A stretch of DNA of 64,000 nt from Buxus sempervirens (taxonomy: Eukaryota > Streptophyta > Magnoliopsida > Buxales > Buxaceae). The number at the start of each line of letters is the position of its first letter. Positions within the stretch are counted from its first letter, which is position 1. Below the pieces are notes generated by a model, which searched no databases, was not told where the DNA came from, and saw only the letters and a program-made list of their open reading frames with translations. The stretch is from the NCBI GenBank assembly GCA_947561395.2, contig OX387182.1, forward strand, positions 32,543,949 to 32,607,948, written 5' to 3'. Positions 1-64,000 of the stretch are shown here, one piece after another. The translations under genes were made by a program, and so were the position numbers.

Positions 1-455
1 CAAATAACCAAATCCGCCTTGCGGTAATAATAAACTAGGCACCTGCCTTGTCGCAACTGTGACCCAAAAACCCAAACAAGTGGAGTCAAATTCATGCTTC
101 AAAGTCACGGTTTCAATGGGCCAAATAATCCAAGTATATATAAAATCATTCAGAAATCACAACATATTCAAATGGTCCAAATACAGGTGTAGGAACTCAT
201 AAAATCAACTTTGGTTAAAAAGACAATTATTTGGAACAATGGTACTAAGTAAAAGTGCCTCTTTGGTAAAATCTATCCAAAATCTTTACAAAAATGAATT
301 TTAAACTTCCACCAATGTAAACAATCTCTAAATACCCTAAACTTGATGGTACATTGGTTAAAAATGGATAAAAACAATTCCATAGTGAAAAACTAGGCTG
401 AAAGGCCAATTTTCAAAATCTGACAGACAAGGGCACTCGAGCGGTAAAGGGGCGC
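1..455. repeat. Flanking repeat interrupted by the giant retroelement (left part)
   Basis: No coding potential is seen. The segment ends in a GC-rich stretch with the motif CTCGAGCGG next to the retroelement boundary. The right flank (26977-27331) continues with the same kind of motif (GCGCTCGAGCGG) and ends in TTTTACA at 27331. Read together, the two flanks could be one older LTR-like repeat split by the element at 456-26976. The start of that repeat would lie outside the window. This is inference from motif sharing and the TTTTACA terminus only. Confidence 0.4.
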
Positions 456-2249
456 TGTGAGACATGGGAAAAATCAATTCAATGACTTCCTAAATCATCA
501 CATGGGATTGGTTAAAAACATAGAGTCGCCACCATTCTGTTTAGGTGTGAATGGACACCAAAATATCAAATAAGCACAAAAAGGCAAATTTAGGGTAAAA
601 ATAACCCTATTAAAAAAAACCAGAGATGGGTAAGGGGATTAGGTGAATAGGGGAAGGTGTTAGGCACCTCTATTCATCCACACAAGGTGGTTGCCAGGCA
701 TTGTTCATGTTAAAAATAAAGAAGGTTTGCTATAAAAATCACAAAAAATCACAAAAAGACAAAAGTGTATGGTTTTTTCATACGAACAGCCTGATTGATT
801 CAGAACTTTCAAATATGATCATACCATTCCTAGGTTTTCAGGATTAAAATAAAATTGAGATAAAAATCAGATAAAATCAATCTAAAGTGAAAACTTCAAA
901 AATCTGGCTTCAAGTTAAATCCTGGAAATCTAGAAAAATATGATTTTTATAAAATATTGCAGAATTGAACTTGAACAGTCCAGGACATAGATATAGCCCA
1001 AATTTCATATTAGATCAAGAAATCAAAACCAAAAATACCCACGTTGATGAAGAACATCAAAAGGGGAGAACTTAGACAGTAGGGTCTTCTCTCAAACATG
1101 AAAAATGACTCAAAAACCACATCATGAAACCCTAGAAGTTACTTTCAGGCTTCTGAATCCAGATCTATCATATTGATCATGATAGATCCAGGATCTTAGC
1201 CTAATATCACAAAAATCACTAAAACAGTGCTGTAGGTGCAAATATGTGAAAAATCCAAATTTTAGGAGAAAAAGTATTTCATGCTATAAACATCATGGAT
1301 TCATATGATTCATTCAGATTCAATCACAAGATCATATTAGCAGGATATTCAAAGCAGCCATATCTCACAGATTAGAGCACATGGGGGTTTACCCTACGGA
1401 TCCACCTGTTCTCTTTTCCCCTAGCTCTCTCTTCACGTTTTATAGCTAGAGAAGATTCTTGAAGTACTTAGAGATAGGTTTGGGTATACAAACACAATCA
1501 AAGGCCTTATTCTAAAAGAAAAGAGAAAAATAGATTATGGGGTTCTATTTTAGGGATCCACTTGTTCCCCTTTTCCCTAGCTCTCTCTTCACCTTTTATG
1601 GCTAGAGAGGAATCTTGAGGTACTTGGAGGCAGGTTTAGGAATACAAGTATAAACCAGGCCTTATTCTATAGCAATGGAAAAGATCCTATTATTTCTAGA
1701 ATTGAAGACAGAAAATAAAAGGGAAAAGGGACTTACCTGGATTGAGCAAGCAGAGCAGCAGGGATTCCTCTTTTCACTTGGAGCTCCTTAGACTTCAAAT
1801 TTCATGGCCTTTTGCTTAAGGATCTCACCTCTATTTATAAGCAAACCCAGGGGTATGGCTGGTCCAGAGGGATATAACATGATCCACCAGATTGGATTAA
1901 AAAATAGGGATAATGCCCATCCATGGCCAACAAGGATAATTTGAACAAATAAAAGAGATAATTCGCTCATCTAAAGAGATATTGGACTGAAGATAAGGCT
2001 CAAAAATCGAGCAAAGATCAAATTCACACAAATCTCTTGTGCTCGTATTTACATTGCGGGCAAGTGGTGCCCGCATTCTCAATACAGGTGCTGCATACCC
2101 GTATACAAATTTCGGGCGTGGTCAGCCCGTAGATACAATACGGGCAATGCTTAAATGATTGAATTTTATGCATTTTTGACCTGTTTTAAATCCCAATTAC
2201 ATGTTTTCAATTATTTTCTCATTTTGTAGTGCAATTTGGGGTGTCTACA
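456..2249 (-). repeat. 3' LTR of the giant Ogre-like element (LTR A)
   Basis: About 1.79 kb. On the minus strand it begins TGTAGACACCCC and ends CCATGTCTCAC(A). It matches LTR B (25177-26976) along its whole length with scattered substitutions. A TATA-like box (TTATAAATAG on the minus strand) lies at 1831-1840. A 28-bp-period palindrome array lies at 2041-2145 in the presumed U3. The conserved motif GGTGGCGACTC lies near the 3' end (about 522-533). Confidence 0.9.
2041..2145. repeat. Palindrome array 1 (in LTR A)
   Basis: Three 21-bp imperfect palindromes start at 2055, 2083 and 2111, with half-units at each end. Each has a CGGGC-like left arm and a CCCG-like right arm. Spacers of exactly 7 A/T-rich bases (2076-2082, 2104-2110, 2132-2138) give a 28-bp period. 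It lies about 105-210 bp inside the 5' end of the LTR (minus orientation) and about 200 bp upstream of the TATA-like box. Confidence 0.85.
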
Positions 2250-2269
2250 ACTACCCCCTCTTTGCTAGT
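2250..2269 (-). other. Polypurine tract of the giant element
   Basis: Directly next to the 3' LTR. On the minus strand it reads AGCAAAGAGGGGGTAGT, a purine-rich tract just before TGTAGACACC. The same tract, with GCAGT or GCAGC at its end, precedes the LTRs at 29219 and 59306. It is the expected plus-strand primer site and fixes the minus orientation of the element. Confidence 0.85.
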
Positions 2270-2595
2270 AATTGGAACCAATTACGAGCAGAGAGCAAAA
2301 AGACCCACGAATTGCACTTTTTGAGATTTTTGTCTAACTAATTGCATTTTGCAAGGATTAAATGGATGCTTTTGGAAAAAGAATTTGTGTGGAAGATTTG
2401 CTGAAAAGTCCCTAACCTTAAGGGGCAAATCCTTCTTCTTTGGTCTCACTGAGCACTCGTGGCTATGAAGTGAGATTTGAGACAAATTTTAAAGAAAAGT
2501 GGGTAAGGTGGCAATCCTTGCAACTTACAACTAATATAAACATTAATCTCTTGAAAAATGTGGAGAAAATCATGAAAAAATGCAATTCTCTGATT

Positions 2596-2699
2596 TGCCC
2601 GTATTTATATTACGAGCAGGTCATGCTCGCAATTTGAATACGGGTGCAACTGATCGTATTACCTTTGCGGGGGTCTCTTGCCCGTGTATCTTTTACGGG
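2596..2699. repeat. Palindrome array 2 (upstream of the mobile-domain cassette)
   Basis: Same design as the LTR arrays: about 20-21-bp imperfect palindromes starting at about 2611, 2639 and 2666, separated by 7-bp A/T-rich spacers, with half-units at both ends. It lies between the PPT and the antisense mobile-domain gene, on the 5' side of that gene. The equivalent array in the second copy is at 29567-29669. Confidence 0.8.
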
Positions 2700-4043
2700 T
2701 TTTAGGGTCCTTCTTAATCGCGATCTTGACTTTTCTTTCATGCTTGCTCGCATTTCGCCTTAATTTGCTTGCACCCGTAACCTCTTCTCCGGTCTTCGTT
2801 CTTCAATCTCTGACAGTGCACGACTTCGCCGGTGACAACTGTTCACTCCGGCAACCTTCATCTTCTCCAGCGTGCCTTTGCTTCTCCGGTGACCTTCTTG
2901 CTTCCTTGGGCGACTGTTCCCATTTCTTATTTCATTGCTACGACTGTGATTGTGCTTCCGCCTGTGGACACTCCTTGAAGCTCCGGTAGAGTAAGAGTTC
3001 CCAATGTGCTTGCCAAATTTTCTCCATTTCGACTGTACCGAGTGAGTGGCCGAAATCCCCAAATGCTTTGCCATTTCATTGAGCTACCAATTCTGATTTT
3101 TAAGAATTAACTTGTAATGCTTATGATATTCCATGCTCATTGTTCTGATTGTTCTTGATTTGATATGAATCCCCCATTTTGATGCTTTGTCTCTGCAAGA
3201 ATGAATTACCAATTCATGTTCAATCCATGCCCAATTTTCTGCATTTTTCAGTTATTGGACTACTGTGCGGACTTGTTGTGAAATGTGGATTTGGAGCAAT
3301 CATGTTCTGATTGATGCTCTGCTTTTCTTGCCAATGCATTTTTCGTGATTCTGATTTTTTTCCTACCAATGCATGCTTTCACAATTATAGCAAACTTTTG
3401 GATGTTCAATTCTTGCTTCCGGACTATTGCTTTAGGTCTTCTTGAAACTTTGATTTGTTCATGGGATGCTAGATGATTGCCCACCTATGCCACTTAGAAA
3501 ATTGATTTTGACTTGCTTGGATCTGCGCTGGAGGGGCTGCTAGGCCAACGATTTTGACTCCAAACAAAGCCGATCCTCAATCCAATTGACAACCATGATA
3601 GATTTCTGAATCTGTAATTGAATAAGCCTAAACTTGATGAGTATTTCTGTTACCACAATCCCAACACAAATAGGCTTGAATTTCTGTCCTAAAACCAAGT
3701 AAACTCAAATGATTAAGTATCTTTAAAAAATACAAATGAGAAAATTAAAGCCAATTTTTAACACATTTTTTTTGTCATATAAAGAGAATATACAAGAAGC
3801 ATGCACTTCTTATATAATTTCTCTATATACTTTCTTGGTTAAAGCAAAGACAAATAAAATATCTCAAGATAGAAAATAAGCTACTTCAGTTGACTCCTGA
3901 TTTGGTCGGGAGTTTCTGAAGCATTTTCTTCCATTCTCCATTTTTTCTTTTTCCTGCAAATCAAATAAACTTGGTTAAAATGAAAATCAAGCAATAAAAA
4001 TCTTAACAAGAATAATTAAACATTTCCCTGATTTGAACCGCAG
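2700..4043 (+). other. Probable promoter and 5' UTR region of the antisense mobile-domain cassette
   Basis: No conserved protein is seen. A CT-rich stretch (about 2770-2900) resembles a plant 5' UTR. A TATA-like TATAAAG lies at about 3777-3783; the second copy has TATATAAAG at about 30797-30805, followed by conserved sequence. Short open frames here (for example 2678-2989) are not conserved as protein in the second copy. The TATA box is only a candidate. Confidence 0.4.
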
Positions 4044-6845
4044 ATGGCCCGCATTCGATTAGTTTCTACGGATCCTGCTGATGAGCTCTCTTCCTCTAGG
4101 GTTCGGAGGGATCCCACAGATGTGGCATCTTCTTCGGGAGCAGCGAGGGATTCTGATTCTGATATCCCTGATCTTCCTTTTGGGGATTCGCGTGAGGCGA
4201 CCCCAGAGGTATACCCTAACCTTTCTGAAATTTCACCTCCTTCTTAAAATACTTCACCCTGATCCTTTTTCCTTCCAATTATTTCCTTAGCCAGTAGTTG
4301 AGGCTGAGATGAGGGCCGCAGAGGAGGCCGTAGAGGAGGCCGTGGCAGGGATGAGGCTCGGACTAGGGTTGAGGTCCCTAAGGCTGTTGCTGCACAGATT
4401 AGGGATACTGACCTTTTGCATGGCTTGAGGACTCATCCATCAGCTTGTATTAGGGCAGACATCCCTTTGGAGTATCTCTTGTCTCATTATCGAGGGAGCT
4501 AGGCCAGCTTTATTAGATTTCTTGGAGACTGCAGTTCAGCCTTTCGCTGAGAGCTAGGTTTGTATGGTTTTGGCCTCTTCATCACCATTCCGGATGTGCG
4601 CCTGGATTGAGCCCTTATTGCAGCGATGCTCGAGAGGTTCTTCCCAGAGACTTTGAGCTTCCATTTCCCAGATTTTGAGATTGGGATCCGGCCGTCCGAC
4701 TTCACACTCATCACAGGGATTAGGATGACTGGAGATATTATCCCTAAGATGGTGATGCCAGATGCTGAGGAGATTGCTTCCTATCTTGGATATATAGTGT
4801 TGCATCTGGAGGCATGGGATAGAGGAAGAGCTAGATTGTCTCTGACTTGGTTGAGAGAGACCTTCCGGAGGAGGCAGCTTGCTACCAGTCATTCAGCTTT
4901 TCCATTTGCCTTCCGCTTTATCTTCCTGTACATGATGGGCTCCTGCTTCTTCCCAGGGGACACGACTTCTGTCAGTCCTCATTTTTTGAGTTTATTGGGA
5001 GATCTGCAGCGAGCAAGGAGGTATGCCTGGGGCCCGCTTATTTTCAGCACCATTCTGGCTGGTCTACGCCGATCAGTTAGCGGCCTCTCTACCTCTCGAG
5101 GAGCCGGAGTTGGGTGCAGATTCTTCTAGTCCTTCTAGCAGGTGAAATATTTCTTTTCTCTTTCTCTTTTCTTTTTCTTTTCTATTCTTCTGACCCTTTT
5201 CTTCTTTTTGCAGTTCTTTGCTAGGGTTTATATTCCCTATTTCCGCCCTACCTCTACGATGCCAGAGGATACGTATCCTGTGGCTCGTAGATGGTGCCAT
5301 GTGGAGCACGACTCTGAAAAGAGTTGTCCTAGGTCTGCCCGGGCTCATCTCGACAGACTGTATCTGTCTGAGGTAAGCTTCTTTAATTCTTCCTTTTTCC
5401 CTTTCCTGAATCACATGTCTAATATTCTTCTTTCTGTTTTTCAGTTGTTTGTTCCCCAGATGGAGGACATTCATGAGGTGCTGGCCTTGCATGTGGCTAG
5501 AGACGATGCCTTTGCCCCTGACCAGAGACGTCAGCGCTACCAGTTCTTCATTGCTCAGATGGGCAGCATTTGGTACTGCGGTGAGCGCTTCTTTTATCAG
5601 CACATTGGAGTGCCTCGGATTCCTGCCATCCCACCAGATACTACTCCTTCTTTTCCTCCTATGCCTGTTAATCCTGCTCAGTTCCTAGATTGGATTGAGG
5701 CAGAGACATTTTTAGAGGAGGGTGACTATGATGCCTGGTTTAGGCAGGCTTCAATTGGGTGCCTCATGCCATCCATGCCTGTCCGTGGTGGAGTCACGGA
5801 GATAGGAGGGGTAGTGATCAAGGCTTACGATACGACGGTATGCCTTTCCCTCTTTGATCTTCTATTCTTATACTCTATTTTGACTTGGTATTTTCTGACA
5901 CCTTCTCTTCTGTTTTAGGAGGCTCAGTTGGCAGAGATCCGGTCTCGGTAGGTTGATATAGAGCACCAGCGGGATGCTGCTATTGCCGAGCGGGACGCCC
6001 TCTTTATTACCATTTCAGACCTCCGGGACAGCTTGCCAGGGCACAGGGCCAGGCGGGTCCTTCTGGTGCACAGGACCAGGCGGGTCCATCTCATACCTAG
6101 GTTAATTCTTTACCTCTTTCCATTCATGTTCTTATATCTGTTTATCCTATTTTGACTAAAATTTCTTTTCTTATTTTCAGGATGACACAGTTGGCCCTTC
6201 TTCACTTGCTTCATCACTGCCTATGCACCTTCATGGCGAGGTTTTCTTTGTGGCACAAGTGGAGTTTGTGACATCTCCTAGATCAGTAGAGGTGCCTGCA
6301 GCAGAGCCCGAGATCGAGGCTGAGGTTGCACCTACTGCTGTCCCTACTACTGAGGACGTGCCAAAGTCTACTCCAGCACCAGAGACTGCTCTTGATGTGC
6401 TTGCTGAGATAGATGTGGAGTCAGCCGGGAATGCCGCTGTGGTGGAGCCTACTGATGAGGCTATGGTGATAGAGGAGGCTGCTACTGAGCCTGTAGAGCC
6501 TGGACCTGATACTGATGCTCCTAGGGCGTCTGTTCCTGTTGATCCTGCCATGGAGCCTGCTGTGACAGAGGAGGTGCCTACTGCCGAGCCTGTGAGTGAA
6601 CCAATCCCTATGGATTCTGATACCGAGTTAGGGGGATATGTAGATACCTCGGGGTACGTTCCTCCTGATCATCCCACTGCTGGCCTTGTGCCTTTATATA
6701 TGTGGTATGATATCAGTCTATTTTGAGCAGGATGACCCGTAGTACAGCTTGTCACTTTGTGGAGCATGTCTTCGAGCGCCGGCGGCCTTCAGGCAGTGGT
6801 CGAGGCAGAGGACATGGTCATGGCCGCAGGGGTAGACCTGGATAG
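4044..6845 (+). pseudogene. Antisense cassette 1: plant mobile domain (PMD/MAIN-like) gene, multi-exon, decayed
   Basis: This lies opposite to gag-pol, between integrase and the 3' LTR. Exons with GT-AG borders can be read as 4044-4208, 4291-5141, 5214-5372, 5445-5837, 5919-6100 and 6181-6726; the same borders occur in the copy at 31082-33998. The exon around 4600-5100 encodes the block LERFFPETLSFHFPDFEIG followed by RPSDFTLITGIRM, which fits the plant mobile domain (PF10536, aminotransferase-like). The C-terminal part is acidic and Pro/Val/Glu-rich. A shifted frame after 6726 reads into an RG-rich tail ending at 6845 and is conserved in the second copy. It is damaged: stops in the PMD exon (for example TAG in place of a Trp codon near 4500) and a changed frame in exon 2, where the second copy has an RG-rich stretch. 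PMD proteins are nuclear silencing-related factors that recur in TEs; a role here is inferred. Confidence 0.75.
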
Positions 6846-7060
6846 ATAGATTAGATTAGGATATCACATGTATTTGTATTTTGACAAACTGATGTACACT
6901 TCCATATATATAAAAGACATTTGATTCATTTTTCTTCATATATGCTCTTTTTTCTTTTTTTCTTGCTTCTATTGCATGATACATGTTAAAGCAGGGACAA
7001 GTGAAACTTGGGAAAGCATAAAAATTAAAATTGCCCATTTTTTGCATTTTTTCAAAGAAA
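6846..7060. other. Spacer between the two antisense cassettes
   Basis: AT-rich sequence with a TATATATAAAAG stretch near 6904-6915, which could belong to the poly(A) region of cassette 1. The second copy preserves it (33999-34219). No coding signal is seen. Confidence 0.5.
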
Positions 7061-7190
7061 CAGTATTTATATTACGAGCAAGCTGTGCCTGTAATGTTAA
7101 TGCGGGCGCACTCTGCCCGTAATTTTTTTACGGTCACAGTGTGTCCGCACTCTCTATACGGGCACGCGACACTCGTATTATAAATACGGA
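7061..7190. repeat. Palindrome array 3 (immediately upstream of cassette 2)
   Basis: Four 21-bp imperfect palindromes separated by 7-bp A/T-rich spacers, with half-units at each end. The arms are variants of TACGGGC and GCCCGTA. The array ends 23 bp before a TATA box. The matching array in the second copy (34220-34376) has five palindromes, so copy number varies between elements. Confidence 0.85.
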
Positions 7191-7212
7191 TTTTATTGCT
7201 TTTTTGAATTTT

Positions 7213-7221
7213 CTATATAAA
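7213..7221 (+). promoter_or_regulatory. TATA box of antisense cassette 2
   Basis: CTATATAAA lies 92 bp before the ATG at 7313 and directly downstream of palindrome array 3. The same box and its surroundings are conserved at 34399-34407. Position and sequence fit a plant core promoter on the plus strand. Confidence 0.65.
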
Positions 7222-7312
7222 CTCATGGGGAACGTCATTGTGACGTTTTTAATAGTTTCAAAACTCCCTGAGCCTTCCGTTTTTTGCTTTCCTTGGCTTC
7301 TTTGGTGCTTCC

Positions 7313-9000
7313 ATGGCTTCCTTCGCCCCGTTCTTTTCTGTTGATGAATCTCCTCCTGCAAGACAACTTGTTAGATCAAAACCTCCTAATTTCACCAGGT
7401 ATAATGTCGTGGATTCCTTCTATGATAGGTAGGTTAACTCCATGACCCTTGATGAGGAAATTCGCTGGGATTCCATCCATTTAGGCCACATCCTACACAT
7501 TCCTAAAATTCCCTTTAAGTGGGAAATCATTGAAGCTTTGATTGGACACTGGGTACCTGAATTAAATCTCTTCCGTTTTGATGACAAATAGATGACTCCT
7601 CCCATTGAAGAAATTTAAACCATCTTTGGCCTAAGGTTTTCTGAAAAAGTTGTGAACCCGCCCCTAAAGCCTAGCTACAAAGAGGAGGCATCCACCTTCT
7701 TGGGTATAGGGAAGGACTTAGGAAATTCTGACACACTGCTGACCTTGTCCAAGACCTTTTTGACTGAAAAACTTCAAAGGGGTGAGGACAAGGATGCCCG
7801 GTTTAATGCTTTGACTTTGATAGTAGTCAACCAGTTGCTCTTTCCACAGGGTGACGACCAGGTTGACTTGGCTCTCATCTCAATTGTTTGCCAGGTTAGG
7901 GAACGTGAGAGATTGGCCCCTATGATCTTGGCAGAGATATACCAGGCCCTGACTGACTGCTATTTCAGAAAGAAGAAACGCTTCCTTGCATGTGCCCCTA
8001 TGCTACAGGTAAAAGAGCAATATTTTTTTTTCTTTTTCTGCTCTTCTTTTTTTTTTCCTCTTTTTTTTTCTTTTGCAATAAATTAAAATACTCCTCTTTT
8101 CTACAGCTTTGGTTGCTTGACCACCTGAGTCAGGTTGAAGAGATAACTTGCCGCTTCTTTCCAAGATTGAAAGTTCCTGTTTTGATGAGCAATAGGGGGT
8201 GTCCTAACAACCAAGGCGGCAAGCCGGGCTGGTTCACTTTCTTGGGTACTCTCCAGGATGATCAGGTGAGATGGACTGGCACTTATCAGCCCAATCCAGA
8301 GACAGTGATCAGCTTCAGAGATAGGAACTTTCTGGTCCTAGCAGGCTTGAAATCTGCTGTTCTCTATCTTCCTTTGAAGGTTTTTTGGCAGTTTGGAGCA
8401 ACCCAGGGGATCACAATCCCAACTGGCTATAAGAGCTTCGTAGGGCCACTTACATAAGCCACCATGGGGCTAAATGCTTGGTTAATGAATGAGTGGTCCT
8501 ATGTTCGCTTTCTGTGGGGTCCAGTCTTTTCTAAATCCCATGTGAAGGACTATCATTTCTGGACCAAAGAGCATGTGCAAAGTCATGCCCCAGTACCAGA
8601 GGATCCTTCTGCAGTTCTTCCCCCTACTTATGAGGATATCCTGGAGTCTGAAAGGGCAACCCACAAGCGGCTTCAACAAATATGGGTACGAGAAGCACAA
8701 GAGCTCAGGATAAAGGGTATTGATCTGGAGGGGCAACTTGAAGAGCAGAGGTCTTGCCGTATTGCCATGGAGAAGAAACTTGAGGAACAAAGACAGGCTC
8801 GTCGCTTTGAAGTCCGAGCGATGCGGAAGAAATATCAGGATTCCTTGGTTGACATTAGGGCTTTGAAGATCAAGCAATCTCTTTCAGATGAGATCGTCTC
8901 CTTTTTTAGCGATCCAGATGTAGAGGGAGCTTCTGGAATCATTACAACTCAGGCTGCTCGGATTAAGGAGCTTGAGGAGCAGTTAGGGGGTAGGGATTAG
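7313..9000 (+). pseudogene. Antisense cassette 2: DUF7745-like TE-associated protein, two exons, decayed
   Basis: The ATG at 7313 opens MASFAPFFSVDES. The frame runs to 8008, where CAG|GTAAAAG is a good donor; the intron ends in TTTCTACAG at 8106, and exon 2 runs 8107-9000. The N-terminal block (an alpha-helical stretch, then VPELNLFRFDD and MTPPIEEI) resembles the plant TE-associated family now called DUF7745. This is from memory of the pattern, not a search. The last 140 or so residues (after about 8600) are rich in E, Q, R and K with heptad-like spacing and probably form a coiled coil. In-frame stops at 7430, 7589, 7616 and 8455 make it a pseudogene. It lies antisense to gag-pol, so its intron would not be removed from the retroelement's genomic RNA. 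Confidence 0.65.
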
Positions 9001-9973
9001 ATTCTTTTTTTCTTTTCTTATTTTTTCCTCTCTTTTTTTCATACCTTTATACAAAAGCAAACTCCAATAGTGGAAATACAATAGATTTAATTCAAAAATA
9101 GGTTTTATATTATTGGCCTCAGAATTCTCAGATGCTTGTAAAAACAGAAGTTTTATGAAAAGTATTTGATTTCTCATCACAGGCCAAAGTATAGTTTTTT
9201 TTTTTGAAAGCTGATCCCAAACACTTAATCACATATAATTAAAAAATTTTAAAATCAGGTTGAATAATGAAAAGGGTAGTCCAAGCAATAGGGAGAGACC
9301 AAATCTGTCTATCCTGTGACCTTTAGAATCATCCCCAAATGGCTTTTCCTTCATGACTGACCCTGCTAATCTGCTCAGTTTCTAGTGCTCATGCTGACTT
9401 CAAACTTGGACCACATGATCAACTCAACCTTTGATTCTTCTTTTCTTTTCTTTTTTTTTTCTTCTCTTTTTTTTTCTTTTGCCAATATTGCCCCTAGCAC
9501 CAATTACAGTTTTCACTAAGGCCGGCTTCTGCATTCCGTCATCACCAATCTTACTCTGAAAGTTAAATGAATATACTAAAATCACCGAGGGCTTAAGAAT
9601 AGTACGAAACAAAGGCTAAGCTCGGTTTATGAAAGAAAAGGTATTAAAGGCTCAAAATTTTCTAAGTGTGAAAATAGGTCAACCAGACTTACAGTCATGA
9701 TGAATTTGACCCCATTCCCCAAAGTGTATTCTTTTCTTTCCTTTTTGTACTTGGCCTTCATTTGCTCCTATTCTTTTCTTTTTTCTTTTTTTTTCTTTCC
9801 CTTTTTTTTGTGCCCCAATTGGCTTTACCCCTATTGGCTTTGCCCCAGTATAAGACTGTAAATCCAGTTTAGGTTGATCAAGAAGACGAACAGGCTCGAA
9901 TTGGCTAGACTAGGGATTAAAATTTTGGGAAATAAAGAAAAATGGCCTCGGATCATTTCCTAGTAATATTCAA
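9001..9973. other. Region between integrase and cassette 2 (retroelement 3' untranslated part)
   Basis: Non-coding, with long pyrimidine runs at about 9436-9480 and 9772-9810 (purine runs on the element strand). It matches 60500-61419 in the copy near the right end of the window, so it belongs to the element backbone and not to the cassettes. Confidence 0.7.
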
Positions 9974-12235
9974 TCAAGGAAAGTATCTCTTTACTGCATT
10001 AGAGTTAATTGGCTCAGGAAAATCTTTCCCATCCATTTCTGTTAGGATGAGAGCACCCCCTGATAGGACCTTTTTGACAACATAAGGTCCTTCCCAATTT
10101 GGTTTGAATTTTCCACGAGGGTCTTCCAAAAAGGGTAAGATTTTCTTTAATACTAAATTTCCTTCTTGGAAATTTCTCGGCTTCACCTTCTTATTGTAAG
10201 CTCGGGCCATTCTTTTATGATACAATTGGCCATGACAAAGCGCTTTCAACTGTTTTTCTTCTATCAAATTGAGTTGATCATGTCTTGACTGTATCCATTC
10301 AGCTTCTTCTAATTCAGCTTCCATTAGCACTCTTAATAAAGGGATTTCTACTTCCACTGGTAAAACTGCTTCCATCCCATAGACTAAGGAATACAGGGTT
10401 GCCCCAGTAGAAGTCCGAATTGAGGTTCTGTAGGTGTGTAGTGCAAGTGGCAGCATTTCATGCCAATCTTTGAAACTCACTACCATATTCTGAATGATCT
10501 TCTTTATATTTTTATTTGCTGCTTCCACTGCACCATTCATCTTTGGTCTGTACGGAGCTGAATTGTGGTGGGTGATCTGAAACTGCTCACACATCTTTCT
10601 CATATCTTTGTTCTTAATATTCGAAGCATTGTTTGATACTATAGCACTTGGCAAACCATAGCGACAAATGATGTTGTGCTTCAAGAATTTCAGAACATGG
10701 CTACTTGTGATATTTGCATACGAAGCTGCTTCTACCCACTTGGTGAAATAGTCGATTGCTATAAGTATAAACCTGTGTCCATTCAATGCCTTTGGAGAGA
10801 TCATTCCAATGACGTCTATGCCCTACATGGAGAAGGGCCATGGAGATGTCATGTTGTGCAATTCACTTGGAGGTGCATTCTTGTTATCAGCATATACTTG
10901 GCACAAATGACACCTTTTAACATGTGTATAGCAATCGTGCTCCATTGTCGACCAGTAGTATCCCAATCGCAAGATCTTCTTAGCAAGCATGTGCCCGTTC
11001 ATGTGGGGTCCACAAACTCCTCCATGTATAGTTTCAGCTAACCTTTTTGACTCAGTCTTGGAAACACATCTGAGTAGGATATCCTTGTGTGATCTCTTGT
11101 ACAACTGCCCACCACTTAGTAAAAACTGACCTACCAACCTCTGTATTGTTCTTTTCTCCATAGAAATGACATTTTCTGGCAAACTCTGATCATTTAGGAA
11201 GTTCTTAATGTCTTGAAACCATGGTTCTTCTTCTTCTGGTGTTTCTTCTAGAACAAGGCAATAATCAGGTTCATCTCTGACTTCAATTTCTAGTGGTCTA
11301 ATATCAACACCTTCTAGCATACTAACCATTGATGCCAATGTTGCTAAAGCATCTGCGAATTGGTTCTTGGCCCTTGGCATATAGTTGAAGGAAATTCGAG
11401 TGAATTTGGTGCTTATTTCTTCCAAATACTGGTGATAGGGGATCAATTTGTGATCCTTGGTTTTCCATTCACCAGTTGTTTGGAAGATGATAAGACTCGA
11501 ATATCCATATACGTCAAGTTCCTCCACTTCATGGTCTAAGGCTGTTTGTAACCCAATTATGCATGCTTCATATTCTGCAATATTGTTTATGCATTGGAAC
11601 CTCAACTTTACTGTGATTGGGATGTGTGCCCCATATGGCTTGATCAAAACTGCCCCTATTCCATTTTCATTCATGTTGGCGGCCCCATCAAAGAACATTT
11701 GCCAAGAGCTTTCACTTTCCTCTTCTTCAGTAAACAGGATTGCCTCATCAGGAAAGTTGGTCTTTAAGGGTTGGTATTTTGGTAGAGGATGTGCAGCTAA
11801 GTGATCAGCAATGGCTTGACCCTTAATTGCCTTCTGAGTGATGTATGTGAGGTCAAATTCAGAGAGTAATAACTGCCACTTTGCCGTTCTGCCTGTTAAG
11901 GATGGTTTCTCAAATAGATACTTTAAAGGGTCTATTCGGGATATCAATAAGGTGGAATGACTAAGGAAATAATGCCTCAGTCTCTGAGTTGCCCATACTA
12001 AAGCACAACAAGTCTTTTCCAAAGGGGAATACTTTGCTTCATATTCTGTAAACTTCTTGCGTAGGTAGTAAATCACCCTTTCCTTTCTGCCTGTATCGTC
12101 ATGCTACCCCAAGACACACCCCATGGATGTCTCCAAAACTGACAAGTAAAGGATTAGTGGTCTTCCTGGAGTTGGTGGTATTTGCACAGGTGGGTTCAAT
12201 AGGTATTCCTTTATTGTGTCAAAGGCTTCTTAGCA
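9974..12235 (-). pseudogene. Element 1 pol: RNase H, archaeal-type RNase H and integrase
   Basis: The frame runs from the edge of the nested solo LTR (12235) to 9974. In order it has the RT-linked RNase H (YEAKYSPLEKTCCALVWATQ), a second RNase H (WQMFFDGAAN, AEYEA), the integrase HHCC zinc region (HMNGH ... CHLC), the integrase core (AIDYFTKW, NGAVEAANK) and a C-terminal domain (NWEGPYVVKKVLSGGALIL). Stops: TAA and TAG soon after the insertion point, and TAG at 10823 where the copy at 62023 has Trp. Two catalytic residues are lost: the integrase second Asp is Asn (codon 10631-10633), and the third acidic residue of the second RNase H is Tyr (codon 11501-11503, VYGYSS instead of VYGDSS). The gene is dead. 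Confidence 0.9.
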
Positions 12236-12240
12236 GTCGT

Positions 12241-14565
12241 TGTAACGCCCCGGATCCGTGTTGTTCAATAAAGATATAACGCGTCTCACGGAGTGTTAGG
12301 TAAGGATCTTTAAACATTTATGATCGCTGGATAATCATCTAACTAAAACATATCAGAGTGCACAAATATATAGTAGCTATGAATTCAATAATTAAAACTT
12401 AACTAGGATTCAAATAGTACAACCCCAAATGACTTTATTACACCTCAATCATTCAATTTATTCAAAATTCAATTCAAAATAACCTACGAGTCCTAGGGAA
12501 TGTAATAGTAGTCTTCCTCCCTATAAGTCTCAGTCAGATCTACCCCAATAGTCGCCTCACCTCGAGTATCTGAAAACAAACAAAAACAATAGAGTAAGAT
12601 ACGAATATCTCAGCGAGTAGCATATGCATGCAAAAAAAGTTAACAGCAGTTCAAATTATGCATTGATAAACATTCCGTACGAATAAGCAACTAATGAAAT
12701 TTCCACATTTAAAACTAAAACCAATTAATCAGTTCTAATCACATTTTCGATTCAATGCGGCAACACATCGATTGGTCAATGTCATGACTATTGTTAAGTT
12801 GATAAATTAAACATTCCAAGTAGACACTCCAAACCTCCATGTACACAATTCCGGCCTACTCAGGGTTTCGGAAACTCTGAAATGACAGCCTACTCAGGGT
12901 TTCGTCATCCAATGCCGGCCTACTCCTCGGGTTTCGGCATTGACAACCAGGCCTACTCAGGGTTTCTAGCTGCTCTACACCGGTCGTGGCAACACACAAG
13001 GCCATGCAATTTCAACAACCAACAATAACATTTCATTACTAAGCTTAAGCATGGATCCAGGACAAGCTAAACCAAAACAATAAATCATCGTATAATCTCA
13101 ATTCCAACATCAAAATAAAACAATACATTTCACATCATGTATAACTCATCACAGTTCACCACCTGTCCCTCTGGACCAAACAGTACCTCAAGTACTTCCA
13201 GTATTTTCCCAATTTTATAACACATGCCATTTGAAAATAAAACTCAGTTATTCACACCAAGAAAATCTTTACAATACATTCAGAATTTTCCAAACAAGTG
13301 AAACCAGACTTTAATAATTTCTCAATCAAAACAGTGTATAAAACAAAGAGGAAACTAACTAGGAACTCCTAGTGTTTTGGTACCCAGTACATCACCTACA
13401 AATAACCTAAACTTAGCCTTGGGAGCCTTTAAGAATTTCCACTTAATTTTCCTCTATTAATTGAATAGGTAATATAGGTTCCAAAGTCCCAAAAAAGTGA
13501 TTGGTTAAGTGGTTTAACCCTCAAATCATCAAAAACCACTTGATTTAGTCAAAAATTACAATTCGGCAAGTTTATTAGACCATGCGCTCACCTCTTGAAC
13601 TGAGCGCAAGGTCGGCGGATAGTTCTAGGGTTGAAATTGGGGTATGCGCCTACTCGAATTCAAGTGAGCGCGAAGTGGGCGTGAAGTGAGCGTGAAATGC
13701 GCGCATAGGGTTTAAGTGCGCACGAGCTGAGCGCCAAGTGGGCCCGAGCTCGGCGGATAGTATACATTTAACTTGCGCCTACTACCCGAAGTGAGCGCAA
13801 GTGAGCGCCATGTGGGCGGATGCTCACTGAGTTTTCCGACTCTCTGTTATTTCCAGATCTCTGACTCTGGCCGATCTTTTTCGGTCTGTAACTATTCCAG
13901 TAGTCTCCTAATATCCCCAGAATACATCCAAAGTAGGTTTGAAATTAATCTAAACATATTTATATTTATCCTACATTCAGTTATAATTCAAACTCATGCT
14001 CGGACGAAGTTCTTCCAGAAAACTCAGAAAACACTCATGCATCAGAATAAATTCACGAATAAACTCAAATCCTCAGTTTTAAAACAATGCTACTCACCTC
14101 TTGCACGCTTATATCCCAGCACAAGGATATTCCAAACCACGGCCGATCACCAACTGTACGGCTGCATGCCTGCGAATGTTGCCGAAATGATCCCCTGTTT
14201 GCAAGTGGAAAAGCCTTATGAAATCTGGATCACCGACACCACAAATCCAGTCGGAGCTCTCACTGTTCTCGTCTCTTCCCCGCGAAACCCTAATCGCCAC
14301 ACCAGTAGCCGCAAATCACCAAATGTCTTCAGTACCAAAAGTATACGATACAAGTATCCGAAACCAAAAACCTAATTTCCCCTTTAGTATATATACCTTC
14401 CATACGTATTGCCGCTCGACAACCTTTGAAAATCATTGATTCCATGTACGCTCGTCCACCGAAATCCCTACTTATACCCGCATATACTTAAGTTAATATG
14501 TACACATAATAAATTTTAATAAGTAATAAATAAATAAAAGCTTAGCAAAAAATTGGGGTTTTACA
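12241..14565 (-). mobile_element. Solo LTR of a Tekay/Del-like element inside the RT gene
   Basis: 2,325 bp, TG..CA termini, flanked by the perfect 5-bp duplication GTCGT (12236-12240 and 14566-14570). It starts TGTAACGCCCCGG on the plus strand, the reverse complement of the end of the LTR at 50603-52915, so it lies in minus orientation. Both share the unusual repeated motif AAACCCTGAGTAGGCC (here about 12870-12970 reversed; there 52195-52305). No internal region or second LTR is present, so it is a solo LTR left by recombination. Confidence 0.92.
12870..12972. repeat. Short repeats (CTACTCAGGGTTTC) inside the solo LTR
   Basis: Four copies of a motif close to GCCTACTCAGGGTTTC, about 20-45 bp apart. 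The LTR at 50603-52915 has the reverse-complement set at about 52190-52305. This is a family-specific LTR subrepeat. Confidence 0.8.
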
Positions 14566-14570
14566 GTCGT

Positions 14571-15927
14571 CATTTCAGACCGTCGGGTTATTCTTTCTCA
14601 GAAGCTTGAAAATTGGTTCATAGATAGCATTGAGTTGTGCTATGAACCGGCTTATGTACTGAATCCTTCCAAGAAAGCCACTAACCTCCTTCTCCGTTCT
14701 ACGTGAGGGCATTTCAATGATTGCTTTGGCCTTAGCTGGGTCAATCTCAATTCCCCTTCTGCTTACAATAAATCCCAACAATTTTCCTTATGTAGCCCCA
14801 AAGACATATATTGCAGGGTTAAGCCTTAGACTATATTTCCTGAGCCGGTCAAACACCTTCTTCAAGTTGATCAAGTGGTCTTCTTCTCCACATGATTTGG
14901 CTATCATATCATCCACGTAGACCTCCATCTCCTTATGGATCATATCGTGGAATAATGCTGTCATGGCCCGCTGGTAGGTTGCCCCGGCGTTCTTAAGCCC
15001 AAATGGCATGACAGTGTAGTGGAAGGTACCCCAAGGTGTAATGGAAGCCGTTTTCTCTTGATCTTCCTTAGCCATCTTAATTTGATTATACCCAGAGAAA
15101 CCGTCCATGAATGAGAACAGGATATGTACAGCAATGTTGTCCACCAAGATGTCGATGTGGGGAAGTGGAAAATCATCCTTTGGGCTTGCCTTATTTAAGT
15201 CTCTATAATCCATGCACATTCTGACCTTTCTGTCCTTCTTTAGTACTGGCACTATATTGGCTAGCCATTCAGGGTATGTGGAGAGTGCCAAAAATCCCGC
15301 TTGGAATTGCTTGACCACTTCATCTTTGACCTTTAATGTCCACTCAGGTTTCAACCTTCTCAACTTTTGCTTAACTGGTTTAACATCTGGCAGAATTGGT
15401 AGCCTGTGCACAACCATGTCAGTGTCTAACCCTGGCATATCTTGATACGACCATGCAAATACATCTTCATAATCTGCCAAGAACCGTGTCATTTCATCAC
15501 GTTGCACCTCAGATAGGCATGTCCCAATCTTCACTACTTTTGGGTCATCTTCGGTCCCTAGGTTTATTGATATGGTCTCCTCAATATTGGGTTGGACCCC
15601 CTTTTTATGATGTTCCAATTGATATGTGATTTCTTTTGGAGGGTCTTCTTCTTCGACCTCGGTCTCTTCCTCAACCCCCATTAGGTCAAAGTCGAGCTCG
15701 AGGTCGAAGTCATACTCAACTTGATCCAATTCCGTTTGCTTATAGGGTTCATAAGTGGTTTGGACCTTTTTGAAAAATTTAATTTTTCTAAAAATGGGCA
15801 AATCTTTTTGTGTTTTTTGAGAGCCTTCTAAGAAATCGTTTTCTGAAGACGAAGGCTCATTAAAACCTTCAGGAAAAGGGCATTCCACTAATGGAGCTTT
15901 TTTTTGGAAGCCATGTTTGTTTGCCAA
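14571..15927 (-). pseudogene. Element 1 pol: reverse transcriptase
   Basis: Ty3/gypsy RT. Visible motifs are VRMCMDYRDLNKASPKDDFP, FSFMDGFSGYNQIKM, MPFGLKNAGATYQRAM and the catalytic YVDDM at about 14905-14919, followed by the connection domain (RRGIEIDPAKAKAI, FLGRIQYISRFI). A TAA at about 14788 interrupts the frame where the copy at the right end reads Ser. The gene is broken at 14570 by the nested solo LTR and continues at 12235. The N-terminal 120 or so residues are an acidic linker. Confidence 0.92.
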
Positions 15928-16781
15928 ACAAACGCGGCTTCAAAAGTAAGGGGAGTTTCCTCCCAATTGTTCAATATAAAAGAATCTGGGGCAGGGGTAC
16001 AAGCCTGCTCCCCAAGCTCAGGGTCAGCATCCGAAATCACCAGTACTGGGTGAGTTGCATCCCTTGCTTCTGCTGTAGAGCTAGTCCTAGATGGAACTTT
16101 TACCACAGCCCAGTCAATGAAGGGTAGCTCATTTGCTCCTTCTTCTTGGTTGCCTTCAGTTATGGCAAAAAAGGCTCCAACGTTCTCAGAAAAATCCTGC
16201 TCCTGTTCTGCCCGTGGCTCAGGCTCACCCAATGCTTGTGAAGGTGAAGGTTGAACATATGGTTGCAAGGTTGAGGACTTGGGTTTCTGGAATGGGTTTA
16301 TGTTATAATATGGGGTTGGGACTGATCCTGGGGTGGAGACAGTTGAATCATATGAGAAAGCTTCGGAAAAGTTTCCCTGATGTGAGGGAATTTTATGTTT
16401 TTCATCTCCTTCTATCTTCTCCAATTTCTTGGCTTGGACCCCAATCCTGCTCTAAGGACCAGCTTCTTAACCTTACCGGTTCTATCCTTCCTTGTAGGTT
16501 AACCCCCAGACCTTTTCCCGGGTGGAAATTGTACTTTCCCGGCACTTTCTTGACCATCCTCTCAACACAAGTCATTTTCTTTTCTTTTTCCTGATACCCC
16601 CAGCTATAAAATTGACAGTTTCAAACTGGAAAGAGTGAAATGTCATCTTGTCTGCAGTCATTTCCATGTTTATGTAGGGTACATCAGGGGACCACATGGG
16701 AGGAACCAAGTTTTCAACTAGGACTGTAATCACCTTTTGCCCTCTAATATATTTAACTCTTTAATAGAGGGTAGATAGTAT
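15888..16781 (-). pseudogene. Element 1: protease C-terminus and protease-RT linker
   Basis: Just after the nested LTR, the minus strand reads LPSIKELNILEGK, which continues the protease open frame interrupted at 20203. Then follows a Pro/Glu/Ala-rich linker (open frame 16424-15888) with no recognised domain. Long linkers between protease and RT are usual in Ogre-like elements; in Ogre an intron has been described here, but no splice sites are claimed in this copy. Several stops lie at about 16450-16730. Confidence 0.7.
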
Positions 16782-19689
16782 TGTGCGCACCCGATTTCTG
16801 TTGCACGACTAGGCGCACGCAAAACGATGCGTGCCTCGGGATTTGTTTGGAGTCGCCACTGCCTGATGGGGTGCAGGCAGACACCTGGGTGCCTAAGTTC
16901 TTCTACTAAGGCTTGGTCTGCGGCTTGAGATTCTAAGTAGGTTCTCGGTTGCGGTCTGGGGAAGTCCGTAGACACCCCAGTCCACCCCATCAAGTGACGG
17001 GTCCCATAGGTTTCCCTGGTTTGAATCAACTCAGTTGGTCTCTCACTCACCCGATTGCTAATCCAGCATTCAATTTTGGTTAAGTCTGATGGGACCGCCA
17101 AAGCGGTGTGGGTCCCTTTACTTGATTTTATCTTCTTATTTTTGAATGAAGTGAGTCTCTTTGGGTGGGCCCCATTGGAAGATCCACGGTATCCCTGGTG
17201 GGCTTGCTTAAGCCCACATACCCCCTAGTGGGCCTCAGTCTAGCCTGAGAGGCCCTTTGGGCTTTGGTTCAAATGAATTGATTTTTATTTGAAGTTTAAG
17301 TTTGATTATTTAAGTGGATTTCCATGCCAAAAGTGAGCCGGGATTGCTTTGTGGGCCCTTGAGTGGGCCACATAGTTGGTTTCCAAGTAGTTTTGATTAT
17401 CTCTCTTAATCTGTGCCAAAATGGGCCAAGATCTGGGCTTGGGCCCTTTACCTGGGCTTGGGGTTGAAAGCCCAAGTCTTCATGAGTTAGGGTTTGGAAA
17501 CCCTAAAATTGGTTTGATTTAATGGGCTTTAGCGGGCCCGATCGGCCCTACCTGCAGTCTTGGCCAAACCAAGCCTAGATCTAAGCATGCATGTTGCCCC
17601 AGTTGGGCTTTGATGGGCCTCACAGGGTCTGGCCCACTTAATTCTTTTAATTGTCTTATTTAAGTACAAATAAGTTGGTCGGGCTTGGTGGGCCCCGTTG
17701 GAAGGCCCACCGAAAATCGATTTGGACCGGGTCGGTCCATGGCCCATCTTGGGTTTCCGGGTGACCCGGAAACCCTTCTGGATTGCTTGGATTGGTCAAC
17801 AAAGCACAAAAATAACAAAGATCATCAAAAATAGCAAAAATGCAATCTGGCAGTGTAGCCGGCCTGAGATGCCGGTTGCACACAGGGCTCTGTGTATCCG
17901 GTATCTTTAGCCGAGTACACATGGGTTTCAGTTGATCCGGCCTGAGTTGCCGGATCAACCCACAGAAGCCTTTTCTCGGATTTTTGCATTGGGGTTGGGT
18001 TTCTGGGTCTTCTAGGATGTTCTAGGGATTGTGTGGGCTCCTATGTGAGCCCACAGTGGTTCAGGTGAGGCCCTTTGGCTCTCTTGGAGGTGTTTTGTGA
18101 ATCAAAGGGAAAAGATGGGGCTGGGATTTGCCTCCTCCTCTTTTCTATCCCCAATCATTGCACAAACAGGGATTCAAGTATCCCTATTCCGGCTTCTTTT
18201 TCCCACACAAACACATCATTAATTTTGCATGAAGCAACAAACAAACTAAGGCATCCCTAAGCATGTTGCAAGCTAAAATTGAACTAAGTAAACAATGGAA
18301 TATGCAGAGCACCTAGGTATATCTTCAATGCATGCAAAAGTAGACATATCCATGAAATATGTACAAGGCCGAATGGGTCTTTTTTATGACTCAAAACAGT
18401 GACTAAACCGAAGTGGAATCATGGTGTAAACACACAAAATAGTCGGTAAAAGTAGATGTTGACATGATCCCTGAAAATGGTAAAACACATACCTTAAACA
18501 TTGATTAATCCATGCATGCATACAACATCAACTTAGACCATGTGCAAATGAAAACTAGAACATAAACTCAATGTGCAACATCCTATCAATGCAGATTATT
18601 CATTTATTCTAACAAAGGACATTTAAAGAAGAGAACATGGGGGATTACTTCAAGGGGTACATTGGAAAAGGCAACCATGGGGGAATATGCTCCCGCCTTT
18701 GAATAAGACAACCAATAACAGCAAACATTATGTTAAGGAGCCATTAGACCATGCTTAAAATATCATGCTTAAAGTGGAACATTCTCATCCTAGAAACCGG
18801 AGATATGCTCCCTTTACCAAGGGAATTTTCTCATGCCGAAAATGATGAACACAAGTGGAGGGAGAAGACATCAACATGCTGGGAAAGAAACGGGAAACAT
18901 GCTAGAGAAGAAAATAACACTTTAACATGCTTGAAATGAGCCTATTTTCATTTATGCTGAACAACAAGTTGTGGGGAACATTACTTGGGGGTTATTAGAA
19001 CTTGGAGTGATGTATGGAACTCCCTTGAAGCAAAACCGGTGCTGAAGTCTTACCTTTTGCACCACCAACAGCAGCCTATCCTCCTCTTGGTTGTGAGAAA
19101 ATGGAGAAGAAGAGGGAAAAGAAGGGTTGGATGGTCTTGAGATCAATTTGGGTGAGCTTTGGGGTGAGTGGAAGTGACCAATGGAGGTGCACAAGAGGGG
19201 GCAGCCATGGGAGAGTTTTGGGAGAGATGGGAGAAAGTGGGAGAGATCCCCAAAAAAAATCAGCCGACCCTTTGAAATGTGCTAAGATTGCTTTTTTATA
19301 TTGCCTAACTAAAAAAGAATTATTCTTGCACTTCATCACCAAAACCCTAATCCTTTCATTTCATGCCACCTTTTTTTTAAGAAAAGCCATGATTGCTTGA
19401 ACGAATTCTCCACATGGAGAATTCGTCCAATCATTTATTTTTTATTTTCTTTTCTTCTTTATTTATTTAATTCATTTGCTTTTATTATTATTTTATTAAG
19501 ATCTTTGTTTTAGGTTTTGGATGCACATGCATCTTTTAATTTCTATTTTTTTTCTTTTATTTTAAATACCTTAATTAGATTTTTAGCAAAAATATTATTT
19601 TTTAATTCAAAACCTTTCATTTTGCTGCTCTTTCTTCACTGTTTGCCACGTGTGCAGATTTTCAGAAACTTCAACTGCCCACAACTCAC

Positions 19690-20040
19690 TCGTCTAATAT
19701 CCGATTTTAGCAAACTTAGTGGCGTTGGAATTAGTGTGAGATTCTCTATCCACTGAATTTCAGTTTAGCAGCAAATTCGAGTTTTTTTAGCAGAAGTGCC
19801 GGGCCGCGTCCGGGAGCCGATTTTGCTATATTTCCTTATCCGGGACTCCGATTCCAGCAAACTCAGTTGCGTTGGAATCGTGTCAAAATGCTCTTTCTGC
19901 TGGTATCAAATGAGGTAGCTGATCTGGGGTTTAGCAGAAGGTCAATTTCTGCTTTTCTCAGATTTGACCAGTCCATAACTTCTTCATCTGGACTCGATTT
20001 GAGCAAACTCTGTTCCATTAGAACCGTATCGAAATCCTCT
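19690..20040. repeat. Degenerate tandem repeats (about 150 bp) inside the 3.4-kb solo LTR
   Basis: A block resembling GATTTnAGCAAACTnnGT followed by CGTTGGAAT appears three times, around 19695, 19848 and 19993, with similar flanking text. These look like old tandem duplications in the U3 of the LTR. Confidence 0.6.
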
Positions 20041-20089
20041 TTCCAATGGTGGGAAGCATGTGACTGATTTGCACCAGATAAAAAAAGTC

Positions 20090-20150
20090 AACTTTTTGAC
20101 TTCTCAAGTTTGACTTTCTCAAGTTTGACTTTCTCAAGTTTGACTTTTCA
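20090..20150. repeat. Short tandem repeat (GACTTTCTCAAGTTT) in the 3.4-kb solo LTR
   Basis: About three and a half copies of a 16-bp unit containing TTGACTT(TC)TCAAGT, about 50 bp from the LTR terminus. Confidence 0.75.
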
Positions 20151-20202
20151 ATTAAAATTTCATTTTCTGCATTTTGGGAGGTGCAAAAATGAGGTGCTTA
20201 CA

Positions 20203-21260
20203 AGTATAGCCCTAGATGTATGAATCCATGGCCTTCCTAGGAGTAGGTTGAAGGCCGCCGGTATATCCATCACTTCAAATGTGATGTTAAAGATATACGG
20301 TCCAATAGTGACCGGCAGTTCAACCTCCCCTAGGGAGTGTATTTTAGAGCTGTCAAAAGCTCTTATAATTCTCCCATTTTGTTTGATTTTATTTTGCTCC
20401 AGACTGAGCTTTACAAATGTAATTAACGGGCAGACATTCAGAGCCGACCCATTATCAATCAAGACCCGGGCTATCATGCAACCCTTATTGAGCACCGCTA
20501 TGTGCAAAGGATCAACATGATGGTACCCTGCTGGGCTGATCTCGGTTTCAAAAAAAGTTATGACATTGTGGGATAAAATCTGCCCAACCATCTTTCTTAG
20601 TTGGTCTGGTTCAATATTTTTAGGCACATGTGCCCCCTGAAGTACCCTTAACAGAGAGTCCCTGTGTTTTTCAGAATTCAACAATAATCCCAGAATTGAG
20701 ATCTGGGCAGGGACTTTGTTCAACTGCTTGACAACATTGAACTCACTCTTTTTTATTAACTTAATGAGGTCAGCAGCCTCACTGTCAATTACCTGAGAGG
20801 CATCTTCCCCTACCTTGGCCTTTCCTTTATTTTTCTCATTCTCGGCTTCTTCCCTTTCTTTCTTTGTCTCCTTTTGTTTTTCTTCCACACCTACACATTT
20901 TCCTGACCTCATCATGAGGTTCACTTCTTTCTTGCTTTCTGCCTCAGCTGCAGGGAATGTGATGGTGAAGGCTTCATTGTAGTTCAATGGTACAGCCAAT
21001 TCAGAGTAAGAAGGCTTAGGGACATTTATCACTAATGGAGGAAGTTTGGACTTGGATGATGAAGTCTGAGTAGGAAGAACATCTACAACCAATGGTGGAA
21101 GTTGTTTTGGTTGAGGGGTTATAGAAGCATTGAGATGGTCACAGTTTATGACCACTGGCGGTTTTAATGGAATGGGTGAAGTGAAGGTGGATGGACTGCA
21201 ATTGATTACCAGAGGTGGTTTTGCATATTCAATTGGGCCATGAGAGAGGAGGCCTGGTCC
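20203..21260 (-). pseudogene. Element 1: aspartic protease region
   Basis: The open frame 21155-20160 ends with a retroviral-type aspartic protease: active-site motif LIDNGSALNV, and LLGRPWIHTSRAI near the end. The nested 3.4-kb LTR splits the gene directly after that motif; the frame resumes at 16781. Upstream is a Lys/Glu-rich spacer (KEREEAENEKNKGKAKV). A frameshift near 21250 separates it from the gag frame. Confidence 0.85.
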
Positions 21261-22935
21261 AAAGCAGAGCTAATGTTCTCAGCAACACTATCATTCCCTT
21301 TTTGAATCATATTTACCTCTTTATCCCTATTTCCTCTGTCAAAATACACTTTGACCGTTGTCCCTATAGGATCAATTAATTGGGATGGGTCAAAGGTTAT
21401 TTTATTAGAGGAGATGACCCCTATAACATTAGATGGGCAAGCCCCAAGATGCTGAGGCAAAGGGTTTTTTCCAATATCTGTTCTAGGAGGATTGTGAGCC
21501 CCTGTATTGAAAGACAGGGTATTTTGGTCAAGCAAGTCCTGAATGGTGTGTTTCAAGGGCCAACACTTGTCAGTAGGGTGCCCAGGTGCACCCATGTGGA
21601 AATCGCAAGTGGTGAAGGGGTCAAAATTTCTCCCCTTGGATGCATTTGGATTGGGCTCTCTTACGGTGATATACCCTGCTCGCAACAAAGTGGGTAGCAA
21701 CTAAGATGGAGACATTGGAATAGGGGTGAAAACCCTATTTCTCCTTGCTGCGAAATAGGCATCCCTTTCCTCCTTAGTAAAAGCCCTCTTTTGGTCTGAG
21801 GGTGCTGCTGGAACATTAACCCTCATGTGGGCCTGGGTAGATGGAGCAAATGGAGTAGGAAAATGAGCGGGTATATTAATTTGTATGGGCTTGTTAGGGC
21901 CTGATGGTAGCTGCACCATATTCACCTCCCCCTCTTTCTTGTTCCCATTCTTTTTCAACCTACTTCCTTTCTTCAGATTGGGGTCCTATTGACTGACCAT
22001 AGCAGAGTGGTCAATTATTTTACCTGACCTAATCCAATCCTCGATTCGGTCAGCCACTTATACCAAGGCAGCAAAATTAGTGGTGGTCTGACCCACCAGG
22101 TGGCTGTAGAATGGTTGACCCAATGTACTGATGAAAGTGGAAATCATCTCCTGCTCTAGCATGGGTGGCCTGACCTGAGAGGCAGTCTCCCTCCATCTTT
22201 TGGCATACTGTCTTACAGATTCATCCCTTCCTTTACTCATTCTCATTACGTCGTACCTATCTGGCACGATCTCTGAATTGAACCTGTATTGAGCTAGGAA
22301 GGCGTCTGCTAGGTCCTTCCATCTTCTGATCTTTCCATGGTCCAAGGTGGCAAACCACCTCAAAGCCGTTCCGGTCAAGCTCCTTTGGAAGAGCTGAATC
22401 AAAACTCCCTCATCTCGACAGTACTGGCATAAGGCACCGCAGTACAACTTCAGATGGCTCATGGGGCAGCCCGTGCCATCATACTTGTCCAGGTTTGGGA
22501 ACTTGAACTTGCCGGCAGGTTAACATTAAGGTATAGGCATAAGTCCTCAAAGTTGGTGCCCCCAAAGTTGTTCACCCATTTTACTTCTCTTAGTTCGTCT
22601 TGGATCATTTCCAGTCTGTGCAGGAATTTCCTTTCAACTTCCTCCCTCATTCTCTCATTTTCTTTTTCTTTCTCAAACTCAACTGTCTCATCCCTGATCA
22701 ATATAGGTTCAGGGGTGGGTTCATAAACGGGTTCAAGAATAGGTTGAATCGGAGGTGGAATGTTGGTTTGGGGTGGAGGTGCTTGATTGGAAGTGGATGC
22801 TTGGTTTTGGGCTTGCACTTGTTGGGCCTGCACCGACAGTATGTTCTCTAGCATACGGGCTAGTCCTGCCATTTCCTCCTGGAGCAGGGCAACATCTGGG
22901 TTTGGAACATCAGCTTCATTCTTAGTGGGATTCAT
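21206..22935 (-). pseudogene. Element 1: gag
   Basis: The ATG at 22935 (MNPTKNEADVPNPD) opens gag. There is a coiled-coil-like Glu-rich N-terminal part, then the retrotransposon gag domain (FQRSLTGTALRWFATLDHG, WKDLADAFLAQYRFN) and a C-terminal zinc-knuckle-like block (CDFHMGAPGHPTDKCWPLKH, near 21600). A one-base frameshift at about 22517 breaks the first part, and in-frame stops lie near 22057, 21988 and 21701. The pieces 22462-22058, 21958-21701 and 21700-21206 share one frame, so apart from the frameshift they are one gene. Confidence 0.88.
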
Positions 22936-23040
22936 GGTGCGAGTTTGGATTTTTTTTTCTTTATTTGCTTCTTTTTTTTTTTTTGAATTGTTGGAATATT
23001 CTAGGGCTTCCAACAGTTCCCACAAGAAAGAGAAAAGGAT

Positions 23041-23620
23041 CTGAAATTCAAAGGCTTTCAGGGGCCCAGGGGTATTTTTTGAAAAAGGTCTGAAATTCAA
23101 AGGCTTTCAGAGGCCCAGGGATATTTTTGAAAAAGGTCTGAAATTCAAAGGCTTTCAGAGGCCCAGGGATATTTTTGAAAAAGGTCTGAAATTCAAAGGC
23201 TTTCAGAGGCCTAGGGGTATTTTTGGAAAAGGTCTGAAATTCAAAGGCTTTCAGAGACCCAAGGATTTTTTGAAATTCAAAGGCTTTCAGAGGCCCAAGG
23301 ATTTTTGAGAAAGGTCTGAAATTCAAAGGCTATCAGAGGCCTAAAGATTTTTTTTTTTTTTAATAAGGTCTGAAATTCAAAGGCTTCCAGAGGCCCAGAG
23401 ATTTTTGAGAAAAAGTCTGAAATTCAAAGGCTTTCAGTGGCCCAAAGATCTGAAATTCAAAGGCTTTCAGAGGCCCAAAGATTTTTTTGAAAAAATTCTG
23501 AAATTCAAAGGCTTTCAGAGGCCCAAAGATTTTTTGAAAAAAGTCTGAAATTCAAAGGCTTTCAGAGGCCCAAAGATTTTTGAAAAAGTTCTGAAATTCA
23601 AAGGCTTTCAGAGGCCCGAG
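23041..23620. repeat. Tandem repeat, about 46-bp unit, 13 copies, in the retroelement leader
   Basis: Thirteen copies of a unit containing CTGAAATTCAAAGGCTTTCAG followed by AGGCCCA and a variable A/T-rich spacer (about 32-55 bp per unit). The array lies just 5' of gag on the element strand. The minus strand keeps an open frame through several units (peptide block PLKAFEFQTFFKN); this is a by-product of the repeat and not evidence of a protein. Confidence 0.95.
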
Positions 23621-23776
23621 GATTTTTTTTTTTTAGATTTTTTTTTGTTTCACATTTTTATTAAATTTTTTTTTTGAAACATTTTATTCAAACTCATTTC
23701 CCTTTAGCATCATTTTAAGGTTGAAGGAATAAGATTTAGTGAAAAAAAACTGTTTAGATTTGAATTTTTCGAGAAA

Positions 23777-23908
23777 ACCGCATATACAGTACGGTCTGGC
23801 CTTGCCTGCATTTAAATTGCGAACGAGCCGTGACTGTATAGCCAACACAGGCGAGCCCTACCCGTATAACCAAATACGGGCGAGCCCAGCCCGTATTATA
23901 ACTGCGGT
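23777..23908. repeat. Palindrome array 4 (retroelement 5' leader)
   Basis: Four 21-bp imperfect palindromes with 7- or 8-bp spacers (for example arms TACGGGC and GCCCGTA around 23876-23896), with half-units at the edges. It lies between the tandem repeat and the PBS. Confidence 0.82.
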
Positions 23909-25155
23909 TTACGGAGCTCTTTTCTGTTTTTTCATTTTTTACATGATTTGATCACTTTGATTGCTCATCCAAACATACGGTTCACCTTTGCTAGGCTTCT
24001 GAACTGTCCTAAAGTGGGCTTTGACCTATTTGCAAAAATACATGTTTAGGAGGGCACATGATCCCTCCAAATTGACACCATATTCAGGGGTATGGTACCC
24101 TTTGGTTGCCTCTTGTATGAACATTGGGTAGGATTGATTCTGAATAGAGTTAAAACTCTTCCTATGGGCTACACAAATTTTAGGATACATGTCTATTTGC
24201 AACCAATTTTATCCCAAACCGATGGACACCATGACACCCCTATGACATGAAAATAGTGCAAAAGTTAAGGTTACCCTGTTACCTTGTTTACCTTCAATAT
24301 GGCATCCGCATTATGCCTTGGCTTGTGAGCCATGCAAACGGCCTTCCCACAATTACAAACCCATATCCTTACGTAATTGTGTACTTTAGCCAAAAACGTG
24401 TATCTCTACCTTCAAGCGTAGGGGTTTTGGGTTTTGGCTTAATGGCAACTTAGCACTCAAGCCAAGTAATAACCAGAATCGAATCACAAATCCACGTTAT
24501 CATCACATCATTGGCCCAAAGTTCTAAGGTGAATGTTTTTACTTTCGCTTTCCAAAGTATCGACCTCGTTGCGCCAAGCTACACACATTCGGGTTCAACT
24601 TCCTATAGGTTATTGGTAGGTTGTGTAGAAAATAAAATGTGCACAGTGCATTTACAGAAAGTAGGTACATACACAATATCCCAACCCATTGCCACTCTTT
24701 TTGCAGCCATGCATAAACAAACCAAGGCATAATAGGAAAGCATATTTAAAGTAAACAAGTAAACAAAGCAATCATATAGCACCTAAACACGCTCACAAAA
24801 ATCACCCAAACATGTAAACATATGATCATGTTATACAACCAAAATACATCATGGAGAACATGTTGAAAATCAAAACATGCTATTATTAAAATATAGCAAG
24901 AAATAAGCATGGTCCAGTAAAACAAACCCCCCCTACGTATGTTTCTAGAAACAATCCTATAAATCAGAATTGAACGTGTTTCTACCCCCATGCTTTCTTA
25001 AGCAAATTCAGATTTAAAACATATCAAGCATGCTTAAGAACACCAAATAGCAAGCAAAACAATAAAACAAGTCAAACATGCTAAAAACACAGAATAGCAA
25101 GCAAAACCAAAACATCAAAACATGAACAAAAACACCAAAAGGCTGAAATCCACAA
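23909..25155. other. Retroelement 5' leader without recognised features
   Basis: About 1.2 kb between the palindrome array and the PBS. Short open frames on both strands show no recognisable domain. Ogre elements can have an extra ORF before gag, but none is visible here. Confidence 0.6.
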
Positions 25156-25176
25156 GTCTCCAGCAAAGTCGCCAGT
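25156..25176 (-). other. Primer-binding site of the giant element
   Basis: Directly after the 5' LTR the minus strand reads ACTGGCGACTTTGCTGGAG. This resembles the TGGCGACTCTGCTGGGG type of PBS seen in Ogre/Tat elements, for which tRNA-Arg priming has been reported. The tRNA assignment is from family knowledge and was not checked. Confidence 0.7.
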
Positions 25177-26558
25177 TGTGAGACATGGGGAAAATCAATT
25201 CAATGACTTCCTAAATCATCACACGGGATTGGTTAAAAACAAAGAGTCGCCACCATTCTGTTTAGGTGTGAATGGACACCAAAATATCAAATAAGCACAA
25301 AAAGGCAAATTTAGGGTAAAAATAACCCTATTAAAAAAAACAACCAGAGATGGATAAGGGGATTAGATTATGAACAGGGGAAGGTGTTAGACACCCCTAT
25401 TCATCCACACAAGGTGGGTGCTAGGCATTGTTCATGTTAAAAATAAAGAAGGCTTGCTATAAAAATCATAAAAAATCACAAAAATGACAAAAGTGTATGG
25501 TTCTTTCATACGAACAGCCTGATTGATTCAGAACTTTCAAATATGATCATACCATTCCTAGGGTTTCAGGATTAAAATAAAATTGAGATAAAAATCAGAT
25601 AAAATCAATATAAAGTGAAAACTTCAAAAATCTGGCTTCAAGTTAAATCCTGGAAATCTAGAAAAATATGATTTTTATAAAATATTGCAGAATTTAACTT
25701 GAACAGTCCAGGACATAGATATAGCCCAAATTTCATATTAGATCAAGAAATCAAAACCAAAAATACCCACGTTGATGGAGAACATCAAAAGGGGAGAACT
25801 TAGACAGTAGGGTCTTCTCTTAAACATGAAAAATGACTCAAAAACCACATCATGAAACCCTAGAAGTTACTTTCAGGCTTCTGAATCCAAATCTATCATA
25901 TTGATCATGATGAATCCAGGATCTTAGCCTAATATCACAAAAATCACGAAAACAGTGCTGTAGGTGCAAATATGTGAAAAATCCAAATTTTAGGAGAAAA
26001 AGTATTTCATGCTATAAACATCATGGATTCATATGATTCATTCAGATTCAATCACAAGATCATATTAGCAGGATATTCAAAGCAGCCATATCTCACAGAT
26101 TAGAGCACATGGGGGTCTACCCTACGGATCCACCTGTTCTCTTTTCCCCTAGCTCTCTCTTCCCGTTTTATGGCTAGAGAAGATTCTTGAGGTACTTAGA
26201 GATAGGTTTGGGTATACAAACACAATCAAAGGCCTTATTCTAAAGGAAAAGAGAAAAACAGATTATGGGGTTCTATTCTAGGGATCCACCTGTTTCCCTT
26301 TCCCCTAGCCCTCTCTTCATCTTTTACGGCTAGAGAGGAATCTTGAGGTACTTGGAGGCAGGTTTAGGAATACAAGTATAAACCAGGCCTTATTCTACAG
26401 CAATGGAGAAGATCCTATTATTTCCAGAATTGAAGACAGAAAATCAAAGGGAAAAGGGACTTACCTAGATTGAGCAAGCAGAGTAGCATGGATTCCTCTT
26501 TTCACTTGGAGCTCCTTAGACTTCAAATTTCATGGCCTTTTGCTTAAGGATCTCACCT

Positions 26559-26568
26559 CTATTTATAA
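26559..26568 (-). promoter_or_regulatory. TATA box of LTR B
   Basis: TTATAAATAG on the minus strand, about 410 bp into the LTR. The same box is in LTR A (1831-1840), LTR C (28798-28806) and LTR D (58900-58908). It would drive the full-length retroelement RNA. Confidence 0.6.
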
Positions 26569-26766
26569 GCAAACTCAGGGGTATGGCTTGTCCAGAGGGA
26601 TATAACATGATCCACCAGATTGGATTAAAAAATAGGGATAATGCCCATCCATGGCCAACAAGGATAATTCGAAAGAATAAAAGAGATAATTCGTTCATCT
26701 AAAGAGATATTGGACTGAAGATAAGGCTCAGAAATCGAGCAAAGATCAAATTTGCACAAATCTCTT

Positions 26767-26873
26767 GCGCCCGTATTTACATTGCGGGCAAGTGGGGCCC
26801 GCATTCTCAATAGGGGTGCTGCATGCCCGTATACAAATTTCGGGTGCGGTCAGCCCGTAGATACAATATGGGC
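26767..26873. repeat. Palindrome array 5 (in LTR B)
   Basis: Same positions and 28-bp period as array 1 in LTR A, with several base changes that weaken some arms (for example TAGGGGT for TACAGGT). Confidence 0.82.
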
Positions 26874-26976
26874 AATGCTTAAATGATTGAATTTTATGTA
26901 TTTTTGACCTGTTTTAAATCCCAATTACATGTTTCAATTATTTTCTCATTTTGTAGTGCAATTTGGGGTGTCTACA

Positions 26977-27414
26977 GCGCTCGAACGGCCTTATTCCTTG
27001 GTTGTTTCAGGGATGGTCGCTCGAGCAACTGATCGGGTGACGGTTCATCTAGGAAAAATTGCTCTCGGGTTTTAACCAAATATACAGGGCGCTCGAGCGG
27101 CTCGATAAGAAGCAAAATTCTGAAAAATTACGAAATTCAACAAAAATTCCACAACCAAATATCCAATGCATCAAATCCATTCTAAAACACTTTATAAACA
27201 TGTTAGAACAATTTAAACAAAATTAAACTTCGTTTAAACAAAATTAAACCTCATTCTCTGCAATATTAATATTAATAATTAATATAGTTATTTTATCTCA
27301 TTTATTTATTAATAAAATCTAGGATTTTACACAAACACCTATAAGTAGGTTATCATGCTTAAAATTGGAATTGGAGAGCCACTATGGATCAACACAGTGA
27401 CCCATAGACACCAT
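26977..27414. repeat. Right flank of the giant element; possible end of an older LTR
   Basis: Contains GCGCTCGAGCGG-type motifs shared with the left flank and ends in an AT-rich part with GGATTTTACA at 27331. On the minus strand this would be an LTR start TGTAAAATCC, typical of gypsy LTRs. 27332-27414 holds nothing recognisable. Confidence 0.4.
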
Positions 27415-29219
27415 TGTGAGACATGGAAAATCAATTCAATGACTTCCTGATCATCACACGGGATTGGTTAAAAACAAAGAGTCGCCACCATTCTGTTTAG
27501 GTGTGAATGGACACCAAAATATCAAATAAGCACAAAAAGGCAAATTTAGGGTAAAAATAACCCTATTAAAAAAAAAACCAGAGATGGGTAAGGGGATTAG
27601 GCTATGAGCAGAGGAAGGTGTTAGGCACCCCTATTCATCCACAAAAGGTGGTTGCAAGGTATTGTTCATGTTTTTCAAAGGAAAAAAAGGCTTGCTAATC
27701 AAAACAAAAGTAAAAGAAAAATAAGAATGTATGGCTTTTTCCCATGTGAATGATCCAATTAATTCTGGATACTCCTTATGAAAACAATAGCCATTTACTT
27801 GGGCTTCATGATTGACTGAAATCAAAATAAAGAAAACAAATCTAAAGTGAAAACTTCAAAAATCTAGCTTCAAGTTAAATTTTGGAAATCTAGAAAAAAA
27901 TTGGATTTTTATAAAATATTGCAGAATTGAACTTGAACAATCCAAGATATATGTATAGCCCATATTTCACATTAGATCAAGAAATCAAAACCAAAAATAC
28001 CCACGTTGATGAAGAACATCAAAAGGGGAGAACTTAAACCGTAGGGTCTTCTCTCAAACATGAAAAACGACTCAAAAACCACATCATGAAACCCTAGAAG
28101 TTACTTTTAGACTTCTGAATCTAGATCTATCATATAGATCATGATAGATCCAGGATCTTAGCCTAATATCACAAATATCACGAAAACAGTGTTGTAGGTG
28201 CAAAAGTGGTGAAAATCTCAATTTTAGGAGAAAAAAAGGATTTCATGCTATAAACATCAAAGATTCATAGGATTCATTCAGATTCAACTCAAAATCATTA
28301 AAACATTAGCAGGATATCCAAAGCAGCCACATCTCACAGATTAGAGCACATGGGGGTCTACCCTACGGATCCACTTGTTCTCTTTTCCTCTAGCTCTTTC
28401 TTCACGTTTGATGGCTAGAGAGGATTCTTGAGGTGTTCGGAGATAGGTTTGGGTATACAAACACAATCAATGGCCTTATTCTATAAAAAAGAGAAGAACA
28501 GATTATGGAGTTCTATTCTAGGGATCCACCTGTTCCACTTTCTTCTAGCTCTCTCTTCACGTTTTACGGCTAGAGAGGATTCTTGAGGTACTTAGAGGCA
28601 GGTTTGGGAATACAATTATAAACCAAGCCTTATTCTACAGCAATGGATAAGATCCTATTATCTCTAGAATTGAAAACAGAAAATAAAAGGGAAAAGGGAC
28701 TTACCTGGATTGAGCAAGTAGAGCAGCAGGGATTCCTCTCTTCACTTGGAGTTTTTTAGACTTCAAATTAATGGCCATTTGCTTGAGAAGAAGCCTTCTA
28801 TTTATAGGCAAACCCAGGGGCATGGATGGTCCAGAGGGATATACCATGATCCACCAGATTGGATTGAAAATAAGGATAATGCCCATCCATGGCCAACAAG
28901 GATAATTCGAATAAATAAATAAATAAATAAATTCACTCACCTAGAGAGATACTTGGATACAGATAAGGCTCAAAAATCGAGTAAGGATAAAATTCGCACA
29001 AATCTCCTGTGCTCGTATATACATTGCGGGCAAGTCGTGTCCACATTCTTATTACGGGCACTGCATGTCCGTGTACAAAATTCGGGCGCTACTAGTCCGC
29101 ATATACAATATGGGAACTACTTAAATAATGAGATTTTATGCATTTTTGACCTGTTTCAAATCCCAATTACATATTTTCAATTATTTTCTCACCTTGTAGT
29201 GCAATTTGGGGTGTCTACA
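27415..29219 (-). repeat. LTR C (3' LTR of the truncated copy)
   Basis: About 1.8 kb; more diverged from LTR A and B than they are from each other, with local replacements at about 27660-27840. Same termini, TATA-like box (28798-28806) and palindrome array (29011-29114). Confidence 0.88.
29011..29114. repeat. Palindrome array 6 (in LTR C)
   Basis: Same layout as arrays 1 and 5 with 7-bp spacers. Several arms have mutated CG to TG or CA (for example TGTCCACA), consistent with decay at methylated CpG. Confidence 0.78.
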
Positions 29220-29240
29220 ACTGCCCCCTCTTTGCTGGTA
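29220..29240 (-). other. Polypurine tract of the truncated copy
   Basis: The minus strand reads CCAGCAAAGAGGGGGCAGT next to LTR C, identical in design to the tracts at 2250 and 59307. Confidence 0.8.
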
Positions 29241-29566
29241 ATTGGAACCCATTATGAGCAGAGAGCAAAAAGACCCACCAATTGCACTTTTTGAGATTTT
29301 GTCTGACTAATTGCAATTTTGCAAGGACTAAAAGGATGATTTTGGAAAATAATTTGGGTGGAAGATTTGCTGAAAAGTCCCTAACCTTAAGGGGCAAATC
29401 CTCCTCTCTAGTCTCACTGAGCACTCGTGGCTATGAAGTGAGATTTGAGACAAATTTTAAAACAAAAGTGGGTAAAGTGGTAATCCTTGCAATTTACAAT
29501 TAATATGGACATGAATCTCCTAAAAAATATAAAGAAAATGGTGAAAAAAATGCAATTTTCTTATTT

Positions 29567-29669
29567 GCCTGTATTTGTATTGCGGGCAAATGATGCCCGC
29601 AACTTGAATACGGGCGCCAATGACCGCATTACCTTTTCGGGCTTCTGTTGCCCGTGTATCTTTTGTGGG
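29567..29669. repeat. Palindrome array 7 (upstream of the mobile-domain cassette, second copy)
   Basis: Counterpart of array 2. Its first palindrome (29581-29601) has intact arms TGCGGGC and GCCCGCA. It has three units with 7-bp spacers. Confidence 0.82.
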
Positions 29670-31081
29670 TTTTAGGGTCCTTAATTGCGACCGCGAACTC
29701 CTTTCTCATTTCTTCTCCCACTTCAGCCCTAAGTCCTCTGCGCCCGTAACTTCCCTTACAGTCTTCGATCCTCTCTCTCCGTCCGCACTTGTCTTCCGAC
29801 GGCGACTTCGTCTTCTCCGGCAACTATTGGCTCCTCTGGCGACAATTGACTCCTCCTCCGACTCCTTTTTTCTCTGGCAAAGGTTGGTTTTTCCAGCGAA
29901 TATCAAGCTTTCTAATCTCTGTTAGATCGTACCAGTGCCTTTGGTGATTAATCTCCTTTAATTGCCATACCATTATTCCTCTTCACCTCCAAGGATTCCA
30001 TTCGAAATTGCAATTAATCTTGGACTGCTTCTGTGGGTGAATCGATCTCTTATTTTGAAAGCTCGGATGAGACCAAGCTCACATTTTTCTTGCAAAATTT
30101 CAATTTAGATAAACAAGTATGTCTCTTCTTAGATTTTTCTTGTAAACAGTTCGTCCATGAGCTATTCAATTTCCTGTTTTAATTCTCTGTCCCTGATTGT
30201 TGAAATTTTGATCTGTTTCATGGTTCAACATCTGATTTTTATGCCAATATTTCATTTGGAAATTCTCATGACTCTTGATTAATCCCCAATGCATACTTGA
30301 TCCATACTTGAGCTATCTGAATTGCTGACTTGCTAATTTTGGGAATCCCTATTCTGATTGAAGAAAATCTTTGAATTGCTGTATTTGCTTCGTGGTTTAA
30401 TGCCCAATTGCTCTATCCATGATTCACCTGAGGCTTGTTACCTGTGTGCTTGCATGATTTTGAATGCCTTGTGAGAATGCAATCCCTCCATGCAATTTCC
30501 TGTTCTTGAGCTGACAACTGGTTTGCTTACTGCTCTTTGCATTTTCCTTGTTAATGACACCTCTGAAATGTTGCTTGCAATTTTTTTGATTCTTGACTGA
30601 AAGTCTGAGATTCTTGTCCTTGATGGCCAGCCTCCTATTGAAGTCCATTGTCTTGGCATGAACAATAGCTTTCCGACTTTGCATTTCTTCTGTTATCCTA
30701 GTATCAATACAAGTAGGCTTGAATTTCTATCCTGAAACCAAAATACAAAAGAGAAAATTAAAATCAATCCTTAACACATTAATACACATTTTTTTCATTT
30801 TATATAAAGAGAATATACAAGAAGCCTAAACTTCCTATATATAATTTTTATATATTTTCCTGGTTGAAGCAAAGACAAGTAAATAACACAATAAAATTTC
30901 TCCAAACAGAAAAATAAACTCCTTCAGTTGACTTCTGATTTGGTTGGGAGTTTCTGAAGCATTTTCTTCCATTCTCCATTTTTCTTTTTCCTGCAAATCA
31001 ATTAAACTTAGTTAAAATGAAAATCAAGCAATAAAATTTTTAACAAGAATAATGAAACATCTCCCTAATTTGAACTCGCAG
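29670..31081 (+). other. 5' region of cassette 1, second copy
   Basis: CT-rich sequence as in 2700-4043; a conserved TATATAAAG lies at about 30797-30805. No conserved protein is encoded. Confidence 0.4.
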
Positions 31082-33998
31082 ATGGCCCGCATTCCTTCAG
31101 CTTCCAGGGATACTGCTGATGAGCCCTCTTCCTCTAGGGTTTGGAGGGATCATGCTGATGTGGCCTCATCTTCGAGAGCTGAGAGGGATTCTGATTCGGA
31201 CATCCCAGGTCTTCCTTCTGGGGATTCGCGTGAGGCGACCCCAGAGGTATACTCTAACCTTTCTGAAATTTCACTTTATTCTCAAAATCCTTCACCCTGA
31301 TTATTTCTTCCTTCCAATTATTTCCATAGCAGGCAGTTGAGGTTCCAGACAGAGGCAGAGGCCGTAGCGGGCGCCGAGGTGGAGGCAGAGACGGAGGCCA
31401 TGATGAGGGCCGTAGAGGAGGCCGTGGTAGGGAGGAGGCTCAGACTAGGGTTAAGGTCCCTGAGGCAGTTGCTACACAGATTAGGGATACTGACCTTTTG
31501 CATGGCTTGAGAACTCATCCCTTAGCTTGTATTAGGGCGGATATCCCTTTAGTGTATCCCCTATCTCATTACAGAGGGAGCTGGGCCAGCTTCATTAAAT
31601 TTCTTGAAGACTGCAGTTCATCCTTTCGCCAGGAGTTGGGCTTGTTTGGTTTTGGCCTCTTCATCACCATCCCGGATGTGCGCTTGGATCGAGCCCTTAT
31701 TGCAACAATGCTCGAGAGGTTCTTTCCAGAGACACTGAGCTTCCACTTTCCAGATATTGAGATCGGGATCCGGCCGTCCGACTTCACACTCATCACCAGG
31801 ATTAGGATGATTGGAGATATTATCCCTGAGATGGTGATGCCAGATGCTGCGGAGATCGCTGCCTATCTTGGATATATAGTGTTGCCTCTGGAGGCCTGGG
31901 ATAGAGGGAGATCTAGATTGTCTCTGACTTGGTTGAGAGAGACCTTCCAGAGGAGACAGCTTGGCCAGCTTGCCGCCAGTCACACATCTTTCCCTTTTGC
32001 CTTTCGCTTCATCTTTTTGTACATGATGGGCTCCTGCTTTTTCCCAGGGGACACAACTTCTGTCAGTCCTCATTTCTTGAGTTTATTGGGAGATCTACAA
32101 CGAGTGAGGAGGTATGCCTGGGGCCCGCTTATTTTTGGCACCATTCTGGCTGGCTTGTGCTGATCAGTTTGCGGCCTCTCTACCTCTCGAGGAGCCGGAG
32201 TTGGGTGCAGATTTTTCTGGCCTTTCTTGTAGGTGAAATACCTATTTTCTTTTTCTTTCTCTTTTTCTCCTTTTTTATTCTTCTGACCATTTTTTCTTAT
32301 TTTGCAGTTTTTTGCTAGGGTTTATATACCCTATTTCCGCCCTACCTCTACGATGCCAAAGGAGACGTATCCTATGGCTCGTAGATGGTGCCATGTGGAG
32401 CACGACTCCGAGAAGAGTCGTCCTAGGTCTGCACGGGCTCATCTGGACAGGCTGTATCGGACCGAGGTAAGCCTCTTTAGTTCTTCCTCTCTCTCTTTTT
32501 TTCTTTCCTGAATCACATGCCTAATACTCCTTTTTTTGTTTCTCAGGTGTTCGTTCCCAAGATGGAGGATATTCATGAGGTGTTGGCCCTGCATGCAGCT
32601 AGGGATGATGCGTTTGCCCCTGACCAGAGGCATCAGCGTTACCAGTTCTTTATTGGTCATATGGGCAGCATCTAGTACTGTGGTGAACGCTTCTTTCATC
32701 AGCACATTGGAGAGCCTCGGATTCCTGCCATCCCTCCAGATACTACTCCTTCTTTTCCTCCCTTTCCTGTTGATCCTGTCCAGTTCTTAGATTGGACAGA
32801 GGCAGAGACATTGTTAGAGGAGGGTGACTATGATGCCTGGTTCAGGAAGGCTTCAATTGGGTGCCTCATGCCACCTATGCCTGTCCGTGGCGGAGTCACG
32901 GAGATAGGAGGGGTAGTGATCAGGGCCTATGATACCACGGTATGCCTTCCCCCTTTTGCTCTTTCATTCTTATATTCTATTTTGACTTGGTATTTTCTGA
33001 CACCCTTTCTTGTATTTCAGGAGGCTCAGTTGGCAGAGATTGGAGCTCGATATGCTGATATAGAGTGCCAGCGAGATGCTGCTATTTCCGAGCGGGACGC
33101 CCTCTTTATCACCATTGCCGACCTCCGGGGACAGCTTGCTAGGGCACAGGGCCAGGCGGGTCCTTCTGGTGCACAGGAGCAGGCGGGTCTATCTGGTGCA
33201 CAGGACCAGGCAGGTCCATCTCATACTCAGGTTAATTCTTTCATCTCTTTCCATTCCTGTTCTTATATCTGTTTATCCTGTTCTGACTAAAATTCCTTTT
33301 CTTATTTTCAAGACGACACAGCCGGCCCTTCTTCACCATACTATACACATTGCCATGGCGAGGTCTTTTCTGTGTCGCTGATGCAGCTCGTGACTCCTTA
33401 TGGATCGGTAGAGGTGCCTACAGTAGAGCCCGAGATCGAGATCGAGGTTGTGCCTACTGCTGCCCCTACTACTGAGGATATTCCAGAGTCTGCCCCAGTA
33501 CCAGAGACAGCTCTAGATACAGCCACTGAGATGGATATGGAGTCGATTGGGGATGTCGCTGCTGAAATGGATATAGATTCGGCCGGGGATGCCGCTGGGG
33601 TGGAGCCTACCGGGGAGGCTGTGGTGATAGAGGAGGCCTCTGTTGATCCTGTGGAGCCTAGGCCTGATGCTAATGCTCCCGAGGCGTTTGTTCCTGCTGA
33701 TCCTACCACGGAGCCTACTGTGACAAAGGAGGTGCCTACTGCCAAGCCTGTGAGTGAGCCAATCCCTGCGGATTCTGATACCGAGTCAGGAGGATATGTA
33801 GATACCTCGGGGTACGTTCCTCCTGACCATCCCACTGCTGGCCTTGTGCCTTTATATATGTGGTATGATATTTAGTCTATTTTGAGCAGGATGACCTGTA
33901 GTACAGCTCGTCGCCTTGTGGAGCATGTTTTCGAGCGTCGGCGACGCAGTGGTCGAGGCAGAGGACGTGGTCATGGCCACAGGGGTGGACCTAGATAG
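31082..33998 (+). pseudogene. Antisense cassette 1, second copy: plant mobile domain gene, better preserved
   Basis: Start MARIPSASRD at 31082. Exon 1 ends at 31246; exon 2 starts at 31330. Exon 2 encodes an RG-rich stretch (GRGRSGRRGGG, then GRRGGRGRE), followed by the plant mobile domain: HGLRTHPLACIRADIP, then LERFFPETLSFHFPDIEIG and RPSDFTLITRIRM. Later exons carry FFARVYIPYFRP, a helical block and an acidic Val/Pro/Glu-rich tail ending MWYDI at about 33875. A shifted frame then gives an RG-rich end (RSGRGRGRGHGH) up to 33998. Stops are at about 32161 and TAG at 32673. RG/RGG tracts at both ends suggest an RNA- or DNA-binding nuclear protein (inference). Exon-intron borders match the copy at 4044-6845. 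Confidence 0.78.
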
Positions 33999-34219
33999 AT
34001 AGATTAGATTAGGATATCACATGTACTTGTATTTTGACAAACTGATGTACACTTCCATATATATATAAAAGAATTTTGAGTCATTTTTCTTCATTTATGC
34101 TCTTTTCTCTTTCAGTTCTTGCTTTTTCTTGCATGATATATGTTAAAGCAGGGACAGATGAAACCTGGGAAAGCATTAAAATTGAAATTTCCCATTTTTT
34201 TGCATTTTTTCCAAAAAAA

Positions 34220-34376
34220 CCGTATTTATATTACGAGCAAGTTGTGCCCGTAATGTTAATGCGGGCGTACTCTACCCGTAAATTGTTTACGGACACACAG
34301 TGCCCGTGATTTAAATGCGGGCACGAGGTGTCCGCATTTTCCATACGGGCATGCGGTACTTGTATTATAAATACGG
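34220..34376. repeat. Palindrome array 8 (upstream of cassette 2 position, second copy)
   Basis: Five 21-bp palindromes with 7-bp spacers, one unit more than array 3. It is the longest and one of the cleanest arrays in the window and lies 23 bp upstream of a TATA box. Confidence 0.86.
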
Positions 34377-34398
34377 ATTTTATTTTTTTTCGATTTTT

Positions 34399-34407
34399 CT
34401 ATATAAA
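34399..34407 (+). promoter_or_regulatory. TATA box of the lost cassette 2, second copy
   Basis: TCTATATAAA with the same surroundings as 7213-7221, but the gene it should drive has been removed at 34487. An orphan promoter here would now read into the CACTA element. Confidence 0.6.
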
Positions 34408-34487
34408 CTCATGGGGGGCGTTATTGTGACGTTTTTAATAGTTTGAAAACTCCCTGAGCCCTCCGTTTTTTGCTTTCCTTGGCTTCT

Positions 34488-34540
34488 GTACATTTTTTGT
34501 TAATAAAGCATCCTTGTAATGTTTAAATATGTACTATGTT
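34488..34540. other. Junction sequence between truncated retroelement and CACTA element
   Basis: About 50 bp that match neither element. They end in GTT (34538-34540), the left target duplication of the CACTA transposon. Confidence 0.6.
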
Positions 34541-34900
34541 CACTACAAAAATTAGATTTTTTGCGGGGTTCATAAGAATGCCGCAAAATCTAAAATGAAT
34601 GTCGCTATAACTATTCGTGACGAACATTGCGGTGAACTTACTTTTATCGTTAAAGGCCGTGTTGCAAATAATTTACTGACATTCTTTGAGTTCGTCGCCA
34701 AAGCTAAACATTTGCGACATTCTATGAGTGTCGCTATGTTTGCCACTGTAAATGTAGTACAACGACACCCATATCAATGCCGTTATTTATTTTTTTTAGC
34801 GACACACATATGAACGCCGCAATTTGCTTAATTTAGTGACACACTTGTGAATGCCGCAATAAGTGTTATTTAACGACAAACAAATGTACGACATTATAGA
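34541..34900. repeat. Left terminal and subterminal repeats of the CACTA element
   Basis: Terminal CACTACAAAAA, then at least six short, variably oriented copies of motifs like TTGCGG(C)ATTC and GACACnCATnTGAATGCCGC. Subterminal motif arrays are the transposase-binding regions of CACTA elements in general. Confidence 0.75.
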
Positions 34901-35127
34901 TTTAAATTCTCCTTTTTTTTAAAAAATGTTCATTTTATAGCTTCCTTTGAACCTGTGTAAGAGTTAATTAACCAATAAATCCAATAGAATTCCAACGTAC
35001 TGCAACAAAATAATACATCCAACAAATTAAAATAAAATAATACATTCAACAAATTAATACATTCCAACGTACTGCAATAATGTAACTTTGCGTCCACAAC
35101 AGGTATGTAAGCTCTTCCAATTAGCAT

Positions 35128-35701
35128 TGCACCTTTCCGTAGCCCCCAGATCCAATTTCATTGCTTCCTGAGAAATTATCGGTGCACCTTTTGAGTTCAT
35201 CATAAGAGAACCATCTGGCTCCTTTTAACTGTGGTACTCCCCCGCTATCTTTACCACTTGCAGCCCAAGATGCCGAAAGACACAGAACATCTGTAGTAAG
35301 ATAATATTTTCCACAAATTTCAAGCATTTAGATAATATAGTTTTATGCTGCAGACAATTACCAAATGGTTTACTTAACCCGATGGCCTTTTCTGCACGCT
35401 TCTTTTGCTAAATGGCATAGATGCCCAAAGCCACAAGTGCCAGGACCAGAATAGAGCAGCCGATTGCTATCCCTATAATTGCACCTCTGCTCATTGAACT
35501 TTCTTTGCTTGTCCCTAAAATATTTTTTAAGTCAACACATAATTCTCAGTATTGTTTCAAATGATATAATAAATAACCAAAGTTATGAATGATGTACCTG
35601 AGAAAAAATAAGGAGCTGCGTTAAACAAGTAGGGTCCAAACCCAGGAAGTGGCTTGTAAATCTGATTAATGAGGGAAAACCCAATCCTTTGAATCTTTGA
35701 C
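35128..35701 (-). pseudogene. Captured LRR receptor-like kinase fragment (transmembrane region to start of kinase domain)
   Basis: Three exons with correct splice borders are readable on the minus strand: 35701-35598 (SKIQRIGFSLINQIYKPLPG), 35514-35362 (GAIIGIAIGCSILVLALVAL, a transmembrane helix, then a stop, then QKKRAEKAIGLSKPF) and 35290-35128 (ARWFSYDELKRCTDNFSGS, then NEIGSGGYGKV). The order and text fit plant LRR receptor kinases: extracellular juxtamembrane part, TM, and the ATP-binding glycine loop. The rest of the kinase domain and the LRRs are missing. The stop codon lies directly after the TM segment. Not functional as a receptor. Confidence 0.82.
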
Positions 35702-36314
35702 CTGTTAAAATACTAAGTTTTATCCTCAAAATACATTTGCAACATTACCAAGAAGGAAAAAAAATCATTCCTTTTATCTATAATGCTTTAGAGCACACAA
35801 AAGTTTTCTGCAATTTTTTTAGCATCATTGGTTGCAACAGAAATATGAAGCATTACCTGTTAGGATCCAATCCAGCACAAAAGAAAATTGATTCCATCCG
35901 AGAGATGAGAACCAAGGACTCATTCAATATCTCGTTGGAAAAATATTCTCCAAACCTCGTGATTTCCACCAGAAATTGCATGTCCAGAACAAATTGTGGA
36001 AGAAAGTTAAAAACACAAACTCCAATTACAAATAAGAATATAAGTCACACAGATCAAGTAAGAAAAAGGGAGAAAGAAAACCCATTATGCAGCAAGTTTG
36101 CTAGCATTCCAAGAGTAACCACCTCAAAAGTAAGTGAAATTCTCCAACTTAAATAAAAATGGCAAAATAGGGAGTCATATGGTTAATGTTCACCCTTATA
36201 CGTTACACAGTAATTAGCAGCATTCAAGGTCCCACAATGACACTTTTTTCAAATGATTTAACCAGATTGGAATGCTTCTAACCAAGACACAGAACTTTAA
36301 AAGATGATCACTGT

Positions 36315-36929
36315 TTAATGTCGCCAGAAACAAGAAAATATCTTCCCCACAGAAGTGCAAAAATTTCCAGTACCTACTTGCAAATATTTATAAATATGAG
36401 CGTGAACACATGTGTTAAAATACACACATATAAAATGCATTAAAACATGAAGATATAAAAGGCAGAACCAGGTGTATCCATGCATAATGTACATGAAAAA
36501 GCTAACTGCATATGTAGATGGCAGGATATCTGCTGGAAGGAGGTGGAAAACTCTGCTTTCATCCGAAAAAAATGAAAATTCAGTCATGCATGCTGACTTG
36601 CTAAGACTAACAAGCATTTCTATGCTAAGACTAATGTGAGAGAGAGACATGCTTGAGACCATGAGCTTGTAGGATAACAGAACTTTCTCAATAGTTGCCC
36701 AGAAATCTTGGTTATTTGAAAGACAAACCAAAAAGGCTTTCATCAGATCCCTCAGTAGCTCCTCTACAGACCAACCAACTCCAACATAGTCATCTTTACC
36801 AAGTTTTTCTAATTTCCTCAGCTCCAGAAACAGTACCTGATCAGTAGAGTATCCAAAGATTATAATTACAAAAGCAGAATAAATTTTCAAAGAAATCATA
36901 TGAATTCTCATGACCATTAAAAGTACCAA
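36315..36929 (-). other. Unidentified exon-like open frame inside the CACTA element
   Basis: An open frame of about 200 codons. Only its middle looks protein-like (LRKLEKLGKDDYVGVGWSVE, then ELLRDLMKAFLVCLSNNQDF); the ends look like translated intron. I do not recognise the source gene. It could be one exon (about 36850-36660) of another captured gene. Confidence 0.35.
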
Positions 36930-37623
36930 ATTGATTTTATTTTACTTCCTTGATATATAACTTCTGAACTTTTCCCATAAAATGACATGGAAGCAAAATG
37001 AGGAGGCAAGCTGGAAGCAAAAGGAGAGAACCAGTAGTGCTTGGCGTGGAACAATAAAGAAGTGTAGCAAAGCATACTAAACTGAAAAACAGCATAAAGA
37101 AACTCAACCTTATTACTATCGAAGTTCTAACAGGTAATTCCAATCCCATTTTATCATTTACTTTTAATTCTGCAGGTAATTCCATCATTTAAGTTTTACA
37201 AATTAAAACAAGCAAGTGCTGGAAATATTCCAATACTAGAAGGAAAATTTTTGTTTAAAGAGTTCTTAATAATAAAGGATTTTAGTATATCTGAATAGAA
37301 ACCTGATCCATTCTTACAATAATGAAAATTTTCCTAGTACATGCTATTTGCAAAATAGTAGACATCCAACTACTGAAATGACAGGATACCCAGAGATTTA
37401 TATGAAATTGAAGTTAAAAATCTTTACTATATGCTGGGAGATCTGATGAATAACAACATGATCCATGCTTACCGTAATGAAACTTTTCCTAGCACATGCC
37501 AGGCATTCAACTCTTCTAGCATCTACCAGCATAAATGTATGGATGGAAACAATGCAACCACAATGAACCCGCTGCAGAGAGAGATAAATACCATTAGAAA
37601 ATTCAGAGCATTTGAGGACCATG

Positions 37624-38016
37624 TTATCTAAAATTACAATTTAGAAAAAAAAAAACACAACTATTGAAGAACCATAGCCAACTGTTGAATGCATTTATAT
37701 AACAAATTTCACCAAAAGAGAAAAAGGGAATTCTACCATAGCAAGTTTTCTTTCTTCTGTTTCTGCTGCTGAGAATAAAAGCAAGACCAACCAGGAACAA
37801 ACACAGTCCAAGAAGAGGAAGTACATATATCATGGCTTGAAGAAAAGGAATCAAGCTTGGACTCTTAGCTTCTCTGTTGTGTAGAGGGTTGGGACCTGTA
37901 TATATTTTCCTCTTTTCAGCACCAAAGACTCCATCAGCATCTTCATCTCCATCTCCTCTTATACCATTATATGACAGAACAGGACTCAACTCAGAACCAG
38001 ACCCAGCTTTCAACAT
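37624..38016 (-). pseudogene. Captured CLE-peptide-like exon joined to a membrane-helix segment
   Basis: The open frame encodes GAEKRKIYTGPNPLHNR at residues 32-48. Residues 36-47 (RKIYTGPNPLHN) match the 12-residue CLE signalling-peptide pattern (R..P.GP.P.HN) except Tyr at the usual Pro position. The acidic text before it (DGDEDADGVFG) fits a CLE precursor. The expected N-terminal signal peptide is not in this exon. Instead of ending after the motif, the frame runs into a strongly hydrophobic helix (AMIYVLPLLGLCLFLVGLAF) and a basic tail, so it may be a chimera or simple read-through. CLE peptides normally act outside the cell on LRR receptor kinases. Confidence 0.6.
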
Positions 38017-38984
38017 AAGGCTTCTCTTTTTGAGCTTTTCAGTTTAAAACATTTAGCTATTCATTGCTCATTGATCCATTTTAGTTAAAGCTTCTGAGAT
38101 CTATCAACAAGGTGAAATGTAATGTTCATTAATGATTATATTCACTGTTCAACTTAGGACTTCAAGTTTAGTTCTTTTAGTTCCCATTTGGCATATATAT
38201 TTCTCTATGGGTACTGTTTCGATAGCATGATTATTATCTTCCATTAATCCTTGAATAACAAATATGTGTGGTGGAGTCAACCATAAAATACTAGACTTAG
38301 TTGACTAATCAATATCATGCTATGTTAAGTGAAAAATGTAAATGCTAAGTGAAAGTTGTAGGAGGTAGGGAAAAATCCTAGCTACTGGCTAGGAGGTAGG
38401 ATACTGGCTGTTATGCTGTGAAAAATCTAATCCACTCCTAGCTACTCTTTACCCTTGCATGGGATATTGTTGATTATAGTATTCTATGGACTAGTTTATA
38501 TAAGATGGTTAATCTCAAGGTCTCATTCATTTCCCTGTGTAATTCTATGGCTTAAAATTGGAGCTGTTCCTGGTCTATAAGAGAAACAATTAAGCAGTAA
38601 AAGGGGAGGGCCGGAATCTATTTGTAGATTGGGGCATGACCTTTGTGAAAAACCTGATTATTTAAAACGGAAGGCATACATAAAGGGATAACTGAAATGA
38701 ATGTAATAAGATGTTAAACGTAAATGAGTTCATATTTAAGTGCAAAAATGATGTTAGTGAGGTACCGTATGAGTGATACAAACAATCAACTATAGTAATG
38801 ATGGATGCATGGACTTTGACATTGGTTTTTTTAGTTGTTAATGCTGTTTTTTTCTTTTCTTTTTTTCTTTTTTTTTTTGGGAACTTTTTACCTTGCATGT
38901 TTACTGTTTTATTGAGGTATGATTGTCCTAGCGTGTAAGTGATTATTCTTTGAAAATATACCCAGATGAAATTTCTCATTCATC

Positions 38985-40010
38985 TCAGGTGATGCCTTCT
39001 TGATTTTGAAATTTTAAGAAAAATGTTTGCATTAGAAATATTGAGGAAAGATGTTGAAGTGTTGAGCTATCTGGAAATGCAGGTAACACTGACCCAAAAC
39101 ATATGCATGGATGAAAGAATACTTGGTGCCAGGTTAGATAATTGGATATGAATGCAACATATTCTATTACACTATAAACACAATATCTAAAGATTGACAA
39201 TAGAGTCTAAAAAGAAAATAAAATCCAGATATATTGAAAACTGGACATGAGATTAAACAAATGGATCAACAGTTTACATCAGTCATTAAGATCTCAGTTT
39301 CCCGATCCACTTATCTCAATACAGGGACAAGTTCAGTATTACCACATCTAAAAAGGGGAAGAAAAAAAAAACCAAAAGAGACATACGACCTATAGTGGTA
39401 CAAGTGACCGTTAAGAGATGGACAAAAGCTGAAAAAAATTCTATAGGGGAAAGAAGATAAGCAGCTGATTCAGTTTTGTATCCAGCTAACAAATCCCCAG
39501 GAGGATTGTACAAAACCTATGGAAAACACAATATTTTGTAGGACTTAAAAGAACCTTCAATAACACAACCAAACATTATGAAACCATTAGCCAAAACATT
39601 ATGAAGTTGCTTCCACTTTACCACGAGCATCACAAAACAAAAGAACTACAGAAATAAATTTAGTTAACAGAGTAGGATCAAATAACACATTAAGGGCTCA
39701 GATGGACAGCCGCATCAAAGTTGAAGCACAAGTTTGGGGTGTTCAGCGGGTATCTTGTTACCAACATAGAGAATTTCTTATGCTATGGCAAGCGCAATCA
39801 ATAAACTCAAATTAAAGAACTAAATATCCTGTTAATCCAAAAAGTTATTGGGATTGAAGCAAAAAGAACTAAGTACCTGCACAGGGTGAATTAGACCAAA
39901 CTGTGCATCAAACAGAAGTTTCCTCTCTACTGAAGTTTCACCGTTTGATTTCTGGCTGCAGGTAATTCGTCCAGCGGAGTCTGCAGCTCTTCCAACACCT
40001 TAATAGACCT
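38985..40010 (-). other. Further exon-like fragments inside the CACTA element
   Basis: Two stretches look like real exons: 40000-39877 (minus; [14 protein letters not shown], then FDAQFGLIHPVQ followed by a GTACTT donor) and about 39513-39390 (VLYNPPGDLLAGYKTESAAY, then LLSPIEFFSAFVHLLTVT, preceded by an AG). They could be consecutive exons of one captured gene. I do not recognise it. Confidence 0.4.
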
Positions 40011-40798
40011 GAAGAAAATAAAGCAAAAGATTACAGATTGCAAAACAGAGGAGGAGAAAAACAGGATTGATGGAATATTTTCTAGCCATTAAGTCACATC
40101 ATAACCTTCAATCCATGAGCCACGATTAGAAAAGGAAAAAATCACTCACCCTTGAAAGAAAAAAAGATTTAAAAAAAAAACTTTAGTAGGCCTCACATCT
40201 GAGGATTCCAATATTGATACATTCCAATCAGCATGTAATGATATCAGATAATAATTGGATCCATGTTACCCATCGCTATTTTCATTCACAAAAACAAAGT
40301 CGCATCCCAATCACTTCAAATTGAAAAAAAGTTGCAAACATACATTCATATTCTTTACGACGGGGAAAAATATTAATAATGTTTGCATCCCCACTTCAAA
40401 CATTCACAATAGGAATTTTTTATTCTCATAAATATTTAGGAATTTTAGTTTGTACTTTATGTTACAATACGTAACCAAAGACATGGCAGGGTCCAAATGC
40501 TACAACATCTAGGACATTCCTTAATGACAAACTACATCAAAAAGCACCAAAATTACGAGAAATAAATGGGTTTGAATCCTCAAAATCCAATGGAAACTTG
40601 GAAAAACCTTCTGTCAAATTGTCATGATTCCTTTAGAACCTTATCAATTTATAAATATGCCAATTCACATTAATAACCATATAAAATATCCATTCGGTTT
40701 CCTCAGAAAACTGCATTCCATATACTGGGAATCTGATTGTCAAGATCATCATTATACAGAAAACGCCTCTCAGCCAGAGGAATAAAGAGTCATATGCA

Positions 40799-41008
40799 TT
40801 AAGCATGAGAAAGTGTCACAAAAAAATACAGGAAAGAATTTTCTATAAAATTGGATTCTAGGGTCTTCTCTGGTCTCGGATCGAACACTGCCAAGTATAA
40901 AATGATGTCACCCACTAGACTTCCGATCTCTCGGTCGCCCTGCTTGACGATCCCACCTGGTTTGAGCCCGACGTCATTGCTTGATTCTCTGGTTCTTCTC
41001 TCCAACAT
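40799..41008 (-). other. Possible first exon of a captured transcript
   Basis: An open frame beginning MLERRTRESSNDVGLKPGG, then IVKQGDREIGSLVGDIILYL. It lies about 800 bp inside the right terminus, on the same strand as the other captured exons. It could be the 5' coding exon of the chimeric transcription unit. Source gene unknown. Confidence 0.3.
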
Positions 41009-41802
41009 GAAGGTTAGGGTTTTCTTGAAATCCGTTAGAAGGATGCCTAGTTTTCTAGTATTTCCAGTTGGAGATTTTCTATTATTCCCTTGCTCCCAAG
41101 AAAAATGATTTTACGCAGTGATCAAATCTACGGTAAGGACACACAGCAGAGGTCTCTTCGTGTGTTTGAATTCCTACTCAAACACATGACGGTTTCAGCT
41201 AGAGCAAAAAAAATTCAGATCGAGCTTGATATAGCATAGCTTAATACAAATGGTTCCTAGATCAATTAAATGAGGATTCGAGATAACATAGCCAAATTTT
41301 TTTCCCGATTCAAAACTCAAGAAGAAGAAACTTGGAGAACTTTACCTTCAAATTGTCGGTGCAAGAAGATAGCCAGAGAGAGTTCAGAGTCGGGATTTTG
41401 AACCAGATCAAAGGAAAGCACGCTAGTTCCTTGTATTGCAGACAGGTGAGCAATCCATTTCTCTCTCCCACCAGACTCACGAATTGCCCTGGATAAGAGC
41501 GAGTGCGATCAAAATGGAAGAAGCGCCCTCTATTTTCTTCTCCGATTTGTTTCCAAGAAATTGCGGGAAACAAAATTCGCGCTATATGCTCTGTGCGGCG
41601 AAACAAGTGCTGCAAATGGTTTTTTAATTGACGACGATTTTCAGTGAACGCCACAAATAATTTTTTAGGATTTTTTTATTAATACAAATGTTATTTTCTT
41701 TAACGACAAACGTTCAAGTACGTTGCTGTATGACATTTATCACGGCATATATTTATGTTCACCACAAAATTTGTGTCGTTAAAAAATGAATTTTTTGTAG
41801 TG

Positions 41803-43080
41803 GTTTTTTTAAAATTAACTATTATGATTCAAGTATTGTAATTATAATGAGAGGTTTTTATTGCCTTTTGCACATACAAAATTAATCTTCATTCAAACTA
41901 ATCTTTAAATTTTGTATCATTTCTGTAAAATGAAGCAAGACTTTGTTCAATTCCTCTGGGGCACGCATTATTATCAATTGAATCTATAAAATGAATTAAG
42001 AATTAGTTCAGTCCTACTAGGATGCATATTATTATCAATTAATGCATCTTACCAAAAAAAGGTAATTTTAATTTATTATTAATACTAAACTTTTATTTTT
42101 AAATTAATTATGGAGTACACCTATGAAGTTGATTTTCAGAATCCTATTTTTGAAAATTCACAAATGTAGTATAAGGATTTTTATCCGCCATCCAAAACGA
42201 TATGATATGAAATAAAATGGCTGAAGCCACTATGTCAAGCTCTTTGGGCAAACTTGGTCTATGTGGTGGGCCGAGCATTAATCAACAGCTTTTGTGTCCC
42301 AACCTTTTGTGTCAGCATATTTTTTGTTAATATATAGGGCTTGGGACCCTAAAATCTATTCTGAAGCATTGGCCCCTGCTTTTGTCATGTTTCATAGAAA
42401 AATTAATATAAATTATAAAAAATATAAAATATGTGTGAAATTGTTTTAATTATAAGAAGTGTTTACAAATTTTTATATTATAATATGTAATGAAAACCTT
42501 TTTGATTTAAGGCAAAGGATCCTTAGATGACTTTTTAAGCTCCAAACTCTAGATTTGTGCTATATATTGTAATATCATATTTTGTTGTAAAATGTTAGTT
42601 CAAAATTTTAGTTGATAGAATCCTAGGGTTAATTGTCAGCATTAGAACATAGGTTGAGTCTGAGCACAACCGCTTTGTGCAAAGATGCCAAAGTTTAGGT
42701 CAGTTGCCAGTCCAAACCTCTCGCAACCTTGCTTTAGCTTTGAACCTATGCTAGGTGGCAGTTCTTTCTTATGGTTAGTTTAGGGTTTTCACTCAAATTG
42801 AAACTTAGTAGGAGAATTTTAGTACTTATTAGACTTGTTTCGAGCTCTAATACTTGAATACTAGGGGTTGCATGTGCTATGTGCGTAGAAAACGTGGGTC
42901 CACTAAGATAAACAACCCGAGGTAGTTACAACATGTTTAAAATAGTGGGAGATTATTTTGTTTAGGAAGGCCAATGTTTGGAAAGAGAAAAGGGGGGCCA
43001 AAATCTGGAGGAAATATTCCGCCCTTTTCTCTTTATTAATAGTATAGATGAAGTTTCAGATCAAACTTGGACCCGTCTAA
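41803..43080. other. AT-rich intergenic sequence
   Basis: Begins with the right GTT duplication of the CACTA element. No open frame, RNA gene or clear repeat is recognised in this stretch. Confidence 0.5.
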
Positions 43081-43107
43081 ATTGGTGCAATTAAGTTCAA
43101 CCTATGG

Positions 43108-43809
43108 ACAATGTTGGGCACATCATGTATATTTAATTACCAATGTGGAACTTGCAGCTCTATTAATTACCTTTTATACACTAGCTAGTTTAGCAAGTTA
43201 GAAATAAATACATGGCTGTGGTATGATTTCTGGTTACCATGCGGTCCTCTTTTTAAGAAGATAAGACATAGGATCATATGCGATTCAGGTTAATGCGCCA
43301 TTAGATGCAAGAGCGGAAGCCATTATTGGCCAAGACGAGTGGAGTGTACCTGTGGTTTCTTCACCTGATCGTCAAGAAGCATGGAATGTATTGCATAAGG
43401 TTCCAAGGCTGAATAGGAACATGCCTGATCTGTTAACTTGGGTTCGTTTAAAATCAGTGAGTTTAGCATCAAAGACCTTATAACGACATCAGAAACAACA
43501 AACCGGAGGTCATATGGAAAAACTTAGTTTGGTTTAACATGAATATTCCTAGACATGAATTCATTCTATGGCTTGTAATAAGGGAAAGGCATCTTACACA
43601 GGACAGGTTGGTAAGTATGGGGTGCTGAATAGGACGAAGTGCATCCTTTGCCAAGGGAACCAGGATATAATTCAACATATGTTTTTGGAATTAATGTCTA
43701 GTTCAACCTGTGGACAATATTGGGCATATCATGCATATTTACCCATGTGGAACATGCAGCTCTATTAATTACCTTTTATACGCTAGGTATAGTTTAGCAA
43801 GTTAAAAAT
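43108..43809 (+). repeat. LINE (non-LTR retrotransposon) 3' remnant between direct repeats
   Basis: At 43525-43685 the plus strand reads LVWFNMNIPRHEFILWLVI, then RERHLTQDRLVSMG, and after a frameshift LNRTKCILCQGNQDIIQHMF. This is the zinc-binding end (zf-RVT) of plant LINE reverse transcriptases. Flanking it, about 95 bp are present twice (43108-43206 and 43712-43809), about 90 percent alike by eye, ending in TAGTTTAGCAAGTTA. It is an old, frameshifted fragment; the duplication suggests a local rearrangement. Confidence 0.6.
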
Positions 43810-44083
43810 AGACTATTTAAAATGCATGCTATTTTTGTAGTACTAATAACTTTGACTGAATCTCCTTCTCCTCACTAAGTTCTAATACCTTTAGATATAC
43901 AGGCATCCAGACTTTCCCCTAAAGCCAAAGTTTCAGCCACTACTATGTACGTCATTTCATCAATTTCAAAAAAAAATTACCACATGAATCCACGCTTGAT
44001 TATATGAAACAATACAGCCTCCTAATAGCTTACATAATAATCATTAAACATCATCAGAAGAAAAAACCCCAATCAAATTTGTT

Positions 44084-47000
44084 TCAAGAATGATGGCTGT
44101 TCATAAGCATCTTGGCTGTCAACCCACAACCAAGAGCAGCATTAGGTATAGCTTTGATGCGGTCGACGCCTTCAGCAAAAACCACTCCCATACCCATGTG
44201 CAGATGAGGCTCAATGTGGCAATGGAAAGCCCACACACCAGGATTATCGGCGACGAATCTTATCGCAGTCCATCCGAATGGGAAGATCACAGCTGTGTTT
44301 CTGAACGGTGGGTTCTTTAAGTTCAACGTCTTTGCATCATTCTTCTCACTGAACTTCCCTTCTCCGTATCCCAATACCCAGAAATCATGTCCATGTAGGT
44401 GCCATGGATGTACCTCACTTACGTTCTCTTTTAATGCATTTGCGTTCTGAAGAATCACGTCTACAGTACTGTTGAAACTGAGGATGTAAACACCATTACC
44501 ATGGGTGGAATTCGGATTGATCGGTGGTTTCATCACGTCGTAGTTATCGGCAAAATTGTCGGGCGGGCTCTTGCTATCGAAGGCACCTTTCAGACCAAAT
44601 TTAAGGGAACCCAAGTAAGGAGTGGCTGGCAAAACCAAGGACACATTGTTGATGGCCCATTTGGTGTAGCCATTGATTTTGTTTTGGGTATTAAGCATGA
44701 ATATCCTGCGATTGTAGCTTTTCGGGGGCTTCGGCGAACTGTTTAAGGCCATGATTTTGCTGTAAAAGGATTTGCTGTGATCATAATCGTTCCAACGAGG
44801 TGTGATTGGAGGGGGAGAGCTAGGCAGCTTGGATGGTGAATTGGGGTGGTAGTTTAAGATGTTAAGGGCAGGAGGAGTTTTGGGTAGTCTTCCAACTACA
44901 CCTACTGATAACCAGTAGTTCATGGAGGGACTCTGATCTGTTGTAATTAGGACTGAGAAGCTCTCACCAGAATTTATTTCCATGTCGTCGACTGTAAATG
45001 GCTGGACGTAGTTCCCATCAGCCTCGACCACTGTCATCTTGTGACTCTGCAGATATTGACCTCCATGTCATATTTAGATAAGCAAGATGCAAATTAAATA
45101 ACTTTAATTATGCTGATAAACATATATATGTGATATCTACATATATAGAGGAGAGAATAAGATAAAAGAAATGAAAGCAAGTTGATTAAATCTCCATATA
45201 TATAAAAATGTTGCAAACGAATCCTCTTATCATGCAATGTGAGACACCGTCAGACTTGGTGACCTATTTTTCCACGTATTGACATATGCCAAAACAGTGC
45301 CCGGAAAAAACGAGTCACCGGTTCCTACCTTTCTCATATTGCACGGGTCGACATTCTATTTGAAGGTCACAACGTTGTGAATTTGAACTAAAAAAGTTAT
45401 TTAGGTTGAATGCACCAATCGTATTGGTGCACGAGATATTCGATGGAGATGCACTCGTACGTAAATAATTTTGTAAAAAGTTTCCAATTCATGAAAAGAT
45501 TAAGACGATATATGGTATGATTTTTTAAAATAGAAACAAAATAGAAAAGTTAGAAAAATTCTACTTTAAAAAATCAAAAAATAACTTTGAAAAGTTACAC
45601 TACGTGAATGATAATATAAGTCTCATGACTCTTACGAAAATTAAAGGGGATGATTGCAAGTAACAAAAACAACGAATTCAACGTCACGACAAAACAATAA
45701 TAATGACAGTGCAATATGTCATTTCAACATGGTTATAATGATTCTTTGTATTGTAATATGTCATTTCAACATGGTTACATTATTTCTTTGACTTGTCATG
45801 GTCATGACTTGTCATGGTCATGATGAATCTTATTTTACGTGGTAAAGATCCATTAAGCCATGAAATTATAACATAAAAGGTTGCAGCATTCCTTTTTATT
45901 ATAAATATATATAATATAAAAATAATTTATTTGGTCAAGATGGCATCTACGTTGTTCGCATTACCAGCCATTACTTTTAGATCTCCCTTTTTTCTTTCTA
46001 CTTGTCTTTCGACTCTTTCCTTCAAAGAAAAAGAAATTAATTATGACTACTTTTTGAACAAAGTAGCAAAGTATTCATCATGGCTGCAGAACAGAATCCT
46101 AACCAGCCAAAAGGGATTACTTTCATATTTAATATAATTATCAAACCACGTCATATAATTTCATTTTATTTGTTGACATCACATGATATATATGCTGGTA
46201 ACTTACCCCAATTGCCAAGTTGAGTGCAGAGAGTGAAGTGGTGCTTGTCACCCTGATCCTGTAAGTCTTATTGGGAAGTACATGGAGAATATGGGGTGCA
46301 CATTGCTCATTTCCTTTTATCTTGCATAGATTGGATGGCAACTTGCTAAAATGCGCAGCTAGTGAGCAGTTGTATTGTCCCCTCCCATTGATCAACAGAG
46401 ACTGAACCAAATATGCAAAGAAAGAAAGAGAGAAATTCACCAAAATGGAAAGCAACAATAATAATTTTTGAGAATCTTACAACACGAATAGTAAAAATAG
46501 AGAAGAAGAAGAACACATAAATTTAAGTGATTCGGCAATGTGCCTACGTATACTTTACTGTGTACGGCAAAATTTCCACTATCGAGAAATCAAATAGGGT
46601 TTCATCAATATATATATATACCAACCCTAAACCCAGTAATTTTTTTAAATCCAAAAAATACCCTGTACTGTATTGCAAGGGGCTTTGTTCCAGCACCCCC
46701 AACCTCGTTATTCTCCACGAGTCCAACTCATTCCTCATCACTTGGACCTAGAGTATGAATCACTGTTTCCAACGATAATAAGACTTACAAAGAAAGCTAT
46801 GATTATAGCTTCCTTTTCCTCTATTTGCAAAAGCAAAGAGAAGATCTAGTAAAGTAAGAATTGTACAAAGAAATTAAACTCTGTATGTCCCACCTGGGGC
46901 TCGCCGATCCAACGAAAGGGATTGGATGAGAGACCTACTTCTTGTTCATGGATGCTTTGATGCCACCAGTCGCTCAACAAAAGATTGAATTCTCCATCGT

Positions 47001-48074
47001 AATGGTAAGGCTCCCTTTTATCATCAGCAACATCAACGATCAAGGATCCGTATAAGCCAGCTGATCTTTGCATTCCATAATGCCCATGATAGAAATATGT
47101 TCCCGCCTACCATCATCACCACCGTTAGTTGTTATTTATATCATTTGTATTTAAAAAGCTTCATGAGTTCTTCTGTCTCATTCCTAGATATTAAGTGCTT
47201 AAAACCAAGTCTCTCCATAAGCCTAGGAGCTTTTGGAGCAATAGTTAGACACGTAACAAATGGTATCAAAGCCAACCATGATATCCGTGGTTTGAGTCTC
47301 GGAGGAGGCAACGTATAGATAGGCTAGATTAAAATGGCTTGATATTATGTATGGGCATGATACTAAATCATTGAATACTGATAGATGTGTAAAGCCACAA
47401 AGAGAGAAAGGGCTACCACTGCGTCAGTGGCAGCCGCCGTGGAGGTCAGCTGTGGAGGTGTAGTGAAATAGGGTCCTAGATGTTAAGTTCTTAACCAATG
47501 AAGTCTCCATAAACTTTGGGGCTTTTGGAGCAATGTTTAGGCACTCTTTCTACACACTGTGAATAAAGAATAATGAATAGAAATATATGGAACACATTAT
47601 CACCTTGTCAACCTTGAATCTGTAGACAAAAGTTTCTTCTGGGTTGATGACACACTGTGAAATAGATGCAGTCCCATCTGCCCATGGTGTCCCAAACTGA
47701 AACAATAGAAAACAATGGTAAAGACATACAAATATATCTTGAGCAGTAGAGAGAGACGAAGGCATCTATACCTGTCTAATACCATGCCAATGAATAACGA
47801 CTCCTTCTGTATGAAGCTTGTTCGTAAGCTCCACAACAATGGTGTCTCCGACTCTGGCTTTGATCGTTGGCCCGGGAAACTGGGCATTGATCCCCATGAT
47901 TATGTTCTCAACGCAATCGGGAGACCAGAACAGATAACCCACTTCCCATTTGAAGTGTATAGCTCTAGAAGCTGATGAGGAATGAATCAGAGACGAGAAG
48001 TACCACAGGAACAGAACAGCCGATCTGAGAGTCAGAGAACGACGATTAACCGGGAAACTGAGATGTGAAAGCAT
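44084..48074 (-). CDS. L-ascorbate oxidase (multicopper oxidase), five exons, apparently intact
   Basis: Exons on the minus strand: 48074-47772, 47696-47604, 47106-46894, 46401-46207 and 45046-44084. All have GT-AG borders and phase 0 joins, giving about 588 residues, close to the family length. A signal peptide ([12 protein letters not shown], then a hydrophobic run to SSSASRA) directs it to the apoplast; an upstream in-frame ATG at 48233 is less likely because it would place the signal internally. Copper ligands are complete: HWHGI (exon 1), YHGHYG (exon 3), [12 protein letters not shown] and [12 protein letters not shown] (exon 5, with Cys and axial Met of the type-1 copper). Family role: apoplastic oxidation of ascorbate by O2, affecting wall redox state and growth. 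No stop or frameshift is seen. A TATAAAAT about 200 bp upstream (near 48275, minus) is a possible promoter. It could also be a closely related ascorbate-oxidase-like protein. Confidence 0.9.
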
Positions 48075-48233
48075 TTCCTTGGTTGCTGCTTGAGAAAGCA
48101 ACTTAGAGGACTCAAAATCAGAAGATGAAAGGAGGAGAACGGTGGTAACAAGGGGCTTACTTTTGGCTTTTATGGGGACGGTGGTGAGTGTGTGGGGTTC
48201 CGAGTACATATTCCGAATACATCCTAAGGTCAT

Positions 48234-49380
48234 TTCTAAGAGAAACTACAGTAACAGTCAAATGCCATTCATTTTATATTATTTTAAAAATAGACATTAT
48301 TTTTTAATTACTGAGAATTTTGTGACCGAATCTGAATTATTAACAAAAAGAAAAAAAAAGAGGAAGCAAGAGAAATTGGGTTTGAGTGATGCTTTATTAT
48401 TGGTAATTGAAAATGAGTAATGCTTTTTAAATAATTGAGAACCAGTGTTATTTTAGTGTTGAGACTTTTTTTCCAAAAATATCTTTAAAAAATTTGTTAA
48501 CCTCGTTAAAACATGATAAGAAAGTAGATTGTTTACAAGTTTTCTTAAAAGGCATTTTTGGAAAAAAGTCTTCGTTGAACAGTAAAATTATACTAATTCT
48601 CAATTATTTTAAAGATTTTTATAACATTATAATTACCAATGAATAAGTGACAGAATGTGAGTTATCTTTAACTAAAAACCAATTTCCCCATTAAAAAAAA
48701 CCTTACACTAATTTTTCCCCAAATCGTCAATTCGTTATCATTTTTCTCCATTAAAACAACATGAACACTTATAGATCACTTTCCAATGAGATTCTGATTC
48801 CATGATACCGTTGGTCGAATACAGTATAGGCCCAATCCCGTTGGGCAACGAATTAGATGCGTTGTTAATACGTACTCAAGCAGGGTTCTTAGGATGGCTG
48901 GACTCGTAGGATTGCGTTAACGCTACAACAATGCACTTTGCACATGACTATGGGGCCTACAAGTGAATATTATGTCCTGTGTCTTGATATTATGGATAGC
49001 AACGGAGGTGAGTTTTGGTGAACCCGAATTCGCCCTTTAGAAGTTTAGATAATACCAGTTTAGATAATACCAAACCCTAACCTGCCCCTGTTGAGTTAGT
49101 AACTGGGCAGGACGGGTTTGACTTGTTGGAGGATAAAATGTAAAAAATAGTAATTTTTAGATAAAATATTTATTAATAAAATATATATTTTTATATATGA
49201 TATATATAAAGGTAATATTGTAAACATATAAAAAATTATAATTTAATATATAAGGTCGGGTTCAAGGCGGGTTGGGCTAATTAAACCCAAACCTGTCCCT
49301 AACACGGATTTAGCCATACCGAACCGAACCAATAGGGGTAGGGTAGGGCAGGTTACCCATTTAACCCATCCCTTGCCATC
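48234..49380. other. Upstream intergenic region of the ascorbate oxidase gene
   Basis: AT-rich, no supported gene. Contains the presumed promoter of the ascorbate oxidase gene at its left end. Confidence 0.5.
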
Positions 49381-49382
49381 CC

Positions 49383-49630
49383 CACTTTTTTTTTTTTTTT
49401 TTGGTAACTCGGGGTGTTCAGCCAGCTTGCGCGACCAACTAATCCCCAAGGCTTATGCAATCCCCCATCCCACACAAACCGGGTAATTACCAAGCCAAAG
49501 GCCTTGGGGATGGCCCTAAGAAGTTGCACCTAAGAGAGTTCGAATCTAAGACCTTAGAAGGTGCATCCCTCAAGGCCCCAAGCATTGACTACCAGGGAGG
49601 AATTTGGACTACAAACAATATGGCCCCCAC
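49383..49630 (-). repeat. SINE-like sequence with poly(A) tail
   Basis: On the minus strand a body of about 225 bp ends in a run of about 20 A (T run at 49387-49402 on plus). The internal GATTCGAACTC (near 49540) resembles a pol III B box (GGTTCGANTCC); a weak A-box-like TGGTAGTCAATG lies about 50 bp before it. This fits a tRNA-derived SINE. No target duplication could be fixed by eye. Confidence 0.45.
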
Positions 49631-49677
49631 TCAAATAGGAGTCTTAAGTTGGGTAGACTAATAATAGACTAAATTTC

Positions 49678-50430
49678 TTTTTTTTTTTTGTGCTGCGTGC
49701 GCTTGCGTTAAGGTAATGAATTCATCGTAGACTTAATCAAGGATCCACTCCCTCTTCAGCAAAATAAAGCGAGAATGCTCGGGAGTGTACCTCCAGCTTA
49801 GACAATAGCCTAATTTGCCACACAGCGCAAATCACGCGAGTCCAAGAACATCGTGCTCCCCTTTAAAAGGTAAGTGTTTGGTGCATGTGTACCCGTTCCC
49901 CAACTACGCCTAAATCCTGGCTATGCGCTTGGCAGGCAATGCCTACGAACAATGTTAAAAAAAAGGTAGAGACCAAACTTTTTTTTGGATAGCGAATGTG
50001 CTTAGACTTGAACCCATGTTATCAAGCTGCTAGCTTCAGCATATTAACATGGCATCAAAGTGACTTCCCCTTAAGGTAAGGAAATCCTTCAAGATGTGAC
50101 CTGCGATGGAAGATATCATAGTATTGATGACTCGCTTTTCGAATCACAAGATACCCCTTGTGCATCACATACCAACGACTGATGACTGGCGATGAAAACG
50201 GGTCATTGGTCCTATGACATCTCACATTATAGGAAATATTGTAGGCTCACATTGTAAAGGATGTGAATTCCCCTATAACATAATAAAATTAATGAGGATT
50301 ATATTAGAAGGATGCATGGAGAATTACAAAATATGACAAATAATTAAGATTTAAATGGTAATGGGTTCGTATTATTTGATTATGTTAATTTATGTTTTGA
50401 TTATTGTAGATGACCGTTTCTGTAACTTGC
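49678..50430. other. Intergenic sequence with possible second SINE-like remnant
   Basis: Starts with a run of T at about 49678-49689. A minus-strand GGTTCAAGTCT near 50013 resembles a B box. Nothing else is recognised up to the CACTA end at 50431. Confidence 0.3.
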
Positions 50431-50602
50431 ACTACAAAAAGGCAGGGTTTTAGCGGCGGGCCAAGACCACCGCTAAAACCCAGAAGCCCGCTGCTAAAAC
50501 AAATCACGAACGACGGCTGTCCGCTGGTAATTGTTCGGTCGCTAATTCCTTTAGCAGCGGGCCACACATTCATCTAGAAGCGGGCAGGCCCGCCGGTACA
50601 GG
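50431..50602. mobile_element. Left end of a second CACTA transposon
   Basis: Starts CACTACAAAAAGGCAGGG, followed by inverted subterminal motifs such as TTTTAGCGGCGGGC and CCCGCTGCTAAAAC within 170 bp. It differs in sequence from the CACTA element at 34541. It is cut by the Tekay-like LTR at 50603; the other end must lie beyond the window. Confidence 0.72.
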
Positions 50603-50636
50603 TGTAAGACCCTGATTTTTGGTGAGTTTATTTTTG

Positions 50637-50682
<46 letters not shown>
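50637..50682. repeat. ATT/TTA microsatellite
   Basis: About 15 perfect trinucleotide units inside the LTR, 35 bp from its start. Confidence 0.95.
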
Positions 50683-52189
50683 AAAAATATAGCTTGGGCG
50701 TTTGTTAACCTAAGTGGCCGGAACATGTAGGGTTTTCAGTGGGCGAGCGTGCATAGGATCAAGGAATTGAAAGAGTTATCGAGCGGCGTATGTATCACAA
50801 GGTAAATATACCAAAAAGGGAAAGTAGGGTTTTGGGTTTATAGAAATAATCGTATCATACTTATGGAAATACTTTTCGTTAGTCTCGTTATCTGGAGAAC
50901 TGGGCGACTTGGCGATTGCGGCTGGAATGGCGATTAGGGTTATTCCCGTGAAGAACAAGAATCGGAAGAACTACTAGGAGGTTATTGGAGTCGGATTTCT
51001 GCGGGTTATTTCTCTCGCGAGCAGAGGATTCGTTCGGCTACCCTTTCATCTTCGCGCGCAGCCGGAGTCGTGCTCGGCCGGTTGTGGAAGAGGCTGTTGT
51101 TCTGGGATTAAGCGCATACTGGTGAGTAGCACTGATTTAAAACCGAGGTTTTAGTTTTCTTCGTGACATATTTCGAATGCCATGGTTGTATTGTAAGTTC
51201 TGGGTTTTCTGGAATGCCGTGAGTCCGAACGTCAGATTGAAAATTTACTTGAAATTAAAGATGTTTAGATTAAATCCAAAAGTTGTTGGGAAGTCTTCTA
51301 GGAGCATTGGGAGTGTATTGGAGCAATTACAGACCTAAACAAACCAGCCAGAATTGGAGATCTCGAAATAACAGAGACTTGAAAATCGCAGTGGGTATCC
51401 GCCCACTTGCGCCCACTTCGGGAAGTAGGCGCATAGAAATATTGATCTGGCGCCGAGCTCGCGCCCACTTGGCGCTCAGCTCGCGCCCACTTAAAATCGA
51501 TGCGCCTATCTCGTGCCTATCCCGCGCTCTTCTCGCGCCTTTCTCTCGCTCAGCTCGCCCTCACTTAGCGTCGAGTGAGCGCATACCCAATTATACTTGC
51601 CGAATTTGATTTCCGACTGAACCAAGGGGGATTTTGATGTCTTGGGGTTTATACCACTTCACCAATCACTTGTTTGGTAACCTTGGAACCTGCATTTCTT
51701 ATTTAATTCCTAGGAGAATTCTAGTGGCAAATTCTTAAAGGCTTCTAAGGTTGAGTTAGGTTATTTTATACATGTTGTGCTGGATACCAAAACACTAGGA
51801 GTTCTTAGTTGTTTTCTCCTCGAATTTATACACTGTTCTAATTGAGAAAATTATTGACTTCTGGTTTCATTTGTTTGGAAAATTCTGAATGTATTGTCTT
51901 GTTATAAATAACTGTGTTTTGTATTCAAATGGCATGGTTTGTGGAAATGAGAAATACTGAAAGTATTGAGATACTATTTGGTCCAGAGGGATAGGTGATT
52001 AACTGTGATGAGATATATATGATGTGGAATGAATGGTTTTACTTTAATGTTGGAATTGAGATTATACGATGTTTTACTGTTTTGGTTTAGCTTGTCCTGG
52101 ATCCAGAGTCTAAGCTTAGTAATGTAATGTTATTTGTTGGTTGTTGGAATTGCATAGCCTTGTGTGTTGCCACGACCGGTGTAGAGCAG

Positions 52190-52305
52190 CCAGAAACCCT
52201 GAGTAGGCCTGGTTGTCAATGCAGAAACCCGGGGAGTAGGCCTTTATTGGATGACGAAACCCTGAGTAGGCCGTCATTTCAGAGTTTCCGAAACCCTGAG
52301 TAGGC
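52190..52305. repeat. AAACCCTGAGTAGGCC subrepeats in the Tekay-like LTR
   Basis: Four copies, one variant (AAACCCGGGGAGTAGGCC), spaced about 20-45 bp. Same set, reversed, in the solo LTR at 12870-12972. Confidence 0.82.
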
Positions 52306-52919
52306 CGGAACTGTGTACATGGAGGTGTGGAGTGTCTACTTGGCATGTTTAATTTATCAACTAAACGATAGTCATGACATTGACCAATCGATGTGTTGCC
52401 GTACTTAACTGAGATGTGATTTGACTGATGAAATGGGTTTTGGTTTGAACTTGAAATTGATATTAGTTGTTTAATCGTACGGAATGTTTATCGATGCATA
52501 GTTTTGAACTGTGATTAACTATTTCTGCATGCATGTGCTACTCGCTGAGATATTCGTATCTCACTCTGTTGTTTTGTTTTGATTTTCAGATACTCGTGGT
52601 GAGGCGACTACTGGGGTAGATCCTGCTGAGGCTTATAGGGAGGAAGATTACTAATACCTTCCTTAGACTTGTAGGTTATCTTGTTCCAAATTTGAGTACT
52701 TTGAATATTTGAGGTGTATTAAAGTCTAATTGGGGGTTGAACCATATGATTCTAGTTAAGTTCTAAATGTTACATTTCTTGGATAAATCAAATTGTGCAC
52801 TCTGACAGGTTATAGTAGATGATTATCCAGCGATCATAATTGATTTACGATCCTTGCCTAACCTCCGTGAGACGTGTTATATCTTTATTGAACAACACGG
52901 ATCCGGGGCGTTACAGAGA

Positions 52920-52932
52920 TGGTATCAGAGAC
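52920..52932 (+). other. Primer-binding site, initiator tRNA-Met type
   Basis: TGGTATCAGAGAC lies 4 bp after the LTR. It matches the common plant PBS TGGTATCAGAGC complementary to the 3' end of initiator tRNA-Met, except near the end. Confidence 0.88.
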
Positions 52933-53070
52933 TCAAGCTGGAAAATTTGAGGTTCCTAGGTAGTATGACCATGGAAAACCCTTGGGAATTATTGTGCGTA
53001 CGTTAGATAGAACCATGAGGATTAGAAGAGAGTTCCTAACTAGTGTGGTATTTTGTGCTTACAGGTATAC

Positions 53071-56000
53071 ATGGCCGGTAGAGGCAGACGTGCGAGGGCT
53101 GTGGATTGTCCCGAGGGGGATATGCCACAGGAGCAGCCACCTGCACCACCACGGGGAGCCCCACCACCAGTGGAGGACATTTGGGCTGCGGTTGGCTCAC
53201 TTGCCCACCTCCTTGCGATGGAGAGGGAGGAAAGGATGAGTCAAACTGGGAATGGAAATGGCCAGTGAAATGGTCAGGGAGCTGCAGTGGATCAGCAGCG
53301 GATGAGAGAGGAGTGTTCCTTGAGGGACATCGATCAGTTCAGGAAGCTGACTGTCCCGCCATTTTATGGAGTTCCAGATCTGTTGGAGGCGGAGAGCTGG
53401 GTGGCTAGAGTGGAGCGCATGTTTGACACGATGGACTGTCCCGAGGACCGGAGGGTGAGACTGGCTACTTTCACCCTAGAGGGCGAGGCTCAGCATTGGT
53501 GGCAGTCATTACGGAGACAAGCGGTAGATGGGATACAGATGACTTGGGACCAGTTCAGGCAGGTCTTCTATGAGCAGTATTTCTCGGCAGAGGTGAGGTT
53601 GCAGAAGGAGAGAGAGTTCATGGATATCTCTCAGGGATCCTTGACCGTAGTACAGTATGAGGCTCGGTTCGCAGTTCTTTCTTGATTCGCTCACCATATA
53701 GTGCATGATGAGCAGAGGCGCACCCAACATTTCAAGAGAAGACTGAGGGCAGACATCAGGCGCATGGTCTCAGTGCTGATGTGCACCAGATACTCTGATC
53801 TGGTGGGGAGAGCTCTGCGGGTTGAGAGAGAGATTAGAGATTCAGGGACTGAGCAGAGCAGAGTTAGAGCACAGCCGAGCGGCACAGAGACACGGAGGGT
53901 CCCGGATAAGGACAAGAGACCGAGGATCGACTATGGACAGAGAGATAGGAGTGGCTCAGGAGGTTGCTTCAGTTGCGGCCGATTTCACATCCCAGGTCCA
54001 TGCGTATCACCGCCAGGCGCGTGCTTCAGATGTGGCCAGCATGGGCATCGGGTTGCTGACTGTCCACACCCGAATACTTACTAGTTACTCAAGCCAGCCC
54101 TTACTGCACCTACGGATACCCGGTCGGCCGAGGCTTCGAGATTTCAGTATTCTAGACTCGTGCCAGCACTACCAGCACCGCCGGGATTTCAGGGTCAGAG
54201 CCGTAGGGGATATCAGAGGCAGCGGGCACCGCAGAGGCAGCAGGCACCACCCCCACGCCCTCAGAAGACTAGAGTGTATGCAGTAGCAGCTCAGGAGGAT
54301 GAGCCTGAGGAGGGGCATGTTGAGGAGGCTCGTGAGGAGGAGCCAAAGGCGCCACAGTTGGTTGGAGGTATTCTTTTCATTCATGGTAGATCAGCCATAT
54401 GTTTGTTTGATTCGGGTGCTTCTAGGTCTTTCATTACTCCTGTTTGTGCATGCCGTATTGGTTTGGTTCCTTCCACACTCGAGTCTAAGTTACTTGTACA
54501 CACACCGTTAGGGGAAGCCACTAGAGTACAGACCGTATTTAGGGATTGCATGATCAGGTTGGGTTCTTTGGAGTTGCCAAGGGACTTGGTAGAACTGGAA
54601 TTCGGGGAGTTTGATGTGATTCTAGGCATTGATTGGCTTTTTCGACACCATGTGAGCATCGATTGCTATAGGGGTACCATTATGGTGTGTTAGCCAGACC
54701 AGCCAGTGCACTGTTTCCGATGTGAAGGGTTGAGAACTCGGATCAGTTTGGTAGCATCCATTGAGGTGGAGGAGACAGAGTCTATGGCACTTAGTCTTTC
54801 TAGTGTGCCTGTAGCATCAGAGTTTGATGACATATTCCCAGACGATTTACCGGGATTACTGCCACCTAGAGAGGTTGAGTTCAGTATATGACTCTTACCT
54901 GGTATGGCACCCGTATCCAAACCGCCATACAGAATGTCACAACCTGAGAATCACGAGATGAAGAAACAGTTGGATGAACTGGAAGCGAAGGGTTTTATTA
55001 GACCCAGTGTGTCACCATGGGGTGCACCGGTCCTGTTTGTCCAGAAGAAGGATGGGTCGATGCGGATGTATATAGATTACCGCCAGTTGAATCAAGTCAC
55101 TATCAAGAATAAGTATCCGTTACCTCGGATTGATGACTTGTTTGACCAGTTGAGGGGAGCGTCTTGGTTTTCTAAGATCGACCTGAGATCTGGATACCAC
55201 CAGTTGAGAGTAGCCCCAGAGGATATAGAGAAGACGGCTTTCCGTACTCGATATGGGCACTACGAGTTCCTGGTTATGCCTTTTGGGCTAACTAATGCCC
55301 CAGCTGTTTTCATGAACCTAATGAATCGGATATTTCACACCCACTTGGACAGCTTTGTGGTTGTGTTCATTGACGATATTCTAGTGTATTCTCGAAGTAG
55401 AGAGGATCATGTACGGCACCTCCGAACCGTATTGTAGACATTGAGAGAGCACAGATTGTATGCCAAGTTTAGCAAGTGCCAATTTTGGTTAAGAGAAGTG
55501 AGTTTCTTGGGACATGTGATTTCAGGAGATGGGATAGCAGTGGACCCAGCTAAGGTTCAGGCTGTGGCAGATTGGTCTAAACCTTCGTCGGTGACTGAGG
55601 TACGGAGTTTCTTGGGAATGGCGGGTTATTATAGAAGGTTCATCAAGAACTTTTCCCGAGTGGCGGCACCTTTATCTAACCTCACTAAGAAGGCTGTGAA
55701 GTTTGAGTGGGACGACAAGTGTGAGTCTAGTTTCCAAGAATTGAAGGGCAAACTGTCTTCAGCTCCTGTCTTGATTGTGCCATCAGTGAGTGAGGGGTTT
55801 TCGATCTATTGTGATGCTTCTCGAGTAGGGTTGGGCTGTGTTTTGATGCAGCAGAGGCGTGTGGTAGCCTACGCTTCAAGGTTGCTACGCACTCATGAGA
55901 AGAATTATCCTACGCACGATCTAGAGTTGGCAGCGATCGTATTTGCACTTAAGTTATGGAGGCACTATTTAATGGGAGCCCAATTCGAGATATTCTCAGA

Positions 56001-57661
56001 TCACAAGAGCTTGAGATATATATTTTCCTAGAGAGAGCTGAATATGAGGCAAAGGAGATGGATGGATCTTCTAAAGGATTATGATTTCACACTTCATTAC
56101 CATCCAGGCAAGGCTAATGTGGTGGCAGATGCACTGAGTCGTAGGGTTGTTTCCCAAGATGAGGTGGCCACACTAGCTACTTTCATGGCTAGTCAGTGCA
56201 CTCTTGTTGATACGGTTGTAGATTGGCCTGGGGAGTTCAGCACTCATGGGCATCGATTGATCATGGCACGAGTTCAAGCAGAGCCAGAGTTGATTCAGCG
56301 TATTCGGGAGGGTCAGTTGGTAGATTCTGATTTGTTACGCATCAAGGGGTTAGTAGAGAAGGGTGATGAGGCCACGAAAGATTTTGATGTTCAGGATGGA
56401 TTGGTGAGATTTCGAGGGCGGACTTGTGTTCCAAATAATGCTGAAGTCAAGGGATTGATCCTAGATGAGAGTCACAGGTCCAAATATGCAATTCACCCTG
56501 GGAGTACCAAGATGTACAAGAATCTAAGGGCAGTATATTGGTGGTCAGGCATGAAGAAGGACATTGCGGAGTATGTAGCAAGGTGCCTTACTTGTCAACA
56601 AGTGAAGGCAGAACATAGGAGACCTCCAGGTTTGATGCGACCTTTGCCGGTTCCCGAGTGGAAATGGGAACATATATCGATGGATTTTGTGAATGGGCTA
56701 CCGCCTACAGCTAAGAATCACAACGGCGTATGGGTGATTGTGGATAGACTGACCAAATCAGCTCACTTTTTGCCTTACCAGACCACTCAGACTTTAGCAT
56801 CATTGGTTGAGCTGTATACTCGAGAGATAGTCAGATTGCATGGGGTTCCAGTGTCTATTGTATCGGATAGAGATTCTCGATTCACCTCGCATTTTTGGCA
56901 GTGTTTCCAGGAGGCCATGGGAACTAAGTTGAGATTTTGTACTAGTTTCCACCCACAGACCGATGGTCAGTCAGAGAGAACTATTTAGACTTTGGAGGAC
57001 ATGTTGAGGTGTTGTGTCATGGATTGGGGTGGCAATTGGGGTAAGTATTTACACTTAGCCGAATTTGCCTACAACAATAGCTATCAGGCTAGTATACAGA
57101 TGGCACCCTATGAGGCACTTTATGGCAGGATTTGTAGATCTCCTGTGTGTTGGGTGGAGGTAGGAGAGAAACAGTACTTTGGGCCTGAGATTATACAAGA
57201 CAGTATGGAAAAGGTGAAGTTAATTAGACAGCGGTTGTTGATTGCACAGAGTCGTCAGAAAAGTTATTCAGATACCCGACGACGTGAGCTGAAATTTGAA
57301 GTGGGAGACCAAGTGTTCTTGAAGATATCACCTTCCAAAGGAATCTTGAGATTTGGGAAGAAAGGGAAGTTGTCTCCACGCTTTATTGGGCCGTTTGAGA
57401 TTGTGAAGGTGATTAACCCGGTAGTTTATAAACTAGCTTTGCCAGACCATTTGGCAGGAGTCCATGACGTATTCCATATATCCATGTTGCGGCAGTACAT
57501 AGCGGATCCTAGTCATGTGATTAATCCTGAACCTTTAGTGATCCGAGAAGATTTGACATACGAAGAGAGGCCAGTTCAGATCGTAGACCGTCGTGAGCAG
57601 ATTCTTCGCACCAAGGTTGTTCCCTTAGTGAAAGTGCTATGGCAGAATCATACTATGGAAG
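53071..57661 (+). pseudogene. Tekay/Del-like gag-pol polyprotein, one frame with eight nonsense codons
   Basis: Starts MAGRGRRARAV. Gag (53071-54084) includes LTVPPFYGVPDLLEAESWV and a CCHC knuckle CFRCGQHGHRVADC. The protease has LFDSGASRSFI (about 54405). RT (54904-55600) has [11 protein letters not shown] and FIDDILVYS; the RNase H region has [14 protein letters not shown] and DHKSLRYIF. Integrase has the zinc region (H, H, CLTC), then VDRLTKSAHF, IVSDRDSRF and QTDGQSERTI, so all three acidic residues are present. The C-terminus reads YEERPVQIVDRREQ ... VPLVKVLWQNH, the first half of a chromodomain, then the insertion. Stops: 53266, 53683, 54082, 54691, 54889, 55435, 56029 and 56986. The frame is otherwise continuous, so point mutations alone silenced it. 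Confidence 0.93.
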
Positions 57662-59306
57662 TGTGAGACATGGGAAAAAATCAAATCTACATGATTTCCT
57701 CAATCATCACACGGGATTATATAAAACAAAGAGTCGCCACCATTCAATTTAGGTGTGAATGGACACCAAAATATTAAATAAGCACAAACGGCAATTTTTA
57801 GGGCAAAATATCCCTCCTAAGAAAAACAACCAGAGATGGGTAAGGGGATTAAGTTATGAACAGGGGAAGGTGTTAGGCACCCCTATTCATCCACACAAGG
57901 TGGTTGCCAGGTATTGTTCATGTTAAAAATAAAGGAAAAAGCTTGCTATAAAATCCACAAAAAATCACAAAAAATGCAAAAATATATGGTTTTTTCATAT
58001 GAATAGTCTGATTGATCCAGAACTATCAAACATGATCATACCATTCCTAGGGTTTCATGATCAAAATAAAATTGAGATAAAATCAAATAAAATCAATTTA
58101 AAGTGAAAAATCCAAAAATCTGGCTTCAAGTCAAATTCTAGAAATCTGGAAAAATATGATTTTTATAAAATACTTCACAATTTAACTTGAACAATCCAGG
58201 ATATAGATAAAGCCCAAATTTCACATTAAATCTGAAAATAAAAACCAAAAATACCCACATTGATGAAAAACATAAAAAAGGGAGAATTTAGACCGTAGGG
58301 TCTTATCTCAATAATGAAAAACAATTTAAAAACCATATCATGAAACCCTAGAATTTACTATCAGGCTTCTTGATCCAGATCTACCATATTGATTATGATA
58401 AATCCAGGATCTTAGCCTAAAACCACAAAAATCACGAAAACAGTGCTGTAGGTGCAAAAGTGGCAAAAATCCAAATTTTATCAAAAATAGGGGATCTCAT
58501 GCTATAAACATCATGGATTCATGTATTCATTCAGATTCATCATAAAAAGCATTAAAACATGATCAGGATATTTAAAACAGCCATATCTCACAAATTAGAG
58601 CACATGGGGGTCTACCCTACGGATCCACCTGTTCCCCTTTCCCCTAGTTCTCTCTTCACGTTTTACGGCTAGAGAGACCCTTGAGGTACTTAGAGGCAGG
58701 TTTAGGAATACAAAAACAAATATGGCCTTATTCTACAGCAATAGATATGATCCTATTACTTCTAGAATTGAAGACAGAAAATAAAAAGGGATAGAGGACT
58801 TACCTGGATTGAGCAGGCAGAGCAGCAGGAGTTCTTTCTCTTCTCTTGGAGCTTTTGATTCTTCAAAATTTCGTGGCCTTTTGCTTGAGGAAAGAGCCTC
58901 TATTTATAGACACACCCAGGGGCATGGTTGGTCCAGAAGGATATATCCTGATTCTCAGGATAGAGTGAAATACAGAGATAATGCCCATCCATAGTGGCTT
59001 CAGCGAATAAAATACTTAATTCGCTCGTTTAAAGATATATTGGACTTCAAATAAAGCTCGGAAATCGAGAGGAGGACAAAACTTGCACGTGTCTTTAATG
59101 CCCGTAAATGATTTACGGTCCAATGGTGACCGTATTGGTACTACGGGCGCGCCTGCCCGTAAATATTTTGCGGGCAAGATAGGCCCGTGAAGCCAATACG
59201 GGCAAAGCCTGTTCATTCTATTTTTAGGCTTTTTTGACCCGTTTTAAGCTCTAATTACATGTTTTTATTATTTTCTCATTTGGTAGTGCAATTTGGGGTG
59301 TCTACA
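57662..59306 (-). repeat. LTR D (3' LTR of the third Ogre-like copy)
   Basis: 1,645 bp, shorter than LTR A-C because one of the two similar blocks (GGATCCACCTGTTC ... GCTAGAGAG) is present once rather than twice. Same termini, TATA-like box (58900-58908) and palindrome array (59100-59213). Confidence 0.9.
59100..59213. repeat. Palindrome array 9 (in LTR D)
   Basis: Three palindromes with 7-bp spacers; arms are well kept (TACGGGC and GCCCGTA at about 59142-59161). The unit sequences differ from those in LTR A-C although the design and spacing are the same. Confidence 0.84.
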
Positions 59307-59325
59307 GCTGCCCCCTCTTTGCTGG
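59307..59325 (-). other. Polypurine tract of the third Ogre-like copy
   Basis: The minus strand reads CCAGCAAAGAGGGGGCAGC next to LTR D. Confidence 0.82.
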
Positions 59326-61222
59326 TAATTGGAACCAATTACAAGCAGAGAGCAAAAAGACCCACCAATTGCACTTTTTGAGACTTTTGTCTAACAAATT
59401 GCACTTTGCAAGGATCAAATGGATGATTTTATAAAAAAAGAATTGATTGTGGAAGATTTGATAAGAAGTCCCTCAGCTTAAGGGCCAAATCCTCCTCTCT
59501 CCTCTCACTGAGCATTTGTGGGCTATGAAATGAGATTTGAGACAAAATTTTTAAACAAAAGTGGGTAAGGTGGCAATCCTTGCAACTTACAACTAATATA
59601 AACATTAATCTCCCAAAAAGTGTGGAGAAAATGATGAAAAAGACAATTTTCTGGGTGGCTTGCAGTTGTAGCATAATGAACAGACACAACTCAAAATTAC
59701 ACATTTGAAAAACATCTCATTAATTGAACTTGCTTTGGTCAAACAAAGAAATGATAAAAACATGGATTCGAAGATAGCCAATGAAACCCCTGCTTGAAGT
59801 CTGATGGGGTGGTGTCTCTTCCTTATCTCAGATTTCTTAGAGCTCTCGTGGCTATGAAAAGAAATCTGAGACAAGCAAATTTTGAAAAGAATGTGGATTT
59901 AAATTGACTACTGCAAACTCAATTGATTTTGATGTTTTTCACTTTTTGAATTTTCCTGATTGATTTTCTTATTTGATATACCTGGGTGCCATTTGATGCC
60001 CAAACCTGTGCTTGAATACTCTGAAACTTGCTTTTGCTTCTTTATCTTCTTGCTCTCTCAATAACGATGTATGTGCCCTTATTGCCCATAACCTGTCTTC
60101 ATGCTTTTTAATTGCCCAAGTGAATGCCCTCATCTTGATTAATGGATCATGATCTGTTGATCTAACCTCATGCCTTTACAACCCATGATCTGTCTTTCAT
60201 GCCTTCTTGCTGCCCCAGTAAAATCTTTCTTCATGATTGAAGAATTGGAAACCCTTGTTTAATGAAGAAAACATGCCATTGCTTCGAAGCCTTTTTTTTC
60301 TTTCAAATTCGAAGACTAAAGCTTGATTGCTTCTTCCAGATGTCGGAATTCATTCCAATGAAAACCCAGAAGGAAAAACACTGAGCATGCCCCGGTTTTG
60401 ATTGTTTGAAGAAGTATTTGCCCCTCAGTAGAGATGATCCTCTTTTTTCCTTTTTCTCTTTTTTTTTCTTTTTTTTCTTTTTCTATTTTTTTTCTTCTCT
60501 TTTTTTTTCTCTTTTTTTTTTAACCTTTACCAAAAAGAAACCCTAATAGAAGAATGCAAATGCAAACATAAGAAAATAGGTTTTATACTAGTGGCCTCAG
60601 AATTCTCTAATGCTTGCAAAACCAATGTTTTATGAAAAGATATAGATTCTCATCATAGGCCAAAATATAGTTTTTTTTTTTTTTGAAAGCTGATCCAAAA
60701 CACTTAATCACATATAATTAAAGGAATTAAAATCAGGTTGAATAATGAAAAGGGTAGTCCAAGCAATAGGAAGAGACCAAATTTGTCTACCCCGTGACCA
60801 CTAGAATCATTCCCTAATGATTTTTCCTTTATGATTGGCCTTGCTAATCTGCTCAGTCTCCAGTGCTCATACTGATTTGAAACTTAGACCACATGATCAA
60901 CTCAACCCTTGATTCTTTTCTTTTTTTTTTTTTTTTTTTTCTTGCCCCTAGTGCCAATTACGGTTTTCACTAGGGTTGGCCTTTGCATTCCGTCATCACC
61001 AATCTTACTCTGAAAGTTGAATGAATATACTAAAATCACCGAGGTCTTAATAATAGGACGAAACAAAGGCTAGGTTTGGTTTATGAAAGAAAAGGTATTA
61101 CAGGCTCAAAATTTTCTAAGTGTGAAAATGGGTCAACTGGACTTACAGTCATGGAGAATTCAATCCCATTCCCCTTCTTTTGTATTTGGCATTTATTTGC
61201 CCCTATTTTTTCTTTTCTTTTT

Positions 61223-61253
<31 letters not shown>

Positions 61254-61419
61254 TTTTGCCCCTATTGTCCTTGCCCTTATTGGCATTGCCCCAGTATAAG
61301 GCTGTAAGTCCAGTTTGGGTTTAACAAAAAGACGAACAGGATCAAATTGGTTTGACTAAGGATTCAAATTTTGGGTTATAAAGAACAATGGCCTCAGATC
61401 ATTTCCTAGTAATATTCAT
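59326..61419. other. 3' non-coding region of the third Ogre-like copy
   Basis: No cassette gene is present. Long T runs lie at about 60440-60520, 60670-60684, 60917-60942 and 61205-61245. A duplicated phrase (CTCGTGGCTATGAAAAGAAATCTGAGACAA near 59840-59876 and a variant at 59510-59545) suggests local duplication. Confidence 0.6.
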
Positions 61420-64000
61420 TCATGGAAAATATCTCTTTACTGCATCAGAGTTGATTGGCTCAGGAAAATCCTTCCCATCCATTTCTGTTAAGATGAGAGC
61501 ACCCCCTGATAGGACTTTCTTGACCACATAAGGTCCTTCCCAATTTGGTTTAAACTTTCCACGAGGATCTTCCAAAAAGGGTAAAATCTTTTTTAATATC
61601 AAATTTCCTTCTTGGAAAGTTCTGGGCTTCACCTTTTTATTGTAAGCCCTAGCCATCCTCTTCCGATATAATTGGCCATGACTAAGTGCCTTCAAACGCT
61701 TTTCTTCAATTAAATTGAGTTGATCATGTCTAGACTGTATCCATTCAGCTTCTTCTAATTTTGCTTCCATTAGCACTCTTAGTGAAGGTATTTCCACTTC
61801 CACTGGTAAAACTGCTTCCATTCCATAGACTAAGGAGTATGGGGTTGCCCCTGTAGAAGTCCGGATTGAGGTTCTGTAAGCATGTAGAGCAAGTGGCAAC
61901 ATTTCATGCCAATCTTTAAAACTCACCACCATCTTTTGAATAATCTTCTTTATATTCTTATTTGCTGCTTCCACTGCCCCATTCATTTTTGGTCTGTAAG
62001 GCGCTGACTTGTGGTGGGTAATCTAAAATTGTTCACACATCTTCCTCATGTCTTTGTTCTTAAGGTTTGAAGCGTTGTCTGTTACTATGGCACTTGGCAA
62101 ACCATAGCGGCAAATGATGTTGTGCTTCAAAAACTTAAGAACATGGCTACTCGTAATGTTTGCATATGAAGCCGCTTCTACCCACTTGGTGAAGTAATCA
62201 ATTGCTACGAGTATAAATCTATGTCCATTTGATGCCTTTGGAGAGATCATGCCAATGACATCTATACCCCACATAGAAAAAGGCCACGGAGATGTCATAC
62301 TGTGTAATTCACTTGGGGGTGCATGCTTGTTATCTGCGTACACTTGGCATAAATGACACCTTTTGACATGTATATAGCAATCATGCTCCATAGTCGACCA
62401 GTAATATCCCAATCGCAGAATCTTCTTGGCAAGCATATGCCCATTCATATGGGATCCACACACTCCTCCATGTACTGTTTCAACTATCCTTTCTGACTCA
62501 GCCTTTGCCACACATCTAAGTAGTATATCATTGTGTGATCTTTTATACAACTGACCACTACTTAGTAAGAACTGTCCTGCCAGCCTCTGTATTGTTCTTT
62601 TCTCTGTAGAGGTGACATTTTCTGGTAAAGTTCGATCATTTAAGAAATTCTTAATGTCTTGAAACCATGGTACTTCTTCTTCTGGGGTTTCTTCTAGAAC
62701 AAGGCAGTAGGCTGGTTCATCCCTGACTTCAATTTCCAATGGTCTAATATCAACACCTTCTGGCATACTGACCATTGAAGCCAATGTTGCGAGAGCATCT
62801 GCAAACTGATTTTTGGCCCTTGGCATATAATTGAAAGAAATTCGAGTAAACTTGGTGCTTATTTCTCCCAAATACTGGTGATAGGGGATCAATTTGTGAT
62901 CCTTGGTTTTCCATTCACCAGTTGTTTGGAAGATGATAAGACTCGAATCCCCATATACGTCAAGTTCCTCTACTTCATGGTCTAAGGCTGCTTGTAACCC
63001 AATTATGCATGCTTCATACTCTGCTATATTGTTCGTGCATTGGAACCTTAACTTCACTGCGATCGGGATATGTGCCCCATCTGGCTTGATCAATACAGCC
63101 CCTATTCCATTTCCATTCACATTGGCGGCCCCATCAAAAAACATCTGCCATGAGCTTTCGCCTTCTTCCTCTTCAGCAAACAGGATTGCCTCATCAGGGA
63201 AGTTGGTCTTTAAGGGTTGGTATTCTGGTAAAGGGTGTGCAGCTAAGTGATCTGCAATGGCTTGACCCTTAATGGCCTTCTGTGTGATATAGGTGAGGTC
63301 AAATTCAGAGAGTAACAACTGCCACTTTGCTGTTCTGCCAGTTAAAGCTGGTTTCTCAAATAGATACTTCAAAGGGTCCATGCGGGATATCAATAAGGTG
63401 GAATGACTAAGGAAATAGTGCCTTAGTCTCTGAGTTGCCCATACTAAAGCACAACAAGTCTTTTCTAAAGGGGAATACTTTGCTTCATATTCTGTAAATT
63501 TCTTACTCAGGTAGTAAATCGCCCTCTCCTTTCTGCCTGTGTCGTCATGCTGTCCTAAGACACACCCCATTGATGTCTCCAAAACAGACAAGTATAGGAT
63601 TAGTGGCCTTCCTGGAGTTGGTGGTACTAGCACGGGTGGGTTTAATAAGTATTCCTTTATTGTGTCAAAGGCTTCTTGGCACTCATCATTCCAGACTGTC
63701 GGGTTATTCTTTCTTAAAAGTTTGAAAATTGGTTCACAGATAGCGGTGAGCTGTGCTATGAACCGGCTTATGTACTGAATCCTCCCAAGAAAACCACGAA
63801 CTTCCTTCTCGGTTCTAGGTGATGGCATTTCAATGATGGCTTTAGCTTTAGCTGGGTCAATCTCAATTCCTCTTCTGCTTACTATAAAGCCCAACAATTT
63901 TCCTGATGTAGCCCCAAAGACACATTTAGCAGGGTTAAGCCTTAGACTGTATTTCCTAAGCCGGTCAAATACCTTCTTCAAGTTGATCAAGTGGTCTTCT
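61420..64000 (-). pseudogene. Ogre-like pol, third copy: RT end, two RNase H domains, integrase
   Basis: The open frame 63990-62023 (655 residues) continues in the same frame in 61986-61420 after a single TAG at about 62023, where the giant element has CAG. Order: RT connection (residues 1-120), RT-linked RNase H (about 128-250), second archaeal-type RNase H with D286, E324, D348 and D399 in the right spacing (FFDGAAN, AEYEA, YGDSS, FADAL), integrase zinc region H514, H518, C545, C548, and the core with D598 (AIDYF), D638 (TDNAS) and the Glu in NGAVEAANK. The C-terminal domain ends NWEGPYVVKKVLSGGALIL. Apart from one stop it looks complete in this window. The pair of RNase H domains is a known marker of the Tat lineage. 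Confidence 0.92.

What the first reader, a model, noticed from the sequence alone, without database searches (positions are those of the whole stretch)
2041..2145. 28-bp-period palindrome arrays: a shared structural module of the Ogre-like elements
Nine arrays (2041-2145, 2596-2699, 7061-7190, 23777-23908, 26767-26873, 29011-29114, 29567-29669, 34220-34376, 59100-59213) share one design: 21-bp imperfect palindromes (TRCGGGC, 7 variable bases, GCCCGYA) separated by 7-bp A/T-rich spacers, so the period is 28 bp. The central 7 bases and spacers vary freely while arms and spacing are held, which points to selection on dyad symmetry or phasing rather than simple recent tandem duplication. They are GC-rich islands in AT-rich DNA. 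I know of no described element feature with this layout. Possible roles: binding sites for a dimeric transcription factor, nucleosome phasing, RNA hairpins, or a protein-DNA scaffold.
Basis: partly seen in the sequence, partly recalled or inferred. Interest (0 to 1): 0.87.

Follow-up and report, generated by a model that had tools for sequence, protein, structure and literature searches.

The report
Phased operator-like arrays in giant retrotransposons
Old copies of a giant plant jumping gene carry short, strictly spaced arrays of mirrored DNA sites in their control regions, including beside the promoter of an extra gene that reads backwards, which looks like one shared switch for the element's opposing genes.

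Summary
The nine arrays are real and far beyond chance (25 sites, 0.06 expected). The host is an Ogre/Tat-type Ty3/gypsy retrotransposon on the MINUS strand; its PMD and DUF7745 genes are antisense genes between pol and the 3' LTR. Arrays sit in the LTR U3 (103-104 bp from the LTR start, 192-205 bp before a conserved TATA box), 22-23 bp before the TATA box of antisense ORF2, 5' of antisense ORF1, and in the leader. Arms are no more alike within arrays than between them; spacers slightly are. Between LTR lineages A and C the array is the most diverged stretch, with arms kept better than the interior. No arm covariation, no general extra folding. Best reading: operator arrays for a sequence-specific dimeric protein shared by sense and antisense promoters, analogous to VANC target arrays. 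The binder is unknown; the element's own PMD protein is the boldest candidate. No relatives outside the window could be reached.

The parts
2041..2145 (-). U3 array of the 3' LTR of element A: 4 units GCCCGTA-N7-TACGGGC
   Evidence: 104 bp inside the LTR, 202 bp before TATA in sense
2597..2700 (+). array just inside the 3' LTR of A, 5' of antisense ORF1 (PMD gene): 4 units
   Evidence: no TATA[AT]A match before 3778
7059..7191 (+). promoter array of antisense ORF2 of A: 5 units
   Evidence: TATATAAA at 7214
23776..23909 (-). array in the leader of A between PBS and gag: 5 units (one core of 8 bp)
26769..26873 (-). U3 array of the 5' LTR of A: 4 units
29011..29115 (-). U3 array of the LTR of element B: 4 units
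29567..29670 (+). array 5' of antisense ORF1 of B: 4 units
34218..34378 (+). ORF2 promoter array of B: 6 units (one more than A)
   Evidence: TATATAAA at 34400
59100..59203 (-). U3 array of the LTR of element C: 4 units
456..2249 (-). 3' LTR of element A (TGTAGACA...TCTCACA in sense)
   Evidence: 96% identical to 25177-26976; ends checked; possible 4-bp target duplication GCGC
25177..26976 (-). 5' LTR of element A, followed in sense by PBS-like TGGCGACTTTGCTGGAGA
27415..29219 (-). LTR (3') of element B
57662..59306 (-). LTR (3') of element C
4044..6723 (+). [quoted passage not shown] the extent is inferred, the domain match covers only 4611-5126
   Evidence: PMD E 5e-16; splice-like sites shared by A and B
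31330..33872 (+). antisense ORF1 of B; the PMD match lies in 31330-32160
   Evidence: PMD E 6e-14
7313..9000 (+). antisense ORF2 of A: DUF7745 with weak PMD similarity (match in 7619-8083 only), broken; extent inferred
   Evidence: DUF7745 E 6e-10, PMD E 4e-4; ATG at 7313
7214..7221 (+). TATA box of antisense ORF2
   Evidence: a further TATAAA at 7179 lies in the last unit
1834..1839 (-). TATA box of the LTR (also 26562-26567, 28801-28806, 58903-58908)
9977..22519 (-). gag-pol region of element A: gag, RT, RH, second RNase H, integrase, with a nested insertion at about 12241-14563

Best explanation
The arrays are cis-regulatory operator arrays of an Ogre/Tat-type LTR retrotransposon. Each unit is an inverted pair of half-sites (GCCCGTA / TACGGGC) around an AT-rich 7-bp centre; four to six units stand in phase every 28 bp, so that half-sites alternate every 14 bp. 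A sequence-specific, dimerising DNA-binding protein occupies the array cooperatively and sets the activity of the nearest promoter: the LTR promoter for gag-pol, and the separate promoters of the antisense genes (DUF7745 gene, and by inference the PMD gene). One factor would thereby co-regulate both strands of the element. Shown: the arrays, their design, their fixed position next to two kinds of TATA-box promoter, and loss of interior similarity while the arms persist. Inferred: protein binding, dimerisation, direction of the effect (activation or anti-silencing seems likelier than repression), and the identity of the factor.
For: Design held across non-homologous arrays whose interiors are close to composition-only similarity. 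LTR arrays lie 103-104 bp from the LTR start in 4 of 4 LTRs and 192-205 bp before a conserved TATAAATAG/A. ORF2 arrays end 23 bp (A) and 22 bp (B) before TATATAAA, 2 of 2 copies. Between LTR lineages A and C the array holds the most diverged 60-bp bins (0.38 and 0.37); cores differ at 16/28, spacers at 8/20, arms at 10/56, flank 235/1517 (arms against interior p 7e-4, interior against flank p 5e-8). After insertion the arms decay faster than flank (two LTRs of A: 6/56 against 53/1688, p 0.01), as expected for CpG-bearing sites, so their long-term persistence suggests upkeep while elements were active. Outermost positions of terminal half-sites, which have no neighbour, are relaxed: 9/18 match against 52/62 for internal ones. 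The main PMD exon shows 16/5/28 changes at codon positions 1/2/3 and intron-like stretches shared by A and B, so it was a real gene.
Against: No arm-arm covariation in either frame. Arms of A and C diverge at about the flank rate (10/56 against 235/1517, p 0.58), and arms of A and B likewise (27/182 against 298/2434, p 0.30), so the case rests on contrast with the interior and with post-insertion decay, the latter known from six changes in one LTR pair. No TATA box is near the ORF1 array, and I saw none by eye near the leader array. TATA-like strings also occur in AT cores (7179, 34366, 29016). Three element copies and four positional classes in one window; first cores of the arrays of A are alike (p 0.016) and spacers slightly more alike within arrays (p 0.04), so the arrays are not independent. 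Chain ends were set by eye. No binding protein is identified.
Confidence: 0.66

Rival explanations
1. Narrower form of the best explanation, a self-encoded anti-silencing or autoregulation module: the antisense PMD (or DUF7745) protein itself binds the arrays, as VANC proteins bind motif arrays of VANDAL transposons.
For: Both antisense genes belong to PMD-type families and stand behind arrays; [quoted passage not shown] abstract). PMD proteins MAIN/MAIL1 are needed for expression of genes sharing a promoter motif (PMC7156037, passages).
Against: Element C keeps the LTR array but no PMD/DUF7745 block was found in it. The passages read leave open whether PMD proteins bind DNA. The reported motif CATGCAGTTT is not the array motif. 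PMD structure model useless (pLDDT 36).
Confidence: 0.3
2. Narrower form of the best explanation, host factor only: sites for a host transcription factor, exploited by the element as Tnt1 exploits defence-induced factors through its BII boxes.
For: LTR position before TATA; array kept in C without the antisense genes; [quoted passage not shown]
Against: Does not by itself explain arrays at an antisense promoter and in the leader, nor the fast turnover.
Confidence: 0.38
3. Ordinary tandem repeat born once, copied around the element and decaying, without function.
For: Shared first unit among arrays of A; spacers slightly more alike within arrays (p 0.04); unit number 5 against 6 between A and B; no covariation; A-C and A-B arms diverge no less than flank.
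Against: Arms changed fastest after insertion in the one LTR pair at hand, yet are the part shared between arrays; spacing 67 of 71 exact; fixed position in 4 of 4 LTRs.
Confidence: 0.17
4. RNA or single-strand DNA hairpins in the transcript (packaging, termination, small RNA precursor).
For: All 8 strands folded, from 7 of the 9 arrays, beat dinucleotide shuffles, z -3.7 to -8.9; ORF2_A folds better than arm-keeping controls on both strands (0 and 1 of 200 controls as good).
Against: The other 16 of 18 strand-array combinations do not clearly beat arm-keeping controls (best 15 of 200 controls as good); no covariation.
Confidence: 0.08

Closest known systems
VANC target arrays of VANDAL transposons, Arabidopsis (PMC5735166, PMC10398659; passages read)
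   Same: Short motifs at high density in noncoding upstream and intron regions of a transposon, often tandem, fast evolving, bound by an element-encoded protein.
   Different: VANC21 motif YAGTATTAY is arrayed in one orientation; here half-sites alternate in orientation with strict 14-bp phase, in an LTR retrotransposon, and no binder is shown.
Tnt1 BII boxes (PMC3316501; passages read)
   Same: Boxes in an LTR promoter that bind host factors (repeated, before the TATA box: recalled).
   Different: As far as I recall not in internal regions or at antisense promoters, and of unrelated sequence.
[quoted passage not shown] PMC6317226 passages)
   Same: Tat-clade elements with antisense extra ORFs and tandem repeats; PMD in 57% of Ogre elements.
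   Different: Those repeats are called family-specific, origin and function unknown; no palindromic 28-bp design or placement in LTR, leader and antisense promoter was seen in what I read.
Su(Hw) site array of Drosophila gypsy (recalled, not looked up)
   Same: Cluster of binding sites for one protein in the leader of a Ty3/gypsy element.
   Different: Host zinc-finger sites, one cluster, not palindromic.

Membership tests
Tat clade, Ogre/Retand type Ty3/gypsy retrotransposon | second RNase H between RH and INT | tested here: met
   10826-12103 minus: RT_RNaseH 3-83, RVT_3 138-256, Integrase_H2C2 350-404 (the last just under its cut-off); this order is stated for Ogre and Retand
Tat clade, Ogre/Retand type Ty3/gypsy retrotransposon | extra ORFs, PMD frequent in Ogre | tested here: met
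   PMD and DUF7745 antisense; PMD in 57% of Ogre elements
Tat clade, Ogre/Retand type Ty3/gypsy retrotransposon | RT phylogenetic placement in Ogre | not tested
   only a homology list, 120 best of 7305, no lineage names
Tat clade, Ogre/Retand type Ty3/gypsy retrotransposon | PBS complementary to tRNA-Arg | not tested
   PBS-like TGGCGACTTTGCTGGAGA seen; tRNA-Arg stated for Ogre, the match itself not computed
VANC-type anti-silencing target array | dense motif repeats in noncoding parts of the element | tested here: met
VANC-type anti-silencing target array | rapid divergence of arrays between related elements | tested here: met
   A-C; B-C; between A and B only spacers exceed flank
VANC-type anti-silencing target array | bound by an element-encoded protein that lowers DNA methylation | not testable with these tools
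   needs protein and methylation data
VANC-type anti-silencing target array | motifs in one orientation in a VANDAL transposon | tested here: not met
   alternating orientation, LTR retrotransposon
simple tandem repeat | units of one array more alike than units of different arrays | tested here: inconclusive
   not so for arms (p 0.90, 0.96) or cores (p 0.13), weakly so for spacers (p 0.04)
base-paired RNA element | compensatory changes between arms | tested here: not met
   ten permutation tests, p 0.08 to 0.99

The most novel reading that the evidence does not exclude
A retrotransposon-encoded PMD-family protein, made from an antisense, spliced gene, binds the 28-bp phased arrays and controls or de-silences both its own promoter and the LTR promoter of the opposite strand. 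PMD-lacking members such as C would be served in trans. This would give the PMD family, whose domain function is called unknown in the papers read, an ancestral role as sequence-specific regulator of its own element, and would be a second, independent VANC-like system, in an LTR retrotransposon.
Probability: 0.27. Interest if true: 0.88.

Novelty: new variant of a known kind. Interest (0 to 1): 0.62.

Why it matters
Ogre-type elements fill large parts of many plant genomes (recalled), and why Tat elements carry antisense genes and repeat arrays is stated as an open question (PMC11963269 discussion). A common, phased operator beside sense and antisense promoters gives that question a testable form: find the protein that binds TACGGGC half-sites. 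It also offers a route to the unknown function of the PMD domain (as in MAIN and MAIL1), and would be a second case of transposons using fast-evolving target arrays.

Tried and rejected
Tried without result: own-genome search (genome search own: none answered); array patterns in viral contigs (0 hits) and genome contigs (one hit, L001, in a Smithella bin; the stretch seen is GC-rich and I judged it chance, without a test); PMD relatives by the search for homologous proteins (5287 candidates, none at E 0.001), PDB sequences (none), viral contigs (93 pattern matches, none a relative); RT in viral contigs (none); PMD structure from a two-row alignment (mean pLDDT 36, so no fold search was made).

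A Gal4-like CGG-N11-CCG and the plant VOZ site GCGT-N7-ACGC (both recalled) were considered: the first belongs to fungal factors, the second has another spacing. The motif CATGCAGTTT seen at MORC1 occurs only in part, as CATGCAGT, once in the window, inside the B array; taken as chance.

Weak points: chains were set by eye; the counts pool all nine arrays, orthologous ones included, while searches used five of nine (one LTR of A, INT_A, ORF2_A, LEAD_A, LTR_C). One search stopped with an error after two of four comparisons; only those two are used. In one search the first ORF1 exon was counted one base out of frame; one search gives it in frame. One search used LTR ends one base short for A and B; one search corrects the distances to 103-104.

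Full report
OBSERVATION. A search for TRCGGGC-N7-GCCCGYA with up to two mismatches gives 25 hits, 24 in the nine arrays and one isolated at 16950, against 0.06 expected. A looser score in both frames shows no tenth array: 35 of 37 AT-core units and 28 of 32 spacer-type units that reach 11 of 14 lie inside the nine arrays. Laid out half-site by half-site, each array is a chain R-7-L-7-R-7-L, R being GCCCGYA and L being TRCGGGC. Steps between half-sites are 14 bp in 67 of 71 cases, 13 in 3 and 15 in 1.

FRAME. In my chains, set by eye, all nine arrays begin with R and end with L, giving 40 units R-core-L and 31 spacers. By a strict limit of one mismatch, 6 of 9 begin with R and 6 of 9 end with L; the other terminal halves have two or three mismatches. 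The R-L interval is 17% GC and 7 long in 39 of 40; the L-R interval is 50% GC and 7 long in 28 of 31. At terminal half-sites the outermost base matches in 9 of 18 cases against 52 of 62 in internal ones (p 0.009), while the two bases next to the AT core match in 18 of 18. So the AT-centred dyad seems basic, and the GC side matters mainly where a neighbour is present, as if neighbouring dimers touched.

HOST ELEMENT. Self-comparison and a check of the ends give LTRs at 456-2249 and 25177-26976 (96% identical, element A), 27415-29219 (B) and 57662-59306 (C). The gag, RT, RNase H, second RNase H and integrase domains found in A all lie on the minus strand. The flanks suggest a 4-bp target duplication GCGC, and a PBS-like TGGCGACTTTGCTGGAGA follows the 25177 end in minus orientation. 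Element A therefore reads from right to left; its 5' LTR is 25177-26976. The Plant mobile domain gene (about 4044-6723; domain match at 4611-5126, E 5e-16) and the DUF7745 gene (about 7313-9000; match at 7619-8083, E 6e-10, with PMD at E 4e-4) are antisense genes between pol and the 3' LTR. The second RNase H between RH and INT fits Ogre/Retand, and PMD is reported in 57% of Ogre elements (PMC6317226, passages). I did not build an RT tree. The window is from a flowering plant: an L-ascorbate oxidase piece at 44087-45067 is 77% identical to proteins of Telopea, Pistacia and Carya.

THE ANTISENSE GENES WERE REAL GENES. Copies A and B share intron-like GT..AG stretches at 4209-4290 and 5142-5213 of A. 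The main PMD exon shows 16, 5 and 28 changes at codon positions 1, 2 and 3, of 172 each (third against first two p 4e-4). The stretch 5310-5700 shows 14/131, 13/130 and 25/130 (p 0.02). The short first exon shows 4, 9 and 10 of 55 each, and 6160-6723 shows 32, 25 and 36 of 185 each, without a clear bias.

WHERE THE ARRAYS ARE. In sense orientation the LTR arrays begin 103-104 bp from the LTR start and end 192-205 bp before a conserved TATAAATAG/A in 4 of 4 LTRs. The ORF2 array ends 23 bp (A) and 22 bp (B) before TATATAAA, about 100 bp before the ATG at 7313 in A. TATA-like strings also lie in some AT cores (7179, 34366, 29016), so a TATA match alone is weak. The array at 2597 (A) and 29567 (B) lies 5' of the PMD gene, with no TATA[AT]A match before 3778 (A) and 30801 (B). 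The leader array at 23776 lies between PBS and gag; I saw no TATA box beside it by eye. Thus at least two promoters, one on each strand, share one design, and a third is likely.

NOT JUST A DECAYING TANDEM REPEAT. Using five non-orthologous arrays of the nine, arms are 70.5% alike within arrays and 72.8% between; cores 42.5% and 38.6% (composition alone 35.2%), spacers 41.3% and 33.7% (25.3%). Permuting units among arrays, only spacers are more alike within arrays (p 0.04); cores p 0.13, arms p 0.90 and 0.96. Between the LTRs of A and C the array is the most diverged part of the LTR (60-bp bins 0.38 and 0.37; the next highest, beside it, 0.30; the rest at most 0.26): cores 16/28, spacers 8/20, arms 10/56, flank 235/1517. 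Arms against interior p 7e-4, interior against flank p 5e-8. A5-C and B-C agree on arms against interior (p 3e-4, 3e-3). Between A and B spacers change faster than flank (21/69 against 298/2434, p 7e-5), while arms (27/182, p 0.30) and cores (12/91, p 0.75) do not differ from flank. Between the two LTRs of A, which diverged after insertion, arms change fastest (6/56 against 53/1688, p 0.01), and the arms-to-interior ratio differs from that of A-C (6:2 against 10:24, p 0.04). CpG sites present in either copy are kept in both more often in arms than in flank in A3-C (7/10 against 5/18), A3-B (6/9 against 5/15) and INT A-B (6/9 against 4/12), hardly so in A5-B (5/8 against 9/17), and not in ORF2 A-B (8/11 against 3/4); the numbers are small. 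Sites that decay fastest when free, yet persist between lineages whose interiors are replaced, were most likely under upkeep while the elements were active. Against this stands that A-C arms diverge no less than flank (p 0.58).

NO GENERAL BASE-PAIR SIGNAL. Arm-arm symmetry does not exceed permuted pairings in either frame (ten tests, p 0.08 to 0.99). RNA folding beats dinucleotide shuffles (8 of 8 strands folded, from 7 of 9 arrays, z -3.7 to -8.9). With arms kept and core and spacer letters shuffled, only ORF2_A stands out, on both strands; of the other 16 of 18 strand-array combinations the best has 15 of 200 controls as good. This is what protein half-sites would give; the ORF2_A exception is unexplained.

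ORIGIN. The first cores of arrays are alike (4.0 of 7 against 2.7, p 0.016), among the arrays of A and not with C, so the arrays of A probably descend from one array copied within the element; inner units turned over, and B has six ORF2 units where A has five. No homology to the block from the array at 2597 to the end of ORF2 was found in C: A-C homology stops at 2592/59653 and resumes at 9005/60487. C thus keeps its LTR array apparently without its own PMD gene, which means either a host factor or service in trans.

MECHANISM. Best reading: an operator array bound by a dimerising, sequence-specific protein that co-regulates the LTR promoter and antisense promoters. The closest working analogue is VANC: VANC21 binds YAGTATTAY motifs at high density in noncoding parts of VANDAL21, and these often tandem targets vary strongly between related elements (PMC5735166 and PMC10398659, passages). 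Whether the binder here is PMD, DUF7745 or a host factor is open. [quoted passage not shown]

NOVELTY. Six literature searches on repeats, palindromes, Ogre, U3 and extra ORFs gave no paper that, from its listing or the passages read, describes this design; I looked inside only some of the papers listed. The held library lacks most subscription papers and all preprints, so this is a limited statement.

LIMITS. All evidence comes from one window with three decayed copies; the own-genome search did not complete.

Noticed in passing
59653-60487 against 2597-9005: Element C shows no homology to the antisense PMD/DUF7745 block of A, from 5 bp before the 2597 array to the end of ORF2, as if the block were a cassette bounded by an array.
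   Followed up: partly
26109-26421, 1381-1693, 28350-28661: A tandem duplication of about 156 bp inside the LTRs of A and B; the C LTR aligns with a gap there.
   Followed up: no
23033-23629: 48-bp period tandem array near the 5' end of gag in A.
   Followed up: no
29060-29067: CATGCAGT, part of the promoter motif CATGCAGTTT linked to MAIN/MAIL1, occurs once in the window and falls in the B array. Post hoc.
   Followed up: partly
53269-57663: A second Ty3/gypsy element (gag, protease, RT, RNase H, integrase, Tf2-1-like SH3) into whose pol end element C is inserted.
   Followed up: no
16950-16970: One isolated palindrome of the same type within the pol region of A.
   Followed up: no
44087-45067: Piece of an L-ascorbate oxidase (multicopper oxidase) gene, 77% identical to Telopea.
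   Followed up: partly
7059-7191: The ORF2_A array folds better as a whole than arm-keeping controls on both strands (0 and 1 of 200), unlike the other arrays.
   Followed up: partly
spacers of the A and B arrays: Spacers change about 2.5 times faster than flank between A and B, cause unknown.
   Followed up: partly
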